From Tepidicaulis marinus (GTDB lineage: Bacteria > Pseudomonadota > Alphaproteobacteria > Parvibaculales > Parvibaculaceae), in NCBI RefSeq assembly GCF_000739695.1, contig NZ_BBIO01000001.1:62001-126000 (forward strand): DNA of 64,000 nucleotides, written 5' to 3'. Each line of letters starts with the position of its first letter. Position 1 is the first letter of the stretch. Made by a program: the position numbers and the translations under genes. This document shows, one piece after another, positions 1 to 64,000 of this stretch. Below the pieces are notes generated by a model, which saw only the letters and a list, made by a program, of their open reading frames with translations, was not told where the DNA came from and made no database searches.

Positions 1-144
1 ACCCCGGCAGCTTTTGCCCGTAAAGTGAAGGCCCGCGAGAGACCCGAAAAACCGGCAAGCTGAGAATCCTTCAAGACTGGCCCGCGCGCCCTGCCTAGCC
101 TTGCTCCCGAACAACCGTCAGGGACAACAGGCAGGAGCGGCCCC

Positions 145-617
145 ATGAACCTTCTCATTCCAACCGTCATCGAACAGACGGCGCGCGGCGAACGCGCCTA
201 TGACATTTATTCGCGCCTCCTCGGTGAGCGCATCATCTTCATGACAGGGGAGGTGAGCGGTGCGAGCGCGAGCCTCATTTGCGCGCAGCTGCTTTTCCTC
301 GAAGCGGACAATCCGAAAAAAGACATCCACATCTATATCAACTCGCCGGGCGGCATTCTGACGGCGGGCCTCGCCATTTACGACACGATGCAATATGTCC
401 GCCCGGATATCGCAACGCTTTGCCTCGGCCAAGCCGCTTCCGCCGGCTCGCTCGTCCTGATGGCAGGCGCCAGGTGGAAAAGCTCTACGCCCATCATTGC
501 GGGCGCACGGAAGAGGAAATGCACAAGGCCATGGAGCGCGATAAGTATTTCGCGCCCGAAGAAGCAAAAGCCTTCGGCCTCATCGATCAGGTTGTCGCGG
601 CCCGCCCCGCGCCCTAG
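145..617 (+). pseudogene. clpP: Broken ATP-dependent Clp protease proteolytic subunit
   Basis: The first 109 codons match ClpP closely: the N-terminal [19 protein letters not shown] stretch, the INSPGG loop and GQAASAGS with the nucleophilic serine. From about position 471 the match continues in another frame (VEKLYAHH..., [22 protein letters not shown]) to a stop at 617. Compared with E. coli ClpP about 40 residues are missing at the junction, including the MIHQP segment with the catalytic histidine. A single deletion of about 121 bp would explain both the missing residues and the frame change. An AGGAG ribosome site precedes the ATG. The product cannot be an active protease. A functional clpP is presumably elsewhere in the genome. 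An assembly error is the alternative. Confidence 0.85.
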
Positions 618-628
618 CTCTTTTCTTC

Positions 629-2152
629 ATGCGCGACCTCGTTCTCATTCTGGGGGACCAGCTTTCCCCTAACCTTTCCAGCCTGCGCCGCACGGATAAG
701 AGCCGGGCGCGCCTTCTCATGGCCGAGGTCATGGAAGAGGCCGCCTACGTGCCGCACCATAAAAAGAAACTGGCTTTCGCTTTTTCGGCCATGCGCCATC
801 ACGGCGCGGCGTTGAAAAAGGCGGGCTGGCAGCTCACCTACCGCAAGCTGGAGGAAACGGGAAAGGAGGGCTCCCTTGCCCGCGAGGTTGCCCGCGCCGT
901 CCAAGAACACCGCCCGCAGCGCCTGCTCGTCACCGAGCCCGGCGAATACCGGCTCAAAAAGGAAATGGAAAGCTGGGCGGAGCGCTTCTCGCTGCCCGTC
1001 GAGATTTGCCCCGACACCCGCTTCATCGCCTCTCATGAGGAATTCGCCCAATGGGCGGCGGGCCGCAAAGAACTGCGCATGGAATATTTCTACCGCGAGA
1101 TGCGCCGTAAAACCGGCCTTCTCATGGAAGGGGGCGCGCCTTGCGGCGGGAAATGGAATTTCGATGCGGAGAACCGCAAATCCCTGCCCAAGGGCCAGCG
1201 CTTTGCCGGGCCGCAGCGCACCGCGCCGGACAAGACCACGCGGGACGTGCTGGGGCTCGTCGACAAACGCTTCGCCGCCAATATGGGATCGCTATCGAAC
1301 TTCTGGTTCGCCGTCACCCGCAAGGAAGCGGAAAAAGCCCGTGATCATTTTCTGAAAACGGCGCTTCCCCTTTTCGGCGATTACCAGGATGCGATGGCAA
1401 GGGAAGAGCGTTTTCTCGCCCACTCCGTTCTTTCCATCTACATGAATGCAGGCCTCCTCGATCCGCTCGAAACGGCAAAGGCGGCGGAGGCGGAATATAA
1501 AGCCGGGCGCGTGCCGCTCAATGCCGCCGAAGGCCTCATCCGTCAAATCATCGGCTGGCGCGAATATGTGCGCGGCATCTACTGGCAGCGCATGCCCGGC
1601 TACACAGACAGCAATGCGCTGGGTGCCGAGCGCCCCCTGCCGGGTTTTTACTGGACCGGCGAGACGCAGATGGCCTGCCTGAAAGCGGCAATCGGTCAGA
1701 CGATCGAGGAAGCCTATGCTCATCACATTCAGCGCCTGATGCTCACCGGCACTTTCGCGCTTCTGGCCGGGGTGCGCCCGCAGGCGCTGCATGAGTGGTA
1801 TCTTGCTGTCTATGCCGACGCGTATGAATGGGTGGAAGCGCCCAACACGCTCGGCATGAGCCAATATGCCGATGGCGGCCTGCTCGGCTCCAAGCCTTAT
1901 GCGGCAAGCGGGGCCTATATCAACCGCATGTCGGATTATTGCAAAGCTTGCGCCTATAAAGTGAAAGAGAAGACGGGCGCGCAAGCCTGCCCTTTCAATT
2001 ATCTTTATTGGGATTTTATCGCCCGCCACGAGGCCCGGCTGAAGAGCAATCCGCGCATGGGTCCCATCTACCGGAACTGGGCGCGCATGGAGGCGGATCA
2101 AAAGAAAGCCATCCGCGCCTCGGCCCGCACCTTTTTGGAAAAGCTCGCTTAA
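629..2152 (+). CDS. phrB: Iron-sulfur bacterial cryptochrome/photolyase (FeS-BCP family)
   Basis: This 507-residue protein belongs to the FeS-containing bacterial cryptochromes and (6-4) photolyases, light-driven FAD enzymes that repair UV photoproducts. It starts with the family hallmark [15 protein letters not shown]. Four cysteines at 350, 438, 441 and 454 fall at the same residue numbers as the [4Fe-4S] ligands reported for Agrobacterium PhrB. The last three lie in [20 protein letters not shown]. The helical FAD domain occupies roughly residues 220-507. The ATG is 11 bp beyond the clpP remnant, and a small DUF2256 gene overlaps its 3' end on the other strand. The family call is secure; repair versus signalling cannot be told from sequence alone. 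Confidence 0.9.
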
Positions 2153-2304
2153 GGGCGCGCTGGCCGCCGCACCCGCCCCGCGCGCTTGCAGCGCTCGGAA
2201 CAATATTTCACCGCCTCCCAATCCCGCGCCCATTTGCGCCGCCAGCTGAAAGGGCGCGCGCAGGCAGCGCAGATCTTGGAAGGCAGGTCCCGTTTCTTTT
2301 TCAT
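2149..2304 (-). CDS. DUF2256 small zinc-ribbon-like protein
   Basis: A 51-codon gene reads MKKKRDLPSKICAACARPF, then a tryptophan- and arginine-rich stretch (SWRRKWARDWEAVKYCSERC), then a basic tail. The CxxC...CxxxC arrangement and the WRRKWARDW core are typical of the DUF2256/COG4338 family, which has no assigned function and is often found close to photolyase/cryptochrome genes. Its stop codon overlaps the stop of the photolyase gene on the opposite strand, so the two genes converge and share 4 bp. A metal-binding role connected to the photolyase is only an inference from position. Confidence 0.85.
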   Translation of the reverse strand: MKKKRDLPSKICAACARPFSWRRKWARDWEAVKYCSERCKRAGRVRRPARP

Positions 2305-2364
2305 GGCAAAGAAATAGGCCGCGCACATGGCGCGGCCATAAAGGATCGTTCAAAAAAAGCGGCC

Positions 2365-3315
2365 CTACTGCTTTTCGAGAAAGGCGCGCACATCCGCCGC
2401 GCTTTGTTCCGGCACTTCTTCCATGGCGATATGGCCGGCATTCTCATAGATCACCAGCGTGCTATTCGAAATCGCCTCATCGAACTTATACGCGTTTTCG
2501 ACCGGGATCAGAAAATCCTTCTCGCCCCAGAGAATAAGTGTCGGCACATCGATCTCACCGAGCCGGGCGGGCAGCACATCGTCTTTCATGCCGTAAAGAG
2601 AGAAGCGCTGCACCATGGCTTCCCGGTTGCCCTTGTAGCGGTTGAGATCGGAATAGCGGTCGATCATCTCTTCCGTAACCAGCGTGTCGTCCACGATGAC
2701 GTTTTTCAGCCCGTCTTCCACCATCGCCCGCGAGCCCATATAGGGCATGAGGTCCTTGACGATAGGCGTCGAGGCCATGCGGAAGGCGAGCGGCACCTCA
2801 CGGTCCGGCGACGCAGGAAAGCCGCCGGAAGAAACCAGAATGAGATGGGAGACCTTTTCCGGATAGGCGATGGTGTAATGCGCGGCAATGCCGCCCCCCA
2901 TCGAATTGCCGCCCAGCGCAAAACCGGTCAGGCCCAGCTCGCGCATCACCGCATCGAGAAAGTGGGCCATGGAGGCGCGTGAATAATCATCGCTCGGAAT
3001 TGCCCCGGTCAGCCCATGACCCGGCATATCGACGGTGATGAGGCGGAACGTATCGCCCAGCTCTTCAACCCAGGGCTCCCAGGTATGGAGCGAGGCGTTG
3101 GAGCCATGCACGAGCACCAGGATCTTGCCGTTCTTATTGCCCTGATCGCGGTAATGAGCGACAGCGCCGTCCGGCAACTCCAAGAACTGAGACTGCGGCC
3201 CGGCATATTTTGCAAGATCCTGCTTATCGAGCGCGGGCCGGAAAAGCAGAATGCCGAGCACGGCCACAGCCAGCACCAGAAGGACGGCAAGCCCGCCCAG
3301 AATTTTCTTGATCAT
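2365..3315 (-). CDS. Membrane-anchored alpha/beta hydrolase
   Basis: The 316-residue protein has one N-terminal membrane segment (about residues 4-25) followed by an alpha/beta-hydrolase fold. Visible landmarks are the oxyanion-hole HGSNA (70-74), the nucleophile elbow GNSMGG with Ser138, an acid candidate in LWGEKDF, and the catalytic histidine in NAGHIAME near the C-terminus. Substrate cannot be predicted; esterase, lipase or haloalkane-dehalogenase-like members share this pattern. It starts 9 bp after the HemY-like gene, so it probably belongs to the end of the haem operon. Confidence 0.85.
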   Translation of the reverse strand: MIKKILGGLAVLLVLAVAVLGILLFRPALDKQDLAKYAGPQSQFLELPDGAVAHYRDQGNKNGKILVLVHGSNASLHTWEPWVEELGDTFRLITVDMPGHGLTGAIPSDDYSRASMAHFLDAVMRELGLTGFALGGNSMGGGIAAHYTIAYPEKVSHLILVSSGGFPASPDREVPLAFRMASTPIVKDLMPYMGSRAMVEDGLKNVIVDDTLVTEEMIDRYSDLNRYKGNREAMVQRFSLYGMKDDVLPARLGEIDVPTLILWGEKDFLIPVENAYKFDEAISNSTLVIYENAGHIAMEEVPEQSAADVRAFLEKQ

Positions 3316-3324
3316 CTCTCCCCC

Positions 3325-4932
3325 CTAATCGCCGAGCGGGCGCACCCATTTGACCCCGGCCTCCTCATCCTCCTCATCCGCGCCCGGCCCCGGATCATCC
3401 GGCGCGGGCGGCAGAATGTCGGCCTCGTCTTTTTTCTGTGCGCCGGGCTGCGGCATGACAGCGGCAGGCCGCGCCGGTTCTTTTTCACTGGGCACGGCTT
3501 CAGCAGGTGCCGTTTCCGCTTCACTGCCCGTCTCTTCACGCACCGTCTTTTCACGCTCTGCCGGCAGCGGCGCGGCGGCGGAAGGGGCGGAAGCAACCGG
3601 CACGATCATGCTTTGCGGCACTTTCCACTCAAAAGCATCGAAGGCGCCCGTGCGCGGACAGACCGGCAGCCAGTCCTGGCTGACATAACCATCGCTTACC
3701 CAGGCTTCATCGCGCGGGGCATGGAGCGCGCGCGATAGCCATTCGCGCGCCCGGCCTCTATTGCCGAATTGCCCGTCCTCGATCTCCGCCATCAATTCGC
3801 AAATCCGCACGCTGGGCTCGCCCTCGGCGGAGCCTTCAAGAAAATGCCCGAGCGCGGCGCGCGCCGCTTCCCAGTCCCGCGAACCGATAGCGCCCTTGGC
3901 AAGCGCGATCCGGCTTTCCTTATGCTCTGGATTTTGCGCGGCCAGCGCCTGCACATGGCGGTGGCGCTCGAAGGCGCTTTCATCCCGGTGGACGGTAAGG
4001 AATGTGTCAAGTAATTCAGGATGCGGATGAAACGCCCAGGCCCGCTCGATAAGCCGTGTGGCCTTGCGCGTCTTGCCCTCCGCGCCCAGAAGCCGCGCAG
4101 CCAGCGTAACGGCGGGCGTGAAAGCCGGTTCCATTTCCACCGCCTCAGAAACCGTGTTCAAGGCCTCGGTCCGGCGCGCCTTGCCGCTCTCCGACATATC
4201 CTCGCGGGCTTCCGCCACAATTTCACGCGCTTTGGCGGTGAGCAGCACGGCGCGGCGGCGGCGGGCCTTGTCCCGCGGCACGAGACCGCCCGAGACCATT
4301 TTATCCAGCGTCTTCAGCGCGCCATCCCAATCGCCTTCATAAGTTTCAAGCTGGAATACGGCGTCCCCCGCCCAGCCGGTGCGCGGGGCTTCTTCCTGCG
4401 CGGCGCGGGCATGGAAAAGCGCGGCAACGGGATCGCCCGCCCGCTGCGCCTGAATGAAAAGCCCGCGGTGACCAATGACGGAGGTGTCCTTATCCTCCAG
4501 CATGGCGGCGAAATGCCGCTTGGCGCCTTCACTGTCCCCTTCAAGCTGCGCGGCTTGCGCGGAAAGCAGCATGGTCAAAGGCGGTCGGCCAAGGAGCCGT
4601 TCGGCCTGCGCTGCGCGCAGCCGCGCCTCGCGCGCATCGCCAGCGGCCACGGCCACCATGCCTTTGGTAAGCGCCAGATAGCCTTTGCGCTCCCGGCGCA
4701 CGGCAATGAAGGCATAAAGATCGCGCGGGGAGCGGAAAAGCCGGCGCGTCATCTGCCAGAGATAGACAAGCCCGCCCGCCAGAAGCGCGATGATGCCCGC
4801 GCCCACCACGAAGCTGGTGCGGATTTCATAACCGCGCCAATGGACGACAAGATCGCCCGGCTCCTGCGCGAGCCAGATCGCACCGGCGGAAAGCAGCACG
4901 AGAACGAGAAATATAGTCAGTACACGGCGCAT
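3325..4932 (-). CDS. hemY: HemY-like membrane TPR protein
   Basis: The 535-residue product begins with two hydrophobic segments (about residues 3-22 and 40-62) separated by a short periplasmic stretch containing VVHWRGYEIRTS, the pattern of the HemY N-terminal domain family. A long helical tetratricopeptide region follows, with conserved PRDEAWVSDGYVSQDWLPVCP near the end and a disordered acidic Pro/Glu/Ala-rich tail. This proteobacterial HemY is not the protoporphyrinogen oxidase of the same name; its role near haem synthesis is unclear. I chose the ATG at 4932, with a purine-rich GGGTGAGAGA just upstream, rather than one that would overlap the preceding gene. Downstream gene of the hemC-hemD-mitofilin series. 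Confidence 0.85.
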   Translation of the reverse strand: MRRVLTIFLVLVLLSAGAIWLAQEPGDLVVHWRGYEIRTSFVVGAGIIALLAGGLVYLWQMTRRLFRSPRDLYAFIAVRRERKGYLALTKGMVAVAAGDAREARLRAAQAERLLGRPPLTMLLSAQAAQLEGDSEGAKRHFAAMLEDKDTSVIGHRGLFIQAQRAGDPVAALFHARAAQEEAPRTGWAGDAVFQLETYEGDWDGALKTLDKMVSGGLVPRDKARRRRAVLLTAKAREIVAEAREDMSESGKARRTEALNTVSEAVEMEPAFTPAVTLAARLLGAEGKTRKATRLIERAWAFHPHPELLDTFLTVHRDESAFERHRHVQALAAQNPEHKESRIALAKGAIGSRDWEAARAALGHFLEGSAEGEPSVRICELMAEIEDGQFGNRGRAREWLSRALHAPRDEAWVSDGYVSQDWLPVCPRTGAFDAFEWKVPQSMIVPVASAPSAAAPLPAEREKTVREETGSEAETAPAEAVPSEKEPARPAAVMPQPGAQKKDEADILPPAPDDPGPGADEEDEEAGVKWVRPLGD

Positions 4933-4948
4933 TCTCTCACCCGCTCTC

Positions 4949-6283
4949 TTATCCGTTCTCTGCGGCAATACTTGCCATGACCGCCGTCTGAAGCGCGCCG
5001 ATGAGCGCCTCGCCCTGAAGGCGCGCCTCGGCGGCCTGAAGCCAGGGCGCGGCCGCCTCGCCCGCAGGCCCGCTTAATGCCTGGCCGGCTTCCACCGCGC
5101 CTTTGAGATCATCCTCGCCGAGCCGGCGCTCCATCCGGGCAAGCACCGCCTCCGTGCTGTCTCCTTCTACCTCACCCTGGCGGCGCACGGTGACGAGCGC
5201 GCTTGCATTCGCGGCAAGCTTCTCCCAAAGCCCGTCAGCGCCCTCCGTCTTTTCCGCATGCAGGACGCGGCCCACAAGATCGGGAAACCGCTGTTTGAGC
5301 GTAGCGAGCGAGGGCACGCCTTTTTCAGCTGCTTCTTCAAGCGCCTCGAGTTCGGGACGCTCTCCCGTCACGGCCTTGATCGCCTCGAGCTCGCTTGCAA
5401 AAGGCTGCCCGCCTTCAAAGGCCCGCGCGAGCCCGGCAAGCGCCGTGCCGAGCGCGGCTTTTTCCGCGCCAGACGGCTCATTGACCTTTTCGGTGAGCAC
5501 GGAAAGCTCTTCGCTTAAACCGGCCACTTGCGGGCCGAGCGCGCCGATCCCGGTTTCAAGCGCATCAAGACGGCGGTCATTCGCGCCGACTTTCGCGGCA
5601 AGATCGGCAGGCGGCAATTGCAGGCGCAGCGCATCGAGCTGGCCCTGCAGATCGGCAATCCCGGCTTTGAGTTCGGCAAGCCGTGCATCGCGCGTAGCGG
5701 CCACTTCTTCAAAACGGCTGTCGATCGCGGCAAGGCGGCTTTCCACCTTGCGCGCCTCCTGCTGGAGCACGGAAAGATTTTCTTCGATGCCGGTCACCCG
5801 CTCCGGCTCAAGCGCGCCGAGCTCTTCTTCGAAGCGGCTCATCTGCGTGCCAAGGCGCGAAGTTTCCGAGCGGGTGAAATCCATCGCCGCGGCAAGACGG
5901 GATTCGACGCTTGCAAGCCTGTCGCCATCCCCTTCGAAAGCCGTGCCGGGAAGCGCGCCGGAAAAATGCAGGAAAGCGCCGAGCGCCACCGCGCCGATGA
6001 GCCCGCCGCCAAGACCTGCGGCAAGTACCGGGCCGAGCGTCCCGGAAGCGCCATTGGAAGACATAGAAGGCGGCGCCTTAGAAGAGGCCTCGCTGCGGGC
6101 CGCCTCGTCTTCGCGCACTTCTTCGGCTTCCCCTTCGATGATGCGCGGATCGTCCTCGCGGCGCTTGCTACTGGCCTTCGCCTTCTGACCGGGGCGCAAA
6201 ATCTCCGGATCGCCCGATGCGCCCTCTGCACCGCCCTTTTGCGCCTTATCCTGCGGTCCGCCCTTATCCGTCTCGTCGCTCAT
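4949..6283 (-). CDS. Mitofilin-like inner membrane protein (COG4223)
   Basis: The 444-residue protein has a charged disordered N-terminus (about 1-85), a glycine-rich single membrane segment around residues 95-115, a long coiled-coil region (about 130-290), and a conserved helical C-terminal domain with VKQRFPDLVGRVLHAE-like sequence. This layout matches alphaproteobacterial mitofilin/Mic60 relatives encoded with hem genes, which are implicated in shaping internal membranes and membrane contact sites. The start at 6283 is supported by GGGAG 5-8 bp upstream. It lies between hemD and hemY in the same orientation. The family call rests on architecture and synteny. Confidence 0.85.
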   Translation of the reverse strand: MSDETDKGGPQDKAQKGGAEGASGDPEILRPGQKAKASSKRREDDPRIIEGEAEEVREDEAARSEASSKAPPSMSSNGASGTLGPVLAAGLGGGLIGAVALGAFLHFSGALPGTAFEGDGDRLASVESRLAAAMDFTRSETSRLGTQMSRFEEELGALEPERVTGIEENLSVLQQEARKVESRLAAIDSRFEEVAATRDARLAELKAGIADLQGQLDALRLQLPPADLAAKVGANDRRLDALETGIGALGPQVAGLSEELSVLTEKVNEPSGAEKAALGTALAGLARAFEGGQPFASELEAIKAVTGERPELEALEEAAEKGVPSLATLKQRFPDLVGRVLHAEKTEGADGLWEKLAANASALVTVRRQGEVEGDSTEAVLARMERRLGEDDLKGAVEAGQALSGPAGEAAAPWLQAAEARLQGEALIGALQTAVMASIAAENG

Positions 6284-6372
6284 CCCAACTCCCTTTAAGA
6301 CCGGCTCCTGCCTGCCGCCCCGGACATTGACACCATAGCCGTTTTTCCGCGCCAAAACCTCCCGCAAAGCGT

Positions 6373-7083
6373 TTAAGCCAGAAGATCGAGCAGCGCGTCC
6401 TCATTGGGCGCGCCCGCCACGGCAAAATCGCGGAAGGGAAGCCCCTCCAGAACTTCCCGGATACCCGGCGCGAGACAATAAGCGCAGGCAGACGCCAAAA
6501 AATCCGTCAGCCCTTCTTCCTCGCATAAACGCCGGAAAATCTCGCCCGTGCGCCGGGAATAAAAAAGCACGCCCTCGATGCGGCCCGCGCGCAGCGCTTC
6601 TGCTGCCTCTGCCGGAAAAGTTTCCGCGCCCGCCGCCTCGTAAAGCACGGCGCGTTCGACCTCGAAGCCCTCCGCCTCGAGCCAGGCTTTAAGGTCCCCG
6701 GCAATCACCGCCCCTGAAATATGGATGAGCCGCCCGGCACCCGGCACGCAGCGCGCGCGGGCAAGCGCGGCAAGCGCCTTGGCATCGCCCTCCCCTTCCA
6801 AAACGGTTTTAAAACCGGCCTCGGCGGCAAGCGCCGCCGTTGTCGGCCCGACGGCAAGAAGCGGCACGTCCTGCCAGGCGCTTAAATCGGCGCGGCGGGC
6901 AAAGGCGCGGATGCCGTTCGCGCTGGTCGCCAGAAGCGCCTGCGCCCCCGCCCGCTCCAGGGGTTTTTCGGGATGATAGCGGATGGTCAGAAGCGGCGCG
7001 CACAGCGCCTCATGGCCGAAATCCTTCAGCCGGGCCTCAAGCGCCGCGCCGTCTTCCTCAGGTCTTGTGACCAGCAGTCGCAC
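6373..7083 (-). CDS. hemD: Uroporphyrinogen-III synthase
   Basis: The 236-residue length and bilobed HemD pattern are typical: MRLLVTRPEEDG at the start, LLATSANGIRAFA in the first lobe, VGPTTAALAAEAGF near the middle and VLFYSRRTGEIFRRL in the second lobe. The enzyme cyclises hydroxymethylbilane with ring-D inversion to make uroporphyrinogen III, the branch point for haem and corrinoids. It follows hemC by about 30 bp in the same direction, so the two successive steps are co-transcribed. Confidence 0.93.
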   Translation of the reverse strand: MRLLVTRPEEDGAALEARLKDFGHEALCAPLLTIRYHPEKPLERAGAQALLATSANGIRAFARRADLSAWQDVPLLAVGPTTAALAAEAGFKTVLEGEGDAKALAALARARCVPGAGRLIHISGAVIAGDLKAWLEAEGFEVERAVLYEAAGAETFPAEAAEALRAGRIEGVLFYSRRTGEIFRRLCEEEGLTDFLASACAYCLAPGIREVLEGLPFRDFAVAGAPNEDALLDLLA

Positions 7084-7112
7084 CTGCGCCCTCCCTTGGC
7101 GGGGCTGAAAGC

Positions 7113-8042
7113 CTAATGCGTGATCGCGGCCATGAAATCGGGCCCGGCCTGCTCTTTCAAGGCCCGGGCAGCGGCAGCCCCCAGAAGCGCTGCTTCCGAT
7201 GCCGCGCCATCGGATTCGCAGCCCAGCTTCTCCGAGCCGTCCGGCTTCACGATTTCGCCGCGGAAATGAATGATCCCGTCTTCCAGCGTCGCATAGCCGG
7301 CGATCGGCGTGCGGCAGGAGCCGTCGAGCTCCTTCAAAAAGGCCCGCTCGGCGGCCATGCAGATCGAGGTTTCCTCGTGATTGAGCGGGGCGAGCATATC
7401 GGCCAGCGCCTCATCGTCCACCCGCCGCTCGATGCCGATGATCCCTTGGGCAATCGCAGGCAGCATTTCTTCGGGAGAAAGCGGCTGCGTCGCCGTTTCC
7501 AGCATGTCGAGCCGGGTGAGCCCGGCCATGGCAAGCAAGGTGCCGTCTGCCACTTCATCGGCAAGCTTGCGCATGCGCGTTTGCACATTGCCGCGGAAGG
7601 GCACGATTTCGAGGTCCGGCCGGTTGATCAGCATCTGCGCGGCCCGGCGCAGCGAGGAGGTGCCGAACCGCGCCCCTTCCGGCAACTCATCGATAGAGCC
7701 GTATTTCAGACTGATAAAGGCATCGCGCGGGTCCTCGCGCTCCAGCACGCAGTCGATGATCAGCCCTTCAGGCAGCACGGTCGGCATGTCCTTCATGGAA
7801 TGGACGGCCAGATCAATGCGGCTTTCGGCCAGCGCTTCCTCGATTTCCTTGGTGAAGAGCCCCTTGCCGCCGATTTCCATCAATTGGCGGTCCTGAAACT
7901 TGTCCGCCGTGGTCTGGATGATTTCCAGCACCACATCCTCTTCGCCGAGCCCGTGATGGGCGCGCAGACGGTTTGCCACCGTTTCCGCCTGAATGAGGGC
8001 GAGTTTGGAGCCGCGGGTGCCGATACGAATAGGACGTTGCAT
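7113..8042 (-). CDS. hemC: Hydroxymethylbilane synthase (porphobilinogen deaminase)
   Basis: The 309-residue product begins RPIRIGTRGSKLALIQA, the classic HemC N-terminus. It carries HSMKDMP, GTSSLRRAAQ and a cofactor-loop DGSCRTPIAGYA whose cysteine binds the dipyrromethane cofactor covalently. It polymerises four porphobilinogens to hydroxymethylbilane. The ATG at 8042 fits the conserved N-terminus; upstream in-frame codons give nothing HemC-like. hemC heads the leftward haem operon and is divergent from tsaD. Confidence 0.95.
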   Translation of the reverse strand: MQRPIRIGTRGSKLALIQAETVANRLRAHHGLGEEDVVLEIIQTTADKFQDRQLMEIGGKGLFTKEIEEALAESRIDLAVHSMKDMPTVLPEGLIIDCVLEREDPRDAFISLKYGSIDELPEGARFGTSSLRRAAQMLINRPDLEIVPFRGNVQTRMRKLADEVADGTLLAMAGLTRLDMLETATQPLSPEEMLPAIAQGIIGIERRVDDEALADMLAPLNHEETSICMAAERAFLKELDGSCRTPIAGYATLEDGIIHFRGEIVKPDGSEKLGCESDGAASEAALLGAAAARALKEQAGPDFMAAITH

Positions 8043-8185
8043 AGATGAAGCCGTGAGTGCTAGAGCGTGAACCAACTGGACCGGCCCCTTATACAGCCTT
8101 GGCCCCCAAATAACAGGGAGCATCGGCATCACTTTATAAGGGCGCCTAGATATGCGCCTTTCTTAAGAGGCTGGATGGCGGCGCG
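8043..8185. promoter_or_regulatory. Divergent promoter region hemC/tsaD
   Basis: This 143-bp gap separates two divergently transcribed genes and must hold both start regions. It contains two TTATA-type AT-rich patches near 8090 and 8134 in an otherwise GC-rich stretch, which are candidate -10 elements. I could not assign a convincing -35/-10 pair to either gene. Confidence 0.35.
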
Positions 8186-9241
8186 ATGACCCTCTCCCGC
8201 GATATGATCGTTCTGGGCCTGGAAACAAGCTGCGATGAAACCGCCGCCGCCATTGTGCGCCGGCGCGCCGATGGCACGGGCGAGCTTCTGGCCAATCAGA
8301 TTCTCAGCCAAATGGACCATGCAGCTTATGGCGGGGTAGTGCCGGAGCTGGCCGCCCGCGCCCATGTCACCCATCTCGACGCCCTGATCACTGCGGCCCT
8401 CAGCGAAGCAAAGCTTGATTTTACCGATCTTGACGGGATTGCCGCGACCGCCGGTCCCGGCCTAATCGGCGGCGTCCTGGTCGGGCTGATGACCGCCAAG
8501 GGCCTTGCCTTTGCCCACGGGCTGCCGCTGATCGGTGTCAATCACCTGGAAGGCCATGCTCTGACGGCCCGGCTGACGGACGAGGCGCCCTTTCCCTATC
8601 TCCTTCTCCTCGTCTCCGGCGGGCATTGCCAGCTTCTCATCGTGGAAGGGGTCGGGCGCTATGAGCGCCTCGGCGCCACGATCGACGATGCGGTGGGCGA
8701 GGCCTTCGATAAAACCGCCAAGATGATGGGGCTCGGCTATCCGGGCGGGCCTGCCGTGGAAAAAGCGGCGGCAAGCGGCAATGCGGACCGCTTTGCCCTG
8801 CCCCGGCCGCTGACCGGGCGGGAAGGCTGTGATTTTTCCTTCTCCGGCCTTAAAACCGCCGTGCGCAAAGCGCTGCTCGATCTGGAAGAGGTCGGCCCGC
8901 AGGACAAAGCCGACCTTGCCGCCTCTTTCCAGAAGGCAGTCGGCGATATTCTGGCCCGCCAGACCGGCAAGGCGCTGGAGATGGCCGGCGCCCGCCTCGG
9001 CCCCGCTCCCCGCCTTGTGGTGGCAGGCGGCGTCGCCGCCAACCGCTATTTGCGCACACGCCTTGAAGCGCTCTGCCAGGAGCGCGGCGCGCAGCTCATC
9101 GTACCGCCGCCGAAACTATGCACCGATAATGGCGCCATGATCGCCTGGGCCGGAGCCGAGCGCCTTGCCCTCGGACTTTCCGATCCGCTGGACCTTGCCG
9201 CCCGCGCCCGCTGGCCGCTCACCGACCTTGCCGCCTCTTAA
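8186..9241 (+). CDS. tsaD: tRNA N6-adenosine threonylcarbamoyltransferase
   Basis: The 351-residue protein has the TsaD/Kae1 pattern: [16 protein letters not shown] at the N-terminus, [13 protein letters not shown], a metal-binding HxxxH in [19 protein letters not shown] and a C-terminal [12 protein letters not shown]. With TsaB and TsaE it transfers the threonylcarbamoyl group to A37 of ANN-decoding tRNAs. An ATG at 8204 is an alternative start just before the conserved domain. In many alphaproteobacteria tsaD is followed by gpsA; here the prophage begins 97 bp downstream of its stop. Confidence 0.95.
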
Positions 9242-9256
9242 CGTCCGCTCCCGCAT

Positions 9257-9285
9257 AAAAAAAGCGCCGGCTAAAAAGCCGGCGC
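9257..9285. terminator. Hairpin after tsaD
   Basis: Nine-base arms GCGCCGGCT and AGCCGGCGC flank an AAAA loop. A run of seven As lies on the left side, so the U-tract appears on leftward transcripts; rightward tsaD transcripts would get the hairpin without a U-run. It could stop leftward phage read-through as well as protect the tsaD message end. Confidence 0.6.
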
Positions 9286-9333
9286 CAAGGTCTGAGCTTG
9301 GGGCTCAGGGGGGGTGCCGGACCCTCCATCGAT

Positions 9334-9338
9334 AAGGG
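9334..9338. repeat. Target-site duplication AAGGG, copy at the right (late) phage end
   Basis: AAGGG lies directly outside the terminal TG of the prophage and is repeated directly outside the terminal CA at 45079-45083. Five-base duplications are characteristic of Mu-type transposition. Confidence 0.9.
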
Positions 9339-9346
9339 TGTAGCGC

Positions 9347-9385
9347 GTCATTTGATTTTTCAGTGGTTGCCACTTGGTTTTGCAG
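9347..9385. promoter_or_regulatory. Right-end transposase-binding sites R1 and R2
   Basis: Two related 17-bp sequences lie 22 bp apart start to start: GTCATTTGATTTTTCAG at 9347-9363 and GCCACTTGGTTTTGCAG at 9369-9385. They match the left-end site (GACACTTGTTATTGCAG, reading inward) at 12 and 14 of 17 positions. The first begins exactly 8 bp inside the terminus, as does the left-end site. A 22-bp spacing also matches the length of Mu end-type sites. Confidence 0.8.
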
Positions 9386-9403
9386 CAACCTAGTTTTCCT
9401 CAG

Positions 9404-9445
9404 AACCCGCTGAGAGGCTCTTGAACGGCCTCTTAGCGGGTTTTT
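9404..9445 (+). terminator. Rho-independent terminator at the prophage right end
   Basis: AACCCGCTGAGAGG pairs with CCTCTTAGCGGGTT across an 11-base loop and is followed by TTTTT on the rightward strand. It sits between the phage end and the stop of the Prim-Pol gene. It would stop host transcription leaving tsaD from running antisense into the late genes. Confidence 0.75.
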
Positions 9446-9449
9446 CTCA

Positions 9450-10286
9450 CTATCTCGGCTTCGCCATCCCTGCCCGCAGGCCGCTTGTCACCGTGCCCTC
9501 GATCTCGGCCCGATCTAGGCCGATGGCCAGGGCGGCTTGCGTGAGCCTGGCTCTGGCCTCGGCCTCGCTTATGCGCCCTGCGGCCGTGAACTGGCCAAAG
9601 ACGAAGGCAGCGCGGTTCAGCTGGTCGTTTCGCGTGCCCGGCCGGGCCGCGCGGAGCGCGTCTTCTTCCATCTCCAGGATTTTCAGGCTCGGAGGCCCCT
9701 CAAATCGGCGCTGGCGCTTGCCAGGCTTCGGAAGGGGCTCGGCCCCGGCCGCAAGCCGCAGCCATGCAGGCATGGGCGCAGGGATGACAAGGCCCCCATG
9801 GTTCCAGCGATCGGGCGGCACAAGCCAGCGGTATGGCTTGCCGCAATGATGGATCGAGGGCGGCACGACGATCGAGCCGCCCGCGGAGCGGATATCGAGC
9901 CCTGGTGCAATCTTGCCAGCCCGATTCTTCAGCCGTTCGGGCGGCTGAATGAAATAGTAATGCAGTCCGCCCGAGCCAGACTGCGCCAGCGGCGTCGGCT
10001 GGAAAGGCTCAAGCCCGCTCGCAAAGAGCCGGTTCAGGCTTTCCAGCCCCTCGGGCACATCGACATCGAGGACGCAAATCCCGATCGGCGCACCCGTCGC
10101 CACGCCGATATTGCAGGGGGAGAAGTGCGCAGACCATTCATCGATCAGATCGGGATCGGTCGTGGCTGCATGGCAGCCGCCCTTGACGAGCGGCTTCTTG
10201 CGGGGGCCACGGGAGACCGGGAATACAGGCCAGCCGTAGCCCTGCACATAGGGCTTGGCCATTTCTGCAAAGCTGATCTCCCGCAT
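9450..10286 (-). CDS. Prim-Pol domain primase-polymerase
   Basis: The 278-residue protein shows the bifunctional primase-polymerase N-terminal fold of the archaeo-eukaryotic primase superfamily. The metal-binding DVD sits at 74-76, SGSGGLHYYF with its catalytic histidine at 103-112, and GLDIRSAGGSIVVPPS at about 129-144. The last 80 residues form a small helical domain with repeated short helices. Primases of this type make primers or extend DNA without a separate primase. No helicase domain is attached. It is the last leftward gene before the phage right end, 5 bp after the methylase gene. Mu uses host replication, so its job here is unexplained. Confidence 0.85.
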   Translation of the reverse strand: MREISFAEMAKPYVQGYGWPVFPVSRGPRKKPLVKGGCHAATTDPDLIDEWSAHFSPCNIGVATGAPIGICVLDVDVPEGLESLNRLFASGLEPFQPTPLAQSGSGGLHYYFIQPPERLKNRAGKIAPGLDIRSAGGSIVVPPSIHHCGKPYRWLVPPDRWNHGGLVIPAPMPAWLRLAAGAEPLPKPGKRQRRFEGPPSLKILEMEEDALRAARPGTRNDQLNRAAFVFGQFTAAGRISEAEARARLTQAALAIGLDRAEIEGTVTSGLRAGMAKPR

Positions 10287-10291
10287 CGCCG

Positions 10292-11095
10292 TTACCCCGA
10301 GATAATTACCTCGCCCACGCGGCCGCGTGAGCCAGGCTTTTTGCCGACGGAATAGCTGGTCTCCACGGCCTCGATCTCGAAGTCCTGGAATGTTTCCCGG
10401 ACGCCGGCCGTGTCGTTGAGCGACATGATGAAGCGGCCCTCAAGCCCCTTTAAGAGGTCTCTCAGGCGCTCGAAATCGGCCCGTGAGAAGAGTTCCTTGC
10501 CGTAGTCACTCTCGCTGCCCCAATAGGGTGGATCGAGGTAGAAAAGCGCGCCCGGCCGGTCGTAGCGGGTGATGAACTCGGCATAGGGCAAGCACTCGAT
10601 CGTCACGGCCGAAAGGCGCGTGTGGAGATCCTCCAGCATCGGCCCGAGCTTCGTGATGTCGAAACGGCCCGGCCGGTCCGGCGAGACGCCGAAATTCTGC
10701 CCGCTTGGCTTCCCGCCAAACGCCGTGCGCTGGAGGTAGAGAAAGCGGGCGGCGCGTTCCAGATCCGTCAGCGTGTCCGGATCCGTCTTCGTCAGCCGCT
10801 CGAACTCGGCCCGTGTGGTGAGCTGGAAGCGCATCATCTCCATGAAAGGCACGTAGTGGCGTTGGAGGATGCGGAAGAAGGTCGCCACCTCGCGGTTGAG
10901 GTCGTTGATCACCTCGGCGCGGGGCACCTGTGTGCGGCGCAGGAAAACGCCGCCCATACCGACAAACGGCTCCGCATAGAGCGTATGGGGCACAGCCTCG
11001 ATGCGGGCGATCAGCCGCTTTGCGAGGTTGCGCTTGCCGCCCAGCCAAGGGGCGGCGGGTGAAACGGGTTCTACAGTGTGAATCGACTCCATCAT
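10292..11095 (-). CDS. D12-class DNA adenine methyltransferase (Dam-like)
   Basis: The 267-residue enzyme has the alpha-class N6-adenine methylase order: PWLGGKRNLA near residue 16, the AdoMet loop EPFVGMGGVF (42-51), and the catalytic DPPY at 188-191. A Dam-type helical recognition segment lies between. In a phage such an enzyme usually protects the genome from host restriction or copies a host methylation pattern. It replaces the com/mom modification genes found at this end of Mu. Recognition sequence cannot be read from the protein. Confidence 0.92.
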   Translation of the reverse strand: MMESIHTVEPVSPAAPWLGGKRNLAKRLIARIEAVPHTLYAEPFVGMGGVFLRRTQVPRAEVINDLNREVATFFRILQRHYVPFMEMMRFQLTTRAEFERLTKTDPDTLTDLERAARFLYLQRTAFGGKPSGQNFGVSPDRPGRFDITKLGPMLEDLHTRLSAVTIECLPYAEFITRYDRPGALFYLDPPYWGSESDYGKELFSRADFERLRDLLKGLEGRFIMSLNDTAGVRETFQDFEIEAVETSYSVGKKPGSRGRVGEVIISG

Positions 11096-11238
11096 GTCCA
11101 GTGCTTATAAGGTTCCCGCCGCGTGCGCGGTGGCGGGACGGCCGATTCGCGGCCGGTTTCGGTTGTGGGAGTTGGCGCTCCCGGTTCGGGCTGCGCTAAT
11201 CAGCCCGGCCCCCGCCTATGAAGGGGGAGAAGTATCTA

Positions 11239-11844
11239 ATGACTGAGGAATCAACCACGCCTGCCTTTCTGAAGAGCCCATACCTGATCCAGTACTTCAC
11301 GATCGGAAGTTCAGGGCTTGTCGTGATTTCGTCATCGATATTTGTCGGTCTTCTGGCCAGCGGGGGTCTAAGCCCAAGTGCGGTGAAGATGGCGGAATTC
11401 ACCCTCATCGCCTCAATTCTCAATTTTGCCATGACAGGGTTTGTTATTTCGCTCGTGAATACGCGCGAGCCGAAATTTCTGAAAACTCCTCCGCAACAAC
11501 GTACGCGCCTGATCGGATCCGACAACTTTCTTAAAGCCAGCGATGGAAAGCTGTTTACTGGCACAACCTGCGCTAACTTCCTCACTCTGGTCTTGCTCAT
11601 CATTACGCTTGAAGAGGTCGCAAGTGAGCTGAGCGAAAGAGCCCCGTTCACCCCTTCTGCTCCGCCTCAATCAAGCAGCGATAGCCAGAGCTCTCCCGGT
11701 AAAAATGCGTCACCCGCGTCAGAACCCAGCTCCCATCCGCTTCCGCCCCAAAGCCCTGCACCTGCAGCGGCGCCTCGGCCGCAAACTCCGGCCGCCCCTG
11801 AAACTCCCCTTCAAACACCGCCGTCCCCCGGCTCAGCGCCTTGA
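11239..11844 (+). CDS. Phage cargo gene: membrane protein of unknown function
   Basis: The 201-residue product has hydrophobic segments at about residues 17-42, 56-77 and 110-128. After that comes a Ser/Pro/Ala-rich tail from about residue 133. The tail corresponds to the part read antisense to gene D, with which the gene overlaps by 197 bp. The ATG at 11239 follows GAAGGGGGAGAAG. It runs opposite to the surrounding late genes and its first 400 bp use fewer GC-ending codons, which suggests separately acquired, lysogeny-expressed cargo. No family recognised; superinfection exclusion is one possibility for a small phage membrane protein, but nothing here proves it. Confidence 0.65.
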   Translation: MTEESTTPAFLKSPYLIQYFTIGSSGLVVISSSIFVGLLASGGLSPSAVKMAEFTLIASILNFAMTGFVISLVNTREPKFLKTPPQQRTRLIGSDNFLKASDGKLFTGTTCANFLTLVLLIITLEEVASELSERAPFTPSAPPQSSSDSQSSPGKNASPASEPSSHPLPPQSPAPAAAPRPQTPAAPETPLQTPPSPGSAP

Positions 11845-12622
11845 GTTTTGCCTTGGCGGCCGCCTGCGCCTCGCTCTCGCTTGAATAGGGGTTGCGGAGG
11901 GTGAAGACCGGCGTGCCGGAACCTGCCACGACTTCCTTGCGCGCCGCGCCTTCCACATCGTGCCAATAGGCTTTGACGGCCGTGTACTTGCCCCGGTCGG
12001 CAAAGCGCGCGCGCCAGGTGCCGGCGAGATCCTCCGGCGTCACCGTCACTGCCGTGAGCAGCGCGCCGGAAGCTGCTTTCGTCTCCCCGCGCGGCACGAA
12101 CAGCAGGTGCCGGTTTGCAGGCTTCGCCACCGCATCGAGGTCGCGCGCCAGGCGCGTCAAAAAGTGCAGATCGCTCTCATCCGTCTGATCGAGATGCTCA
12201 TAAGCGGTGGCCGCCAGCGCCTCGGCCGTCTTCGGCGCCAGACCATGCTCGCCGGCAATGGTGGAGACGATGCCGCCCAGCGTCATGGCGTCCCAGCTGC
12301 GGGTTTTGGGGGCTTTCAGGCTCTTGCCCATGTCGGCCGCCTTGCCCTCGATCGTCAGCATGTCGGGCGGGCCGCTCAGCTCGATCTCGTCGCAAGTGAA
12401 GACCCCGAGCCGGGCCATGCCGGTTTCCCGGTATCCGAGCCAGGTCTCCAGCATTGCCCCCGTGAGCGGCACGGCAACCAGCCGCGCCCGGTTGTCGACC
12501 TCGATCACGGCCGTGTCGCTCTTGTCCCCGCGCTCATCCGTTACCTGGAGCGAAACCAGCCGGTCCGCGATCAGCCGGGTAATGTCAGTGCCGTTGGCGA
12601 CAATCTTGAAATCAGGGCGCAT
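11648..12622 (-). CDS. D: Baseplate hub protein, P2 gene D family
   Basis: The 324-residue protein is a P2 gpD/Mu gp44-type tail hub: N-terminal PDFKIVANGTDITRLIADRL, a central ESDLHFLTRLARDL motif, and a C-terminal half that threads through GEFQGRPEFAAE and SWVLTRVTHFYRESSG. It forms the ring that holds the spike protein at the tail end. The start at 12622 has TGGAG 6-10 bp upstream and is better than an ATG 21 bp earlier that lacks any ribosome site. It ends the tail operon after U and X. Confidence 0.9.
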   Translation of the reverse strand: MRPDFKIVANGTDITRLIADRLVSLQVTDERGDKSDTAVIEVDNRARLVAVPLTGAMLETWLGYRETGMARLGVFTCDEIELSGPPDMLTIEGKAADMGKSLKAPKTRSWDAMTLGGIVSTIAGEHGLAPKTAEALAATAYEHLDQTDESDLHFLTRLARDLDAVAKPANRHLLFVPRGETKAASGALLTAVTVTPEDLAGTWRARFADRGKYTAVKAYWHDVEGAARKEVVAGSGTPVFTLRNPYSSESEAQAAAKAKLKALSRGTAVFEGEFQGRPEFAAEAPLQVQGFGAEADGSWVLTRVTHFYRESSGYRCLIEAEQKG

Positions 12623-12666
12623 AGGGTGCTCCAATATCGCCATGTTGTAATTTTTGGGGGAGCGGA

Positions 12667-13095
12667 ATGGAGGACAATACCGAGTATTTCAACCAAGTCG
12701 CCGCAGCGCTTTTTGGGCGGCTGCTCATGGACTTCCCGAAACCGATTGATATCAAGCCAACTGACCTGGTTCCTAAAAAGATCAACGGCCAAAAGGAGCA
12801 CTGGGAAGCTGCCGATTTGGCCGGGCACGCAATTACCTGGCTCAAGAGGTACGGATATATCGACTTCGAAAACTCCTTAGATGACAAGTTCTTCGACGTC
12901 ATTATCTCGGAGAAAGGATTGACGGCATTGAATGCCACTCCATCATCAATTGACGGGAAGAAAAGTGCGGCAGAGCAAATAAAGGAAGCGGCAAAGAAAG
13001 GTGCCCTTGGCGGCGTAGAGAAGCTGGTGCCTGACATTATTAAGCACGGTACATCCTTCGCATTTGCTGCGATCAGAGCGGCAGCTGGTGTCTGA
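12667..13095 (+). CDS. Phage cargo gene: winged-helix-like protein of unknown function
   Basis: The 142-residue product looks like a winged-helix domain (about 8-98; ...AADLAGHAITWLKRYGYIDFENS then a beta hairpin and ISEKGLTALNA). A C-terminal amphipathic/hydrophobic stretch (about 110-142, ending FAFAAIRAAAGV) follows. Base composition is more AT-rich than the flanking tail genes and the strand is opposite. It lies between the starts of D and the end of X with short gaps on both sides, and GGGGGAGCGG precedes the ATG. I do not recognise a named family. The N-terminus could bind DNA or partners and the C-terminus could touch membranes. Confidence 0.7.
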   Translation: MEDNTEYFNQVAAALFGRLLMDFPKPIDIKPTDLVPKKINGQKEHWEAADLAGHAITWLKRYGYIDFENSLDDKFFDVIISEKGLTALNATPSSIDGKKSAAEQIKEAAKKGALGGVEKLVPDIIKHGTSFAFAAIRAAAGV

Positions 13096-13099
13096 CCCC

Positions 13100-13309
13100 T
13101 CAATCCCATAGCCGCACCGTCTTCACTTCCACCTTGGGGCGCAGATCCGGCAGCGTGATCGTCACGCCGGCAGGCAGCCGGGGGCCGAGCGCCGCCAGGC
13201 CTTCATTCGCCTCAAGCACGGCTTCCACCGCGCCAGACTGGACGCCGTAATGCTTCCAGCAGATGAAATCCACCATGTCTCCGTCGCTTGTGCGGTAGAG
13301 CCTGCTCAT
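13100..13309 (-). CDS. X: Tail protein X, LysM-like
   Basis: The 69-residue protein matches P2 gpX: YRTSDGDMVDFICWKHYG, a LysM-like beta-alpha-alpha-beta fold, then LPAGVTITLPDL. Tail protein X is needed for assembly of P2-like tails and probably interacts with the hub or tube end. It overlaps the end of gene U by 4 bp (ATGA), the usual coupling in this operon. Confidence 0.88.
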   Translation of the reverse strand: MSRLYRTSDGDMVDFICWKHYGVQSGAVEAVLEANEGLAALGPRLPAGVTITLPDLRPKVEVKTVRLWD

Positions 13310-13737
13310 CGGCTGCGCGCGCCTCCTGCCGCCTGTGTGCCGTCGCCGGCGTCCTCGCCGTAATGGGAAAGCACGAGCTGAAACTCAATCTTCAGCGGCA
13401 CTCCGTTGCCGTGAAAGCGGGTCTGCGTTTCGGTGATGCGCTCGACCCCGTATTTGCCCCAGACGTTCCCGCGCCCGTCGACAAGAAGCAGCGGCTCGCC
13501 GGCATTCGCCTCCTCGCGCATTGCATCGATCTGGCCGAGCCCGCCCCGGAAGTGCGGGTAGATCGTGCCCTCAAGCTCGATGCGCTCCTCTCCCGCGCCG
13601 ATGAACTGGCGCGCCGGGCGGCGGCCGAGGCGCGGCTGGGACGCCCAGCGGTACTCCTGCTCGCGCATCAGCCGCTGATAGGCGGCCGTGTCGACGGAAA
13701 AGCGGTATTTACCAAGCGCCATCATTGTCCGGCTCAT
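13306..13737 (-). CDS. U: Tail protein U
   Basis: The 143-residue product contains the P2 gpU signature: an N-terminal ALGKYRFSVDTAAYQ, RPARQFIGAGEERIELEGTIYP, and GLGQIDAMREEANAGEPLLLVDGRGNVWGKY. It acts in tail completion or baseplate assembly of contractile phages. It lies between the rightward cargo gene at 13800 and gene X. Confidence 0.9.
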   Translation of the reverse strand: MSRTMMALGKYRFSVDTAAYQRLMREQEYRWASQPRLGRRPARQFIGAGEERIELEGTIYPHFRGGLGQIDAMREEANAGEPLLLVDGRGNVWGKYGVERITETQTRFHGNGVPLKIEFQLVLSHYGEDAGDGTQAAGGARSR

Positions 13738-13799
13738 TGCTTGCCTCCCGGACTCTGCTTGTGCTCAACTGCGCCGTTCATGATGGAAAGGGCATCGCC

Positions 13800-14192
13800 A
13801 TGAAAGCCATTTGGGGTATCGCGCTGGTCATATGTGTCGGCCTTGTCGGGATCGGCATTCTCAATATGACAGGACAAACCGGCTGGTATGGCGGGCGGGT
13901 TCCCCTGAACGATGCAACAATTTCTGATTGGCATCGCGCGACGGAACGAGACCGCGTCGACACATCCAAGGTCTGGATTGCGGTTTGGATGGGGCGCGAA
14001 AACTATGAGCAGCTTGGGCCAGAAGCAGAAGTCATGATCGCACTCAATGCGAAACACCTTGCAGAATGTGTCACGAACACGTCGAAGCCGTGGGCACAGC
14101 AGCCTGATGGTGAGAACACTCAAGCCGCTGACCTTGCCAGCACCTGTCTGAACATGGCGGACGACATTCCCCGCGCCGATAAATTCAAGTAG
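13800..14192 (+). CDS. Phage cargo gene: exported or membrane-anchored protein of unknown function
   Basis: The 130-residue product starts MKAIWGIALVICVGLVGIGI, a signal-anchor or uncleaved signal sequence, followed by a soluble periplasm-type domain (about 30-130). Two cysteines near residues 90 and 115 could form a disulfide. The ATG follows GGAAAGGG at a suitable distance. It sits on the opposite strand between the tape-measure stop (4 bp away) and gene U, with AT-richer codons. I recognise no family. An envelope role in the lysogen, such as blocking phage entry, is inference from position only. Confidence 0.65.
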   Translation: MKAIWGIALVICVGLVGIGILNMTGQTGWYGGRVPLNDATISDWHRATERDRVDTSKVWIAVWMGRENYEQLGPEAEVMIALNAKHLAECVTNTSKPWAQQPDGENTQAADLASTCLNMADDIPRADKFK

Positions 14193-14196
14193 CGCC

Positions 14197-16302
14197 TCAA
14201 TCATGCAACGCCCTCCGGGTGCCCGCTTCCATGCGTTGCATCACCTTGCGGACGAGCTCCTCCATATCCATCCCCGGCGCCGCATGAACCGTAATCTGGT
14301 TCGTGACCTGAATAGGCCGCAGCGCAGCCGGAAATGCAGCCGTGGATGAGGGCACCGCGCCGGCCGCAATAGAGGTAGCCCCGGCGGCATCCGCCGCCGG
14401 CATGCCCCCCACTGCCTGACCGATCTTTCCGCCAAGAAATTCCCCGCCCAGTCCGCCGATCACGCCGCCCAGGATGCCCCCGATCGTCGTGCCGATAATG
14501 GGGACGATTGAGCCCAGAGCGGCACCGGCTGCCGCCCCGCCCAATGCGCCGGCAAGACCGCCGCCCGACCGGCCGACCGCCTCTGCATTGCCGCTGCGCG
14601 CCGCACCGATGAGGTCGACCGCGCCCAGGCCGACCGCCAGAGGTAAAGCTGCCCGGCCAAGCAGCTTCCCGCCGCCACGCAGTGCCCGGCCGAGCCGTCC
14701 GGCCCGCGCAGCGCCCCGGCCTGCGCGGCCTTTCCCGCCAGCGCCAAGGCCACCGAACCCGCCTGGCGGCATATTCGTCACATGCACAGGCGTAACGCCG
14801 CCAAAGCCGCCAAGACCGGCACCCACCGTGCTTGTCGCGCGCGCAGCAGCACCTTTGCGCCCGCGCGAAAAGAGTTTTCCGATGCCGAGCTTGCGCGCGG
14901 CGATGGCCGAGCCCACCAAGCCCGCTCCGATTGTGCCGATCGTGAAGGCCGTATTCGCCCCTTCCGCCCCAAGATTGTTGATAGCGGAGGCAAGCAAATC
15001 CACCGGCTTGCTTAACTTGCTGTCTGCGAAACGCTCCCATGCCGTCGAGAGCGCGCCGAGCGACTGGTTGAACGTCCGGCTTGCGCGCGCGGCATCCTTA
15101 GCAAGCGCATCACCTGTGCCGCCCGTTTGAAGAAGATCGTCCAGCTGTTTGAATTCGCCGGTGCGGTTAAATTCAGACGCGAGGACGTTGATGCCGCGAA
15201 TGGACTCATCCCCGAATATCTCGCCGAGCTTTTTCACATCGCCTTCGGTGGCGGTGATCAAGTCCTTCAGCACATCCGTGACGGCGCGCATTTCCCTGCG
15301 GCCTTCGGCAAGGGCTTCCGGATCCCAGACATCGACACCGATATCCTCGACATCCTCCGATTTGGAGCGCAGTTCCGCCAGGGTGCGCTCAAAGGCCGTG
15401 ACTGCCTGCTCGGCCGAGCCAGTGCCTTTGCGGAACATCTGAATAAGCGCGCCTTGCTCCGATGCGGCAGCCGCACCGCTGCGGCCGACGCCGGCATAGG
15501 CAGCCATTAACCGCTCGCTCTGTGTTGCCTGATCCTTCAGAGCGAAAGAGGCAAACTTGCCTTGCTCGACAAAGCGGTCGAGCTGACGAAGCACCTCTTC
15601 GGCGTCCCGGATACTGTACTTGTCCCACATATTGGCGACCATCGCGCCAATGTCCTGGCCGGCTGCGCCTGATGCCTGAACGGCCAGCGCAATGTTGAGG
15701 AGGTTTTCACGGGCGAGATCGAGATCACCGGTCTTTTCGACAATCGTTTCGACGGCGGCGGTGATTTCGCCGGCATCGACGCGTACATCATCAGCAAGCG
15801 CAATGTCGAAAATATCTTTCTTCAGCGCATTGATTTCAGCCTGGCTCTTGTTGGCTTGAATGCCGAGGCGGACAAATCGTTCTTCCAGGTTGCCGACTTG
15901 CCGGATCGTGGCACCAAGGCCCACGGCACCCACCAAGGCGGTGTATTTATTCGCGGCGAAGTCGAGCCCTTTCCCGGCCAATGCTCCCATTTTGCCCAGC
16001 TTCCGGGACTGAGCGGCCGCCCGGCCGAGCGTGCGGCCGTAATTCGCGGCGCCGCGCGCGGCACGGGCGATTTCTTCCTTCGTGCGGCGCATGGACTGGC
16101 CGAGGCGGGAAGACGAGCGATCTAGACGGTCCGTCTCACGCGCGGTATTGCGGGCAGAACGGGCATGGGACTTGAGGTCCCGCTCCTGAGCCTTGACCGA
16201 TTTGCCGACACCGCCGATCGTTTGGCGCGCTTGCCCCATCGTGGAGCGGAAGCTGCCGCCAAGCGTTGCGCCGACCTCGATGCCGTAACCGAGCTTCTTC
16301 AT
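14197..16302 (-). CDS. T: Tail tape measure protein
   Basis: The 701-residue protein has an alpha-helical N-terminal half with coiled-coil character (about 20-120), a TP901-type tape-measure core (LEERFVRLGIQANKSQAEINALKK to about residue 440), and a long glycine/alanine-rich hydrophobic region (about 440-640) that would insert into the host membrane during DNA delivery. It sets tail length. The ATG at 16302 overlaps the stop of the E' frame (ATGA) and is preferred to an upstream ATG inside E'. It is followed by a cargo gene rather than directly by U. Confidence 0.9.
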   Translation of the reverse strand: MKKLGYGIEVGATLGGSFRSTMGQARQTIGGVGKSVKAQERDLKSHARSARNTARETDRLDRSSSRLGQSMRRTKEEIARAARGAANYGRTLGRAAAQSRKLGKMGALAGKGLDFAANKYTALVGAVGLGATIRQVGNLEERFVRLGIQANKSQAEINALKKDIFDIALADDVRVDAGEITAAVETIVEKTGDLDLARENLLNIALAVQASGAAGQDIGAMVANMWDKYSIRDAEEVLRQLDRFVEQGKFASFALKDQATQSERLMAAYAGVGRSGAAAASEQGALIQMFRKGTGSAEQAVTAFERTLAELRSKSEDVEDIGVDVWDPEALAEGRREMRAVTDVLKDLITATEGDVKKLGEIFGDESIRGINVLASEFNRTGEFKQLDDLLQTGGTGDALAKDAARASRTFNQSLGALSTAWERFADSKLSKPVDLLASAINNLGAEGANTAFTIGTIGAGLVGSAIAARKLGIGKLFSRGRKGAAARATSTVGAGLGGFGGVTPVHVTNMPPGGFGGLGAGGKGRAGRGAARAGRLGRALRGGGKLLGRAALPLAVGLGAVDLIGAARSGNAEAVGRSGGGLAGALGGAAAGAALGSIVPIIGTTIGGILGGVIGGLGGEFLGGKIGQAVGGMPAADAAGATSIAAGAVPSSTAAFPAALRPIQVTNQITVHAAPGMDMEELVRKVMQRMEAGTRRALHD

Positions 16303-16696
16303 TTCTCTGCCTGTTTCAGTTGCGCGGCCGCTTCGCGCCACTGGTCAAACTCATCGAGCGGCATGTCGAGCCATTCGGCAAGATTGCCGCCCGACACGCT
16401 GCAAAGCTGGAGGACGGAAAGCCTCAACGATCCGGCAGAGGAGGCTCCCCCGGCTTTCCCGGCTGCAGCATCTCCTCGAAAGCCTTCTGCAGCTTGCCCC
16501 AGTCAGCCAAGTCAAGCTCTTCCAGTTCTTCGCGGGTTAGCTCCGTGAGCGAGCAGAAATACATCAGCTCGCGCTCCGCCTCTTCCTTGTAAGTCTGGGC
16601 GGCCAGTTCATCGCGCACCTTCGGCCGGCGCATCTTGATGTCGCGGATAGTCGTGCCGTTCACGGTAACGGGGTGATCGAGTTTGATATGCTTCAT
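16299..16696 (-). CDS. E: Tail assembly chaperone E/E' made by a -1 ribosomal frameshift
   Basis: Without a shift, E is 90 residues and stops at 16424; it reads MKHIKLDHPVTVNG..., typical of the P2 gpE/Mu gp41 tail chaperones. At 16460-16454 the leftward strand has GGGAAAG in the phase G GGA AAG. That is the classic slippery heptamer, identical to the one in the lambda G-T chaperone gene. A -1 slip there adds 51 residues ending AEWLDMPLDEFDQWREAAA, matching the E' extension type, and stops at 16299 overlapping the tape-measure start. The fusion would be 132 residues. Both products normally bind the tape measure during tail assembly. Confidence 0.85.
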
Positions 16697-16719
16697 CTCT
16701 TTTCCTCACGTCCTGCCGC

Positions 16720-17217
16720 TTAGAGACCCAGCGCGCGACGTTGATCGGCCATCTGGTCGACGCCTGCGATGCGGCGGATCATGTTCTCCGCATCGATCTC
16801 CACCACCGGCTGATCGGCGACGGAGATTTTCAGGTAATGCGGCGTGAACATGAGCTTCTTGTCGGGCATCGAGCCGCGCTGCCAGGTACCGGGCTCGACT
16901 TCCCGCAGGAGACCGCGCATCTGATAGATCACGCTTTCGGTTTCCCCGTTCGGGCCCACTTGCGCGCCGCGCAAGGTGAGCGGCGTGTCGGTCTTGCCGA
17001 TATGGGCATAGAGTGCGTTGGAGAACTCTGAGAAGGTCATGGAACATTCCATCTTCTCCACCGCACCCATGTCGATATCGATCGGCGCGGCCATACCGCC
17101 GGCCAGATACTCTTCCACTTGCAGCGAGACGGTCGGCGGCACGCCTTCCTTGATCTTACCGGCATAGCCGAAACCGTCGATGAAGCCGGTGAAGTTCCGG
17201 AGTGTCTTGGGCAACAT
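16720..17217 (-). CDS. FII: Major tail tube protein, P2 FII family
   Basis: The 165-residue protein begins MLPKTLRNFTGFIDGFGYAGKI and contains IDIDMGAVEKMECSMTFSEF, the pattern of P2 gpFII. It forms the inner tube inside the contractile sheath. It lies 80 bp downstream of the sheath gene; that gap holds a hairpin (CTCAGGGG paired with CCCCTGTGAG near 17254-17283) that may tune the ratio of tube to sheath. Confidence 0.92.
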   Translation of the reverse strand: MLPKTLRNFTGFIDGFGYAGKIKEGVPPTVSLQVEEYLAGGMAAPIDIDMGAVEKMECSMTFSEFSNALYAHIGKTDTPLTLRGAQVGPNGETESVIYQMRGLLREVEPGTWQRGSMPDKKLMFTPHYLKISVADQPVVEIDAENMIRRIAGVDQMADQRRALGL

Positions 17218-17297
17218 GTCTGAAATCCTTTTCAGTGCCTGATTAAATGGCTCTCAGGGGCAGTTCGGCCGCCCCTGTGAGGGCTCGATGCGCGCCT

Positions 17298-18488
17298 TTA
17301 GGCGGCTTCGAGAACCTGGTTGACCAGCTCTTCGTAGTAGCCGGCGTTGCGGTGCGCCCGGAACGTGAGGCGCTCAAGCGGCGCGGGCGGCTCGATGTCG
17401 AAATCGAGATAGAGCTTGCCCGCCATGAGCTGATCCGGCGTGTTGAGCTCGGGGTCGAGCCAGACGGTGCCGCCCAAGATCGCGCCCCGTGCCTGGAGCG
17501 AGCCAAGATAGGCTTGCACGCTGTCCTGGATATCGAGCACGAGCTGAGCGGAAAGCGGGCGGTCCATGGCCCAGAGGAAGGCGCGCTCGACGCTCTCATA
17601 GACCATGTCGGCCGTGCGCCGCACGGAGAGGAACGCCCAAAGCGGATCGTCCGAACAGGTCCGGTTGCCCCAGAGCCGGTAGCCGTCTTTCAAAACGACG
17701 GTCGCCACCTCGTTTTCGTTAAGCAGGTTCGCCTCCGAATTCGGATCGGACATGTTGAAGCCGATCGGCCGGGCCGTACCGACAATGCCGTTCAGCACCT
17801 GATTGGAAGGCGACCACCAGAAACCGCGCTCATTATCCCGCTTGGCAATGGCGCCAGCCACACGGGCAGAGACGGGCTGCACGACGGCCTGCGAAAGAGC
17901 CGTGTCCCAAACCTTGACGGCCGGGTCGGTCACATAAACGCGCGCCGAGCCCCAGTCTTCCCGCCAGGTAATCGCTTCGGTAGTCGTCGTGTTCGGGCCA
18001 TCGGCGACAATGACAGCCCGCAGCTTCTCGGCAATCCCGACAAGCTCCGCCACGACCGGATTGGCGGCAGCTGCAGGCCGGTCACCCGTAAAGCCGGGCG
18101 CGCAGAGAATGCGCGGGAGCACTTTGACCTCGTTCTCGGCCGAGAGGAAAGCATGGACACCGGTGCCGAGCGCGCTGTCCCCCACGATGTTCGACATGGT
18201 TGCCGTGGTGTCGACACCTTCTTCGACGCGGATGATAACGATCGTTGCACCCGTCTGATCGTAGATTGCATCCACCGCATCTTTCAGCGTGCCGGCATCG
18301 CCAAGATCGGCAGCCTTGCGCGGCTGATTGGCAAGTAGTACCGGCGTGTTGAGCGGGAACGTTGCCCCAACCGCGTCGGGCGCCGTGCCGATAAGGCCGA
18401 TGACCGAGGATTTCACCGTCTGGATGGGACGGATGCCCTCGTCGATTTCGATTACTTCTACACCGTGCAAAAACTGTTCAGGCATCAA
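17298..18488 (-). CDS. FI: Tail sheath protein, P2 FI family
   Basis: The 396-residue protein has the sheath pattern: N-terminal HGVEVIEIDEGIRPIQTVKSSVIGLIGTAPDA, a variable middle, and a C-terminal half with VKVWDTALSQAVVQPVSARVAGAIAKRDNERGFWWSPSNQ and GNRTCSDDPLWAFLSVRRTADM. It forms the contractile outer sheath. A second ATG one codon later (18485) is equally possible. P2 order (sheath, tube, E, tape measure) is kept. Confidence 0.95.
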   Translation of the reverse strand: MMPEQFLHGVEVIEIDEGIRPIQTVKSSVIGLIGTAPDAVGATFPLNTPVLLANQPRKAADLGDAGTLKDAVDAIYDQTGATIVIIRVEEGVDTTATMSNIVGDSALGTGVHAFLSAENEVKVLPRILCAPGFTGDRPAAAANPVVAELVGIAEKLRAVIVADGPNTTTTEAITWREDWGSARVYVTDPAVKVWDTALSQAVVQPVSARVAGAIAKRDNERGFWWSPSNQVLNGIVGTARPIGFNMSDPNSEANLLNENEVATVVLKDGYRLWGNRTCSDDPLWAFLSVRRTADMVYESVERAFLWAMDRPLSAQLVLDIQDSVQAYLGSLQARGAILGGTVWLDPELNTPDQLMAGKLYLDFDIEPPAPLERLTFRAHRNAGYYEELVNQVLEAA

Positions 18489-18500
18489 GCCCTCCTTCGG

Positions 18501-19169
18501 TTAAGGCTGCGGCCAAGAAAGGCCGTCGAGAATGGTTTGAATAGCGGGCACATCACCGGCCGCTTCCACTTGCGTTTTGGCGGCGCGCCGGATGCCTTCG
18601 ATAGCCGCGCCGACCTGCAGCCAGGCATCACGGGCTGCAAGCACGGTCTGGGCAACGGCCGCAAGGTCAGCCCCGTCACCGGGAATGCAGGCGCTCAAGA
18701 CCGGATAGTCGGCAGGGTCGGGACTTGCATCCGCCATAAAGGCTTCCGCTTCACGCTCCTTGCGCTGATAGGTCCAGGCTTGTCCCTCTCCAGGTGTGAT
18801 GAACAGCATCCGGGCCGCTTCAGCATCGGTGTCGATTTTCTGAAGCGCTGCCGCTTTCACTTCTGCAAACGGAGGAGCTGGCATCTCGGACAACGCCTCG
18901 GCGGGCGGCTCGATACCAAGCTCGGTGATTTTGTGTTTGCTGCGATCGGCAAGCCAGTAGGTATGCCCGCGCCAATCGGGAACAATTGTCCACGCTCCCT
19001 CGGCATAGACAGCCGCCTCATGTTCTGCCACTTCCGGCGGTGCCGTGAAGGTGGCAAAAGCGGGGAGCAGCCAAGCGCCCTCCTGCTTTGGATTTGCCCG
19101 CGCGGGCGTCGTGCCGCTCAGCTCGCCGGTCAGTGCATCGAAATGATAAAGGGTAGGTGCCATCGTCAC
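18501..19169 (-). CDS. Tail fibre assembly-like protein
   Basis: The 222-residue protein follows the fibre gene with a 4-bp overlap, the usual position of fibre chaperones. Its N-terminal part (YHFDALTGELSG and a proline-rich stretch, then DWRGHTYWLADRSKHKITELG) resembles the variable DUF4376/fibre-assembly proteins. The remainder is helical. It probably helps fold or trimerise the adhesion fibre. The match is by position and weak sequence pattern, so the family assignment is moderate. Confidence 0.65.
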   Translation of the reverse strand: MTMAPTLYHFDALTGELSGTTPARANPKQEGAWLLPAFATFTAPPEVAEHEAAVYAEGAWTIVPDWRGHTYWLADRSKHKITELGIEPPAEALSEMPAPPFAEVKAAALQKIDTDAEAARMLFITPGEGQAWTYQRKEREAEAFMADASPDPADYPVLSACIPGDGADLAAVAQTVLAARDAWLQVGAAIEGIRRAAKTQVEAAGDVPAIQTILDGLSWPQP

Positions 19170-20173
19170 TGGTTCCCTGCATAGATAATCCGCATCCGGG
19201 CGATGTTTTTGGGCCGGGTCTCTGCCGCAATGCGCGGAATGCCGTTCGTGCCGTCGCTGATCGGCTGGCCCGTTTCATCGGCGGTTCCTTCGCTATCTTC
19301 AAAGGATGGATAGTTGGTCGTACCGGCCGGACCGGCGCGAAGAATTCGCTCCATGTAATGGGTGTGCCCCTGAAACGCGTCTTCCTGCGCATTGCCCTGG
19401 CCGCGTCCGCTGTCAATTCCGCGTCCATGGTCCCAGGCACGCGAAAAATAACCGCGAAAATCCGGCAACCGGAAAGTGGTGCTGCCATCACCGACCGAGT
19501 AATAGCCGGTCTGACCGCTGAGCCAGAAAGCTTCGGATACAATAAGGTTCGATTGCGACGCCCTCTGCCACAACGCAGCAGCATCCACTCGTGAAATCAA
19601 GGCGCCGTCCGCCTCGTACCACCCGGCTGGCGGCGTCTCAAACGGCCAATCCATTTCCGCGCCCACGGGAACGGTTTGAAATCCTGCCACGGCCTGTTGC
19701 ACAAATTCGGTGGTCGAGAGGGCAAGCGAGCTGTCACCAGGGGCCTGCGTCGGGGCTGTCGGTGTGCCGGTAAGGGCAGGAGAATTAAGCGGCGCTTTCA
19801 GGGCAAGCGCGTTCATCACGGTTGTGGCAAAGTTCGGATCATCGCCCAGCGCTGCCGCTAGCTCGTTCAATGTGTCGAGCGCTGCGGGAGAGCTGGCCAC
19901 GAGCGCGGCAATGGCTGCCTGCACAAAGGCGGTATTTGCCGCGCTCAGCGAATTGTTTCCGGGCGGCTGCGTCGGCACTGTGGGGTTACCAGTGAAGACA
20001 GGCGAGGCAATCGGCGCGCGCAGCTCGACTTCCTGCTTTAGGTAAGCCGTGCGATTCGCAAGCTGCTTTGCCTGATTGTTGGAAATACCGTCCGGGCCGC
20101 CTTGAACGGGATCCGTGAGCTCAAGCTGATAAATACCACCTTCCCATGTGGCGGCTTCAGGCAGATTGGCCAT
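19166..20173 (-). CDS. H: Tail fibre / phage tail-collar protein
   Basis: The 335-residue protein starts MANLPEAATWEGGIYQLE, followed by two imperfect repeats of about 60 residues (FTGNPTVPTQPPGNNSLSAANTAFVQ and LTGTPTAPTQAPGDSSLALSTTEFVQ). A collar-like C-terminal part carries GWYEADGALISR, TFRLPDFRGYFSRAWDHG and GHTHYMERI. It is probably the host-recognition fibre. The start at 20173 lies inside the end of gene I. The short length compared with Mu or P2 fibres suggests a compact adhesin. Confidence 0.85.
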   Translation of the reverse strand: MANLPEAATWEGGIYQLELTDPVQGGPDGISNNQAKQLANRTAYLKQEVELRAPIASPVFTGNPTVPTQPPGNNSLSAANTAFVQAAIAALVASSPAALDTLNELAAALGDDPNFATTVMNALALKAPLNSPALTGTPTAPTQAPGDSSLALSTTEFVQQAVAGFQTVPVGAEMDWPFETPPAGWYEADGALISRVDAAALWQRASQSNLIVSEAFWLSGQTGYYSVGDGSTTFRLPDFRGYFSRAWDHGRGIDSGRGQGNAQEDAFQGHTHYMERILRAGPAGTTNYPSFEDSEGTADETGQPISDGTNGIPRIAAETRPKNIARMRIIYAGNQ

Positions 20174-20732
20174 CGACAACTCCGTGTGTATATGCGCCGT
20201 CATAGGTGATGGCGGCGTTATAGAGGTTCAGCGCCTGGTCGTAGCGCAGTTCATGTAGCTTGCAGCGCTCAGGTTGAGCGCGGTCGAGGATCTCTCGGAC
20301 CTGCGCGGCCTGGGCGATGGAAACGGGTTTCTGCAGCACGATCGAGTACCAGGCCCAGTGTTCGCTCTCGCTGTAAAAATGGACCCCGTCGTAACTGGCG
20401 CGTCCGTCATACCGGCGCGCATCGAGCCGCTCGATAAATTCCACCTCGCCGTAACCGGCCGCGCGCAGCGCATCGCGCATCGCGCCTGGAGAGCCTTTTC
20501 GTTTATGAAATGCGAGGCTCGCAGCGGTTGTGTTCCGCCGCGCCTCAACCGACCAGTTCTCATCCCAGAGATCCACCGACCAGGCCCAGGCAAGCCAAGG
20601 CAGAATGTCGAGCGGGCAAGTGTGCGGATCCCAGACATCGGCAATGCGGACCGGGATAGCGAGCGCATGCTCGATGCTTGCATCGAGGTCGCGCTCAAGC
20701 TGGCTGGCATTGGGCGGCAGAAGTTCAGTCAC
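20157..20732 (-). CDS. I: Baseplate/tail protein I
   Basis: The 191-residue product matches P2 gpI: LLPPNASQLERDLDASIEHALAIPVRIADVWDPHTCPLDILPWLAWAWSVDLW then a helical region and the conserved RKGSPGAMRDALRAAGYG. It forms part of the baseplate wedge that joins fibres to the baseplate. It overlaps J by 8 bp and the fibre by 17 bp. Confidence 0.92.
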   Translation of the reverse strand: MTELLPPNASQLERDLDASIEHALAIPVRIADVWDPHTCPLDILPWLAWAWSVDLWDENWSVEARRNTTAASLAFHKRKGSPGAMRDALRAAGYGEVEFIERLDARRYDGRASYDGVHFYSESEHWAWYSIVLQKPVSIAQAAQVREILDRAQPERCKLHELRYDQALNLYNAAITYDGAYTHGVVDGQSA

Positions 20733-21708
20733 CGGCCACCTCCGTGGTCAAGGTGATGCCCGTGCAATATGCCGCCTGGTAACGTGTGGGTTCGACATCG
20801 ACCGCCGGAGCGTTAAGGCGCACCTTTTCGACGCCGGCAACCGTAAGCGCCGCTTTGAGACCGCTTTCTGTTACACGCCGGCCGATCTTGTGCTGGCCAG
20901 TAATGTATTTCTCGACGGCCGCATTGGCCGAAGCAAGAATGAGCGGCGCCTCCGGTCCATCGGTGATTTCGAGCACCGCATCGACCGTGTAGGTGACGAT
21001 CTCAACGGGAAGAACGAATACCGTGTCGCAGAGCGGCCGGACATATTCATCCGTCAGATGTGCCTCGACGGCATCGAGAGTTGCCTGATCCGGGACGCCG
21101 TCGCCCTCATGCGCCATCACGATGACGGTTACATCGCCGGGCGCGGAACGGAAAGCATCCGCGTCCTTCACGTTTGCGGCGATGCCCCCTTCGGCAAACT
21201 CGTAGGTGATGGTCACAATGCCGGGAACGCCCGTTTCCACCTGGATATCGGTGGGAATTTCCCCGGCCGAAAGCGCATTGAAGATATAGCTGCCGCGCGG
21301 CCCGGCAACGGATAGGGCTTCCGGTGCGAGTTGAACACGGCGGCGCAGTGACGCATCGTCTTCATAAACCGGCTCGATCGGAGGTAAGGCTTCCGGATCG
21401 CCGGGAGAGAGCAGCCGGCGCTCGACGCTGTAATTTGCCGCAATGTGATCGAGGTTGTTGCCTGCCGCGAAGGCCAGCATGATCGAGCGGGCTTTGTCGT
21501 TCTCGCGCTGGCGGATCAACAATTCGCGGTGTGCCGCCGTCTCCAGCAGCTTCATAGCCGGATCGCTTTCAAGGAAGGCGGCATCATAGTCTTCGTTGCG
21601 TTCCAGAAAATCGGCTTTCAGCGCCGCAAGAATCGCCTCATAGGAAAGCTCCTCGATAACCTGCGGCTTTTGAAGCGAAGAAAGATCAATGACATCGAAG
21701 CGGCTCAT
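20725..21708 (-). CDS. J: Baseplate assembly protein J
   Basis: The 327-residue protein has the gpJ/Mu gp47 pattern: FLERNEDYDAAFLESDPAMKLLETAAHRELLIRQRENDKARSIMLAFAAGNNLDHIAANY at the N-terminus, RRVQLAPEALSVAGPRGSYIFNAL, and a C-terminal repeat of ferredoxin-like strands. It builds the wedge of the contractile baseplate. It overlaps W by 4 bp. Confidence 0.93.
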   Translation of the reverse strand: MSRFDVIDLSSLQKPQVIEELSYEAILAALKADFLERNEDYDAAFLESDPAMKLLETAAHRELLIRQRENDKARSIMLAFAAGNNLDHIAANYSVERRLLSPGDPEALPPIEPVYEDDASLRRRVQLAPEALSVAGPRGSYIFNALSAGEIPTDIQVETGVPGIVTITYEFAEGGIAANVKDADAFRSAPGDVTVIVMAHEGDGVPDQATLDAVEAHLTDEYVRPLCDTVFVLPVEIVTYTVDAVLEITDGPEAPLILASANAAVEKYITGQHKIGRRVTESGLKAALTVAGVEKVRLNAPAVDVEPTRYQAAYCTGITLTTEVAGD

Positions 21709-22043
21709 AGGGTGATGCCCTCCAGCGTCAGAGTTTCACCCGTGCGCAGCCAGCGGCCTTTGAGATCGAGCGTGAACCGGCCGGCCTCCGCTGCCGCCAC
21801 CCGTACATGCTTCAGCTCGAAACGCGGCTCCCAGCGATCGAGCGCCTCGGCCACGTCGGCATAAATGTCCACCAGGAGCTCCGGCGTCATTGGCCGGTCG
21901 ATCTTCTCGAACAGGGCCGAACCATATTCACGGCGCATGACGCGCGTGCCGATCGGCGTCGACAGAATGTCGCCGATCGACTGGATCAGGTGATCCTGAC
22001 CCGACAGGGCTTTGCCTGTATGCGCGCTCATGCCCGTGGTCAT
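21705..22043 (-). CDS. W: Baseplate wedge protein W (gp25-like)
   Basis: The 112-residue protein carries the gp25/GPW signature: HLIQSIGDILSTPIGTRVMRREYGSALFEKIDRPM, then VDIYADVAEALDRWEPRFEL. Proteins of this family form the core bundle of the baseplate wedge where sheath assembly begins. The start overlaps the end of the small gene upstream by 1 bp. Confidence 0.92.
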   Translation of the reverse strand: MTTGMSAHTGKALSGQDHLIQSIGDILSTPIGTRVMRREYGSALFEKIDRPMTPELLVDIYADVAEALDRWEPRFELKHVRVAAAEAGRFTLDLKGRWLRTGETLTLEGITL

Positions 22044-22240
22044 CAGTCTTTAATCTCCGTTTCTACCGGCGTTTTCTTTGTCTTCGTCTTGGGCGCGTCC
22101 GGCGCAGCAAGGTGGCCGGAAAGCAGGAGATACTTGGCGGCGCGCGCAGCAAGCTGGATGCGCTCACCCGGCTGCCAGGGCTCGCCGTTCTCCTTGCGGA
22201 GCGGGAGCTGCTTCAGAACTTCATAGGTTTCCGTTTTCAT
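22043..22240 (-). CDS. Small phage tail-module protein of unknown function
   Basis: The 65-residue protein reads MKTETYEVLKQLPLRKENGEPW, then ERIQLAARAAKYLLLSGHLA and a lysine/threonine-rich tail. A TGAGGC ribosome site supports the start at 22240; the longer reading would begin inside gene V. Short proteins of this kind occur between V and W genes of Mu-like phages, but no function is established. Probably co-translated with W. Confidence 0.7.
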   Translation of the reverse strand: MKTETYEVLKQLPLRKENGEPWQPGERIQLAARAAKYLLLSGHLAAPDAPKTKTKKTPVETEIKD

Positions 22241-22247
22241 GGCTGCC

Positions 22248-22895
22248 TCAATGGTCATGGTGGTTGGAGTTCGCGCCGCCGGCGAGAATGTCACCGGTCG
22301 CATTGATGTTGCCGGTCACGTCGAGATTGCCCTCAAGCGAAAAGTTACCTTTGAGAGAGGCTTGAGCCGCACCACCTTCGGTCGATTGAATGCTGACAAA
22401 GGGCGCGGTGATGGAGACGTTGGCCGACGCTTCCACTGCGATGGACGCGGCAGAGGTCACAGTGACATCGCCTCCTGCATCGACAGTCACGGTGCCCTCC
22501 GCCACGACCTCGACATCACCCTTCACATTGGCAAAAAGACGTCCTTCGCCACGGCTATATTCGATCACCGTGCCATCGGCGAACTCGATCCTGGCTACAT
22601 CCGCCGAGGCACCTGGTGCCGGCGCGGCCTGGCTGTAAATTGCCGGCATGACGATGCCCTGCGCCGGGTTGCCGGAAGGTGAGATCACGAGCACCTGCTC
22701 GCCAATCTCAGGCGCCCACCAAGTCCGGTCTCCGCCGGCGCGGGCTGTTACCCAGGGAAGCCAGCCGCTCTGCCGCTCTCCAATATTCACGCGCACCCGC
22801 GCCTTGCCGTAATCGGCGGCAGAGATGGTGCCGAGCTGCGCGATATTGGCCAAGCGCCGTTCGAGTTCAGCAATGCGGTATTCAAGATCAAGCAT
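22248..22895 (-). CDS. V: Baseplate spike protein V
   Basis: The 215-residue protein has an N-terminal OB-fold part (GTISAADYGKARVRVNIGERQSGWLPWV) and GEQVLVISPSGNPAQGIVMPAIY, followed by a repetitive beta-helix (VTVDAGGDVTVTSAASIAVEASANVSITA) and a C-terminal HHDH. In P2 and related spikes a terminal HxH binds iron at the membrane-piercing tip; the end here could do so. The start at 22895 is preferred because GGGGAC lies just upstream. Confidence 0.92.
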   Translation of the reverse strand: MLDLEYRIAELERRLANIAQLGTISAADYGKARVRVNIGERQSGWLPWVTARAGGDRTWWAPEIGEQVLVISPSGNPAQGIVMPAIYSQAAPAPGASADVARIEFADGTVIEYSRGEGRLFANVKGDVEVVAEGTVTVDAGGDVTVTSAASIAVEASANVSITAPFVSIQSTEGGAAQASLKGNFSLEGNLDVTGNINATGDILAGGANSNHHDH

Positions 22896-23433
22896 CGCCG
22901 TCCCCACTCGACGCGATCAGATCGCCGTTCAAATAAAGCTCGCGCAGATATTCCGGCGCTTCGTCATCCGGGCCTTCAAGCGTGATTGTCGTCAGTTCCA
23001 GCTCAGCCCCATGACAGAGAACACCGGCGAACATGACCGGCGCGCTCTCGTTGAGCTGAAGGCCCGCCGCCTGCGGTGTGGTGCAGGTGATGACCGTACC
23101 GCCCAACGTGTCGTCCGCCCGGAAGGCTTCCACAATGCTCTCGATCAGGCGGTCGAACTCGATCTCGCTGGCGCTCTCGTCATTGAAGGAACGAAAGCCC
23201 CGGATCACCCACGAATGCTGGACCTCATTAACCGCATAGGTCAGCACACGGGCGCGGCGGCGGATACGGCGCACGAACCAGCCCTTGATCTTGCCATCCT
23301 GCTCGTAGCGGGCACGGAATTTGTCCTGGCGCTGTGCCCAGCGCTCATGGCGCTGCACGATGCCGGCATCCGCCACACCCTCGATCTTGGCGGCAATCGC
23401 CTCGCGGATGAGCTCCATGTCCTGTTGCATCAC
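22888..23433 (-). CDS. Tail terminator-like / tail completion protein
   Basis: The 181-residue protein lies between the HK97 gp10-like gene and V, where Mu-like and P2-like phages carry a tail-terminator or connector protein. It is alpha/beta, with ARVLTYAVNEVQHSWVIRGFRSFNDESASEIEFDRLIESIVEAFR in the middle, similar to the Mu gp37 type. The N-terminus has several possible ATGs close together. Function is assigned mainly by position. Confidence 0.6.
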   Translation of the reverse strand: MMQQDMELIREAIAAKIEGVADAGIVQRHERWAQRQDKFRARYEQDGKIKGWFVRRIRRRARVLTYAVNEVQHSWVIRGFRSFNDESASEIEFDRLIESIVEAFRADDTLGGTVITCTTPQAAGLQLNESAPVMFAGVLCHGAELELTTITLEGPDDEAPEYLRELYLNGDLIASSGDGDA

Positions 23434-23948
23434 CGCGCCTCCGCCATGCGGGCAGCGATGCGCTCCAGCGCCTGACCGAAAATCGCCTGCACCTGATCTT
23501 CACCTTCCTCGAAGGTCTCGGTGAACATGAAAGCGCCTTCCGTGCCTTCACGCGCGATCTTGCGGGCGATGGCAAAGGCCACGCCTTTGGCTTCCTGCGG
23601 GGCGAGCCCGAGCTTGATCCGCGCCCAATCCTCTATCGGCTTTACAGGCGGCATATGCGGCTTCGTGCCGAGCTCGACGGGAGCTGCATGGGCGAGTGAC
23701 GTCGCAACAGCGCCGATTACGCCGTCTGCAATGCGGCCAGGTTCACGCGCCGAGATCGAACCCTTGAGCCCGCCGCCACCGCCCACACCGACCGGCGTGC
23801 GTTCCTGTACTTCACGCTGCAGGAAAAGCGAAGCCTCCCAGGTTGCCCCGTAAAGCTCCTCTTCGACGATCTCGGGCGCTTCTTCAAAGGCTGCGATCAG
23901 CGCCTCTGCCGAGTGAAGATCGATACGGATATCAAGCCCGTTACTCAT
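23430..23948 (-). CDS. HK97 gp10-like tail completion protein
   Basis: The 172-residue product starts DIRIDLHSAEALIAAFEEAPEIVEEELYGATWEASLFLQREVQERTPVGVGGG, the usual gp10/Mu gpG-like pattern. A central AHAAPVELGTKPHMPPVKPIEDWARIKLGL matches the conserved ExGTxPHxPP block. It joins head and tail. It overlaps its neighbours by 1 and 4 bp. Confidence 0.85.
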   Translation of the reverse strand: MSNGLDIRIDLHSAEALIAAFEEAPEIVEEELYGATWEASLFLQREVQERTPVGVGGGGGLKGSISAREPGRIADGVIGAVATSLAHAAPVELGTKPHMPPVKPIEDWARIKLGLAPQEAKGVAFAIARKIAREGTEGAFMFTETFEEGEDQVQAIFGQALERIAARMAEAR

Positions 23949-24604
23949 CAGATACGCCCCCGGCCCTTGATCAGGCGTGAGCGGCCAAGGCTGTTCGGCC
24001 GGTTGAGATCGACAACGGCGGCGGCCGGCACATTACGTTTCGGATCGATGCCCAGATGATCCTGGTAGAGCTTACGCAGCCGCGCGGCACGGCCGGCAAA
24101 GTCCCGGCTTTTCGACTGCCAATCCACGCTGTCCGCATCGATCGTCGATTGCTTCGCGCCGGCGTAATAACTCGCGAGCTGTTCGAGCAGAAGCGCCGCC
24201 GCCCAGCTCGCCACGGCCTCCCGGTCGGCGGGCGGAATGGTATCGTCGTTTTCGTCCAACACATGCTGGACCGTGAAGCTGACATGCACGTTCGTGCCGC
24301 TGCGGATCGTGTCGGCCGTGCGGATGATGGTGCCGGTGATGGTCTGCTCGACCTTGCCCGCGATCTCGCCTTGTCCTGGGATGCCGAGTGCCCGAAGCGT
24401 ACTGAAATTCTCTTCCCATGCTTGAGGAAGATCGAGCGCCGTGGTGCCGCCCGCCAGGACAGCCTCGATATGCGTGCGGGGGCGGTCCGTCGAATAGCGC
24501 GTCACTGCGAGCGAGAGCGCCTGGTCGCGGTCGGCATCGGCAATCTCTCCGCTGTAGTCGCGGATGAGATTGGAAACCAGAGACTGGAAATCGGCGAGCG
24601 CCAT
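23948..24604 (-). CDS. Head-tail connector protein
   Basis: The 218-residue protein begins MALADFQSLVSNLIRDYSGEIADADRDQALSLAVTRYSTDRP, the pattern of phage head-tail adaptor proteins that follow the capsid gene. The middle is beta-rich and the C-terminal half is helical. It would form a ring under the portal. Located 128 bp downstream of the capsid gene, beyond two hairpins. Confidence 0.7.
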   Translation of the reverse strand: MALADFQSLVSNLIRDYSGEIADADRDQALSLAVTRYSTDRPRTHIEAVLAGGTTALDLPQAWEENFSTLRALGIPGQGEIAGKVEQTITGTIIRTADTIRSGTNVHVSFTVQHVLDENDDTIPPADREAVASWAAALLLEQLASYYAGAKQSTIDADSVDWQSKSRDFAGRAARLRKLYQDHLGIDPKRNVPAAAVVDLNRPNSLGRSRLIKGRGRI

Positions 24605-24630
24605 CTGCGGACCTGTTTCTGAAATTCATG

Positions 24631-24666
24631 CCCCGGCTTGAAGCGGAACGGCGCCGCAAGCCGGGG
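24631..24666 (-). promoter_or_regulatory. Hairpin between capsid and connector genes (1)
   Basis: CCCCGGCTT pairs perfectly with AAGCCGGGG across an 18-base loop. No U-run follows on the leftward strand, so it is unlikely to be a strong terminator. It may slow RNA decay or polymerase between the abundant capsid message and lower-need genes. Confidence 0.55.
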
Positions 24667-24677
24667 ACTTCTTTCTA

Positions 24678-24710
24678 AGCGCGGGACTGCCGTTCCAGTG
24701 CCCCCGCGCT
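24678..24710 (-). promoter_or_regulatory. Hairpin between capsid and connector genes (2)
   Basis: AGCGCGGG pairs with CCCGCGCT, and inside it ACTG pairs with CAGT, giving a longer imperfect stem. It begins 23 bp after the capsid stop. With the neighbouring hairpin it forms a tandem structured block that could protect the 3' end of the capsid message. Confidence 0.55.
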
Positions 24711-24732
24711 CTCTGCTCTCGGGGTTATTCCG

Positions 24733-27066
24733 TTACGCCACGACTGACTTGTAGGCGCCGCGAGAGTCTTTTGCGGTGCCGCCGTAGATGTGGCGGATCT
24801 TGTAAGTGAGCTTGTCGGAGCTGAACATGGAGCCCACGGTCGGGTTGTCCTGCACGAAGAGCTCGGGTTCTTCGTTCCCGTCCAGGAACCCAAGCTCGAT
24901 GATGGGGATATCGGCCGGGTCGGCCGTCACCACCCAGTCATTGACATCGGTCCAGTACCAGACGGGCATGACTTCAAGGCTCAGGCTCTGCTGGAACGTC
25001 TTGTCGTTTTCCGTGTTGCGGCGGAAAAGATCGACAGCGGCTTCCTCAAGTTCCGGCGGCACCCAAAGATAGCGCGGACCGATGCCGAGCGGCTCATCGG
25101 AGCCGGCTTCCTGTTGCTTCAACATGGCGAGGCGGGCCGCAGCGAGCGATGCGCTGCTAAGCGCCGCCGCGCCCAGATTGTTATGGCTCGCATGAAAGAG
25201 CGTGACGCCGTCATAGATGACCGGATTGGTGCGCAGGAAATCGAGCACGAACTTTGAGAGCGTGCGCTTTGCGGCCCGGCCCATTTTACCAGGAATCTGA
25301 CGGATCGCGCCGACATCATCGTTCTTGATCATCTCAAGCGTGATGGTCTCGATCCCGCCGCGCTTTGACACGCTATAGCTCGCCTTCTCGTCCGTCGGAC
25401 TGTCGAGCGCCGTATAATCACCGCTCTCGGCCACGACCGGCAGGTCACCATAGCCGCCGAAACGGACACGCTCCTGGGTGCGGAAGTCATTGATCGGCAC
25501 CGGCGAACCGGTGAGCGCCTTGTAGATGTCGTAGCTCGTCGGCGAATTGTAATCGGCGATCAAGCGGCGGTTCATCGCGTTGCCGAGCACATCGGAGAAG
25601 CTCGCACTGTCCAGCGCTTCGCGCATCAGCGTTTCATCCGCATCGGACAGACGGCCCGTCACGCGGGTATCACCCGTCACGGCCGCATAGCATTCCTTGA
25701 AGGAACGCGCGTGCCGGTGGTCCTTGTGCGAGGGATCGAAGAACGCATCGAACATGTCATTGACTTTGTCGAAACGCGACCGGCCGATCTCGATGCGCGG
25801 CGTGTCACCAAGCCCGTTCACCCGGCCGCTCTCCGTAAAGGTGGCGAGATAATCCGCTTCCTCCCGAATAGCCTCATCGACATCCGCTTCGCGGAAGCTG
25901 GCCATCTCAAGGAAGCGGGTTTTGACGCGCTTCTTGGCCGCATCCGGCAGCGAGGAGGCATCGACCTTCTCGCGCATCGTCTGACGCGCTTCGATCATCC
26001 GCAGCTCGTCGCGGGTCACGGTATCACCCGCCGTTGCCGTTTCAGCCGGCGCGGCCGTACCGACGGCTTCGCGCAGCATCGTGGTCAGCTCTTCATCCGA
26101 GAGCCGGTCCGTATTCTTACCCTTGAGCAGCCCTTTGGCTTCAAGCAGGGCGATGATTTCCTCACGATCCATAAGCGGATCTCCTTTTGCTTCGATGAGG
26201 TTGATGATGGCGCCTCCGGCGCCGGGTTCGACGATGAGATCGACGGAGTTGACGGCGGTGAATTTCACCGCTTCGCGGACCGTGACCTGGCCGGCCTTGC
26301 GGGTCTTGGCGAGCGCGCGGCTATCGATGGAGAAGCCGAAGAGCTCGGTGAGTTTGCGGCTCCAGGCTTCCCGTAGTTTGACCGCGATATCGCCTTCAGG
26401 TTCCAGGAGTACGAGATCGGCCTGCAGCTCCCCCGTGTCGGTTCCCGTACCCTCGGTGAAGGTCACATTGCGCAGCGCGCCGATCAGGTTGCGCACATCC
26501 TTACCGCCGCCGGAAAGATGCTCGGCGTCCGATTTGACGAAGACACGGGTGCCCTCGAACAGCGGCACGGCTTCGCGCAGGACGGCGTCGGGATAGTAGT
26601 TCCGGTTGCCGGAGAGCCCAGCCTTAATGATGCGGATCCGGTAGGTCGCCTCGTCCCGCGCTTCAATGAAGAGCGGCGATGCCGCTTCGGTCATCGATGC
26701 AGCCGAGCCTTCTTCGGCCGGCACGAAGCGTTTCACGACTTCCTGGGGCGTGCCCAGCGTGACTTTCGTGCCGTCGATCTCGTAGGGATATTTGAGGAGC
26801 TTGCCGTCCTTCTGCTCGACGACGATGAAATCATCGAAAAGGGCATGGACGTAAGGCCACCACTCCTCTTCACCCGCAAGCTCCAGCGCCTTCTTAACGG
26901 CGCCCTGAAGAAGGTCTCTGAGCTGCGTGAGGTCGCCTTCAAAAGCTTCCCGGACGGCTTCCGGCCCGATGATGCCAAGCGCCGGCACCTCGCCCTTCGC
27001 CTCGCGGAACGCCGCTTCAACCAGCAGAGCGCCCGAAAGGCCCGCAACGGCCACCGCGCCGCTCAT
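24733..27066 (-). CDS. Fused prohead protease, scaffold and major capsid protein
   Basis: The 777-residue protein joins parts that are separate genes (I/Z and T) in Mu. Residues about 130-290 look like a prohead protease (NRNYYPDAVLREAVPLFEGTRVFVKSDAEH with His183, and ELFGFSIDSR with Ser246). Residues 295-425 are charged and helical, as expected for scaffold. Residues about 430-777 look like a Mu gpT-type capsid (FKECYAAVTGDTRVTGRLSD, YDGVTLFHASHNNLGA, LWVPPELEEAAVDLFR). The first 120 residues are an unknown domain (EEWWPYVHALFDDFIVVEQKDGK). No stop or frameshift interrupts the frame. Self-cleavage between scaffold and capsid is the likely maturation route. Confidence 0.85.
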   Translation of the reverse strand: MSGAVAVAGLSGALLVEAAFREAKGEVPALGIIGPEAVREAFEGDLTQLRDLLQGAVKKALELAGEEEWWPYVHALFDDFIVVEQKDGKLLKYPYEIDGTKVTLGTPQEVVKRFVPAEEGSAASMTEAASPLFIEARDEATYRIRIIKAGLSGNRNYYPDAVLREAVPLFEGTRVFVKSDAEHLSGGGKDVRNLIGALRNVTFTEGTGTDTGELQADLVLLEPEGDIAVKLREAWSRKLTELFGFSIDSRALAKTRKAGQVTVREAVKFTAVNSVDLIVEPGAGGAIINLIEAKGDPLMDREEIIALLEAKGLLKGKNTDRLSDEELTTMLREAVGTAAPAETATAGDTVTRDELRMIEARQTMREKVDASSLPDAAKKRVKTRFLEMASFREADVDEAIREEADYLATFTESGRVNGLGDTPRIEIGRSRFDKVNDMFDAFFDPSHKDHRHARSFKECYAAVTGDTRVTGRLSDADETLMREALDSASFSDVLGNAMNRRLIADYNSPTSYDIYKALTGSPVPINDFRTQERVRFGGYGDLPVVAESGDYTALDSPTDEKASYSVSKRGGIETITLEMIKNDDVGAIRQIPGKMGRAAKRTLSKFVLDFLRTNPVIYDGVTLFHASHNNLGAAALSSASLAAARLAMLKQQEAGSDEPLGIGPRYLWVPPELEEAAVDLFRRNTENDKTFQQSLSLEVMPVWYWTDVNDWVVTADPADIPIIELGFLDGNEEPELFVQDNPTVGSMFSSDKLTYKIRHIYGGTAKDSRGAYKSVVA

Positions 27067-27458
27067 GCCAGTTCTCCAAGCTTGAGCGCGTGGCGGTGAC
27101 CGTCGGCTGTGACGACGGAAACCTCGTCGCCGTTCTGACGGAAAGAAAGGATGTCCGCCTCGGTGACTTCGCGGAGAACGGCCTTGAGCCGGCCGTCCTT
27201 GCCCTTCTCCAGGTCGCGCATCTCCCCAAGAAACGGGGCGAGATCGGTAGCGGAGAGTTCCTGATCGGCCTTTTTACCTGCCTTCTTGGCTTGCTCCGCC
27301 GTCTGCTTGCCGCTCTCCTTCTCAGGAGCGGCGGCGGAAGCGGCATCTGCGTCAGGGGCAGGTGCGGCACCCTGCTCCTGTTTTTCGGTTGATGCCGTTT
27401 CCGCCGCCTGGGAGGAGCTGCTTGATGCGGGTTGCGCCGAAGCTCTGTTCCGTGCCAT
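27063..27458 (-). CDS. Small head-module protein of unknown function
   Basis: The 131-residue product has a low-complexity Ser/Ala/Glu/Lys-rich first half (about 1-75) and a small folded C-terminal part (LKAVLREVTEADILSFRQNGDEVSVVTADGHRHALKL). The ATG at 27458 has CTGGAG upstream. It is the first gene of the block behind the palindrome at 27545 and its stop overlaps the start of the protease-capsid gene by 4 bp. I know no function; a scaffold or head-decoration role would fit the position. Confidence 0.7.
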   Translation of the reverse strand: MARNRASAQPASSSSSQAAETASTEKQEQGAAPAPDADAASAAAPEKESGKQTAEQAKKAGKKADQELSATDLAPFLGEMRDLEKGKDGRLKAVLREVTEADILSFRQNGDEVSVVTADGHRHALKLGELA

Positions 27459-27793
27459 GAAAATCTCCAGAAGCCTGAAATGCAAATCGGCCCCATCTCG
27501 CGGCCGTTGAAGTGCACCCTAGCGGCGGGGCTGGAGACAGGCTTGGGGTGAACAGTTCACCCCGATTTCCGGAAATTCAGGCGGCTGGGGCGTTCTCTCT
27601 TGCAGGAGAGGGAACGAAGCGGCCTTTTAAGAGCCTTTAAGAGGCCGTGAGAGGCCCTTCTTGGTGTTTCAGGGCCGGTGGTGGCCCGGCGGGCAGACAA
27701 GCGCCCACACGGGCCGGATTTTATCGATCACCGACGGCGGTCCGTTTATGCTCAGAGTTCATCTAGACTGCATCCAATGAACCGGAGGCATCC
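27459..27793. other. Promoter-bearing gap between two late blocks
   Basis: This 335-bp stretch separates the leftward capsid block from the rightward cargo gene at 27794 and must contain a promoter for each. It holds the 19-bp palindrome at 27545-27563 and GC-rich imperfect repeats of AGAGGC between 27620 and 27665. I saw no coding region. The portal/head block ends about 300 bp to the right of the cargo gene start. Confidence 0.6.
27545..27563. promoter_or_regulatory. 19-bp palindrome GGGGTGAACAGTTCACCCC (late operator, copy 2)
   Basis: A perfect palindrome with 9-bp arms around a central A, identical to the copy at 35278 except for the central base. It lies 87 bp upstream of the first gene of the capsid-tail block. 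Likely the binding site of a dimeric phage regulator such as the Mor-family activator. Confidence 0.75.
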
Positions 27794-27994
27794 ATGGACA
27801 AGAAGCACAGTGAAATGAGCATGACCATCGCCTTTCTCCTATGGGCTATTGGTGCAGCCTTTTTGATATGGCTTGGGTATCAACTCCCCGTTCCGGCATG
27901 GCTAGGAACTTTGGTGGGTTTCGGATATTTCTTTATCCTAGGATGGCTGAACGACAAGGTTCACCGCTATTATAGGACTAGAGAAGATCTTTGA
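27794..27994 (+). CDS. Phage cargo gene: small two-span membrane protein
   Basis: The 66-residue product has two hydrophobic segments (about 9-28 and 35-53, IAFLLWAIGAAFLIWLGY and GTLVGFGYFFILGWL) and a charged C-terminus. CCGGAGG precedes the ATG at the right distance. It is transcribed against the late genes from its own gap and is AT-rich. It could be a superinfection-exclusion or envelope-modifying protein expressed in the lysogen; nothing in sequence proves this. A second holin is the alternative. Confidence 0.7.
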   Translation: MDKKHSEMSMTIAFLLWAIGAAFLIWLGYQLPVPAWLGTLVGFGYFFILGWLNDKVHRYYRTREDL

Positions 27995-28097
27995 CGGCCC
28001 TGGCTAAGTCTCCTATCTTCTGGACGTGACGGCTGAGCAAATGCGAGAGCCGGTAACCTTCGGGCCCGTGCGGGGGTGTGTCGCTCCCCGCCAGCCG

Positions 28098-29489
28098 TCA
28101 CTTTCCCTCCCGCACAAGACGATGACGCGCTATCTCTCTCCGGCGCTGTTTGGCAGTCGCCCGGTGCAGGGACTGCAGATAAAGCTCCCGCCCGCTTTCA
28201 GTCCGTTTAACAACTGCCTTCCAGAGTTTCCCCTCGATCTCGCCGAAGACCAGCACCAGCCGGTCGCTTTCCTGCAAGGCCGTGCCTTCGTCCAGGAGCG
28301 CCTGGACGCGGCGGTAATCGGCCGGGGTGAACGCCTGGCCTCGCCGGTGCGCTTGCTGCTTGATATGCGTGAAGGTTGAAAGCCGCAGGACGGAAGCCTC
28401 CGAACCGAGCGCGGCCTTCAGATCCTCTCCCAGTAGACCGACGGGGAAATGATCCCGCGTCTTCGTGGATCCTTTCAGAAAGCGCCGAAAGCTCTCCGTT
28501 TGCAGCTGATCGGCAATGATACGCCGGGCTGTTGCGGCGTGCTCCCGTTCCAGGGCGCGGATAGAGGAAAGCCCCGGCGCCGCACGGCTGATCGGGGGAT
28601 TGAGTTCGCGGGCGATATTGCGCTTGCGCGGATTGAGGAAAACTTCCTGATCCGAAAAAGGCTGGCGGTCCGGCTGTGCCACACGCCAATGTTCCATGTA
28701 GGGCAAAGACAGGCAGCCGCAATTGATCGTTTCTTTGGCGGGGCCATTCGGGTCGCGCGGGATCATGAGCTCGGTGTCGCCAACGTTAAAGGGTTTGTCC
28801 ACATCGCGGATTTGCCCGTCGGTCAGATCGTGCTGCAGGCGGCTATGGATCTTGCCGGACCGGCGCCATTGCTTCTTGAGGCCTGGCACCACCTCTTTCG
28901 CCTGGCTCATCCGCTCCTGAGCAGCGGTCGAGTAGGCCCGGCCGATCTCGGTCCGCGTAATGGTGATGGCGCGTGAGCGGCTGGACTTCAAGATGCCCTG
29001 CACCTGCGTCACGGCATCGCCGGTCGTTTGCGTTCCGACAATGGAGAGGCCGAGCTGCGACTTGATCTTCGCCGCTGCCTCCCGGCTCACATCCTTGAGC
29101 TTGTCTGTGAAGAAAGTGCGCATGGCGGCAAGCTGTCTTGTGTCGGGTGACTGGAGCACCGCCGCGATATTGATCCCGCCGGCCCGGATCGGCTCATCGA
29201 TGAGCGAGACGCCGGCCTGATGGGCGGCCTCAATGCGCACGCTTCCTGCTTCGCTCATCTCCGTTCCGATTTCCGCAAGCGTGGCATCGATCGACTGATT
29301 GAGATTGGCGAGATGCCAGGATTGAAAATCGCTAGGCGCGGCCTTCAGCTCCGCCGCGATGTTCGCCTGCGCTTTTTCCAAAAGGCGTTTGACGTCATCG
29401 AGGGCAGCCCGATGAATACCGGCATAGGCTTTGATCTGCCGACGCCGTTCGGCCTGGAATGCCCGGTTGCGCTCTGCGTCGGTCGCCAT
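28098..29489 (-). CDS. F: Head morphogenesis protein (SPP1 gp7/Mu F type) with C-terminal nuclease-like domain
   Basis: In the 463-residue protein residues 1-290 form the minor head domain: a helical N-terminus, TITRTEIGRAYSTAAQERMSQ, KKQWRRSGKIHSRLQHDLTDGQIRDVDKPF and the metal-like NCGCLSLPYME motif. Residues about 340-463 (TKTRDHFPVGLL..., FTPADYRRVQALLDEG, LVLVFGEIEGKLWKAVVKRTESGRELYLQSLHRA) look like the Barnase-EndoU-ColicinE5-RelE-like (PBECR) nuclease domains attached to some phage head proteins. Such a domain could travel into the recipient cell or act on host RNA. Start overlaps nothing; portal stops 2 bp upstream. Confidence 0.8.
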   Translation of the reverse strand: MATDAERNRAFQAERRRQIKAYAGIHRAALDDVKRLLEKAQANIAAELKAAPSDFQSWHLANLNQSIDATLAEIGTEMSEAGSVRIEAAHQAGVSLIDEPIRAGGINIAAVLQSPDTRQLAAMRTFFTDKLKDVSREAAAKIKSQLGLSIVGTQTTGDAVTQVQGILKSSRSRAITITRTEIGRAYSTAAQERMSQAKEVVPGLKKQWRRSGKIHSRLQHDLTDGQIRDVDKPFNVGDTELMIPRDPNGPAKETINCGCLSLPYMEHWRVAQPDRQPFSDQEVFLNPRKRNIARELNPPISRAAPGLSSIRALEREHAATARRIIADQLQTESFRRFLKGSTKTRDHFPVGLLGEDLKAALGSEASVLRLSTFTHIKQQAHRRGQAFTPADYRRVQALLDEGTALQESDRLVLVFGEIEGKLWKAVVKRTESGRELYLQSLHRATAKQRRREIARHRLVREGK

Positions 29490-29491
29490 GC

Positions 29492-30925
29492 CTACTGCTC
29501 ATCGCTGGTTTCGCCGTCGCCGGTCTCGCCTGGCACGAAGCCATCCTCTTCGTCTTTCCGCGTGCGCTCAGCGCGGATCCGTTCCAGCTCTGCGGAGGGA
29601 TCGATCGAAAGCCCGAGCTGGGATGCCACCAAGCCGATGAGATTAAGAGCTGTTTCTTCCGAGAGAAGTCCGCGGTCAACCGCCGTTGCGGCGGCCAGCA
29701 CAACCTGCTGCAGCGCGGTTGCGAATTTCGACGTGTCTTTCGAGGTGAGTTCAGGGAAGCGGGCTTCAGGCACATAGACGGCAGGATCGTCCGAGGCCTC
29801 CGGCTCTGCGCCATAATAGGCGCGCAGACGCTGACGGATTACGAAGGTGCCAACCTCCGAGAGGATGTACCCCCAGAAGCGCTGGCGCATCGTGAAAATC
29901 TTCACCGTGGGCTCGCCCATCTCGCCCGCTGTCGCCCGGTTCACATCACCGCCGCCGCCATACCAGTGCTCCGGCAAAGTCGAGCCGCCCAGAATATGAT
30001 TGCGGAAAAGCCGCGCAAGGCCGTCGCTGTCGCTCGAATGAAGATTGGGCGCTTCGGCCTTCCACTCCTCGGCATCATTGTGAACCCGCACGCTGCCGGC
30101 GTTCGGCACCGTGATCTGACTGGCCCGCTTGTTGACCTCTTCTTCCGTCGCGCCCTTCATCGTGACATCCCAGATGAAGGCGCGGAGCAGATCCCAGCGC
30201 TCCAGCTCTCCGAACATTGCGGTGTCGTAGGAGTCGAGCCAATCGAGAAGCGCCAGCATGTCGGAATGCCCGCGCGTCGAACTCGAAAGCTGGTTGACGG
30301 CAAAGTAGAAACATTCGCCATCCTCGAATGTCTCGCGGATCTCGCGGGTACGCTGCGAGAAAACCTCTTCGGGGCCGTTGACAATGACACGGTAGCGCTT
30401 GGTGCGGCCGTGCTTATCCTTCGTGGTCACCACCCCGATCGGCTGCTCTATATTGTCGGGATCCGTCACCACGGTTTCGATCAGCGCCGGGTCGAGATAG
30501 CCGAGCCGGACATGGCCGTTCATCTCATTTACGAAGACCGGCCAGCATTGCTCACCGAAGATCGCAAGCTCGCGTACCTTCTTCGGCAGCTTGATATCCA
30601 TCTGATTGATCGGGTCGCGCCAGAAGGCATCGAGCCAGCCTTTGGCTTCCTCATCGGGCGCGGTGAGTTCCACGCCCTCCGCCAGAAGGTAAGCGACCGG
30701 CAGTTCGATGAGCCGGTTCGCCAGCATGTTCGTCCGCCAAAGATAGACGGCAAGCTCCTGCATGCGTGACTGCGTCAGCGGCTGCAGGTTGCGCATGCCG
30801 TCACCGGTCAGGCGCCGCCAGCCATGTTCTTCACCGTCGATCGTCTGCCCGGCCGCCTCGCGCATTGGCGTTTCGGGTTCCTGCTCCTTGCGGAAAGGCC
30901 GCATCATGAAATCGATCAAGCCCAT
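29492..30925 (-). CDS. Phage portal protein
   Basis: The 477-residue protein lies between terminase and the head morphogenesis gene, the standard place of the portal. It begins GLIDFMMRPFRKE, then QSRMQELAVYLWRTNMLANRLIELPVAYLLAEGVEL, and has a helical stem region (TMKGATEEEVNKRASQITVPNAGSVRVHNDAEEWKAEAPNLHSSDSD) with LGGSTLPEHWYGGGGDVNRATAGEM. It forms the dodecameric DNA gate. The acidic disordered C-terminus is usual. The start overlaps the terminase stop by 10 bp. Confidence 0.85.
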   Translation of the reverse strand: MGLIDFMMRPFRKEQEPETPMREAAGQTIDGEEHGWRRLTGDGMRNLQPLTQSRMQELAVYLWRTNMLANRLIELPVAYLLAEGVELTAPDEEAKGWLDAFWRDPINQMDIKLPKKVRELAIFGEQCWPVFVNEMNGHVRLGYLDPALIETVVTDPDNIEQPIGVVTTKDKHGRTKRYRVIVNGPEEVFSQRTREIRETFEDGECFYFAVNQLSSSTRGHSDMLALLDWLDSYDTAMFGELERWDLLRAFIWDVTMKGATEEEVNKRASQITVPNAGSVRVHNDAEEWKAEAPNLHSSDSDGLARLFRNHILGGSTLPEHWYGGGGDVNRATAGEMGEPTVKIFTMRQRFWGYILSEVGTFVIRQRLRAYYGAEPEASDDPAVYVPEARFPELTSKDTSKFATALQQVVLAAATAVDRGLLSEETALNLIGLVASQLGLSIDPSAELERIRAERTRKDEEDGFVPGETGDGETSDEQ

Positions 30926-32571
30926 CGCCGGCGTCCTCTTTCTACTGGCCGTTTAATCAGGCCCCGCGATGGCCGGTTCTCGACGGGGCTATGCCGCTGG
31001 ATGGTCGCGCCGGCCGAGGGCTGCAGGCTCTCGCCGGTCGCAGCTGCCCAGGCAAGCAGCCCGGCAACGGCACTGTCGCCGTGCCGGTCCTTGCCATCCG
31101 AACCTTTGACTTTGGCGGCCGAGACAACAGGCTTGCCGTCGCGCAGCACAATGAGCCGGTGGTCCTGCACGATGTCTTCCGATTTCGGCACGCGGATAGA
31201 GCGGCCCTCATAGGCTGAGCGGTACTTCGGAAACCATTCCGCATACCAGCCGGCGGAAAGCATCACGCACTCGACAAAGGAGGGGCCGAGCGCCTGAAGC
31301 GCAGCCTCGGCATGGCTTTGCCCGTTGCCACGGCTGTCGAACTTGGCGTTCTGAAGAAGCGGCAGATTTTGAAGGACGAACAGCATGATCTGCTTTTGCA
31401 CATCGAAGGGGATGTTGCGCAGCTCCAGCAGGAAAGCCGTGCGCCAATGGTCGCCTTCTTCCTGAAGAACCCAGATGTCTGACAGATCGCCCGACCGCCC
31501 GAAATCTTGCCCGAAGGCGGTGCGCTTGTCCTTCGGCATGGCATCGATGACGGGCCGCAAGACCTCATCGATCCATTCCTGTGTCTTACGCTCGCGCAAA
31601 GGATCGAGTACGAACTCGGCAGGGCGCGCGTGATAGAGAATCGGGATTTCCGCATCCCAGCATTGCTCGATGATCATGCGCGTGAAGTAAGCGCCGCTAC
31701 CTCGCTTCGGAATGCAATCCAGTTCTTCGGCCGCGTCCTCCGCATCCGGGTAATCCGCCCGGATGGAGCGCCGGTAATCCGCCTCGGCGTCTTGCGACCA
31801 GTCATTTCCCCGGACCAGGCAAACGCGCCGGTAAAACCCCTCGCGCAGCGCATCGTCAAAGGTGATCGTGTGCGGGGACCAGGGCAATACCTTCGCCTGC
31901 ACGTCCCGCAGGTACTCGAAGAACGGATTGTTCTCGGTGTTGTGGGTCGAGACGATATCGACGCGCCCGCCCCACATGCGGAAGGCGAGCGCGCCCTTGA
32001 CCACCTCTCTTAAGTTTTCGTGGAAAGCTGCCTCATCGATGCGCGCATGACCCTGCTTACCGCGCCAGTTATAGGGGTTCGAGGAGAGCGCCTCGACACG
32101 GTGCCCGGAGGCGAAGCGGATCTTGTAGCGCAGGATGTCCCGGCGCTCATCTTCCACCATCACGACGTCACGGAAAACAGAGATTACGCTGACGGCTTGA
32201 TCGAAGGCTTTAGCGAAGAAGGTGCAGTCCCCAATGAACTCGGCAGCCATCGCCTGATTGTAGCCCATATAGAACTGGTCCATACCGCCGGCTTCCTTGG
32301 CCGCCGCCGCCTCGATCACACTCTCTGCAGCAAGCGCGCCCCAACTGAACCCAATGCGGCGGGATTTGAGCGCGATGCGCACCGGCGAACGATCCGCATG
32401 CCAGCGCGCTTGGTAAGGCAGGAGAACATGTGGAACCTCTGCGGGCTTTAGCTTGCGTGACGCACGTTCCTCCTGGATCTCTTCCACGAGATCGAGCGCG
32501 TTCTGCAACTCCGCGCCTTCGAGAGGCGCGGAGGAAACGGTTACAGCTTCGGCGGAAACGGTCTCAGTCAT
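30916..32571 (-). CDS. Terminase large subunit (Mu gp28 type)
   Basis: The 551-residue protein has a Q-motif-like LLPYQARWHAD, an adenine-binding ATPase region (RIALKSRRIGFSWGALAAES), a Walker B candidate with GHARIDEAAFHEN, and a C-terminal nuclease half beginning GQDFGRSGDLSDIWVLQEEG. It packages DNA by headful cutting. The ATG at 32571 overlaps the DUF3486 gene by 8 bp; a longer reading would run through that gene. Confidence 0.88.
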   Translation of the reverse strand: MTETVSAEAVTVSSAPLEGAELQNALDLVEEIQEERASRKLKPAEVPHVLLPYQARWHADRSPVRIALKSRRIGFSWGALAAESVIEAAAAKEAGGMDQFYMGYNQAMAAEFIGDCTFFAKAFDQAVSVISVFRDVVMVEDERRDILRYKIRFASGHRVEALSSNPYNWRGKQGHARIDEAAFHENLREVVKGALAFRMWGGRVDIVSTHNTENNPFFEYLRDVQAKVLPWSPHTITFDDALREGFYRRVCLVRGNDWSQDAEADYRRSIRADYPDAEDAAEELDCIPKRGSGAYFTRMIIEQCWDAEIPILYHARPAEFVLDPLRERKTQEWIDEVLRPVIDAMPKDKRTAFGQDFGRSGDLSDIWVLQEEGDHWRTAFLLELRNIPFDVQKQIMLFVLQNLPLLQNAKFDSRGNGQSHAEAALQALGPSFVECVMLSAGWYAEWFPKYRSAYEGRSIRVPKSEDIVQDHRLIVLRDGKPVVSAAKVKGSDGKDRHGDSAVAGLLAWAAATGESLQPSAGATIQRHSPVENRPSRGLIKRPVERGRRRWA

Positions 32572-33133
32572 TGCCCTCGTCTTTCTCGACGGGCACACCG
32601 AGGATTTGCGCGCGGAGGAAAGCGACTTGGCTAGCATCCATGCCGTTTGAGCGCGCTACGTTTTCCGCCTTCTCCGCGGCCTTCACCCGTTCCTGCCGAG
32701 CGATCTCGTCGCGCAGCCTGATCTCACGGTCCTGATCAAGCTTCGAGGCCGAGGCGAGATCCTTGAGGGCGCGGCCAAGGAACATCGCGTCCTGCGCCGA
32801 GAGCACCACATCGTCGCCGTCTTCCCCCGCCAGGAGCGACATCAGACTTGCATGCATCAACTCGATATTGAGCCGCGCCTGCCGGTTGTCGGTCGACGCG
32901 CCAAGCCGGTCCATGATTGCGTCCGCAGCCGCCCGGCTTTCCCGGACGCGTTCCGCAATGGCGTCGATCTTCTGGGTGTGGCGCGCCAGGGCCGAGCGCG
33001 ACACATCGAGATCGAGCTCTTTCAGCTTGTCCAGAATACTGTCGATCGTCACCCCGTTCATGCGGAGCTGACCGATGAGCTCACGCACGTCGCGCGGCAA
33101 TTGGTCGATGGAAGACGGACGCGCCATCGTCAT
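32564..33133 (-). CDS. DUF3486 protein (Mu gp27), probable small terminase
   Basis: The 189-residue product starts MTMARPSSIDQLPRDVRELIGQLRMNGVTIDSILDKLKELDLDVSRSALARHTQKIDAI, the DUF3486 pattern: a small helix-turn-helix DNA-recognition part followed by a long coiled coil. It precedes the terminase large subunit, so DNA recognition for packaging is the likely role. Confidence 0.88.
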   Translation of the reverse strand: MTMARPSSIDQLPRDVRELIGQLRMNGVTIDSILDKLKELDLDVSRSALARHTQKIDAIAERVRESRAAADAIMDRLGASTDNRQARLNIELMHASLMSLLAGEDGDDVVLSAQDAMFLGRALKDLASASKLDQDREIRLRDEIARQERVKAAEKAENVARSNGMDASQVAFLRAQILGVPVEKDEGND

Positions 33134-33435
33134 TCCTCCAGATCGAGGTGCAGCGGTTTCTTGATGCCCGGAACAAGCTGCCGGCCTTCGACCACATCGA
33201 GGCCCGCCTGGGTGAGCCGCGCGCTCACATTCTCACCGGCTGTCTTGATCTCGGCGGCGGACACATCCGCCAGCCAGAAAAGGCCGGCGCGAACCTGCGC
33301 CATACTCGCACCAAAGCCGATGGCATCGAGGCCGCGCGCGAGCGAGCCATCTGCGGCCCAATAACCGCCGCCCTGTGAGGCAAGCAGCTTAAGAAGCACC
33401 CAGCGAAGATAAGGAAGATCGGCCGGAAGGATCAT
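33130..33435 (-). CDS. Mu gp26-like phage protein (VpaChn25_0724 type)
   Basis: The 101-residue product reads LRWVLLKLLASQGGGYWAADGSLARGLDAIGFGASMAQVRAGLFWLADV... and ends RLTQAGLDVVEGRQLVPGIKKPLHLDLEE. This is a winged-helix-like small protein found at this position in many Mu-like phages. Function is unknown. It overlaps both neighbours by 4 bp (ATGA). Confidence 0.75.
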   Translation of the reverse strand: MILPADLPYLRWVLLKLLASQGGGYWAADGSLARGLDAIGFGASMAQVRAGLFWLADVSAAEIKTAGENVSARLTQAGLDVVEGRQLVPGIKKPLHLDLEE

Positions 33436-33830
33436 GCACCACCTCTTTGGCTGCGCCCCTTCACAAGGGCATCCTCAAAGATCTGTGAGAGGCGGTTTTC
33501 ATGGCTCCGAAGGATGTCGTCGAAACCTTCGATACGGGCATTCACATTGGCGATGGCCGCTTCGGCCTTGTGCAGCTCGCGTCGGAGCGCGGCCAGTTGC
33601 TCGGCCGTCGGGATATGCGTAAGCGCACCCTCAAGGCGGCTGATCCGTTCGACCAGCTTGTGTTTGTCCTCGATGCGCGCATCCTCGATTTTGTCGATCG
33701 CTTCCCCGAGTTCCTTGAATTTGCCGGACCGGTCGAGTTTGAGAAGGCGCAGGAAGGCAAGGAAGCTCACCATCAGGGCCGCCCCGGAAATAATTACGCC
33801 GATGATGCTGAGGGCCGTGCCGCTATCCAT
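33432..33830 (-). CDS. DUF2730-like membrane coiled-coil protein (Mu gp25 type)
   Basis: The 132-residue product has one N-terminal membrane segment (about 6-26, LSIIGVIISGAALMVSFLAFL), then a long coiled coil (about 30-125). This matches the DUF2730/Mu gp25 family. A spanin-like or assembly role has been proposed for such genes but is not established. Its ATG overlaps the stop of the zinc-finger gene as TAATG. Confidence 0.78.
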   Translation of the reverse strand: MDSGTALSIIGVIISGAALMVSFLAFLRLLKLDRSGKFKELGEAIDKIEDARIEDKHKLVERISRLEGALTHIPTAEQLAALRRELHKAEAAIANVNARIEGFDDILRSHENRLSQIFEDALVKGRSQRGGA

Positions 33831-34048
33831 TACCGGGTTTTCTCCTTCTCTGATTGACATGAAACGCAAAGTCGTGCGCCGGGCTGAGCGCGCCGGCGTT
33901 CGGGCGGGATCGGTTCCCCGCAGTCCGCGCAATCAGTCCCGGCCGGGCCGGTAACTGATCCGGCCGAACCCGCCGTCCGTAAACATTGACGAATGAGAAG
34001 GCGCCGCTCTTCTTCCTCAAACTCCTGGCACCAATCAACCTCATCCAC
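33830..34048 (-). CDS. DksA/TraR-type C4 zinc finger protein
   Basis: A 72-residue protein with CADCGEPIPPERRRAQPGARLCVSCQ, the four-cysteine zinc finger of TraR/DksA-like phage proteins, and a helical N-terminus. TraR-like proteins bind RNA polymerase's secondary channel and mimic DksA plus ppGpp. I chose the GTG at 34048, which has GGGGGGT upstream and is coupled to the end of the holin gene; a longer ATG reading would lie within the holin gene. Confidence 0.82.
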   Translation of the reverse strand: MDEVDWCQEFEEEERRLLIRQCLRTAGSAGSVTGPAGTDCADCGEPIPPERRRAQPGARLCVSCQSEKEKTR

Positions 34049-34664
34049 GGGCACCCCCCGTGACGCGGCGCACAAGGTCGGTGACGGCGCTCGGCGCCAT
34101 GGTTCCCGGCCGCTGGCCGGCGCAAACCTGCTTGTCATGGGAGCGTTTCACGACATTGACGCCGAGCACCGTCAGAGCGACCCCCCACTGGACCGTGAGC
34201 GCACCCGCAAGGCTTGCTGCCCCGTTCATGAGTGCGGTGACCGCTTCCGCCTTTCCGTAGAGCGTGGCAACAGCGGCTGCGCAAAAGCAGAACATTATGG
34301 CCATGGATTGAAGAGCCCAGGTGACGGCCGTCACGTAGCCCCAGGTCGGGCGCCAGCGGCGGACGAATTTATCGTCGGAATTGATGGCCGCACGGGCCGT
34401 CTCGTTGACGGCTTCGAGCTGGCGGGTGTGGGCTTCCAGCTCGGCAAGTTCGATCTGCGTTGCCTGTTGCTGGAACCGGATGAGCAGCTCGGGGTTCGCC
34501 TTGAGCGCCGGAAGGATATCTTCCGCCTTGTCAGTGCCCACCACGGCCTTGCCGACGTCGATAATTTTCTCGGCTGTCTCTTCGCCCTTTTCACCAAAGA
34601 GCCAGCGCCCAAGGGCGGGCGCTGCGAATTGGGCGATGCCAAGTGCCAGGCTCACAGGTTCCAT
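34041..34664 (-). CDS. Three-transmembrane holin (GTA holin family)
   Basis: The 207-residue protein has a soluble helical N-terminus, then conserved RRWRPTWGYVTAVTWALQSM and three membrane segments in about residues 105-175, the pattern of the 3TM holins used by gene transfer agents and alphaproteobacterial phages. It would release the endolysin into the periplasm. The ATG overlaps the endolysin stop by 1 bp. Confidence 0.85.
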   Translation of the reverse strand: MEPVSLALGIAQFAAPALGRWLFGEKGEETAEKIIDVGKAVVGTDKAEDILPALKANPELLIRFQQQATQIELAELEAHTRQLEAVNETARAAINSDDKFVRRWRPTWGYVTAVTWALQSMAIMFCFCAAAVATLYGKAEAVTALMNGAASLAGALTVQWGVALTVLGVNVVKRSHDKQVCAGQRPGTMAPSAVTDLVRRVTGGARG

Positions 34665-35221
34665 CAGTGATAGGCCCTCCTGAGCCAGCCTTTGAGGTAC
34701 TTCTTGAGTGACGGGCGGGATGCCACGAGAGAGCGGTAAAAGCCCGCAGCCTCCGAGCGCAGCGCGGCGCGCAGTTGATACGCGTCAGCCGATTGCACGG
34801 CAGCGCGCGTGCGTGGGCCGAGAATGCCGTCTTCGGTTAAGGGGAGTCCCACTGCATGGCAGGCGCGCTGCAGGAGTTTATGCGCTTGCACGGCACCCAT
34901 GTTGACCGAAAGATCGAAGACTTTCACACCGATCGCGGGCGGAAGATCCTCGTAGCGATATTTGTCCCACCAGTGTTCGCGGTAGAGCGCCATCGCATCC
35001 TCTTTCGTGAGAAGCTGGATGTCGCCAGGATCAATTTCACCTGAGCGATCGATGTCGAAATCGAAGAAGCCGTCACCGTCGGCATCGATCTCGCCGACCT
35101 GCCGGAGAAAGCGCAAGCTGATGCCCCAATTGGTGGCGCCGCCTGGATCGTCCGCATCATTCACATACCCGCCCTCATGTTCGAGAACAGTTTGAATGGC
35201 TGTTGAGAAGGCTGCGCTCAC
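34664..35221 (-). CDS. Endolysin, GH108 muramidase with peptidoglycan-binding C-terminus
   Basis: The 185-residue protein begins TVLEHEGGYVNDADDPGGATNWGIS, the GH108 pattern with catalytic Glu16. Inside the domain is DADGDGFFDFDIDRSGEIDPGD, two consecutive EF-hand-like loops that could bind calcium. A C-terminal helical region with VGLPLTEDGILGPRTRAAV is the peptidoglycan-binding part. No signal peptide, so it depends on the holin. First gene of the first late block, 57 bp downstream of the palindrome at 35278. Confidence 0.88.
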   Translation of the reverse strand: MSAAFSTAIQTVLEHEGGYVNDADDPGGATNWGISLRFLRQVGEIDADGDGFFDFDIDRSGEIDPGDIQLLTKEDAMALYREHWWDKYRYEDLPPAIGVKVFDLSVNMGAVQAHKLLQRACHAVGLPLTEDGILGPRTRAAVQSADAYQLRAALRSEAAGFYRSLVASRPSLKKYLKGWLRRAYH

Positions 35222-35277
35222 GGCTCATGGCTCCCTTGGTGTGGAGCCACACTAAAGAAGAACGGCGCATAGATTTT

Positions 35278-35296
35278 GGGGTGAACTGTTCACCCC
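35278..35296. promoter_or_regulatory. 19-bp palindrome GGGGTGAACTGTTCACCCC (late operator, copy 1)
   Basis: A perfect palindrome (9-bp arms around a central T) in the 123-bp gap between Mor-like gene and endolysin. On the leftward strand it is followed within a few bases by AAAATCTATGCG, with a possible -10 hexamer CTATGC. So the site would cover the -35 position of an activator-dependent promoter. A second copy lies in front of the capsid block at 27545. Confidence 0.75.
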
Positions 35297-35344
35297 GAGG
35301 TAGGTCGGGGTGCTGTCTATAAATCGCAGAGCTGGTGACCGCCG

Positions 35345-35749
35345 TCAATCGTGCGGTTTCTTCTCCGGCGCGGTGAAGAGATCAGGCTCATCCGCGTCCC
35401 CGTCGACAAGATCGGAGCGGATCTTCTTCACATAGCGCATCGAGCAGCCGACACGCAGCGCAATCGACCGTGCGCTGCCGCGCTGACCGATGATCTCCGC
35501 TTTCTTCAGCTTGGCATATGTGCCCTTCGGGATATCAATGCGCTCGCCGCCAAGCGCTTCGCAAAGATGCTCCATGCGGTCAAGACCAATGAGAGCGGTA
35601 AAGGGATGATCGAGCCGCGCGCGGCGCGGAATATACTGGTCCTGGACGCCGCCGAAATGTTCGGCCAGCTGCAGGGCAGCTTTCGGGCCAATGATCACGG
35701 CAAGACGCTGCAGTCCTATGGGCCAGCTCTTTTCCTCAGTCACGGGCAA
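35345..35749 (-). CDS. mor: Mor/C-family late transcription activator
   Basis: The 134-residue protein has a dimerisation-type N-terminal half (IGLQRLAVIIGPKAALQLAEHFGGVQDQYIPRRARLDHPFTALIGLDRMEHLCEALGGERIDIPKG) and a C-terminal helix-turn-helix (GSARSIALRVGCSMRYVKKIRSDL), the Mor layout in Mu-like phages. In Mu, Mor activates the middle promoter and the related C activates late genes. Only one such gene is seen here, so it may drive both late blocks through the palindromes at 35278 and 27545. Confidence 0.85.
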   Translation of the reverse strand: MPVTEEKSWPIGLQRLAVIIGPKAALQLAEHFGGVQDQYIPRRARLDHPFTALIGLDRMEHLCEALGGERIDIPKGTYAKLKKAEIIGQRGSARSIALRVGCSMRYVKKIRSDLVDGDADEPDLFTAPEKKPHD

Positions 35750-35987
35750 CTCTCCAGCGAACCGTGTATTCGATGGTCATCGCAGGATCTTCAGCCCGTT
35801 TGCGCCAGATAAAACGGCACGTGAGCCCGCCGTCCTGGCGGTGGTACGGTCGGACGGTTTTCTTCAGAACATAGCCATCGGCAATACAGCGCTTGTGAAA
35901 GGCCATGAGCTCCTCGTCATGGCCAAGCAGCCTGAGCGCATCGACCGGGCGTAGATGCCGGCCGGGACGGGAGCGCCGCGCTCTCAT
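35736..35987 (-). CDS. Small phage early-region protein of unknown function
   Basis: The 83-residue product begins MRARRSRPGRHLRPVDALRLLG and ends in a short beta-rich part (DGGLTCRFIWRKRAEDPAMTIEYTVRWRVARD). It overlaps both neighbours and is therefore translated with them. It has no membrane segment and no motif I recognise. Confidence 0.7.
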   Translation of the reverse strand: MRARRSRPGRHLRPVDALRLLGHDEELMAFHKRCIADGYVLKKTVRPYHRQDGGLTCRFIWRKRAEDPAMTIEYTVRWRVARD

Positions 35988-36688
35988 GATTGCTCCTCCG
36001 GCAGGCGGCGCCGGATCATCTCGCCGAATTGGCGGATGAGCGCATCCAGCTGCGCAGCATCTAATTGGGTGATGGAACTATGTGAGGCAATGCCCAATGC
36101 CCGGCAGGCCCACCTGTCCAGCGCGCCGCGATCATCAATTCTGACCGCTTTGAGAGCGTGCAGCTTTTGCCATTGAGCTTCAATGACGCGGCACCGCTCA
36201 TTGTGAAAGGAGCCGTTCGTACTCGCGTAAGGTTCCCAGTTCACGCCGCCGTCACGGCTGGCCCAATCCTTCAGCGCTTCTATCACCGTTGAGGCGTCCT
36301 CACCCGCGATCCAGGCAAGCGCGTCAACGCCAGCTGCCTTTCCGCCGGTCACGCGTTTTGCAAAGGCAGCGAGCGCGCCGTCCGAAGGGTCATGCACGAC
36401 GCCTAAGTGGTACAGTGACAGCCAGAGCGCCCGCATCTTGCCGTGCTCGCGGCGGGCCGCGCCCTTCGGCTTACCAGAGCGCGGGCGAGGCTGGAAACCT
36501 TGTGCCTGGAAATGTTTCAGAAGATCGACAAGCTGCGCATCGCTCATCTTTGTCCGCGACCGCACCTCGTAACGTGCCTCCAAGATATCCCGGAAGGTGT
36601 CTTCATCGAGCCCAAGCTGTTTCTGAGCGATCGAGATTTTCGCATAGAGAGAATGACGGGAGGATGCAGGTTTGCGGGCAGCTTTCAT
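35984..36688 (-). CDS. gemA: Phage gp16/GemA family regulator
   Basis: The 234-residue protein starts with the gp16 pattern (LYAKISIAQKQLGLDEDTFRDILEARYEVRSRTKMSDAQLVDLLKHFQAQGF), followed by a second part RALWLSLYHLGVVHDPSDGALAAFAKRVTGGKAAGVDALAWIAGEDAS. GemA in Mu modulates host gene expression and DNA relaxation. The C-terminal 80 residues are helical and less conserved. Confidence 0.88.
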   Translation of the reverse strand: MKAARKPASSRHSLYAKISIAQKQLGLDEDTFRDILEARYEVRSRTKMSDAQLVDLLKHFQAQGFQPRPRSGKPKGAARREHGKMRALWLSLYHLGVVHDPSDGALAAFAKRVTGGKAAGVDALAWIAGEDASTVIEALKDWASRDGGVNWEPYASTNGSFHNERCRVIEAQWQKLHALKAVRIDDRGALDRWACRALGIASHSSITQLDAAQLDALIRQFGEMIRRRLPEEQS

Positions 36689-37074
36689 TTGCCTTCAATC
36701 TCCATCATATCGCCCAGCGTGAGCGGCTTCACCACCTCAACCGAGCGGGCGCACCGGCGGCGGCGCACGATCCGGCCGCGCTCTTCAAGAAGGTCCAGTA
36801 TGCGGGCGATACCGCCGGTCGACCGATACCCAGTGATGCCCTGAAGCTCGCGCACGGCCGGCGCATGGCCGTGTTTAGAGATGTACCGCTCGATAGCGAG
36901 CAGCACCTTTGCCTGCCGGTCGGTGAGCCCGCGCGCTTCCGCCCGGCAGGCAAGCCGGAGATCCCGCAGCGCGGAGCACATCTGATCCGGCGTGCTGGAT
37001 TTGGCAGCGCGCAGGAACTGGCGGGCTGCTCTTTCGATATCGATCTTTTGTGCGGGCGTGAGGGTTTCCATCAT
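36685..37074 (-). CDS. LexA-like winged-helix regulator, DNA-binding domain only
   Basis: The 129-residue product contains LTDRQAKVLLAIERYISKHGHAPAVRELQGITGYRSTGGIARILDLLEERGRIVRRRRCARSVEVV, close to the LexA N-terminal DNA-binding domain. No peptidase domain follows. It overlaps its neighbours by 4 bp. It may be a competitor or antirepressor-type regulator in the early operon; the target is unknown. Confidence 0.75.
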   Translation of the reverse strand: MMETLTPAQKIDIERAARQFLRAAKSSTPDQMCSALRDLRLACRAEARGLTDRQAKVLLAIERYISKHGHAPAVRELQGITGYRSTGGIARILDLLEERGRIVRRRRCARSVEVVKPLTLGDMMEIEGK

Positions 37075-37361
37075 GCACCCTCTTTTTTGGTTCCCGCGCC
37101 GCCGATGGCCGCATAACCTGATATGTCGACCCAGCTATCATGGTGCTCAGCGTCATGGGAAAGACGGGCCAGCTTGAAAAGGATCATGGCCTGGGCAACA
37201 TCGCCGCCCGTGACGTCCCAGCCGAACTGGGCGCGCCACAGATCGGCAACATGCTCCATGAACCGCGCCGGAGGTCCGTAACTCTTCTGCCGGCCGTCGA
37301 CACTTTCCAGGGCAGCGAAGAGGACTTTTGCTTCGGGAGATGGATCTTTAAGCACACTCAT
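37071..37361 (-). CDS. DUF6378 phage protein
   Basis: The 96-residue product includes YGPPARFMEHVADLWRAQFGWDVTGGDVAQAMILFKLARLSHDAEHHDSWVDISGYAA, the pattern of the DUF6378 family common in phages of alphaproteobacteria. The all-helical His-rich core suggests a small metal- or nucleotide-binding fold, but no activity is established. Start chosen at the ATG inside the end of the Gam gene. Confidence 0.8.
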   Translation of the reverse strand: MSVLKDPSPEAKVLFAALESVDGRQKSYGPPARFMEHVADLWRAQFGWDVTGGDVAQAMILFKLARLSHDAEHHDSWVDISGYAAIGGAGTKKEGA

Positions 37362-37884
37362 TGTCTTGAACCTCCCCGGCCGCCACCTCTTTATCGAGAA
37401 GCGCATCGACCAGTTTGTCGATTTCACTATCGGCAGGCTTAATGACCACGGCTTCACCGCCCCCGATTACCGTCACGCCAAGCTTTTTAAGGTCGGTTGC
37501 TGTGAGACCCGAGAGAGCAGTCTTCTGAGGCTTCTCGGTTACATTAATGAGCGCGTCAGCCTTCTCCGGCATGTGGCGCTTGATAAGCTTCACGACCATG
37601 CCGGCATCGAATTTGAGCTTGCCCTTTTCCTTCATGATACCGACCTTGATGCCATGCAGAATGCGCGTCTTCGGCTTTTTAAAAAGCGCTCGACTTTCGT
37701 CTATTGTCGCCTGTAGCTCCGCATGCGCATTGGCAGCTTTCTCGGCCAGGTTCCTGATGCGCCGAAGCCTGCGCCGTTTGAGGCCGGTCATCTCCGCTTC
37801 GAGTTCGGCAACCGCATCACCGAGTTCGGACCGGGCGTCGGCATATGCCTTGGTCAAGCATTCGATCTCAGAAAAATCACTCAT
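37348..37884 (-). CDS. gam: Host-nuclease inhibitor Gam
   Basis: The 178-residue protein has a long N-terminal coiled coil and the Gam core FKKPKTRILHGIKVGIMKEKGKLKFDAGMVVKLIKRHMPEKADALINVTEKPQKTALSGLTATDLKKLGVTVIGGGEAVVIKP. Mu Gam binds DNA ends as a Ku-like dimer and blocks exonucleases. The ATG at 37884 has GGGAGG upstream, which rules out a longer reading. Confidence 0.88.
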   Translation of the reverse strand: MSDFSEIECLTKAYADARSELGDAVAELEAEMTGLKRRRLRRIRNLAEKAANAHAELQATIDESRALFKKPKTRILHGIKVGIMKEKGKLKFDAGMVVKLIKRHMPEKADALINVTEKPQKTALSGLTATDLKKLGVTVIGGGEAVVIKPADSEIDKLVDALLDKEVAAGEVQDNECA

Positions 37885-38419
37885 GAACGCCTCCCTCGCG
37901 AACCGGATTGCGGTCCATAAGCGGTGCAGATCCAGCGCCATTGCTGCCTGAAAGGTCGCGCGGCTCGCTTGAAGAAGCGGCGGAAAAGCTGGTACATGAC
38001 GTTCTCTCCCGAATGATGAGACGCTGAAGTTCGGCAAGCTCCGTGCGGGCCGTTTCGATAAGGAGGAAAAGCGAGTTGATGCGAGCCGTAATTTGGCTGT
38101 CACCGGCGCCAGAGATGGACGGCAACTTTCTCTCGATTTCGAGCTTTAGTTCCGCGATCTCTTCCGCCATCGCGGTACTTGCGGCGGCACTCAGTTTCTT
38201 CTCGGTTTTTTTGATGAGCGCCCGAACGGCGCTCTGCTCTCTGTTGCCGAATGCCAGCCCGATTTCGCCATAAGAGAAATCGAACATGTGGCTGGCCAAA
38301 TAGCAGGCGAGTTCACGCGGACGGGCATGACGCCTCGCCCCGTGTTTCCTTTCAAGAAGCCGCGGCTCAATGCCGTAGTGCTCGGCCACGACCGATTTGA
38401 TAAGAGCGAGCTCTCTCAT
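37877..38419 (-). CDS. Phage protein with DnaA domain IV-like helix-turn-helix
   Basis: The 180-residue protein begins with a stretch close to the DNA-binding domain IV of DnaA: VAEHYGIEPRLLERKHGARRHARPRELACYLASHMFDFSYGEIGLAFGNREQSAVRALIKK (about 11-71). The remainder is a coiled coil (about 75-150) and a disordered tail. It lacks the AAA+ domain. It may read DnaA-box-like sequences, steer the host replication machinery to the phage or act as a regulator. It overlaps neighbours by 4-8 bp. Confidence 0.8.
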   Translation of the reverse strand: MRELALIKSVVAEHYGIEPRLLERKHGARRHARPRELACYLASHMFDFSYGEIGLAFGNREQSAVRALIKKTEKKLSAAASTAMAEEIAELKLEIERKLPSISGAGDSQITARINSLFLLIETARTELAELQRLIIRERTSCTSFSAASSSEPRDLSGSNGAGSAPLMDRNPVREGGVHE

Positions 38420-38727
38420 GCCGCACCTCTTTCATCGTCCGATTTGCGGGTTAGAAAGCCCATTCTCATAAGCTCGCCTTCGAGCGCAGCGAAGCCGCCT
38501 ATCGCTTCGATCCTCAGACCAGGCGAAGCCGGGTCTGAGGCGAGAGCCGACAGAAGGCCGAGGCTGCTCGCGGCCAGGTGAAGAGAAGCGGAGAAATCAA
38601 GAACAGCTGCAGCCAGCGCCCGGATTTCTTGCTGGCTTGCCATCGTTTCGCGGCGCGCGCCCTTGTTCAAAATGTCGGTTGCCACGGCAACTACATCGAT
38701 GGGCGCAGTGTTGGAAGCGGCAATCAT
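38416..38727 (-). CDS. Small early-region phage protein of unknown function
   Basis: The 103-residue product is mostly helical, alanine- and leucine-rich in the middle (EIRALAAAVLDFSASLHLAASSLGLLSALA), with a charged C-terminus. It overlaps both neighbours by 4 bp. No family recognised. Confidence 0.65.
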   Translation of the reverse strand: MIAASNTAPIDVVAVATDILNKGARRETMASQQEIRALAAAVLDFSASLHLAASSLGLLSALASDPASPGLRIEAIGGFAALEGELMRMGFLTRKSDDERGAA

Positions 38728-38930
38728 GATTGGCCTCCCTTGATGAGCTCAAGCTGTACGCAGGAGCGCCGGGCATGCGGCGCAACGCTGGAGCGTTCCA
38801 TGCCTTCCGCTTGCTCAGCGAGAGCGTCCAGCTTGGCAAGAAAGGCGTTGAAGAAACCCGGCGAAAGCTGACCGCACTCGTAGTGAGCCTTCATGGATGC
38901 TTTCAGATTGCGGATGTCATTACTGATCAT
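38724..38930 (-). CDS. Small early-region phage protein of unknown function
   Basis: A 68-residue helical protein (MISNDIRNLKASMKAHYECGQLSPGFFNAFLAKLDALAEQAEGME...). A start 12 bp earlier at 38942 would overlap the MuB stop codon; the ATG at 38930 has GAGGTG just upstream. It lies between MuB and the helical 103-residue gene. Function unknown. Confidence 0.65.
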   Translation of the reverse strand: MISNDIRNLKASMKAHYECGQLSPGFFNAFLAKLDALAEQAEGMERSSVAPHARRSCVQLELIKGGQS

Positions 38931-38938
38931 GAGGCACC

Positions 38939-39907
38939 TCACGCAGCTGAAGATGTGGAGAGCCGCTCAAACGCAGCCTTGATGTGTTTGAGGTTCCGCT
39001 CTTCGCCTTCACCTGAAGCCAGAACCGTTGCAAGCTGGAGGCATTTCGTGAGGCCGCGCAGAGCGCCTGGCTTACGGCCGATGGCCTTGAGCAGCCGGAC
39101 TTCTTCATCTTCGGTGATCTTCCAGGCATCGATGATGGCGCAGATGTCTTTCGCCTTCGGACGCGCCTGCGTTACACGGACGCCGACGCGGGAGAAAAGC
39201 TGGGCGAATGTTGCTTTGCGCCCCTCGCCTTCAAGACGCGTATAGACGCTTTCATTCCCGACTAGCGCAATGCCGACGCTCCCGTCCGCCCGGTCATAGA
39301 TCGAGCGGAGCTGATCAAGCGCCTCGGACTTCAGGTGCTGCGCCTCATCGATAATGATGAGCCCACCCGAACCTTCAACACGGCGGGCAACGGCGCGGGC
39401 GAGCTTGGAGGCGGACCGCTCCACAAGGTCCATCGCCTCGCACACCTCGCTCAGCATCGTGTGAATGCTCGATGTGGACGGGTCCATCGTGGCGATCCAC
39501 ACGTTCCGGTTCTTGCGCGCATATTCGTGGATGGACGTTGTTTTTCCGATGCCCGCGCCACCGGCAATGACGGAGATTTCCGGCATGATCTGAGCGAAGC
39601 GCAGCGCCTCGATGAAATCCTGCGCGGAAGGCGTCAGAATGAACTCCGGGGCTCGGGGCACGATTGCCTTTTGCCGCTTCTTCTCCTCCCGCCCGGCAAG
39701 CCAGATCTGGACCGCCGCCGTGATCCTATCGTTATTGCCCTGGTAAGAACCGCTTAGCCACCCCGTGAAGGTGCCATAGGCAATGCCTACTTCCTTCGCC
39801 AAGGCTGCTTGGCTTTTGTCTTCGGTCTCCATAATCGCGCGGATCTGATCCCGCACGGCCTGGTGCTCTTCCGGTGTAAAGGTTCTTTCGTTTGCCGCAT
39901 CAGACAT
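38939..39907 (-). CDS. B: Mu B-like transposition ATPase
   Basis: The 322-residue protein has an N-terminal helix-turn-helix (about 28-52, KSQAALAKEVGIAYGTFTGWL) and an AAA+ ATPase domain with Walker A GGAGIGKT (116-123) and Walker B LIIIDEAQ (183-190). It chooses targets and activates the MuA transpososome, and gives target immunity. Located 84 bp behind transposase A. Confidence 0.93.
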   Translation of the reverse strand: MSDAANERTFTPEEHQAVRDQIRAIMETEDKSQAALAKEVGIAYGTFTGWLSGSYQGNNDRITAAVQIWLAGREEKKRQKAIVPRAPEFILTPSAQDFIEALRFAQIMPEISVIAGGAGIGKTTSIHEYARKNRNVWIATMDPSTSSIHTMLSEVCEAMDLVERSASKLARAVARRVEGSGGLIIIDEAQHLKSEALDQLRSIYDRADGSVGIALVGNESVYTRLEGEGRKATFAQLFSRVGVRVTQARPKAKDICAIIDAWKITEDEEVRLLKAIGRKPGALRGLTKCLQLATVLASGEGEERNLKHIKAAFERLSTSSAA

Positions 39908-39991
39908 GTAGTTTCTCCCATGTGGATTGGCAGTCCTTCTCTGGACCGCCGGTTTCAGTGAGGACGCGGGGCCGTCAAACCTGCCGCGTCC

Positions 39992-41944
39992 TCACAATTC
40001 TTTTCCGCCTTGCACGAGCGTCAGACCGGCGCTCAAAGCGGAGGTGAAGTTGATCTCCTCCTCATCGGGCTGCTCTTCTGCCTTCCGGGCCGTGTTGCCG
40101 ACGATGGCCCGCACGACTTTCGATGAAGGCGGCTCGCGATCCTCGACCTCGATCCCGGCATAAAGGTCGGCCAGCTGAGACGCGGAAAGCTGCTTCTCCA
40201 TCGTCGCCAGTTCTTTCGTCTTTCTCACAAAAGCACGGCGGTCGCGGGCATGGGCGCGGGCGCTTTCCGCATCGAAGAACCCGGCCGCTTCAATGCATTC
40301 GGCAAAGCCGACATAAGAACCATCGGTCCGGTAAATGTGGACACCATCATGAAGGTTATCGGGATCGAAGCGGACGGTGACCGGCTTGCCGAGATAATCG
40401 TGTAAGCTCTCGGCCCAGTACCGGTTGCCGAGAAGGCGAATGCTTCCGTCATATTTGTTCGGCCGAACGGACTCCGCAGCAAGCAAGCACATTTGAAGCT
40501 GCTCGGGCCCAGCCTTTCTGATCGCGGATGCCGCGTAGCTGCGCTCGAAAGCCTCATCGAAGCTGAGCGTCCCGCCGCAAACCTTCGTGCGGCGCCCCGG
40601 CTTGGCGTTGAAGAAGCGGATGCCTTGCTCGACGATCTGCAGAAAATCACCCAGATCGATGGCGCGGCTGCCGTAATTCTCCGGCTTCGCTTCCGGCGAG
40701 TTACCGGTATAAGCCCCTTCGCAAGCCGGGTGTTTGGCGATCCGGTCACAAAGCTCCCGGAAGGCGCGCTCGATCGGCTTGGACTGGCCACTATAGGGGG
40801 TTGCCCAGCGCAGATCGATGCCGAGTGCCGTCAGAATGCCGACGGGCTCTTCCGGCTTCACCTTGAAGCGGAAGCGATTAGGCGTTCCGCCGGAAATATA
40901 TTTCGAAGCGAAGGCTCGGCCGTTATCGAGAAGACACCTGTCGGGAATGCCAAAGGCTTCGAAAACATCTTTAAACGCGAGCCGGACCAGGTCGGTGTTC
41001 TCGCTCCGGTCAATTCGCCAGCCCAGTATCTTGTTCGAGAAGAGGTCTTGAATGGCGACCATGAGCGGGCGGGCTATCGTTCCGTCCGGCCAACGGACGA
41101 AGACATCCCATTTATGACCATCCACGTTGACAGCCTCCAGCGCGTGAAGCGCCGTGCGGTCACGCTCCTGAGGCGGATACATCCGGGCCAGCGCGCGCGG
41201 GCCTTGACGGTGCAGGACGAGAACGGGTTTCGGAATTTCCTGGTCGATACGGCGCTTCAAAGTACGCGCGGAAGGAAGGCTCCAGCCTTTCTGATCGGCG
41301 AGGCGTTTCAGATCCTCATAACAGATTTCGAAAGGCCGTTGGGATTGGCGGAGATAATCGGCCAGCAGCGTTTGCCAGGCGCGCGGATCGCATTCGACGG
41401 TCTGCGTTCTTCCCGCATGCCGGGGGCAAAGGCGCGGTAACCAGTCTGAGCGGGGTGCGCCCGCGACCAGGTCCAGCCAGTTATAGACGGTGCGCGGGCT
41501 GACCTTCTCTTTCTTGGCTGCCTCATGCACCGCGAGGTTGCGGATCATGCCGCCATGTTCGAGCGCGAACACAGCGTTCAATGTCCGAAGGCGGTCTTCG
41601 GCCTTTGATTTCTTCGTATCCGGCTGGCGGTTATACCAGTCCCAAAGCTCAGAGCTCTGCGCTTTGGGCTCGGCAGGGTTTTGTTTCGACCCCACGCGTC
41701 CGAGCAACACCACCTGCGCGCGCATCGGCAGCAAGGAAATGTGATACTCGTAACCGCCGCCTCGCCCCTTGCGCCGCCGCGCCATCGGCTCGCCGGCAGC
41801 ATTCAGCCTGTCTTTCCAGCCTTCACGTTTCGCAAGCTTGCGAATGTTACTAACATCAGACGGAAGACCCGGCAGGTTGAGCGCGGCGATTTCATCGGCG
41901 GTAAGCCAGGATGCGATCTGCTTATGAGCGAAGGTTTCGATCAT
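39992..41944 (-). CDS. A: Mu-type DDE transposase A
   Basis: In the 650-residue protein the N-terminus is a Mu-type DNA-binding domain (HKQIASWLTADEIAALNLPGLP), followed by winged-helix/end-binding domains to about residue 255. The catalytic core has Asp275 (VNVDGHKWDVFV), Asp340 (CLLDNGRAF) and Glu392 (SKPIERAFREL), very close to Mu A (269, 336, 392). The C-terminal domain (about 520-650) contacts MuB. It would bind the end repeats at 9347-9385 and 44907-45070. The ATG overlaps the preceding stop codon. Confidence 0.96.
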   Translation of the reverse strand: MIETFAHKQIASWLTADEIAALNLPGLPSDVSNIRKLAKREGWKDRLNAAGEPMARRRKGRGGGYEYHISLLPMRAQVVLLGRVGSKQNPAEPKAQSSELWDWYNRQPDTKKSKAEDRLRTLNAVFALEHGGMIRNLAVHEAAKKEKVSPRTVYNWLDLVAGAPRSDWLPRLCPRHAGRTQTVECDPRAWQTLLADYLRQSQRPFEICYEDLKRLADQKGWSLPSARTLKRRIDQEIPKPVLVLHRQGPRALARMYPPQERDRTALHALEAVNVDGHKWDVFVRWPDGTIARPLMVAIQDLFSNKILGWRIDRSENTDLVRLAFKDVFEAFGIPDRCLLDNGRAFASKYISGGTPNRFRFKVKPEEPVGILTALGIDLRWATPYSGQSKPIERAFRELCDRIAKHPACEGAYTGNSPEAKPENYGSRAIDLGDFLQIVEQGIRFFNAKPGRRTKVCGGTLSFDEAFERSYAASAIRKAGPEQLQMCLLAAESVRPNKYDGSIRLLGNRYWAESLHDYLGKPVTVRFDPDNLHDGVHIYRTDGSYVGFAECIEAAGFFDAESARAHARDRRAFVRKTKELATMEKQLSASQLADLYAGIEVEDREPPSSKVVRAIVGNTARKAEEQPDEEEINFTSALSAGLTLVQGGKEL

Positions 41945-42426
41945 GATTTTCTCCCCCGCCGCAGAGCCTTCAGCTCGTCGTTCATGTTTTCGATCTGCTC
42001 GGCGAGGATCGCTTCACGCACAGCGTTCTCGTAGCGGCGCGGGATCACACAAAGGTCGAGCTCTTCGGCAAGGAGGTTGAGAAGGCGGAAATCGCTGGTG
42101 GCATGGGCAAGCGCGACAGCCCTTACAACCGAGATATTGTGAGCCTCCCGCGCGCCGCTCGCATAGGCGTTGAGAATATGTGCCGATACCTTGTCGTCCT
42201 CGCCCAGGCCGAGAAATTCGGTCATCTTTTCCGCGATCTCGTCTCGGTCGAGCGGGTTCTCCTCACGGGCTTTTGCATCGTTAAGGACCTGGGAGACGGC
42301 TTTGCTGACGCGAGCGCCGATCGTTCCGGCGCGCACGGTCACCGGATCAAATCTGTCGACCTTGGGCGCTTCCGGGCGCCAGGTCAGAAGGTCGAGCGTC
42401 TTTTTATCGCCGCGCACCCGTGCCAT
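41941..42426 (-). CDS. Early phage protein of unknown function
   Basis: The 161-residue product is mainly helical, with MARVRGDKKTLDLLTWRPEAP at the start and GEDDKVSAHILNAYASGAREAHNISVVRAVALAHATSDFRLLNLLAEELDLCVIPRRYE in the middle. It sits between the ParB-like gene and transposase A with 1-4 bp overlaps, so it probably works with them in early control or transposition. No family recognised. Confidence 0.7.
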   Translation of the reverse strand: MARVRGDKKTLDLLTWRPEAPKVDRFDPVTVRAGTIGARVSKAVSQVLNDAKAREENPLDRDEIAEKMTEFLGLGEDDKVSAHILNAYASGAREAHNISVVRAVALAHATSDFRLLNLLAEELDLCVIPRRYENAVREAILAEQIENMNDELKALRRGRKS

Positions 42427-43274
42427 CAGTCAGCGACCTCCAGCTTTGGGGTGCGGGAATTGAGGAAGGTATAAAGGCGCTCGATGCCAATGTGATCGAG
42501 CAGCATGTCTTGTCCGCGCTTGTCGAGGCGGTTCCAGGCTTCGACCGCACGGGCGACCTTCGCTTCGCGGCTCTGTTTGTCCGGGCCGGTACTGCGGCCT
42601 TCGAGCTTGGCAGCTGCCTGACCGACGCGCTTGATTTCGCCGTCACCCTGCATCAGGAGCTTCACAATCTCCCGTTGACGCTCTGGCTCAAAACGCACGA
42701 GGGACAGCAGCTCGCTTTGGTTACGGGCGATGTCCGTGCCGATGATCTTCTTGCGGGCTTGCGGGTCCAAACGCTGATGAAGCCGCACATGGCGCTCAAT
42801 CGTTCGCTTGCTCCAGCCGGTCTTCTCCGCGATGTCGTCTGCAAACGACATCATGTCGTTTGCAGATCCGTGACGGGCATTTGCCCCCGCTACCCCGGCT
42901 TTGGTTGCGGGGTAAAGTGTTTCATAAACGGCCTTCCGCTCGGCCAGAAAAGCTGCCCGATCGAGCGGATTGAGTTCATGACGGCACAGGTTCTCGTCGA
43001 TCTCCATGAGCCGGGCTTCGGCAGGCGACAGGTTCTTATGGATCTCGCAAGGGACGGTTTCGAAGCCAGCCTTCTTTGCCGCTGCCAGACGGTGAGCCCC
43101 CGCGATAAGATGAACCTCGCCGCTCTTCTTATCCTCCCGCACCGTCAAGGGCGTGAGTACCTTGCCGCAGTCCCGCATGGACTGAGCAATCACCTCGACA
43201 TGATCGGGATCGACGCGCCGGAGACGCTGTCCGACCTTGATCTCTGAAAGGGAAACCTGCCGCATCACACTCAT
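42426..43274 (-). CDS. ParB-like DNA-binding protein
   Basis: The 282-residue protein has a ParB N-terminal domain (VSLSEIKVGQRLRRVDPDHVEVIAQSMRDCGKVLTPLTVRED, GAHRLAAAKKAGFETVPCEI, NLCRHELNPLDRAAFL) and a helix-turn-helix with TGWSKRTIERHVRLHQRL. No parA partner is present, so it is more likely a regulator or CTP-dependent DNA-loading factor than a partition protein. Its place between ner and transposase is unusual for Mu, though alphaproteobacterial Mu-like phages carry similar genes. Confidence 0.85.
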   Translation of the reverse strand: MSVMRQVSLSEIKVGQRLRRVDPDHVEVIAQSMRDCGKVLTPLTVREDKKSGEVHLIAGAHRLAAAKKAGFETVPCEIHKNLSPAEARLMEIDENLCRHELNPLDRAAFLAERKAVYETLYPATKAGVAGANARHGSANDMMSFADDIAEKTGWSKRTIERHVRLHQRLDPQARKKIIGTDIARNQSELLSLVRFEPERQREIVKLLMQGDGEIKRVGQAAAKLEGRSTGPDKQSREAKVARAVEAWNRLDKRGQDMLLDHIGIERLYTFLNSRTPKLEVAD

Positions 43275-43278
43275 TGCG

Positions 43279-43458
43279 TTACCTCACTCGCTTCTTCAGC
43301 GGCACGTTAGGCCGGCCTGTTGCAAGAATTGTTTGGGAGAGGCGTCCCGGCCGGAAAGGCGTCAGGAGCTGAGGGCCACCACACCGGCCAGGACGCGGGC
43401 TGTGAGCTAACAGGGATCGCTCACAAGAAAAGGTTGGAGAGCGAAGCGCCTGGCTCAT
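43279..43458 (-). CDS. Possible short early gene between ner and the ParB-like gene
   Basis: A 59-codon frame opens at ATG 43458, beside the stop of ner, and ends just before the ParB-like gene. The product is Pro/Arg/Ser-rich (MSQALRSPTFSCERSLLAHS...) with no recognisable domain. Composition is ambiguous between coding and chance, so the call is weak. If not a gene, the 180 bp is a leader for parB translation. Confidence 0.25.
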   Translation of the reverse strand: MSQALRSPTFSCERSLLAHSPRPGRCGGPQLLTPFRPGRLSQTILATGRPNVPLKKRVR

Positions 43459-43460
43459 GT

Positions 43461-43766
43461 CTAAGCCGCCTCGCCGATTTGACAGTGACGCCCTTCGGCG
43501 CGCTGCTTATAGTTTTCTGCAGGTTGAGGACGCAGACGCCGCCCCTTGGCGTCGTACCGGCTGGGCCAGATTTGATGGGGGGGACGCCCCAGCGCCTTAG
43601 CGATCACGCGCTCGCCGCGTGTGTTGGGAATAGACGCTGCTTTTGAGCAAGTTGAAAGTGGCAGTTTATGTGATCGGTCGAGCGCGTAAAAACTCGCGAC
43701 ACCAGCGCGTTTCAACTCATAAAGAATCCGGATACGATCCCAATCATGGGAGGCTTGATCGGTCAT
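43461..43766 (-). CDS. ner: Ner-like early repressor
   Basis: The 101-residue protein has the Ner/Nlp helix-turn-helix: HDWDRIRILYELKRAGVASFYALDRSHKLPLSTCSKAASIPNTRGERVIAKALGRPPHQIWPSRYDAKGRRLRP. Ner turns down the early and repressor promoters after induction. It is the first gene of the leftward early operon, and its start at 43766 sits about 70 bp inside a strong promoter (see 43835-43863). Confidence 0.88.
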   Translation of the reverse strand: MTDQASHDWDRIRILYELKRAGVASFYALDRSHKLPLSTCSKAASIPNTRGERVIAKALGRPPHQIWPSRYDAKGRRLRPQPAENYKQRAEGRHCQIGEAA

Positions 43767-43781
43767 CGGGTCACCCATTTT

Positions 43782-43805
43782 CCCGGCCCTGCCAGGCCGG
43801 GTTTT
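43782..43805. promoter_or_regulatory. Hairpin in the early leader
   Basis: CCCGGCC pairs with GGCCGGG across CTGCCA, followed by TTTT on the rightward strand. It lies between the ner start and the promoter region. It could end rightward transcripts or act as leader structure on the leftward early message. Confidence 0.5.
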
Positions 43806-43834
43806 GTTGAATGGTGATTTGCTAGAACGAGCAA

Positions 43835-43863
43835 AGGATAGCGATTTTCGTCGTTATGTCCAA
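43835..43863 (-). promoter_or_regulatory. Early promoter for ner and transposition genes
   Basis: On the leftward strand TTGGAC and TATCCT are separated by exactly 17 bp. This is a good sigma70-type match and is placed about 70 bp before the ner ATG. An inverted pair ATAGCG (43838-43843) and CGCTAT (43872-43877) spans it, which suggests operator half-sites for the repressor and Ner. Confidence 0.65.
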
Positions 43864-43882
43864 ACAAAAAACGCTATATGAG

Positions 43883-43898
43883 GGCGATTTTTATCGCC
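43883..43898. promoter_or_regulatory. Palindrome GGCGATTTTTATCGCC near the repressor start
   Basis: Six-base arms GGCGAT and ATCGCC around TTTT, immediately before the chosen repressor ATG at 43908. Candidate operator for autoregulation. Its presence supports a start downstream of it rather than at ATG 43878. Confidence 0.5.
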
Positions 43899-43907
43899 TC
43901 CCGCAGA

Positions 43908-44588
43908 ATGTCTAAGATGCGGGGCATAGAATTTGAGGGGGATGCTTTCCTGCAGAGATTGCAGGAGGTCGTGAACCTTTACGCAAGCCGCCGAGAGGCG
44001 GCGGGCGTTGCTGGCGTCACAGATGAGCAGCTTCGCAAGTGGCTGAAAGGCCAGGCGAAGGTCCCATTCATAGCGGTCGCCAAGCTATGTGCGGGGAAGG
44101 ACATCGATTTAGGCTGGATTGCTGGCGGTAATCGCGAGCGCGATATCGCCCCTGCAGATGAAGAGCATCCGGATTGGATTACCTTCCCGCTCTATACTGC
44201 TCGTGCCGCAGCAGGCTCGGGGGCAGTCAACGAAGCCGGTTTTCCTTCGCCTGGCCTGGCATTCGACCCGGCCTTGGCAGCGCATCTGCTCAACACATCT
44301 CCCCGATCTCTTGCCGGGCTTTACGTCGCAGGGGATTCGATGGAGCCGACCTTTGGCGATGGCGATGTACTCATCATCAACACGAGCATCGAGCGGATCA
44401 GCGGTGACGCCATCTATGTGCTTGTGGTGGACGAAGGCTGCATCGTGAAGCGAATTACCTGCCTGACGGATGGCCGGCTCGTTCTGCGAAGTGACAACCC
44501 GAATTATGCTGATGAAACCATAGATCCGGCCCGCAAAAGCCACCTGACAATCTATGGCCGTGTGGTTGCGGCAGTGAAGCGGCTTTAG
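43908..44588 (+). CDS. c: Phage repressor, S24/LexA-type
   Basis: The 226-residue protein has an N-terminal helix-turn-helix region (about 15-75: YASRREAAGVAGVTDEQLRKWLKGQAKVPFIAVAKL) and a C-terminal S24 peptidase-like domain with Ser144 in GDSMEPTFGDGD and Lys181 in CIVKRI. Such repressors keep the prophage silent and can be released by RecA-stimulated self-cleavage. An Ala-Gly pair near residue 102-103 is a possible cleavage site. An earlier ATG at 43878 is possible but would run through the palindrome. It is the only rightward gene of the control region. Confidence 0.85.
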   Translation: MSKMRGIEFEGDAFLQRLQEVVNLYASRREAAGVAGVTDEQLRKWLKGQAKVPFIAVAKLCAGKDIDLGWIAGGNRERDIAPADEEHPDWITFPLYTARAAAGSGAVNEAGFPSPGLAFDPALAAHLLNTSPRSLAGLYVAGDSMEPTFGDGDVLIINTSIERISGDAIYVLVVDEGCIVKRITCLTDGRLVLRSDNPNYADETIDPARKSHLTIYGRVVAAVKRL

Positions 44589-44906
44589 AGAAATACCGCC
44601 CGAGTTTGGCTCTGGCTGCCCGCTCTTAGAAAACACTCAAGCTATTGAATATAAAGCAGAAAACCCGAAGTCGGGCGGCCTGAAGAAACTCGCGCATCAT
44701 CGCCCGAGTTTCGGCCCCAAACTCGGGCGCATTCCGACGCCTCAACTCGCGTAGCACAACGCGCTGGGCTGTCATTGAGAGCAGCGCTTTTAGACATCTC
44801 AAACGGCTCTCAGAGCCGCTTTTACGCGCTTATTCGCTTGTCCTGAGAGATGCTTTAACGCGCGGCTGAGAGCGCTCTAGGAGGACGGTCAGAAGCGCCG
44901 GGCCGA
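44589..44906. other. Repeat-rich non-coding stretch inside the phage left end
   Basis: No gene is evident in this 318-bp stretch. It holds an 11-bp perfect hairpin at 44701-44729 (CGCCCGAGTTT/AAACTCGGGCG) and further copies of GCCCGAGTTT near 44598 and CCCGAAGTCGGGC near 44669. A second hairpin, CGGCTCT-C-AGAGCCG near 44806-44820 with CTTTT after it, could terminate the repressor message. Confidence 0.55.
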
Positions 44907-45070
44907 TTGCAAATTTAACTGGCGGTGCCGGTGCAAATCAGCCTTACTGCAAAAACAACGCGTCGCGGCGGCGGCACGGAACGGCGGCGCGAAATGCCCG
45001 GAAAACTAAGGTTTGTCCCAGTATATCCCGCCTAATGCCGCCAAATCCCGGTACTGCAATAACAAGTGTC
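44907..45070. promoter_or_regulatory. Left-end transposase-binding sites L1, L2, L3
   Basis: Reading toward the phage terminus the sites are CTGCAATAACAAGTGTC at 45054-45070 (L1, ending 8 bp from the CA end), CTGCAAAAACAACGCGT at 44947-44963 (L2) and TTGCAAATTTAACTGGC at 44907-44923 (L3). L1 matches the right-end sites at 12-14 of 17 positions. L2 shares CTGCAA.AACAA with L1 and L3 matches 12 of 17. Irregular spacing of left-end sites also occurs in Mu. Confidence 0.75.
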
Positions 45071-45078
45071 CCCTAACA

Positions 45079-45083
45079 AAGGG
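45079..45083. repeat. Target-site duplication AAGGG, copy at the left (early) phage end
   Basis: Direct repeat of the AAGGG at 9334-9338, directly outside the terminal CA. The host sequence continues GGAGGGGGAGAGAGGGCCC. Confidence 0.9.
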
Positions 45084-45162
45084 GGAGGGGGAGAGAGGGC
45101 CCGGCGGGGGATCGGAAGAACAGACTGGTATTCTCAGAGCGCACTGCAACAAAGCAGCGCGA

Positions 45163-45273
45163 TCAAGCCACCTGCACGGCCACCTGGCCGATGAAAAGCA
45201 GGGCATAGGCGCCGAGAACAACGCCAACGAAGGTCTGAGGATTTGCCAGCTGATGAAGATTGATGTTCAGCAT
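45163..45273 (-). CDS. Possible 36-residue membrane peptide
   Basis: An ATG at 45273 follows AGGGAGCCTCCC and opens MLNINLHQLANPQTFVGVVL, then a hydrophobic run GAYALLFIGQVAVQV and stop. One membrane-spanning helix with a polar N-terminus is predicted. The ribosome site and codon use favour a real gene, but the length leaves room for chance. It would be the host gene closest to the phage left end. Confidence 0.4.
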   Translation of the reverse strand: MLNINLHQLANPQTFVGVVLGAYALLFIGQVAVQVA

Positions 45274-45776
45274 GGGAGGCTCCCTAAAGGTCAATATCGC
45301 TATCAAACTCGTTTCAAAACTTGCTCGCGGGAGGGGTTCCAAGCCTTTCCGTCCCGCGATGGAAGGGATATGGGAACCTATAAACGAAAAACAATGAATG
45401 AAATCAATTTTATTCAGCGTTCATTCCATATTTTTTGTGCAATGCACAAAATCTGGCGGAAAACCGGGCTTTCCCCGCGCCCCGTCCGGCAAAAAATTTT
45501 GGCGCCCAAACCCGATTCACCCCTTGGATCGAACTTGGATCGAACCTGGGCCAGACTTGAACCGGCATGGCCAAAGCGCCGCAGCTATGCTTGGTGATTC
45601 TGCTTGTATTTCTCCGCGACCAGGCGCAATGTGGATAAGCCAGTTTCGAGCGCTAGGTCATCTCTGCTTCGTATCGGCCTTCAAGGCGACCCGAGCTATT
45701 TGCCCCGAAAACTTGAGCTGCCGTCACATGCCCGTCGGGCATGCGACTTCTACAATATTTTTGAAAGCGAAAATCT
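45274..45776. other. Gap with the cold-shock gene leader
   Basis: This 503-bp stretch has no convincing gene. It contains a tandem copy of TTGGATCGAAC near 45526-45547 and a perfect 7-bp hairpin CATGCCC/GGGCATG at 45727-45743, followed by a TACAAT box about 27 bp before the csp ATG. The hairpin or upstream stretch may form the structured leader typical of cold-shock messages. Confidence 0.45.
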
Positions 45777-45983
45777 ATGACGACCGGAACAGTTAAATGG
45801 TTCAACCCCACCAAGGGTTATGGCTTCATCGAGCCTGACGATGGCTCCAAGGATGCTTTCCTGCACATCTCCGCTCTGGAGCGCGCAGGCATGTCCAGCA
45901 TCAACGAAGGCCAGCGGGTGGAGTTTGAACTTCAGACCGGTAAAAACGGCAAAAGCTCGGCAGAGAACCTTAAACTCGCCTAA
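45777..45983 (+). CDS. Cold-shock protein, CspA family
   Basis: The 68-residue protein carries both RNA-binding motifs: KWFNPTKGYGFI (RNP1) and KDAFLHIS (RNP2), typical of the CSD single-domain RNA chaperones. It would melt RNA structure at low temperature or during growth. A strong terminator follows at 46020. Which paralogue it is cannot be told. Confidence 0.95.
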   Translation: MTTGTVKWFNPTKGYGFIEPDDGSKDAFLHISALERAGMSSINEGQRVEFELQTGKNGKSSAENLKLA

Positions 45984-46019
45984 GCGATCCTTCGCTCTTT
46001 CATAAGAGCAAGAATACGG

Positions 46020-46050
46020 ACTGGCGGCCTCAAGGCCGCCAGTTTTGTTT
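46020..46050 (+). terminator. Rho-independent terminator after the cold-shock gene
   Basis: ACTGGCGGCC and GGCCGCCAGT form a perfect 10-bp stem with a TCAA loop followed by TTTGTTT. Ends the csp message; the leftward tetR gene ends about 27 bp further on, so it may serve both. Confidence 0.85.
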
Positions 46051-46076
46051 TGGGACCTGGTTTTCAGTAAAAAGTC

Positions 46077-46715
46077 TCAAGCGTCCTGCGGCGCAAGGCG
46101 GGCCTTTTCTTCCGCCGCCGCCTGGATCGGACAGGCAAGCCCATCGGTGATGAGCTTGAAAACGCCCTCCAGTTCGAATTCCAGCCGCTCCAGCGAGAGG
46201 CGCGAGAAAAGCTGGGGATAGGAAAAGCGCATCGTGGCCGCCTGGATAAACTCGGCGCAGGCCGCCGCCGGATCCTTTAAGCGGAACTCGCCCGCCGCAA
46301 CCCCCATTTCCAGAATACGCGCAATCACATCCCGCTCCCGCTTCAGCCCTTCATTGTGAAAGGACGGCCGCTCGGCGGTGACGATCTGCGCCATATCCAC
46401 GATCTTCGGGTCTTCTTCCAGCGTCTCGAAAGTCGAGCGCAGGTCCTGCAGCAAAAAGCGCCAGAGCCGCTCGCGCGCCGAAAGCCCCGGCTCTTCCAGA
46501 ATGCGCTGCAATTCTTCCGCCGTCTGGATCGAGGCGCGCCGGCAAATCTCCTCGGCAATATCGAGCTTGCCGGGGAAATAGCGGTAGAGGTTGCCCGGCG
46601 ACATATCGCAGTCACCGGCAAGCTCCGCCATGGTCGTCTTGGCATAGCCGTAATGGAAAAAGCGCTGCTTGGCGGCAGCGATGATTTTTTCGCGCATCTC
46701 GTCGGGACAGATCAT
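46077..46715 (-). CDS. TetR/AcrR-family transcriptional regulator
   Basis: The 212-residue protein begins REKIIAAAKQRFFHYGYAKTTMAELAGDCDMSPGNLYRYFPGKLDIAEEI, the TetR helix-turn-helix domain (about 7-55), followed by a variable ligand-binding domain. It diverges from gpsA across a 107-bp gap with a TGAAC/GTTCA palindrome at 46758. It most likely represses itself and perhaps neighbours. Ligand unknown. Confidence 0.9.
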   Translation of the reverse strand: MICPDEMREKIIAAAKQRFFHYGYAKTTMAELAGDCDMSPGNLYRYFPGKLDIAEEICRRASIQTAEELQRILEEPGLSARERLWRFLLQDLRSTFETLEEDPKIVDMAQIVTAERPSFHNEGLKRERDVIARILEMGVAAGEFRLKDPAAACAEFIQAATMRFSYPQLFSRLSLERLEFELEGVFKLITDGLACPIQAAAEEKARLAPQDA

Positions 46716-46757
46716 ACAAACAATTGTAGGCTCCGCCGCGGAAGAAACAATGAAAAA

Positions 46758-46779
46758 TGAACAATCAATGATTCGTTCA
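46758..46779. promoter_or_regulatory. Putative TetR operator
   Basis: TGAAC and GTTCA are separated by 12 AT-rich bases; the inner part is weakly symmetrical (ATCAATGAT). It lies in the gap between tetR and gpsA, 43 bp from each start region. A typical position for autoregulation by a divergent TetR protein. Confidence 0.5.
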
Positions 46780-46822
46780 CTATTTTTTCAGGGTAGAACA
46801 GCCCTGCCGGGGGGCTGCGCCC

Positions 46823-47827
46823 ATGGCTGATACTCCCCTTTCCCGCATTGCCGTGATCGGCGGCGGCGCCTGGGGCACGGCGCTGGCCTCAGTTGCCGCC
46901 CGCGCCGGGCGTAAGATTACGCTCTGGGCCCGGGAAGAAGAAGTCGTGGCCGCCGTCAATAAGGGTCACGAGAACACCCCCTTCCTGCCCGGCATCGCGC
47001 TCGATCCGGCGATCCGCGCCACCTCCGATTTTGCCGAACTGGCCGGGGCGGAGGCGATTTTGCATGTCGCCCCGGCCCAGCACCTGCGCGCCGTGACCGC
47101 GGGTCTCGCCCCCCATCTGAAGTCCGGCACCCCGCTCGTCCTTTGCGCCAAGGGCATCGAGACGGCGAGCGGCAAGTTGATGAGCGAGGTCGCCGGTGAA
47201 GAAGCGCCTGAAGCCAGGCTCGCCGTCCTTTCCGGCCCGAGCTTTGCCGCAGATGTCGCCCGCGGCCTGCCCACCGCCGTCACGCTTGCCTGCGCCGATG
47301 AAGCGCTGGGCGCGCAGCTTGTGGAGGCGATCGGCGTGCCGACTTTCCGGCCCTATCTCAGCACCGATGTCATCGGCGCGCAGATCGGCGGGGCGGTGAA
47401 AAACGTGCTTGCCATTGCCTGCGGTATTGTCGAGGGCAAGGCCTTCGGCGACAGCGCCCGCGCCGCGCTGACCGCGCGCGGTTTCATGGAAATGAGCCGC
47501 TTCGGCGAGGCGCTGGGCGCAAAGCCCGCGACATTGAAAGGCCTGTCGGGCCTCGGCGATCTCATCCTCACCTGCGGCTCCCGGCAAAGCCGGAACATGT
47601 CGCTCGGTTTTGCGCTGGGGGAAGGCAAGACGCTTGAAGACATTCTGGGTGCGCGCTCTTCCGTCTCCGAAGGCGTCTATACCGCCGAGGCCGTGATGCG
47701 CCTTGCCGCCGCCAAAGGCATCGGCATGCCGATCTGCGAGGCGGTGCATAACATCCTTTCGGGCAAGAGCGGCGTGGATGACGCGATCGCCGCGCTGCTT
47801 GCCCGCCCTTTTACGAATGAAGACTGA
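46823..47827 (+). CDS. gpsA: NAD(P)H-dependent glycerol-3-phosphate dehydrogenase
   Basis: The 334-residue protein has the Rossmann motif [10 protein letters not shown], an LCAKGIE segment, [11 protein letters not shown] and the catalytic-lysine region [13 protein letters not shown] with RSRQ-type tail residues ([14 protein letters not shown]). It makes sn-glycerol-3-phosphate from DHAP for phospholipids. Follows tsaD in many relatives; here they lie on either side of the prophage. Confidence 0.96.
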
Positions 47828-47841
47828 GATAAGGAAACATC

Positions 47842-48123
47842 ATGCTGTTCTGCATTATCGGCACGGATAAAAAAGATGCGCTCGACAAACGTCTTGCCAA
47901 CCGGGACGCCCATCTCAAACATTGGGGTGAGAGCGGCGCCGTGAAACTCGGCGGGCCTTTTACGAGCGATGATGGAGAGATCATGAACGGCTCCATGCTC
48001 GTCATCGATGTCGCGGACCGCGCCGCCGCGCAGAAACTCGTCGACGCCGATCCTTACAAAGTGAACGGCGTTTTCGAGAGCGTGGAAGTGCGCGCCTGGA
48101 AATGGCTGCTCAAGGATCAATAA
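47842..48123 (+). CDS. YciI-like protein
   Basis: The 93-residue protein shows the YciI fold pattern: MLFCIIGTDKKDALDKRLANRDAHLKHWGESG, then GGPFTSDDGEIMNGSMLVIDV and ADPYKVNGVFESVEVRAWKW. The family is ferredoxin-like with a conserved His-Asp pair; function in most bacteria is unknown. It sits 14 bp after gpsA in the same operon, an arrangement common in alphaproteobacteria. Confidence 0.9.
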   Translation: MLFCIIGTDKKDALDKRLANRDAHLKHWGESGAVKLGGPFTSDDGEIMNGSMLVIDVADRAAAQKLVDADPYKVNGVFESVEVRAWKWLLKDQ

Positions 48124-48153
48124 GCGCGGGGCTCAAACGGGCGCGGAGGGAAC

Positions 48154-48594
48154 ATGGCTTACTGGCTTTTCAAATCCGAACCTTCCACCTGGGGTTGGGA
48201 CGACCAGCTCAAACGCGGCGCCAAGGGCGAACACTGGGACGGCGTGCGCAACTACCAGGCCAATAACAATATGAAGGCCATGAAGAAGGGCGATCTCGGC
48301 TTCTTCTATCACTCGGTGGATGAAAAACGCATCGTCGGCATCGTCGAGGTGATCAAGGAGCATTACCCCGATAACAGCGACGCCTCAGGCCGCTTCGGCA
48401 TGGTGGACATCAAGGCGGTGGAAACCGTGCCCGAGCCCGTCTCCCTTGCCGATATCAAGGAAGACCCGGCGCTCGCCGAGATGGCGCTTCTCAAACAGTC
48501 CCGCCTTTCCGTTTCCCCCGTGCGCGCGGAGGAATGGAAGCTCATCTGCAAGAAAGGCGGTTTGAAGAAAGTACCGCTTTCCAAGAATAAATAG
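48154..48594 (+). CDS. EVE domain protein
   Basis: The 146-residue protein starts MAYWLFKSEPSTWGWDDQLKRGAKGEHWDGVRNYQANNNMKAMKKGDLGFFYHS, the usual EVE domain beginning. EVE domains are PUA-like pockets that recognise modified bases. Genomic neighbours suggest an unspecific housekeeping role in tRNA or DNA modification sensing. Last of the gpsA-YciI-EVE run. Confidence 0.92.
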   Translation: MAYWLFKSEPSTWGWDDQLKRGAKGEHWDGVRNYQANNNMKAMKKGDLGFFYHSVDEKRIVGIVEVIKEHYPDNSDASGRFGMVDIKAVETVPEPVSLADIKEDPALAEMALLKQSRLSVSPVRAEEWKLICKKGGLKKVPLSKNK

Positions 48595-48600
48595 AGAGCG

Positions 48601-48708
48601 CCCCTCACCCTCCCACCGCCTGCGGCGGCGGGCCCCTCCCTCTCCCCTGAAGGGGCGAGGGAAAACGAAAACCCCTCTCCCTTGGGGAAGAGGGCCGGGG
48701 TGAGGGGG
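48601..48708. repeat. Intergenic inverted-repeat element (REP/MITE-like)
   Basis: CCCCTCACCC at the left is matched by GGGTGAGGGG at the right, and the interior contains two smaller hairpins (CCCTCTCCCC...GGGGCGAGGG and CCCTCTCCC...GGAAGAGGG). Elements of this look are common between genes in alphaproteobacterial chromosomes. It may act as a message stabiliser or terminator after the EVE gene. Other copies in the genome are expected but not visible here. Confidence 0.7.
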
Positions 48709-48734
48709 CAGCTTCTCAGCAATCACGGCGCCCC

Positions 48735-49070
48735 ATGATTTTTCTCTGCCGCCTTAGCGATCTCGACAATCCCGGCACGAAGGAAGCCGAGGTGCACGTG
48801 CAGGACCGCCCGCACAACATCTTTCTCGTGCGCAAGGGTGATAGCGTCTTCGCTTACCTCAATATCTGCCCTCATGCAGGCCAGCCGCTCAACCGCATGC
48901 GTAACCGCTTTCTCAATCAGGCCGAGACCCATCTTCTCTGCTCGGCCCATGCGGCGAGCTTCGAGATCGAAACGGGGCTGTGCACCGGCGGACCCTGCGC
49001 AGGCAAAAGCCTGACACAGCTTCCGCTGCACCAAAACGGCGATGCCTTCTATCTGACAGAGACGGATTAA
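48735..49070 (+). CDS. Rieske-type [2Fe-2S] protein
   Basis: The 111-residue protein carries the ligand pairs Cys45-Pro-His47 (NICPHAGQPLN) and Cys69-x2-His72 (LLCSAHAASFEIETG), the standard Rieske cluster pattern. It is a small ferredoxin-like electron carrier, as found in oxygenase or nitrite reductase small subunits. Its partner is not obvious nearby. Its stop overlaps the convergent gene by 4 bp. Confidence 0.9.
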   Translation: MIFLCRLSDLDNPGTKEAEVHVQDRPHNIFLVRKGDSVFAYLNICPHAGQPLNRMRNRFLNQAETHLLCSAHAASFEIETGLCTGGPCAGKSLTQLPLHQNGDAFYLTETD

Positions 49071-49606
49071 ATCATCAGCCGCGTGGCGCGCAGATTGTCC
49101 GGCATCAAGACTTCGAGCAAAGTCGGCGAGAATGTCTGCGTCTCGTTGTCATAGACCGCCAGCAGATAGGTGTCGCCCGGCGAGGTCTGCTCATAAGCAT
49201 CGACACGCTTGATCAGTTTTTCTGTAATTTCATCGACGCTTTGCCCGCCGAACTGGTGAGTGATGAAAACCCGGTAGTCGGCGCGCGATTGCAGGAGCTT
49301 GTCGAAATCGTCCCAGACATCGCCCCAATTGCGCGCCCATTCGCATTCGCAGGCGAGCACAATGCGTTTCGTATTGCTCTCCCCACTTTCATCAGGCGAT
49401 TCCTGCGCCCAGGTCACATCATAGACCCACTCGCCGCGCACCTGCTGCGCCTCGATGCCATTGGCATAAACGATGTGATCACGCTCGGCCCCGAGCTCGG
49501 CCAGCTCGCTCTTGATGCAGCGCGTCCAGTCCTGGTCATAAGCATCGGGAAGTTTCGCGGGCACTTCGTTCAGAAGAGCGGTGATCTTTTGATATACGTC
49601 CTGCAT
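49067..49606 (-). CDS. Uncharacterised protein, possible PD-(D/E)XK nuclease-like fold
   Basis: The 179-residue protein begins MQDVYQKITALLNEVPAKLPDAYDQDW and contains VRGEWVYDVTWAQE followed about 20 residues later by KRIVLACECEW. A D-x(n)-E-x-E-like arrangement of this kind is seen in restriction-type nuclease folds, but I cannot confirm it. RBS AGAGGA precedes the ATG at 49606. It lies 7 bp beyond the creatininase-family gene in the same orientation, so the two are probably co-transcribed. Confidence 0.7.
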   Translation of the reverse strand: MQDVYQKITALLNEVPAKLPDAYDQDWTRCIKSELAELGAERDHIVYANGIEAQQVRGEWVYDVTWAQESPDESGESNTKRIVLACECEWARNWGDVWDDFDKLLQSRADYRVFITHQFGGQSVDEITEKLIKRVDAYEQTSPGDTYLLAVYDNETQTFSPTLLEVLMPDNLRATRLMI

Positions 49607-49613
49607 AAATCCT

Positions 49614-50360
49614 CTAACTGGTCGTGAAATTTTTGAAATCTTCGGCAAGGCTCTTGGCCGACAGCGCGATCAGTTTCTCGCCGTCTTCGGCGCGCGCCAG
49701 AGAAGGGTCCGAGCCGATGCGCCCGTCCGGGAATTTTGCCCGGTAATCTTCCGCATCCGTGAAGCGGCCCGAGGGTGCAATGGCCGGCTCCATCACCGCG
49801 TGCTTGACCGCATGGGGAAAGGCGGCATAGGTGACGGCCACTTCCGAGGGCGTTGCATGGCTGCCATGGGCGCTGCCATAGGTCTGCTTGCAATAATCGA
49901 GCACCGGTTTGAAGTCCCACCAATTGACGAGACGGCATTTGACGGCGCGCCGGTTATCCCCTTCCCGGCCCAGGCTGCGATCCGCGTAAATTTCGGAAAA
50001 AGCAGCCTGAATGGTCGCGATATTGCCGCCATGACCGTTGAAGAAATAAATCCGGTCGAAACCGTGCCGGCTGAGCGAGGCCACCCAATCGTAAATCGCC
50101 GCGATCATCGTCGAAGGACGCAGCGTCATGGACCCGGCAAAGCCCATATGATGCTGCGCGATGCCGACATTGAAAGTGGGCGCGATCAGCATTTGCGTGT
50201 CTTCCGCCGCTTTGCGCGCAATCACTTCCGGACAAATCGCATCCGTGCCAATGAGCCCGTTCGGCCCATGCTGCTCGGTCGAGCCGATAGGAATGAGAAC
50301 GCCTTTCGAGCGCTCCAGATAGGCCTCGACTTCCGGCCAGCTTGCGTGATGCAGCAGCAT
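49614..50360 (-). CDS. Creatininase/amidohydrolase family protein
   Basis: The 248-residue protein contains IPIGSTEQHGPNGLIGTDAI with metal-binding Glu-x-His, FNVGIAQHHMGFAGSMTL, FFNGHGGNIATIQAAFSEI and AHGSHATPSEVAVTY, all hallmarks of the creatininase (metal-dependent amidase) family. Substrate unknown; relatives act on creatinine, mycofactocin precursors or riboflavin intermediates. I chose the ATG at 50360 because AAGGA is 7 bp upstream. Confidence 0.88.
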   Translation of the reverse strand: MLLHHASWPEVEAYLERSKGVLIPIGSTEQHGPNGLIGTDAICPEVIARKAAEDTQMLIAPTFNVGIAQHHMGFAGSMTLRPSTMIAAIYDWVASLSRHGFDRIYFFNGHGGNIATIQAAFSEIYADRSLGREGDNRRAVKCRLVNWWDFKPVLDYCKQTYGSAHGSHATPSEVAVTYAAFPHAVKHAVMEPAIAPSGRFTDAEDYRAKFPDGRIGSDPSLARAEDGEKLIALSAKSLAEDFKNFTTS

Positions 50361-50617
50361 ATGCATGTCCTTCTGGGCGTGAGTGAGGGGCAAGTCTAGC
50401 TGCCGGGAGGCAAAACACCAAACCGGCGCCCATAACAAGGTGCAGCACAGCGCCGCAAAACCTCTGCTAAACGCAAGGGAAAGCCGGAGCCTCGCTTTCC
50501 GCGCCCCGCTCCTCACTTGACCTTTACCGGCCGCGGCGGGAAAACGGCGCGGGGGCGGCCGGGTTCTGTGATATATCTGCGCGCGGCCCACGCGTTTGCG
50601 GCAAGAGGAGAAGAGAC

Positions 50618-51880
50618 GTGAGCAAGAAGAACGAACTGGAAAAAGAAGCCACCGGCCCCTTGAAAGGTGTGCGCATCGTCGATCTGACCAGTGTCGTCTT
50701 CGGCGCTTACGCCACGCAGATCCTTGCCGATATGGGCGCGGAAGTGATGAAAGTCGAAGCACCGTCGGCCACCGGCGGCGGCGGCATGGGCGGCGACATC
50801 ATGCGCTGGCCGGGCCACCCGCCGGAAGGCGCGCCCGCCGATCTCGGCCCCATCTTCATGACCATCAACCGCAACAAACGTTCCGTACTGCTCAATCTTG
50901 GGGATGAAAACGCGCGCGAGGCGTTTTTGAAACTTGTGGCGACGGCAGATGTCGTCGTCTCCAACATCCGCTATGAAGGCATGAAGCGCCTCGGCATCGC
51001 TTATGAGGATGTGAAGGCGGTCAAGCCCGACATTATTTTTGCCCATGCCGCAGGCTACGGCTCGAACGGGCCCTATGCGGGCCTGCCCGCCTATGACGAT
51101 CTCATTCAGGCCGGTTCCGGCATGGCGGACCTTCTGCCGCGCATGGACGGCAATGAGGCCCCCCGCTACATGCCGACGATCATCGGCGACAAGGTCTCCG
51201 GCCTCTTTCTTGTCTCCGCCATCACCAGCGCGCTCTTTCACAAAGAACGCACGGGCGAGGGGCAGTTCGTGGAAGTGCCGATGCTGGAATCGGTTACCTC
51301 CTTCGTGCTCGCCGAACATTTCTACGACCATGTCTATGATCCGCCGACCGGCGAGTGGACTTATGGCCGCATCACCAATCCGGACCGGCGCCCTTACAAG
51401 ACGAAAGACGGCTATATCGGCCTGCTTCCCTATTCCGACAAACAGTGGGAAAACTTCTTCGAGCTGGCGGGCCGCAAAGACGAGTATCTGAGCGACCCGC
51501 GCTTTAAAGATTACAAGGCGCGCACGAAACATATCCGCGAGCTTTATGCGATGATCGAGGAAACGACGCAGCTCAAAACCACGGAAGAATGGCTGAACGT
51601 GCTGCAGCCGCTTTCCATTCCCGCCGTGAAAATGAACAAGCTGGACGATCTGCAGGACGATCCGCATTTCAAGGAAGTGGATTTCTTCGCCCGCTACGAG
51701 CACCCGGATGCAGGCGGCTATTTCGCGCTGCGCCCGCCCGTGCGTTTCGGGCAAACGCCTTCCAACATCCGCCGCCACCCGCCGCGCCTTGGCGAGCAAA
51801 CCGAAGAAGTGCTGAAGGAAGCCGGGCTCAGCGATGAAGAAATCGCCGCACTGCGCGCAGGGCGGAAAGCGGCCGAGTAA
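50618..51880 (+). CDS. CaiB/BaiF-type CoA transferase
   Basis: The 420-residue protein opens with GTG after GAGGAG and has the family III CoA-transferase pattern: GPLKGVRIVDLTSVVFGAYATQILADMGAEVMKVEAPS near the start, NRNKRSVLLNLGDENAREAFLKLVATADVVVSNIR, and AAGYGSNGPYAGLPAYDDLIQAGSGMADL in the middle. It would move CoA between carboxylic acids in fatty- or aromatic-acid breakdown. Stands alone here, divergent from the creatininase gene. Confidence 0.9.
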   Translation: MSKKNELEKEATGPLKGVRIVDLTSVVFGAYATQILADMGAEVMKVEAPSATGGGGMGGDIMRWPGHPPEGAPADLGPIFMTINRNKRSVLLNLGDENAREAFLKLVATADVVVSNIRYEGMKRLGIAYEDVKAVKPDIIFAHAAGYGSNGPYAGLPAYDDLIQAGSGMADLLPRMDGNEAPRYMPTIIGDKVSGLFLVSAITSALFHKERTGEGQFVEVPMLESVTSFVLAEHFYDHVYDPPTGEWTYGRITNPDRRPYKTKDGYIGLLPYSDKQWENFFELAGRKDEYLSDPRFKDYKARTKHIRELYAMIEETTQLKTTEEWLNVLQPLSIPAVKMNKLDDLQDDPHFKEVDFFARYEHPDAGGYFALRPPVRFGQTPSNIRRHPPRLGEQTEEVLKEAGLSDEEIAALRAGRKAAE

Positions 51881-51885
51881 GAACC

Positions 51886-54090
51886 TTAAGCCTGCGCGTT
51901 GCCGGAGGCCGGGGCCGCGCCGGCCTCCTGCTGTTCTTCCAGAAGCGCCTGATAAGCGGCAAGGTCGAGCGGCTTGTTGAAATAAAAACCCTGCAATTCA
52001 TCGCAGCCCATAGCGGTCAGAAGATCGGCCTGCGAGGCCGTTTCAACGCCTTCCGCTACCACGCAGAGCCCAAGCCCCTTGCCGATCTCCACGATCTGCC
52101 TTGTGAGCAGCGCATCGGGCGCATGCGTCAGGCGCTGCACGAAGGATCGGTCGATCTTCAGCTTATGCACCTGGAACTGGTGCAGATAGGCAAGCGAGGA
52201 ATAGCCGGTGCCGAAATCGTCGATCAAAAGCTCGACGCCCATGCCGGCGAGCTCCGCCAATTGCTCCTGCACCCGTTCCCGGTCGCTGAGCAGAGAGGAT
52301 TCCGTCATCTCCACTTGCAATAGCGAGGGCGGCACCTCGAGCTCGCTGAGAAGCGCACCGATTTCCTGCGCCTGATCCTGCAGCATCAGATCGGCGGCGG
52401 AAAGGTTGAGGGACACGGGAAGCGGCTGAAGCCCCATGGCCATCCAGGAGCGCAGCTGGAAGACCGCCGTCTGCACCACCCAGCGGCTAAGCACGGTGAT
52501 AAAGCCGGTTTCCTCTGCAATCGGAATAAACTGATCGGGGGGAATGGGCCCGCGCTCGGGATGGTCCCAGCGCAAGAGCGCTTCGGCGGCGATGGGCTTG
52601 CGGGTGCGCGCGCACATGCGCGGGTGATAGACGAGGCGGAACTCACCGCGCTCGATCGCCTGGCGCATATCCTGCTGCAACTTGCCGCGCTCATGCACTT
52701 CTTCGGTGAGCTTGTCGTCGACGACGAAATACTGACCGCGCCCGAGCTCCTTGGCTTTGTAAAGCGCCATGTCGGCATAGCGCATGAGCTCGTTCGACAG
52801 CCCGTTATGCCAAGGATAGATCGCGATGCCGATGGAGCAGCCGACATTGACCATGTTGCCGATCACTTCATAGGGCGCGGAAATTTCGCTGATCAGCGCC
52901 CCGGCCAGCTCCTCGATGGCGGGAATGCTGTCGAGCCCGCGGTAGAGAATGGCGAACTCGTCCCCGCCGAGGCGCGCAATCTGGCAGTTTTCCGGCGAAA
53001 GGTCCTGCAGGCGCGTCGATGCTTGAATGAGAAGCTGATCGCCCGCCTCATGGCCAAGCGTGTCATTGACGTTCTTGAAGCGGTCGAGATCGATCAGAAG
53101 CAGACCGAAGACTTCCCCCGTCGCTTCCGTCTCGCGCACGGCTTCGGCCATCAGATCGGCGAAGGTCTGGCGGTTGTAAAGTCCGGTCAGCACGTCGAAT
53201 TGCGCGCGCTGGCGCAGTTCGTCTTCGAGGCGCTTGCGCTCGGTCAGGTCATGCATGATCACATAGGCGCAAGGCTGACCGTTATGCTCGATAAGCACGC
53301 AGGAAATGAACGCCCAGAACTCTTCGCCGCTGGTTTTTTTCAGCCGCGCTTCCCGGCCCGTCGAATATCCTTGGTTGAGAAGATCGGCGCGCAGCTGCGC
53401 CAGATCGGCTTTGTCGACGAAGAAATCCGGTGTGTTGAACGCCCCGCCCCCCTCGCTCGTCACGCCGAAAAGATCGTTGGCCATCGCGTTGGTATAGATC
53501 ACCTTGCGCGTATAAAGATTGGTGATGATGAGCGGAAAGGGCGCGGCGGAAACGAGAGAGCGGAAATGCTCTTCGTTCTCTTGCAACTGCTCGAGCATTT
53601 CCACGCGCTCGGTAATATCCTCGATCGAGCCGCCCACCGCATGAACGCGCATACCGGTATCGCGCAGCGCATAACCGCGCGCGCGGATCCAGCGATAACC
53701 TTCTTCCGATAGAAACCGCACTTCGATGTCGTAAGCCTCGCCCCGGTCCACCTGGCCGCGAATGGCACTGATAAGTGTTTCTTGATCGTCGGGATGCGCG
53801 CGCTCGGCCAGCGCGTCGGTCAGCCCCGCCCGCGCCCGCTTCTCGATGCCGAGCAAACGCCAGGCATTGGAAGAAAAATTGAACTCCCCGGATTTCAGAT
53901 CCCAGAACCAGGACCCGAAGGCCGAATTCTCCTCGGCAGTATTGATCTGGTTCTCGTGAAACTGGAGCTGGGCCTCGGCCTGCTTGGCGCGCGCGCGCGC
54001 CGCCGCCGCCCGGCGCCCCGGTGCCTTGTTGCGGGCAGCCGCCGATAAAAATCCCCGTCTTTTGGTTTCTCGTCTTAGAACACGTGCCAC
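51886..54090 (-). CDS. PAS-PAS-GGDEF-EAL cyclic-di-GMP protein
   Basis: The 734-residue protein has a basic N-terminus, a first PAS domain (about 45-165, with RWIRARGYALRDTG), a second PAS domain (about 170-290), a GGDEF domain with intact RLGGDEFAIL, and an EAL domain with AEALLRWDHP and LLIDDFGTGYSSLAYL. Motifs for both cyclase and phosphodiesterase look intact. No membrane span is visible, so it is a cytoplasmic PAS-controlled c-di-GMP enzyme. Confidence 0.93.
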   Translation of the reverse strand: MARVLRRETKRRGFLSAAARNKAPGRRAAAARARAKQAEAQLQFHENQINTAEENSAFGSWFWDLKSGEFNFSSNAWRLLGIEKRARAGLTDALAERAHPDDQETLISAIRGQVDRGEAYDIEVRFLSEEGYRWIRARGYALRDTGMRVHAVGGSIEDITERVEMLEQLQENEEHFRSLVSAAPFPLIITNLYTRKVIYTNAMANDLFGVTSEGGGAFNTPDFFVDKADLAQLRADLLNQGYSTGREARLKKTSGEEFWAFISCVLIEHNGQPCAYVIMHDLTERKRLEDELRQRAQFDVLTGLYNRQTFADLMAEAVRETEATGEVFGLLLIDLDRFKNVNDTLGHEAGDQLLIQASTRLQDLSPENCQIARLGGDEFAILYRGLDSIPAIEELAGALISEISAPYEVIGNMVNVGCSIGIAIYPWHNGLSNELMRYADMALYKAKELGRGQYFVVDDKLTEEVHERGKLQQDMRQAIERGEFRLVYHPRMCARTRKPIAAEALLRWDHPERGPIPPDQFIPIAEETGFITVLSRWVVQTAVFQLRSWMAMGLQPLPVSLNLSAADLMLQDQAQEIGALLSELEVPPSLLQVEMTESSLLSDRERVQEQLAELAGMGVELLIDDFGTGYSSLAYLHQFQVHKLKIDRSFVQRLTHAPDALLTRQIVEIGKGLGLCVVAEGVETASQADLLTAMGCDELQGFYFNKPLDLAAYQALLEEQQEAGAAPASGNAQA

Positions 54091-54333
54091 ACTGTCCCTC
54101 CCTTACAAACGATCATGGAAGGAGGAAATGAACCAAATCTTTCCGGGGCTTACGCAGATTGCCAAAAACTTGGGCACAGTTAACCATGCGTGAAACGCTG
54201 CTCTCGGGAGTGTGAAGACCCCTGCTTGCTGCCCCCCGCCCAAGTGCCCATAATGCGCCCCAACCGGCTGCAAGAGCCCGGAAATCCGCCCACTCTAGAG
54301 AAGCCTGTAAAGAAGAACGGCAGGGAGGCCGCC

Positions 54334-56277
54334 ATGTCAGAACCCCAGATTTTTCCCGTCCCTCAGGATTGGGCCCGCCGCGCCTATGCAGACGAGAACG
54401 CCTACCGGAAAATGTACGAGGCCAGCATCGACAACCCGGAAGGGTTCTGGCGCGAGCATGGCCAGCGCATCGATTGGATAAAGCCCTACACCAAGGTCAA
54501 GAATGTCTCCTACGACAAGGGCGATCTGCATATCCGCTGGTTCGAGGACGGCACGCTGAATGCCTCGGCCAATTGCATCGACCGGCATCTGGCTCACCGC
54601 GCCGACAAGGTGGCGATCATCTGGGAAGGCGACGAGCCGACCGACGACAAGAAGATCACCTACCGCGAGCTGCACGAGGAAGTGTGCAAATTCGCCAATG
54701 TGCTGAAGGCCCAAGGGATCAAGAAGGGCGACCGCGTCACCATCTATATGCCGATGATCCCGGAGGCCGCTTACGCCATGCTCGCCTGCGCGCGCATCGG
54801 CGCGGTGCATTCGGTAGTCTTTGGCGGCTTTTCCCCGGACAGTCTGGCCGGCCGTATCGAGGACTGCGCATCGAACTGCGTCATCACCGCCGATGAAGGC
54901 GTGCGCGGCGGGCGGAAAATTCCCCTGAAAGCCAATACGGACAAGGCCCTGGAAAAATGTCCGGACGTCAAATCCGTCATCGTCGTGAAGCGCACCGGCG
55001 GCGATGTCGCCATGAAAGACGGCCGCGACGTCTGGTACGAAGAAGCCAAGGCGAAAGTCGGCGCCGACTGCCCGCCCGAGGAGATGAATGCCGAAGACCC
55101 GCTTTTCATTCTTTATACGAGCGGTTCGACCGGCAAGCCCAAAGGCGTGATGCATACGACCGGCGGCTACATGGTCTATACCTCCATGACCCACCACTAT
55201 GTCTTCGACTATCACGATGACGATGTTTACTGGTGCACGGCGGATGTCGGCTGGGTGACGGGCCATTCCTACATCCTCTATGGTCCGCTGGCGAATGGCG
55301 CAACGACGCTGATGTTCGAAGGCGTGCCGACCTATCCTTCCCCCTCGCGCAGCTGGGAAGTCTGCGACAAGCATGGCGTGAACATCTTCTATACGGCGCC
55401 CACGGCGCTGCGCGCGCTGATGCGCGAAGGCGAGGGGCCGGTGAAAAAAACCTCGCGCAAGTCGCTGCGTCTTCTGGGCTCGGTGGGCGAGCCCATCAAC
55501 CCGGAAGCCTGGCTCTGGTATTACAATGTGGTGGGCGAAGGGCGCTGCCCCATTGTCGATACCTGGTGGCAGACGGAGACGGGTGGCATTTTGATCTCGC
55601 CGCTGCCGGGCGCCACCGCGCTGAAACCGGGCTCGGCGACGCTGCCCTTTTTCGGCATCAAGCCGGTGCTGGTCGATAATGAGGGCAAGGAGCTGGAAGG
55701 GGCAACGCAGGGCAACCTCTGCATCGCCGATAGCTGGCCGGGCCAGATGCGCACCGTTTACGGCGACCACCAGCGTTTCATCGACACGTACTTCTCGCAG
55801 TTCCCGGGCAAGTATTTCACCGGCGACGGCTGCCGGCGCGATGAAGACGGCTATTATTGGATCACCGGCCGCGTCGATGATGTGCTCAACGTTTCCGGCC
55901 ACCGCATGGGCACGGCGGAAGTGGAATCGGCGCTCGTCGCCCATGCCAAAGTCGCCGAGGCCGCCGTGGTCGGCTATCCTCACGACATCAAAGGCCAGGG
56001 CATTTATGCCTATGTGACGCTGAATGTCGGCGAGGAACCGAGCGAGGAGCTGCGCAAGGAACTCGTGCAATGGGTGCGCAGCGAAATCGGCCCCATCGCC
56101 TCGCCCGATCTCATCCAATGGGCGCCCGGCCTGCCGAAAACCCGCTCCGGCAAAATCATGCGCCGCATCCTGCGCAAGATCGCCGAGAACGATTTCTCCA
56201 ATCTGGGCGATACCTCGACCCTGGCGGATCCCGGCGTCGTCAACGATCTGATCGACAACCGGCAGAACAAAAGCTGA
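54334..56277 (+). CDS. acs: Acetyl-CoA synthetase
   Basis: The 647-residue protein is of the usual Acs length. Landmarks are [75 protein letters not shown] and the C-terminal acetylation motif [10 protein letters not shown] with Lys607. It activates acetate to acetyl-CoA. The start at 54334 has GGGAGG upstream; a longer frame to 54190 lacks the Acs N-terminus. A terminator follows at 56297. Confidence 0.96.
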
Positions 56278-56296
56278 CCGGGCCTCTCAAGACACG

Positions 56297-56326
56297 CAAA
56301 AGGCCGCCTTTCGGGCGGCCTTTTTC
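56297..56326 (+). terminator. Rho-independent terminator after acs
   Basis: AGGCCGCC and GGGCGGCCT around a TTTC-type loop, followed by TTTTT. Ends the acs message. Confidence 0.85.
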
Positions 56327-56400
56327 ATGCGCTCTTTCAATCTGCGCGCCATCCCCTATATGGACCTCATCGGGCAGCGAGGAAACGGGAGGAGCGCGCC

Positions 56401-57261
56401 ATGCTGAGCTGGCAGGTTGGAAACGTCACGATCAAACGGCTTGTGGAATTCGAAGGCCCGCTGCCGGGCGGAGGCAAGGGCTCGATGGTGGAAGAGGCCT
56501 ATCCGGAAGAGGTGAAAAAGATCGGCTGGCTCGCGCCGCATTTTGCCACTAACGAAGGTCATATCATTGCCGCGGTGCAGGCACTGCTCATCGAAACGCC
56601 GGACAAGAAAATCATCGTCGATACCTGCGTCGGCAATGACAAGAAACGCTCCAATCCTTTCTTCAACGAATTGCAGACCCCGTTCCTGAAGCACTTGGCG
56701 GATGCCGGCTGGGACCGGGAGAAGGTGGACATGGTGCTCTGCACGCATTTGCATGTGGACCATGTAGGCTGGAACACCATGCTGGTGGACGGGGAATGGG
56801 TGCCGACTTTCCCCAATGCCGATTATCTGATCGCGCGCAATGAATGGGATCATTGGCGTAAAGAAATCGACGACCCCGATCAGGCCCCCGTAATGGAAGA
56901 TTCCGTCCATCCGATTTTCGATGCGGGCCTCGCCAAACTCGTCTCGGAGGATGAGCGCATCAGCGACGAAATCCGCCTGATGCCGACACCGGGTCACACG
57001 CCGGGTCACGTTTCCATCGTCATCGAAAGCGAAGGCAAGACCGCCATCATCACTGGTGACATCATGCACCATCCCTGTCAGATCGCCCGGCCGTCCTGGG
57101 CAAGCGGTTTCGACACCGACCAGACCGCCGCCCGCGCCACCCGCGCCGCGTTTCTGAAAGAAGTGGAAGGCAAAGACATTCTCGTGCTCGGCACCCATTT
57201 TGCCGCCCCGACCGGCGGCTATGTGCGCGAGGAAGGCGAAGGCTACCGCTTTCACGTATAA
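56401..57261 (+). CDS. Metallo-beta-lactamase-fold hydrolase
   Basis: The 286-residue protein has CTHLHVDHVGWN with His116, His118, Asp120 and His121 of the two-metal site, then MPTPGHTPGHVSI and GDIMHHPCQ, typical of the MBL superfamily branch that includes quorum-sensing lactonases and other hydrolases. Substrate not predictable. It follows acs after a terminator, so it has its own promoter. Confidence 0.9.
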   Translation: MLSWQVGNVTIKRLVEFEGPLPGGGKGSMVEEAYPEEVKKIGWLAPHFATNEGHIIAAVQALLIETPDKKIIVDTCVGNDKKRSNPFFNELQTPFLKHLADAGWDREKVDMVLCTHLHVDHVGWNTMLVDGEWVPTFPNADYLIARNEWDHWRKEIDDPDQAPVMEDSVHPIFDAGLAKLVSEDERISDEIRLMPTPGHTPGHVSIVIESEGKTAIITGDIMHHPCQIARPSWASGFDTDQTAARATRAAFLKEVEGKDILVLGTHFAAPTGGYVREEGEGYRFHV

Positions 57262-57267
57262 CAAAAA

Positions 57268-57289
57268 GGGGCAGCGCTGCCGCTGCCCC
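57268..57289. terminator. Bidirectional hairpin between convergent genes
   Basis: GGGGCAGCG and CGCTGCCCC with loop CTGC; a run of five As lies on the left, giving U-run on leftward transcripts. It separates the rightward hydrolase from the leftward porin-like gene. Confidence 0.7.
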
Positions 57290-57318
57290 TTCCGCGCCTC
57301 CCTTAAAGCGCCAATGTT

Positions 57319-58530
57319 TTAAAGCGAATAGGCAAGCTGCACCCAGACCTTGTCCCGGTCCGCAAAGCCGCTTTCTCCTTCAAAGAACGCGGCTTTAAGA
57401 CCGAGAGAGAGGTCATACGGCAGCTTCGCGTTCAGCGTGAAGTCCACCTCATCGCCGTAACTTGCCGAGCCGCGCTCGGCTTCGAAATCGTGATAGGTCG
57501 CGCCGAAGGCAATCCCGCTTAAGGGGCCAAGATCGCCGAACGTGTAAGAGCCGCCCGCATAAAGATCCTGAATGCCGTTGACCGGCGTCGTCAGGAAGGC
57601 ATCGGCAAAGCCCTGGAACTTATGCAGCGTGGCGATGGGCGTCGAAAAGCCCTGCGTGCCATTGCCTTCCAGCACTTCACCGCCAAGCGTGACTTCCCAG
57701 GCGTCTTTGCCGGCTTTAACCTCCCCGTGCCAGTAATCGAGCGAGAGGCTCAAGGGATTGTCGTCATAATCTTCCTGATGGGCATATTCGGCCGCGCCTT
57801 TAAGCGTAAAGCCCGCTGCCTCCGTCTTGCCGTCGAGCCGCAACCCGATAGTGCGTGTGGACAGCAAGGGCGCCTGATCGAGCGAGAGGAAATGCCCATA
57901 GGCTTTTGCGGTAAGCGCATCGCTAAAAGCATAGGCAATCTCGCTGAGATGGGTTTCCCCGTCATAGCGGCCATTGGGTGAATTATCCCCGAAGATCCGG
58001 TTGACCTGATCCACATAGGCGTAAGTCACACGCAGGTCTTCGATGCTCTCGAAATCGAGTTTGAAAGCATCGAAAGTCTGCTCGTTCTGCCGCCAGCCGA
58101 CATTGCCGACAAAGCGCCCATTGCCGAGGATGATCCGCTGACGCCCAAGCGCCGCGCTCACACCGCCGTTCTGATAGGAAACCTGCGCGCGGTTGAGCTC
58201 GGTATCTTCCGGATCGGCCACCACCGGATAGTTGCCGCGCCCGTTCACCGTGTCATTGTAACGGCCAAGACCGAGATCGATAACGGTTTCCCCTTCCACA
58301 AGGAAGGTGAACCCATAAAGCGCGCCCGTCTCGAACCCGTAGCGGGCGCGGAAAGTCGTGGCATGGGCATCTTCCGGCAGGCCCTGCTGGTCCACATATT
58401 CATAGCGCAGCCGTGCATCGAGAATAGGTTTGCCCTCTTCCCAAAACGCCGACAGCGTCTCCCCGGCAAAAGCCGGTGTGGCAAGGCCCGACAAGAGCAC
58501 GGCGCCTGCAATGGTTTTTTTCATTTTCAT
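57319..58530 (-). CDS. Outer-membrane beta-barrel protein, alginate-export type
   Basis: The 403-residue protein has a signal peptide (MKMKKTIAGAVLLSGLATPAFAGE) and then alternating amphipathic strands ending in a C-terminal WVQLAYSL with aromatic residues, the usual barrel pattern. LDARLRYEYVDQQG and GRQRIILGNGRFVGNVGWRQNEQTFDAF are characteristic of the alginate-export-like family. It is a porin for an unknown solute. Confidence 0.85.
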   Translation of the reverse strand: MKMKKTIAGAVLLSGLATPAFAGETLSAFWEEGKPILDARLRYEYVDQQGLPEDAHATTFRARYGFETGALYGFTFLVEGETVIDLGLGRYNDTVNGRGNYPVVADPEDTELNRAQVSYQNGGVSAALGRQRIILGNGRFVGNVGWRQNEQTFDAFKLDFESIEDLRVTYAYVDQVNRIFGDNSPNGRYDGETHLSEIAYAFSDALTAKAYGHFLSLDQAPLLSTRTIGLRLDGKTEAAGFTLKGAAEYAHQEDYDDNPLSLSLDYWHGEVKAGKDAWEVTLGGEVLEGNGTQGFSTPIATLHKFQGFADAFLTTPVNGIQDLYAGGSYTFGDLGPLSGIAFGATYHDFEAERGSASYGDEVDFTLNAKLPYDLSLGLKAAFFEGESGFADRDKVWVQLAYSL

Positions 58531-58569
58531 CTCCTGCTTCCTTTCCTGATGAGTGGCCTTTAGGCGGTC

Positions 58570-60666
58570 TTAGGCCGCCTTGATTGCCTGCAGGAATGTC
58601 TGGATCGTTTTTTCCAGCGAACTGCGGGCAGCGGAAAGTCCTTCCGCCGCGCCCAGCACTTTTTTCGATGCTTCACGCGTTTCGCTCGTGCTGGCGCGCA
58701 CGTCCGAGATTTGCTGCGTCACTTCCTGTGTGCCGCGAGCCGCATCATTCGCGCTGGTTGAAATTTCCGCCGTCGCGGAGCTTTGCTGCTCCGTCGCACT
58801 CGTCACGGAGGCGGCGATTTCCATATTCTCGCGGATGACGGATTGAATATCGGCAACGACCGATACCATCCGCTCGCTTACGGAACGCACTTCATCGACA
58901 TTGGTGGAAATATCCGCCGTCGCCTTGGCGGTCTGCGTGGCCAGCGCCTTGACTTCGGAAGCAACGACCGCAAAGCCCTTGCCCGCTTCCCCTGCCCGCG
59001 CCGCCTCGATCGTGGCATTGAGGGCAAGAAGGTTCGTCTGTTCGGCGATTTCGTCGATAAGGCTCGTGATCTCGCCGATGCGCTGGGAGGCGGCGTTCAA
59101 AAGCTCGACGGTTTCCACTGCGTTCTGCGCCTTGTCCACCGCCTGCCGGGTGATTTCGGAGGAACGTTTGATCTGCCGCATGATCTCGCGCGAGGAGGAA
59201 TCCATTTCCTCCGCGGCAGCAGCCACGGTCTGCACGTTGGAGGACGTGCGCTCGGCAATGTCCGTTACCATGCCGCTTTGCTGCTCGGTCTGCTCGGACA
59301 CGCTGGAAAGCGTGCCGGCCACCCCTTCCAGATGCGCCACGTTCTCGGTGAGCTGCGACATGGCGGCAAGCACCTCCTCATCGAACCCTTTGATCGAGCG
59401 GTCCACAAGTGCCGCCCGTTCATCCCGGCGCCTTTGTTCCTCAAGCGCTGCCTGTTCGAGCGCCTCGCGCTTCCTCGCCCCTTCTTTAAACGCAAGAAGC
59501 GAAGCGGCCATGAGCCCGAGCTCGGATTTCGCGCCCTCGTACGGCACCTCCACATCGAGCTGGCCGCCCGACAAAGACTGCATTGCATCGGCGAGCGATA
59601 CAAGCGGACGCGTTACGCTTTGCGCAACGATATAGGCACAGAAGGAAAGCGCCGCCGCTCCGAAAAGCGAGACGACAAGCGCGATCGTCATCGTTACGCG
59701 CGCATCCGCCGCAAGCCCGCTTGCCCGCTCCATTAGATGCATGTTCAGATCGTCTTCCACTTCCTTGAGCAGATTGATCTTCTTCGTGATCTCGGCGATC
59801 CAGTAGGGCCCGCTATAAGGCCCACCCGCCACATCGCCGCGCCGGGAGATAACGAACTCCCGCATCTTGGCGACGTTTTCCACGGCATCGCCCGTCACGA
59901 TACGTTTGTAAGCGTCCCGCGCTTCCGGCGTCGCCAACCCATCGAAAGAAGCAAGAAAAGCCTGTTGCTGAGCGATGAGGCCGATCACACGGCCTAGCAG
60001 CAATTCGGAGAGATGGCCCGAGGCAAAGCCGGGCGCGGCCGCCGCCCGTTCCTGCCCTGCCCGTTCCTTGGCTTCCAGAAACGCGACATAGGCGGCGATT
60101 TCACGGCTCAGGCCCGCATCCTCGGAAACGCCCGCCATGGTCTTGATGACATCAAGCAGGATCGCGATCGTGCCGCTATACCAATCGGCCATGCCAGCGG
60201 CCGGAAGGCGCAGCGCGGAAACATCTGCGCGGGTGCGCGTGAGCTCTTCGAGCCGGGCAAGGCTCTTGGCTACTTTTTTCTCGAAAGCAGGGTCCTGCGC
60301 GCCCATGTCGAAGGTCTCGAGCGCGCCGTTTAGTTCGGCAAGCTTACTGTCTGTGTCCGCCCGCTGCGCACTCAGCGAGGCAGTGAATTCCGCGCTGCCT
60401 TGGGCGCCGATGAAGCCCGCGGACTGGCCGCGTTCTTTTTGCAATTCGTGAATGACGTGGGAAAACCCGGGCGCAAGCTGCGCCAGGTTGGAGAGCGCCT
60501 GGTAGGTGCGCGTATCGCTATAGGCGTTCCAGGAAATAACGGCCCCCATCAGGGCCAGAATGAAAAGCGGCAAGGCCGTCAGGCCGATGATCCGCTTGGT
60601 GAGGCTGAAATTGTTCAGCATCCGCTCGACTGTGCCGATCACGGTATCCCCCAAGGAGTTGAGCAA
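58570..60666 (-). CDS. Methyl-accepting chemotaxis protein with NIT sensing domain
   Basis: The 698-residue receptor has an N-terminal membrane segment (about 27-47), a periplasmic helical NIT (nitrate/nitrite-sensing-like) region with [17 protein letters not shown], a second membrane segment (about 330-352), HAMP (about 353-405) and a signalling domain with the conserved hairpin [35 protein letters not shown]. It would feed CheA, and ligand binding by the NIT part is only a family expectation. Confidence 0.93.
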
Positions 60667-60780
60667 GGGCGATAATCGGCACGCCTATGGCTTGCCTCTT
60701 ACAACCCCAATCTCATCCCCACACGGGAAATACAACCTAAAAGGTTAGAAACTGGTGAACCGGGTTGTAGTTTCGAACAC

Positions 60781-61236
60781 CTAGCTGACGCCGCACCATC
60801 CCGCCCGCGCCCCGCCCTCATAAGGCCGGGCAAAACCGGCGGTGATCAGCCGTTCGGCAAGATCGCCAAGCTCCGCCTCGCTGACATTGGCCAGCACCCG
60901 CCCGGCATATTTGCCGTAATGAATGCCCGAAAGCGCGACGGCCTTACCCTCCACCCGGGAAAGCCAGGCCTTGGCGGCGCGGGCCTTTTCTTTTTCATCC
61001 GGGCACTTGCCGCGCAGCTCCGGCGTGTCGATCCCGGCAAGGCGCACCCGCACGAAGACATCCTGGCCGAGCCAGATACGCGCCCGCACATCGAGCGTGT
61101 CGCCATCCACCACCCGCACGACTTCCGCCGGAACGGGGCCTGCGAGCGTTTCTGCTGCGCGCGCGGGCGCATCCGGCCCAAAAGCCGTCAAAAGCAGGAA
61201 AGCACACACGCCCGCTATGAGGGAAAACCATCTCAT
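60781..61236 (-). CDS. Secreted thermonuclease-like protein
   Basis: The 151-residue product has a signal peptide (RWFSLIAGVCAFLLLTAFG) and a staphylococcal-nuclease fold with VVRVVDGDTLDVRAR, VRVRLAGIDTPELRG and KAWLSR. The conserved Arg and Asp residues are present, so nuclease activity is plausible; many family members are inactive adaptors. The ATG at 61236 keeps the signal peptide. Confidence 0.85.
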   Translation of the reverse strand: MRWFSLIAGVCAFLLLTAFGPDAPARAAETLAGPVPAEVVRVVDGDTLDVRARIWLGQDVFVRVRLAGIDTPELRGKCPDEKEKARAAKAWLSRVEGKAVALSGIHYGKYAGRVLANVSEAELGDLAERLITAGFARPYEGGARAGWCGVS

Positions 61237-61306
61237 ACTCGATTTATACGAGAATGACGGTTTTAGCGCCAGCCCGGAAAGCGGCAAGGGGGCTGGGAGC
61301 GCCAGA

Positions 61307-61993
61307 TCAGCGGCAATAGCCCCAGCCGCTCAGCTCGAAATGGAAATGATCCTTGTGTTTGTCATTGTAATCGGGGCCGAGCACGCCGCCGAAAAGCCCG
61401 CAGGCTCCCTCATGTATGCGGGCGAGAAACTCTCCCTCCGGCGTTTCCTTGCCCCAATCCTCAAGCACCGTGATCCGCCGCCCGTCTTCAAGCTGAAAAC
61501 CGGCCACATCGATGGCGGCGGCGCTGGCATGTTTCGAGCGCCGTCCTTCTTCGGCATTATTGACGTTGCGGCAGGAATAGGTGCCGTAATGCAAGACGCG
61601 TTTGACCGGGCTTGAAAGAATCTCTTGCGCAGCGGGCATCACCTCATGGCGCTCCCAAAGCAGGAGCGAGATCATGGCCGGACAGGCAAGGCGCACGCCG
61701 CCCCCGTAATTCAGCTTGCCTTGGAGGAGCCGCAGCGCATGCAGCGCGCCGCAGCCTTCCTGCTTGGAAATGATCGCGTCATGAGCATAGGAAATCCCGC
61801 CCTCGCGCGCCGCCTCCTTCTCCATCACCGCGCGGCAGGCCGCCGGATCGCCCGCAATCCAGCGCTGCTTCAAAGGCGTTGCGAAGGTCGGCTCATGGGA
61901 AAGCTCGAGCGGGGCGAAGGGATTGTAAGGGGCGGGCAGGTTCCAGAGAACGAGAGCGCAGAACCCTGCCACACCCAGCAGAACACCGAGCAT
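61307..61993 (-). CDS. Extensin-like C-terminal family protein
   Basis: The 228-residue protein has one N-terminal membrane segment (about 3-17) and a domain with SKHASAAAIDVAGF and a C-terminal DHFHFELSGWGYC. These His/Asp motifs match the extensin-like C domain, which is related to LAS-type metallopeptidases of peptidoglycan. It precedes SdhAF4 reversed in transcription order with 31 bp between. Activity is an inference. Confidence 0.85.
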   Translation of the reverse strand: MLGVLLGVAGFCALVLWNLPAPYNPFAPLELSHEPTFATPLKQRWIAGDPAACRAVMEKEAAREGGISYAHDAIISKQEGCGALHALRLLQGKLNYGGGVRLACPAMISLLLWERHEVMPAAQEILSSPVKRVLHYGTYSCRNVNNAEEGRRSKHASAAAIDVAGFQLEDGRRITVLEDWGKETPEGEFLARIHEGACGLFGGVLGPDYNDKHKDHFHFELSGWGYCR

Positions 61994-62024
61994 GAGCGCT
62001 GCCGTGGCAAGGCGGGCCGGGCGT

Positions 62025-62261
62025 TCAGAAATCGCTCAAGATCCCTTTCTTTTCCCAGTCCCCATAGCGGGTGGGCTCCGGCCCGTCCTGGCCGCCAAGC
62101 TCGCGCGGGCGCGCCGCCTCCTGCGCTGCGCGCTCGGCGCGGCGCGCATCGGCCTCGGCCAGCGCCCGCTGGGCCGCAGGCGGCAGGCGCTTGCGTCTTT
62201 CTTCTTCCGAAAGCGGGGCCTCTTCAGGGGCGCCCGTCTCTGTCTGGCTTGAATTGCTCAT
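62025..62261 (-). CDS. SdhAF4-like succinate dehydrogenase assembly factor (DUF1674)
   Basis: The 78-residue protein ends PEPTRYGDWEKKGILSDF, the conserved tail of DUF1674/SdhAF4, which helps load or protect FAD-bearing SdhA. The middle is basic and helical. The ATG at 62261 gives the usual length. The divergent partner htpX begins 129 bp away, an arrangement found widely in alphaproteobacteria. Confidence 0.9.
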   Translation of the reverse strand: MSNSSQTETGAPEEAPLSEEERRKRLPPAAQRALAEADARRAERAAQEAARPRELGGQDGPEPTRYGDWEKKGILSDF

Positions 62262-62389
62262 CACGCTCCAACATATAGAAAGATGCCCGCGCGGCGTCCA
62301 GCCTCCGATTGGCCCTTGGCCTGAAGAGGCGAGCGTCGAATAAAAATCGGGCAAAAAGAAGAACGGTTGATCGGATAGAGGTCCGGCAA

Positions 62390-63256
62390 ATGAATATGGT
62401 CAAAACAGGCATGTTGCTTGCCGCCATGACGGCGCTTTTCATGGGGATCGGCTTCATGCTGGGCGGCGAGGCAGGCATGCTTCTGGCGCTGCTCTTTGCC
62501 GGCGGCATGAACCTCTTTGCCTATTGGAATTCCGATAAGATGGTGCTGCGCATGTATGGCGCGCGCGAGGTGGACGAGGCCGCCGCGCCCGAATATGTGC
62601 GCATCGTGCGCCAGCTGGCCGCGAATGCGAACCTTCCCATGCCGCGCACTTTCATCATCGAAACAGATCAGCCCAACGCTTTTGCCACCGGGCGCAATCC
62701 GGAAAACGCTGCCGTGGCCGCCACCACCGGGCTCATCCGCATGCTCAGCCCCGAAGAGCTTGCCGGCGTCATGGCGCATGAACTTGCCCATATCAAAAAC
62801 CGCGACACGCTGATCATGACCGTGACGGCAACGATCGCCGGGGCGATTTCGATGCTCGCGAATTTCGCGCTCTTTTTCGGCGGCAACCGCAACAATCCGC
62901 TCGGCATTGTCGGCGTCATCTTGATGATGATCCTTGCCCCGCTTGCCGCCGCGCTCGTGCAAATGGCGATCTCGCGCACCCGCGAATATTCCGCCGATGC
63001 AGGCGGCGCGGAAATTTGCGGACGCCCGCAATGGCTCGCCTCGGCCTTGAAAAAGATCGAACAGGGCGCTTCCCGCATCGACAACGAACCGGCGGAGGCC
63101 AACCCCGCCACCGCTCATATGTTCATCATCAACCCGCTCCATGCGCATAAACGCGACAGCCTCTTTTCCACGCACCCGGCAACGGCAAACCGCGTGGCGA
63201 AACTGATGGAAATGGCCGGGCTCGGCCAAAGCGCGCCGGGGCGCCCCTGGGGCTGA
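62390..63256 (+). CDS. htpX: Zinc metalloprotease HtpX
   Basis: The 288-residue protein has two N-terminal hydrophobic segments (about 8-42), the zinc site HELAH at 130-134 in [15 protein letters not shown], and two further membrane segments (about 143-190), then a cytoplasmic C-terminus with [15 protein letters not shown]. It removes damaged membrane proteins with FtsH. RBS AGAGG is upstream of the ATG at 62390. Confidence 0.95.
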
Positions 63257-63273
63257 ATGAAAGGCGAGGCGTT

Positions 63274-63819
63274 TTAAAGCGCCTGCCAGTCGTTCCGGCT
63301 CATGGCATAGATGAGAAACTCCGTACCGCCCACATCGATGGCGCGCGCCTCATGCTCGCCGAGCTTTTCGGCAACGCGGCGCGAGGCGGTATTTTCCGGA
63401 TGGATGATCGAGCAGATTTCATCAGCGCCAAGGTCCCGGAAGGCCATGTCCCGGCAGGCACGCGCACCTTCGCTTGCATAGCCCTTGCCCCAATGGGCCT
63501 TGTCGATGAACCAGGAAAGCTCGAGCCCCGGCCAGCCATCCGGATACCAAAGCCCGAGCCGGCCGAGAAACGCCCCGCTCGCCTTTTCCTCCACCGCCCA
63601 AAGCCCGTAGCCGCGCAAATGCCAATGGCCGATCATCAGCGCGATGACGGACCAGCTTTCATCCGCGCTCACCGCGCCGCCGATCATATAGCGCATCATG
63701 TCGGGATCGGCGTGAAGGCGGGCAAGCGGCGGGACATCTTCCCCGCGCCAGGCGCGAAAGTGCAGCCGCTCCGTTTCGAAGGAGAGGGGAAGAGAAGCAG
63801 GGAAGGCAGCAAGAGACAT
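63274..63819 (-). CDS. GNAT-family N-acetyltransferase (RimJ/RimL type)
   Basis: The 181-residue protein starts SFETERLHFRAWRGEDVPPLARLHADPDMMRYMIGG and carries GYGLWAVEEKASGAFLGRLGLWYPDGWPGLELSWFIDKAHWGKGYASEGARACRDMAF, the RimJ/L pattern with the acetyl-CoA loop KGYASEG. Substrate unknown. It converges with htpX, leaving only 17 bp. Confidence 0.9.
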   Translation of the reverse strand: MSLAAFPASLPLSFETERLHFRAWRGEDVPPLARLHADPDMMRYMIGGAVSADESWSVIALMIGHWHLRGYGLWAVEEKASGAFLGRLGLWYPDGWPGLELSWFIDKAHWGKGYASEGARACRDMAFRDLGADEICSIIHPENTASRRVAEKLGEHEARAIDVGGTEFLIYAMSRNDWQAL

Positions 63820-64000
63820 GGAAGAAGGCTTTCAGAAAAGCGTATCGATTTTCTTATCTCCGCCGATTTTCCCGGTGAGGCGAGGGGCGGCAAGTCACGT
63901 CGCGGTGATCGGGGAGCATTCATCTGCCTACAGATGAATAGAGAAACGGCGGAAAACCCCGCCGATCCTCCTTGGCCTGCGCCCTGCCATGTGCTCTAAC

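Follow-up and report, generated by a model that had tools for sequence, protein, structure and literature searches.

A stand-alone Prim-Pol beside an adenine methyltransferase at the right end of a Mu-like prophage in Tepidicaulis marinus

The prophage and its right-end gene pair

The window, by which we mean the whole 64,000-nucleotide stretch of Tepidicaulis marinus DNA analysed here, contains a Mu-like prophage of 35,740 bp. We could bound it exactly against the empty site of a sister species (G039), in which tsaD runs directly into the DNA of window position 45079 (Table 1). By its MuA and MuB proteins, TG..CA ends and 5-bp target duplication the element is a Mu-like transposable phage; its contractile-tail genes include those for sheath and baseplate J and V. 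A sequence-only reading had described a Prim-Pol next to a Dam methylase at the Mu right end, and the junction confirms this location. The Prim-Pol is the last phage gene there, with its stop codon 111 bp from the prophage end, and the methylase lies 5 bp upstream of it on the same strand. We ruled out that the Prim-Pol is a host gene, as it lies inside the exact right end and is missing from the empty site.

Table 1. Features of the window prophage and of the G022 prophage (positions are those of the window unless stated)
Feature	Position	Strand	Basis or remark
Mu-like prophage	9339..45078	- (phage genes mostly minus strand)	empty-site junction, MuA/MuB/Gam-like/GemA matches
Target-site duplication AAGGG, right copy	9334..9338	.	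junction vs empty site
Right terminus of prophage, TGTAGCGCGTCATTTG	9339..9354	+	junction vs empty site
Prim-Pol (AEP-type primase-polymerase), 278 aa	9450..10286	-	PF09250 E 7.2e-38
D12-class N6-adenine DNA methyltransferase (Dam-like), 267 aa	10292..11095	-	PF02086 E 7.3e-25
Mor-type activator	35345..35749	-	PF08765 E 2e-06
GemA	35984..36688	-	PF06252 E 1.7e-38
Mu Gam-like end-protection protein	37348..38103	-	phrog_491 E 2.1e-14
MuB-type transposition ATPase	38939..39907	-	phrog_296 E 5.2e-79
MuA-type transposase	39992..41944	-	phrog_310 E 2.7e-163
Target-site duplication AAGGG, left copy	45079..45083	.	junction vs empty site
G022 prophage (Hyphomicrobiales MAG), 36,895 bp	142-37036 of contig		duplication CACGT; methylase + Prim-Pol at right end

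The pair occupies the slot of com/mom in Mu, as the same reading had proposed: mom ends at position 36602 of 36717, 115 bp from the Mu end, very nearly the distance found here. Both phages thus carry a DNA-modifying gene at the right end, with the methylase in place of Mom and a Prim-Pol added in the window phage; no match to Mom or Com was found in the four right-end proteins scanned. A scan of positions 9200-12700 for sigma-70-like promoters found none where 0.7 were expected, and is uninformative.

Several other prophage genes deserve mention. A 208-aa open reading frame (11218-11844 (+)) adjoins the methylase and is antisense to the last part of the tail-hub gene. It has a lower GC content (0.553), hydrophobic stretches and a proline-rich tail, had no match in Pfam, PHROG or PADLOC, and is possibly a moron. 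The early region encodes a small protein with a DnaA DNA-binding domain (37877-38419 (-); PF08299, E 1.9e-14), a type of protein that also adjoins the Prim-Pol in one viral locus (L207), and, directly past Gam, a DUF6378 protein (37071-37457 (-); PF19905, E 5.4e-21).

The methylase scored 88.6 bits against PF02086 (cut-off 22) and so belongs to the D12 class; both EPFVGMGG and DPPY, which we take to be the motifs of D12 N6-adenine methyltransferases, are present in its alignment. The adenine methyltransferase of the earlier label is upheld, and the name Dam less so: the score against the NCBIfam 'dam' model (94.9 bits) is under the cut-off of 114.85, so that 'D12 adenine methyltransferase' is the safer name and no target site is implied. 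It was the only D12 enzyme found in a search of the host's own genome (one place), and among PADLOC models it matched those for type II MTase, orphan MTase and PD-Lambda-5_B. Fifteen plasmid records match at the DNA level, and in the 10 listed the part of the query that matches is its methylase half. We dropped site avoidance as a clue to its specificity. The phage shows no avoidance of GATC (observed/expected 1.05), and the depletion of GANTC is not phage-specific, because prophage (0.22 of expected) and host flank (0.28) are depleted alike, presumably as a consequence of CcrM.

Fold and relatives of the Prim-Pol

The Prim-Pol scored 131 bits against PF09250 (curated cut-off 22.8) and so belongs to that family. 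An AlphaFold2 model made from a 23-row Prim-Pol alignment (mean pLDDT 94.1, pTM 0.69) predicts a catalytic domain (residues ~1-181), a loose linker (183-200) and a four-helix bundle (202-274). With VIA-align, the catalytic domain (residues 3-186) fitted pRN1 ORF904 (1rni) at Z 12.7 over 172 residues and 4.0 A. The whole chain fitted N300 of phage NrS-1 (6a9w) at Z 8.5 over 216 residues of both domains and at 9.8 A, and the domains are therefore arranged differently in the two proteins. The helix bundle matched PriX at Z 5.2; on its own it is not diagnostic by structure, because unrelated helical chains match equally well (up to Z 7.6), and we dropped its separate structural identification. Against the PDB, phmmer with the single protein gave only a chance match (E 0.37), and the alignment profile reached pRN1 ORF904 at E 7e-9.

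The acidic residues D74, D76 and D131 are the same in all 23 aligned Prim-Pols, and H109 is kept throughout the clade of ~60% identity and in only part of the wider 23-row set; we take these DxD-then-D acids and the histidine to be AEP active-site motifs. With no stops and these residues kept, a degraded copy is ruled out, and the earlier description of a stand-alone Prim-Pol with its catalytic residues intact holds. No helicase domain is present in its 278 residues, no PriCT domain was matched in Pfam, and none of the PADLOC defence families matched. Nor is a helicase-type ATPase fused or adjacent, since the gene sits between the methylase and the phage end, and the scan of prophage proteins turned up neither a helicase nor a single-strand-binding partner.

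The structural neighbours, NrS-1 N300 (6a9w, 7rr3) and pRN1 ORF904 (1rni, 3m1m), share ~11-16% identity with the window protein and represent replication proteins with a helicase part, to which the primase of ORF904 is presumably joined, whereas the window gene stops past the bundle. Another counterpart is the p101 type of Rhizobium phage 16-3: its N-terminal ~280 residues cover 97% of the window Prim-Pol in the alignment, at 31% identity; p101, from a conventional phage, is a protein of 722 aa with an AAA_25 ATPase, a part that the window Prim-Pol lacks. N300 has the same layout as the window protein and, in the sections of its report that deal with this fragment, is credited with primase and polymerase activity similar to that of the full-length enzyme and with a helix bundle required for priming (PMC8718748). 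Because this layout is shared, the window Prim-Pol would have the anatomy of a full priming unit that lacks a helicase. It corresponds to a phage primase-helicase reduced to its primase half, the Prim-Pol with its helix bundle.

In order to place this architecture among its relatives we scanned IMG/VR and read 80 loci with related Prim-Pols as stop-to-stop frames. The proteins were at least 600 aa in 59 loci, shorter than 500 aa in 15 and cut by a contig end in six. All 59 long proteins match Prim-Pol, and the further families matched, in counts that overlap one another, are AAA_25 (25), DUF5906 (17), D5_N (13), VapE (9), DUF3987 (5) and DnaB_C (2). Ten of the 15 short Prim-Pols lie outside the close clade, and eight of these are overlapped or immediately succeeded by a helicase- or ATPase-type protein in Pfam; the tested neighbour had no Pfam match in the other two (L255, L223). 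The five short Prim-Pols of the close clade (L016, L017, L206, L207, L208) represent four distinct proteins, namely the window's own, the G003 type (L016), that of the L017/L208 phage and L207. The G022 prophage adds a fifth member to the clade, and the identities to the window protein are 60.3% (G003), 57.9% (G022), 58.2% (L017) and 60.1% (L207). No helicase-sized frame adjoins the Prim-Pol in G003 or G022, and in L207 the gene past it encodes 119 aa with no Pfam match. Almost every Prim-Pol outside the close clade is joined to an ATPase or has one next to it, and we therefore regard decoupling as a mark of this clade rather than a general property. In a family search of 40 genomes, strong Prim-Pol matches were confined to G000, G003 and G022. 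A weak Prim-Pol match in G429 (15.9 bits, below the cut-off and with one stop) was left out of the counts.

Distribution and divergence among transposable phages

The sequence-only reading would have been undermined had the pair occurred here only and with degraded residues. This is not the case, as the pair recurs, with its residues kept, in the G022 prophage and, in the same order, in a phage known as fragments only (L017/L018). We counted L017 and L018/L208 as one phage since they have a flank in common, and did not count L016 separately, its Prim-Pol match being the same as that of the G003 prophage (identical score). The Mu nature of the L017/L018 phage is suggested by the right-end 16-mer, by synteny with G022 and by a G022-like MuA fragment (L163) from the same sample; the MuA row of L163 was left out because of a broken frame, with two overlapping segments at 73% and 81% to G022 MuA. 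Beyond the window, the 16-mer occurs with at most two mismatches once each in L011:142, L017, L018 and L067:178 only (798,105 bases), and L067 lies downstream of the MuA gene of G089.

An ORF of ~147 aa intervenes between Prim-Pol and right end in G022 and L017, so that the Prim-Pol stop is 855 bp (G022) or 901 bp (L017/L018) from the end. This ORF (L011 275-718 (-); L017 ~5016-5384) is the last gene before the right end, is 62% identical between the two, has a signal-like start in L011 and had no Pfam match.

The third prophage, in G003 ('Alpha proteobacterium Mf 1.05b.01'), is organized differently. Its Prim-Pol lies among early genes, between GemA and a Mor-type gene, an interval that holds no Prim-Pol in the window prophage. 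Its transposase is of another type (Mu-transpos_C, with no tblastn match to the window MuA), and a methylase relative was not found in the 59 kb examined. The methylase and Prim-Pol genes are separable, because G003 has the Prim-Pol only and many phages have the methylase only; the pair as an obligate unit is thereby ruled out.

We then asked how common each gene is in MuA-bearing elements. A class-wide search found MuA relatives at E up to 1e-40 in nine of 385 genomes, with 10 places besides the window's own. A methylase relative was present in four of these 10 regions (G212, G066 in pieces, and two in G415), and a Prim-Pol in none, three of the regions ending at contig ends. In G212 the methylase relative (L072 8314-9105, 64% identical) is flanked by portal and head-morphogenesis genes and is not at the right end, and the gene therefore moves within phage genomes. 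That of G066 (L075 8614-10070) is split over two reading frames and is apparently broken, and G415 (L080-L085) contains a pair of closely similar Mu-like prophages, each of which lacks a Prim-Pol and has its methylase a long way downstream of MuA.

In IMG/VR a MuA search gave 80 loci; we examined the longest 49 of the 80 records and added L018 for its Prim-Pol. A D12 methylase was found in 16 of the 50 records and a Prim-Pol over the cut-off in two, the window's own and L018, leaving none in the other 48, although these absences are soft because the records are often fragments. Among records of at least 30 kb bearing MuA, 15 of 33 had a D12 methylase, which in 12 of the 15 lay within 2 kb of the MuA-distal record end. 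Conversely, when 50 of the 80 Prim-Pol loci were examined, only one, the window's own, had a Mu-type transposase match. We conclude that a right-end methylase is common, and the Prim-Pol rare, among MuA-bearing relatives. The right-end survey that the earlier reading called for thus shows that the pair recurs, and also that the methylase mostly occurs without a Prim-Pol.

Two phages of Alphaproteobacteria, StopSmel and POA1180, share with the window phage the order ParB, MuA, MuB and a right-end methylase past the tail genes. At the slot of the window Prim-Pol StopSmel (Sinorhizobium phage, OR786374.1, L285) has an ATP-dependent DNA ligase (36445-37386; PF01068, PF04679) directly past the methylase; POA1180 has neither gene annotated there. 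No ligase was found in the other 49 MuA-bearing records, and we therefore ruled out that the right end is a regular store of repair enzymes.

The genes bear signs of selection. Three of 10 Prim-Pol pairs were saturated at synonymous sites, and the three finite pairs with the window protein gave dN of 0.391-0.412 and dS of 1.40-2.0. Between the window and G022, dN was 0.39 for the Prim-Pol, 0.33 for the methylase and 0.42 for MuA; between G022 and L017 identity was 73.1% for the Prim-Pol and 74.8% for the methylase. Such a pattern is what long co-residence under purifying selection would be expected to produce, and on this evidence Prim-Pol, methylase and MuA appear to be long-standing, selected phage genes.

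Possible roles of the Prim-Pol

Mu replicative transposition and the repair of infecting insertions need the PriA primosome, and restart handles the 5-bp gaps, according to the portion of the literature source that treats these steps (PMC3325207). This PriA-dependent step at strand-transfer joints is one that a Prim-Pol could assist. A homologue of the Prim-Pol that stands beside an integrase (CAPP with Cas1-Cas2) occurs in CRISPR adaptation, for which gap-filling and strand-displacement roles are proposed in the relevant part of the report (PMC8211822); it may be regarded as a precedent rather than as evidence for the window protein.

A phage that multiplies by transposition would be expected to do without a primase of its own. 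The Prim-Pol is probably useful to the phage, because the pair recurs in related viruses, and it is dispensable for transposition, since the other MuA regions and records surveyed lack it. Our preferred reading, which we hold tentatively, is that it primes DNA synthesis or fills gaps and so helps to complete phage DNA in replicative transposition; we infer its activity, substrate, timing and benefit. Repair of transposition gaps, one of the roles suggested by the sequence-only reading, is plausible. An active primase-polymerase with catalytic domain and priming helix bundle, freed from the helicase of its relatives, would make DNA primers or fill gaps on the single-stranded stretches that arise from replicative transposition, at strand-transfer joints, on the lagging strand or at stalled forks. 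It would thereby aid or replace the host restart machinery, and phage copies would be finished by the time they are packaged. The early position in G003 fits priming or filling at joints or stalled forks. The late position in the window phage, past the tail genes, points to finishing work close to packaging, or to some other timing; a place at the late (mom) end, with no promoter found, fits late action better than early replication. These cues to timing contradict one another. In a wider version, a group of alphaproteobacterial transposable phages would have a dedicated helicase-free Prim-Pol that completes Mu-type transposition by priming or filling strand-transfer joints, a synthesis step for which Mu relies on its host, and the right-end slot beside the methylase would collect finishing enzymes such as the StopSmel ligase. 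This version seems to us rather unlikely.

The gene may instead be accessory cargo, captured from a conventional phage replication module into a variable right-end slot and of minor or host-side benefit at most, for example through repriming or damage tolerance in the lysogen. A stand-alone Prim-Pol of 60% identity does occur alongside VRR-NUC, GcrA, DnaA-C and HNH genes in a viral record of 24.9 kb that has no Mu transposase match, and right ends do carry other extras, as the StopSmel ligase and the ~147-aa ORF of G022 and L017 illustrate. Purifying selection, co-divergence with methylase and MuA over ~58-75% identity, and the presence of the Prim-Pol in two transposase lineages at two genome positions argue against cargo, which we consider doubtful. 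The sequence-only reading had also raised a partnership with the methylase in defence or counter-defence. In such a unit the two proteins would act jointly on phage DNA, as mom does against restriction, with the Prim-Pol, for example, resynthesizing or repairing methylase-marked DNA. The close spacing of the two genes in the com/mom slot and their divergence in step between G022 and L017 would be expected of such a unit. The partnership nevertheless found little favour in the survey: the methylase stands alone in most relatives, the Prim-Pol stands alone in G003 and has no PADLOC match, and, because each gene is found alone, joint action is not needed to account for the data. We regard it as improbable. 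Interference between phages, with the helicase-less protein competing with the primase-helicases of superinfecting phages, is very improbable; the Prim-Pol corresponds to the N-terminal part of such enzymes and so could occupy their templates, yet a decoy would have no need of intact catalytic residues, and these are kept.

There are good descriptions of the Prim-Pols of mobile elements, of their fusions to helicases and of their PriCT domains (PMC5862659). In a review of 103 alphaproteobacterial phages, the sections on gene content place Prim-Pols in clusters B and C and recognize a separate Mu-like supercluster, for which those sections state no Prim-Pol (PMC10783043). Our literature search, which covered mostly work outside subscription journals, turned up no description of a transposable phage with a Prim-Pol. 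The parts are known; their combination and place look new.

The survey pulls apart right-end genes that were previously lumped together: the modification gene is common, the synthesis gene rare. Mu-type phages serve in textbooks as the example of DNA synthesis handed to the host replisome. A conserved and apparently intact Prim-Pol in such phages suggests that some of them had reason to add a synthesis enzyme of their own. It also makes a small system, open to experiment, in which to ask how the gaps and forks of transposition are completed in hosts beyond E. coli.

What the first reader, a model, noticed from the sequence alone, without database searches (positions are those of the whole stretch)
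11239..14192. Three rightward cargo genes scattered among leftward tail genes
At 11239, 12667 and 13800 short genes with their own ribosome sites and AT-richer composition run against the tail operon and are inserted between D, X, U and the tape measure without breaking them. Together with 27794 they look like independently acquired genes that could be expressed from the silent prophage. None matches a family known to me; one is a winged-helix protein, two are membrane or export types.
Basis: partly seen in the sequence, partly recalled or inferred. Interest (0 to 1): 0.75.

Follow-up and report, generated by a model that had tools for sequence, protein, structure and literature searches.

The report
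Backward cargo genes in phage tail operon
A dormant Mu-like virus in a bacterial chromosome carries three small foreign genes facing backwards at the seams of its tail-gene block; related viruses carry other small genes, or none, at the same seams, which marks these as recurrent docking sites for accessory genes that may protect the host cell from other viruses.

Summary
A 35.7-kb Mu-like prophage (5-bp target duplication; empty site in a sister genome) carries three rightward, AT-richer genes in its leftward tail operon: M1 after gpD, M2 at X|D, M3 at T|U. Relatives confirm acquisition. Over 95 loci with readable T|U and 60 with readable X|D the usual gaps are 13 and 4 bp. Six other prophages carry unrelated opposite-strand genes at T|U (one also at X|D) and another a co-directional gene at X|D; nearly all encode exported or membrane proteins. 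Near-identical phages (gpD 97-98%) differ by presence, absence or identity of the cargo. In host-family prophages the site after gpD carries complete Gabija or candidate defence pairs. M2 is a winged-helix protein of phrog_2266, whose enterobacterial members sit in the P2 gpA-gpQ defence hotspot; M3 is an exported two-cysteine protein; M1 has three membrane helices and a tail overprinting gpD antisense. Best reading: 'morons' facing the lysogenic way, probably lysogen-expressed, with superinfection exclusion the likeliest role. Function and expression are inferred; no promoter was found. The kind is known (Tab of Mu-like phage JBD26); the sites and proteins look new.

The parts
9339..45078 (.). 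Mu-like prophage, 35,740 bp, TG...CA ends, target duplication AAGGG at 9334-9338 and 45079-45083
   Evidence: empty site in sister genome G039; MuA and MuB Pfam hits
11239..11844 (+). M1: 201-aa protein, three predicted TM helices; C-terminal Pro/Ser-rich tail overprints gpD antisense
   Evidence: no homologue found
11648..12622 (-). gpD baseplate hub, start re-assigned to 12622
   Evidence: Pfam PF05954 1.8e-17, phrog_52 2.8e-122; homologues begin at residue 7-8
12667..13095 (+). M2: 142-aa winged-helix protein of phrog_2266 with amphipathic C-terminal helices, inserted at X|D
   Evidence: phrog_2266 1.2e-27; AF2 pLDDT 79, winged-helix matches; X|D closed in relatives
13100..13309 (-). gpX tail protein
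   Evidence: Pfam PF05489 1.5e-21
13306..13737 (-). gpU tail protein
   Evidence: Pfam PF06995 5.7e-39
13800..14192 (+). M3: 130-aa exported or anchored protein with two conserved cysteines, inserted at T|U
   Evidence: T|U closed in relatives
14197..16341 (-). tail tape measure protein T
   Evidence: phrog_973 1.9e-54
27794..27994 (+). M4: possible 66-aa two-TM protein among head genes
   Evidence: length not beyond chance, P 0.35
38939..39907 (-). MuB-like ATPase
   Evidence: Pfam PF09077 2.4e-25
39992..41944 (-). MuA-like transposase
   Evidence: Pfam PF02914 2.1e-62
43878..44588 (+). likely lysogeny repressor (LexA/S24-type by eye), same strand as M1-M3
   Evidence: sequence and position only

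Best explanation
M1, M2 and M3 are prophage accessory genes (morons) acquired separately at three seams of a myoviral tail module: after gpD, at X|D and at T|U. They face the lysogenic direction, against the late operon. Shown here: the seams are closed in most relatives, open to different small genes in others, and polymorphic between near-identical phages. Inferred: they are transcribed in the lysogen, independently of the late operon; when the prophage is induced, late transcription crosses them antisense and lowers their expression, so the cargo works in lysogeny and fades in lysis. Most likely role, also inferred: superinfection exclusion or lysogenic conversion, with M1 and M3 acting at the cell envelope (blocking adsorption or DNA entry) and M2, a winged-helix protein with an amphipathic, possibly membrane-seeking C-terminus, acting inside the cell as an anti-phage factor or its regulator.
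For: Junction survey: T|U median gap 13 bp (n=95), X|D 4 bp (n=60). Occupants: T|U in L097, L129, L138, L145, L148, L078 and the window, all opposite strand; X|D in L097 and the window (opposite) and L068 (co-directional). Near-isogenic pairs: L138 and L145 hold two different genes at T|U while eight members of the same gpD cluster (linked at 90%; those listed against L138 and L145 are 96-98% identical) have 15-17 bp; L068 has 540 bp at X|D with an intrinsic terminator while L086 (97.9%) has 31 bp. GC and codon frame. Site after gpD in the host family: Gabija GajA 3.6e-213 and GajB 2.9e-251, PDC-M53A/B, an HATPase pair. phrog_2266 homologues lie between portal and replication genes in P2-like prophages with changing neighbours, the region described as a defence hotspot in PMC9122126. 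Precedent: Tab, minus-strand, own promoter, late operon of Mu-like JBD26 (PMC10884400).
Against: No promoter or terminator beyond chance around M1-M3, although the scan covers only E. coli-type sigma-70 sites. No PADLOC match for M1-M4. M1 and M3 have no phage homologue, so function cannot be transferred. L068 and L094 cargo is co-directional, so opposite orientation is a tendency, not a rule. M1 seems to have lost its original stop at the junction with gpD, so it may be decaying.
Confidence: 0.7

Rival explanations
1. The three frames are chance antisense ORFs in GC-rich DNA within ordinary intergenic spacers.
For: Antisense ORFs over 150 aa are common here, for example 12612-13109(-) and 13734-14204(-); chance of an M3-length ORF on any strand with any start is 0.17.
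Against: The spacers do not exist in most relatives; M2 matches phrog_2266 at 1.2e-27; M3 shares 28 invariant columns with a chromosomal protein; claimed frames score best by codon usage.
Confidence: 0.05
2. Acquired but inert passengers: insertions tolerated at gene ends and now decaying, with no benefit to phage or host.
For: M1 runs into gpD antisense without its own stop, and the L145 cargo likewise runs into the T gene; no promoter found; M1 lacks homologues.
Against: All three frames are intact with plausible RBS; occupants repeatedly encode exported or membrane proteins; the sibling site after gpD carries intact defence systems.
Confidence: 0.2
3. The cargo acts as virion or lysis components, or as tail-assembly helpers, rather than in the lysogen.
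For: Position among tail genes; some proteins carry signal peptides or TM segments.
Against: Opposite strand to the late operon; absent in most relatives with intact tails; different unrelated proteins at the same site.
Confidence: 0.05

Closest known systems
Tab / anti-Tab of Mu-like phage JBD26 (PMC10884400)
   Same: Single small moron on the strand opposite to the late operon of a Mu-like prophage, expressed from the prophage, giving anti-phage defence.
   Different: Tab lies between the terminase genes, has its own promoter and a companion anti-Tab; M1-M3 lie in the tail module, no promoter was found, no sequence match shown.
Morons / regions of genomic plasticity of P. aeruginosa Mu-like phages (PMC4378225)
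   Same: Short AT-richer accessory ORFs inserted between conserved genes, mechanism of acquisition unknown.
   Different: Those regions are mainly in the left arm; here the cargo sits in the tail arm and runs against it.
P2-like gpA-gpQ defence hotspot (PMC9122126)
   Same: Homologues of M2 (phrog_2266) occupy this hotspot in E. coli, Salmonella and Klebsiella prophages.
   Different: In the window the gene sits at X|D of a Mu-like prophage, alone.
Tha/Ith noncontiguous operon of S. aureus phage 80alpha (PMC11087260)
   Same: Opposite-strand gene nested in a phage operon, with reciprocal lysogenic and lytic transcription.
   Different: There the defence gene is in the lysogeny operon and the antisense gene is its inhibitor; here the cargo itself is antisense to the late operon, and transcription is unknown.

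Membership tests
Phage moron (definition in PMC4378225) | Inserted between two genes that are adjacent in related phages | tested here: met
   X|D and T|U closed in most relatives; polymorphic between near-identical phages
Phage moron (definition in PMC4378225) | Base composition unlike the neighbours | tested here: met
   GC 0.507-0.562 against 0.610
Phage moron (definition in PMC4378225) | Own promoter and terminator | tested here: inconclusive
   Consensus scan finds nothing beyond chance around M1-M3; it does not cover other promoter types. A clear terminator exists in the L068 occupant
Phage moron (definition in PMC4378225) | Expressed from the repressed prophage, not needed for growth | not testable with these tools
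   needs RNA-seq and deletions
phrog_2266 | Full-length profile match of M2 | tested here: met
   E 1.2e-27, residues 1-133 on profile 1-143 of 144
Cargo of the P2 gpA-gpQ hotspot | Location between portal gpQ and replication gpA of a P2-like phage | tested here: not met
   M2 lies at X|D of a Mu-like prophage; only its enterobacterial homologues lie in the hotspot
Winged-helix fold (M2) | Three-helix core with beta-hairpin wing | tested here: met
   AF2 pLDDT 79; matches are mostly winged-helix chains at Z about 7-8, a common fold
Tab-like antisense moron | Opposite strand inside the late operon of a Mu-like prophage | tested here: met
Tab-like antisense moron | Sequence relation to Tab and an anti-Tab partner | not tested
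   no direct alignment was made; PHROGs and PADLOC named none
Noncontiguous operon | One transcript spanning the opposite-strand genes | not testable with these tools
   no rightward terminator seen between M1 and M3; transcription unknown

The most novel reading that the evidence does not exclude
M1, M2 and M3 form one noncontiguous rightward transcription unit in the lysogen: a single RNA that is sense for the three cargo proteins and antisense for D, X, U and T. It would deliver exclusion proteins and at the same time silence the tail genes of an incoming sibling phage, while late transcription after induction switches the cargo off. The tail seams would then be a general docking architecture that couples defence cargo to the lysis-lysogeny switch in many phages.
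Probability: 0.12. Interest if true: 0.8.

Novelty: new member of a known kind. Interest (0 to 1): 0.5.

Why it matters
Morons are a main source of phage-exclusion and lysogenic-conversion genes, but are hard to find from sequence. If the T|U and X|D seams and the end of gpD are recurrent docking sites in P2-type tail modules, across Mu-like and other chassis, reading those seams is a simple way to collect unknown small envelope and defence proteins. It also raises a testable idea: opposite orientation to the late operon ties cargo expression to lysogeny without a dedicated regulator.

Tried and rejected
PADLOC, NCBIfam and Pfam gave no family for M1-M3. P0001 and P0003 have no match in annotated phages; the M1 core has none in a 339-genome sample of the phylum; the M3 alignment finds only itself in viral contigs. 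Weak phrog_2266 hits in other Alphaproteobacteria (E about 1e-4 over short stretches) were not taken as members. T|U gaps in L075, L087, L088, L093 and L103 were rejected as cargo: GC-rich, and probably tape-measure C-terminal sequence or a shifted frame; the L136 gap is a broken gpU match and L139's 184 bp held no convincing gene. A single-sequence model of M3 was poor (pLDDT 47) and was not searched. The protein at 28098-29489 had no viral relative besides this prophage, so the M4 junction could not be compared. A paper on morons (PMC3594210) was not held. Accession searches for M2 homologues found no paper.

Full report
WHAT IS THERE. The window holds a Mu-like prophage transcribed leftward: MuA (39992-41944, DDE_2 E 2e-62) and MuB (38939-39907) lie at the right, head genes in the middle, and a P2-type contractile tail module at the left. 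In a sister genome of the same genus the flanks are contiguous: window 6500-9338 joins 45079-46592 with a 5-bp overlap, AAGGG. The prophage therefore spans 9339-45078 with TG...CA ends, as expected for a transposing Mu relative, and is 35,740 bp long (an earlier notebook entry is off by one base).

THE THREE GENES. M1 (11239-11844), M2 (12667-13095) and M3 (13800-14192) run rightward; dam, gpD, X, U and the tape measure run leftward. M2 fills the X|D junction: its stop lies 4 nt from X's stop, and its start 44 nt from the likely gpD start at 12622. M3 fills T|U: 4 nt from T's stop, 62 nt from U's start. M1 lies after gpD, and its last 65 or so codons overlap gpD antisense. There the codon signal belongs to gpD (0.03 against -0.43 per codon), while the M1 core reads best in its own frame. 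This is what an insertion that lost its own stop would look like; the cargo of relative L145 runs into the T gene in the same way. All three inserts are AT-richer. M4 at 27794 is hydrophobic but no longer than chance allows.

COMPARISON OF THE JUNCTIONS. Homologues of gpD were collected from viral contigs, genome contigs and whole genomes, and the gaps T|U, U|X and X|D were measured. Most relatives are closed: median gaps 13, -1 and 4 bp. Genuine occupants other than the window are: T|U in L097 (156-aa lipoprotein), L129 (132 aa, three TM), L138 (112 aa, three TM), L145 (more than 170 aa, several hydrophobic segments by eye), L148 (74 aa, hydrophobic) and L078 (111 aa, signal peptide by eye, Cys-rich), all on the strand opposite to the tail genes; X|D in L097 (93 aa, signal peptide, opposite) and L068 (131 aa, signal peptide, co-directional); U|X in L094 (65 aa, two TM, co-directional). 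After clustering gpD at 90% identity, T|U is occupied in 6 of 61 clusters and X|D in 3 of 40, the window included. One cluster of ten holds L138 and L145 with two different genes, while the other eight have 15-17 bp at T|U; those listed against L138 and L145 are 96-98% identical to them in gpD. L068 and L086 (97.9%) differ by the X|D cargo, which ends in a clean intrinsic terminator. The occupants scanned belong to no Pfam or PHROG family above cut-off, except L068's (phrog_23218, unknown); L145 was not scanned. So these seams are recurrent sites of gain and loss.

THE SITE AFTER gpD. In four prophages of the host family, not Mu-like by the absence of a DDE_2 transposase in those genomes, the DNA just after gpD holds AT-richer cargo: complete Gabija in G004; a PDC-M53A/B pair in G006; an opposite-strand HATPase protein with a 462-aa partner in G011; membrane and lipoprotein genes in G003. 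Thus the same tail module, on different replication chassis, carries cargo at its end, some of it of experimentally established defence families.

WHAT THE PROTEINS ARE. M2 is a full-length member of phrog_2266. Its homologues (25-33% identical) were found in P2-like phages and prophages of Salmonella, Klebsiella and E. coli, in every annotated case looked at beside the replication gene or between portal and replication genes, with changing neighbours (reverse transcriptase and HTH, Fic, ComEC-like, DinI), in Nitratiruptor phage NrS-1 and on a Vibrio plasmid. That portal-replication interval is the gpA-gpQ hotspot of PMC9122126, home of old and tin. AlphaFold2 on a 26-sequence alignment (pLDDT 79) gives a winged helix followed by two C-terminal helices; structure matches are mostly winged-helix chains at Z about 7-8, which shows a common fold and no function. 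M3 has an N-terminal hydrophobic segment and two cysteines conserved with an exported chromosomal protein of another alphaproteobacterium (28 identical columns). M1 has three TM segments and no relatives. None matches PADLOC.

HOW IT PROBABLY WORKS. Shown: acquisition, intact frames, opposite orientation, site recurrence, export or membrane nature of most cargo. Inferred: lysogenic expression, damping by antisense late transcription after induction, and exclusion of other phages. The inference rests on precedent. Tab of the Mu-like phage JBD26 is a minus-strand moron in the late operon with its own promoter and blocks tail assembly of invaders (PMC10884400). Fc02, a B3-like Pseudomonas phage, expresses an exclusion gene from the strand opposite to its lytic operon (PMC9936078). 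Tha shows reciprocal sense and antisense control in phage 80alpha (PMC11087260). STnc6030 shows that a prophage RNA antisense to late genes can itself exclude the same phage (PMC7067206). Against it stands the lack of detectable promoters. I put acquisition as morons at about 0.9, lysogenic expression of at least one at 0.65, and an anti-phage role for at least one at 0.45.

NOVELTY. The kind is known. What seems new, within the papers searched, is the use of the T|U and X|D seams of the P2-type tail module as recurrent sites for opposite-strand cargo, and the proteins themselves.

Noticed in passing
L051:10505-14193 (G004): Complete Gabija system (GajA, GajB) 272 bp after gpD of a prophage in the host's family.
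   Followed up: yes
L049:6803-10338 (G011): Opposite-strand pair after gpD: 719-aa protein with two HATPase domains and a 462-aa partner; looks like an undescribed defence candidate.
   Followed up: partly
L050:6418-9356 (G006): PDC-M53A/B candidate defence pair after gpD, followed by a pentapeptide-repeat protein.
   Followed up: partly
L007:313-504, L009:3808-4002, L043:3811-4002: In P2-like phages the phrog_2266 gene starts against a divergent 63-64-aa ORF whose start overlaps it by 2 nt; in L046 that small ORF is kept while the phrog_2266 gene is replaced.
   Followed up: partly
11648-11844: M1 coding frame overprints the gpD 3' end antisense, giving a Pro/Ser/Ala-rich tail.
   Followed up: yes
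L097 (UViG_3300037424_003001): Distantly related phage contig (gpD 44% identical) with both T|U and X|D seams filled by opposite-strand exported proteins, the same layout as the window.
   Followed up: yes
9450-11095: Prophage right end carries a DNA adenine methylase and a primase/polymerase-like N-terminal domain after the tail module; a homologous methylase follows gpD in G199 and G053 prophages.
   Followed up: partly
42426-43274: ParB-like protein, by eye, between MuA and the likely repressor of a Mu-like prophage; not tested with a profile.
   Followed up: no
L053:9261-9942 (G614): Chromosomal homologue of M3 next to a lipoprotein gene, between an esterase and a radical-SAM (hemN-like) gene.
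   Followed up: partly
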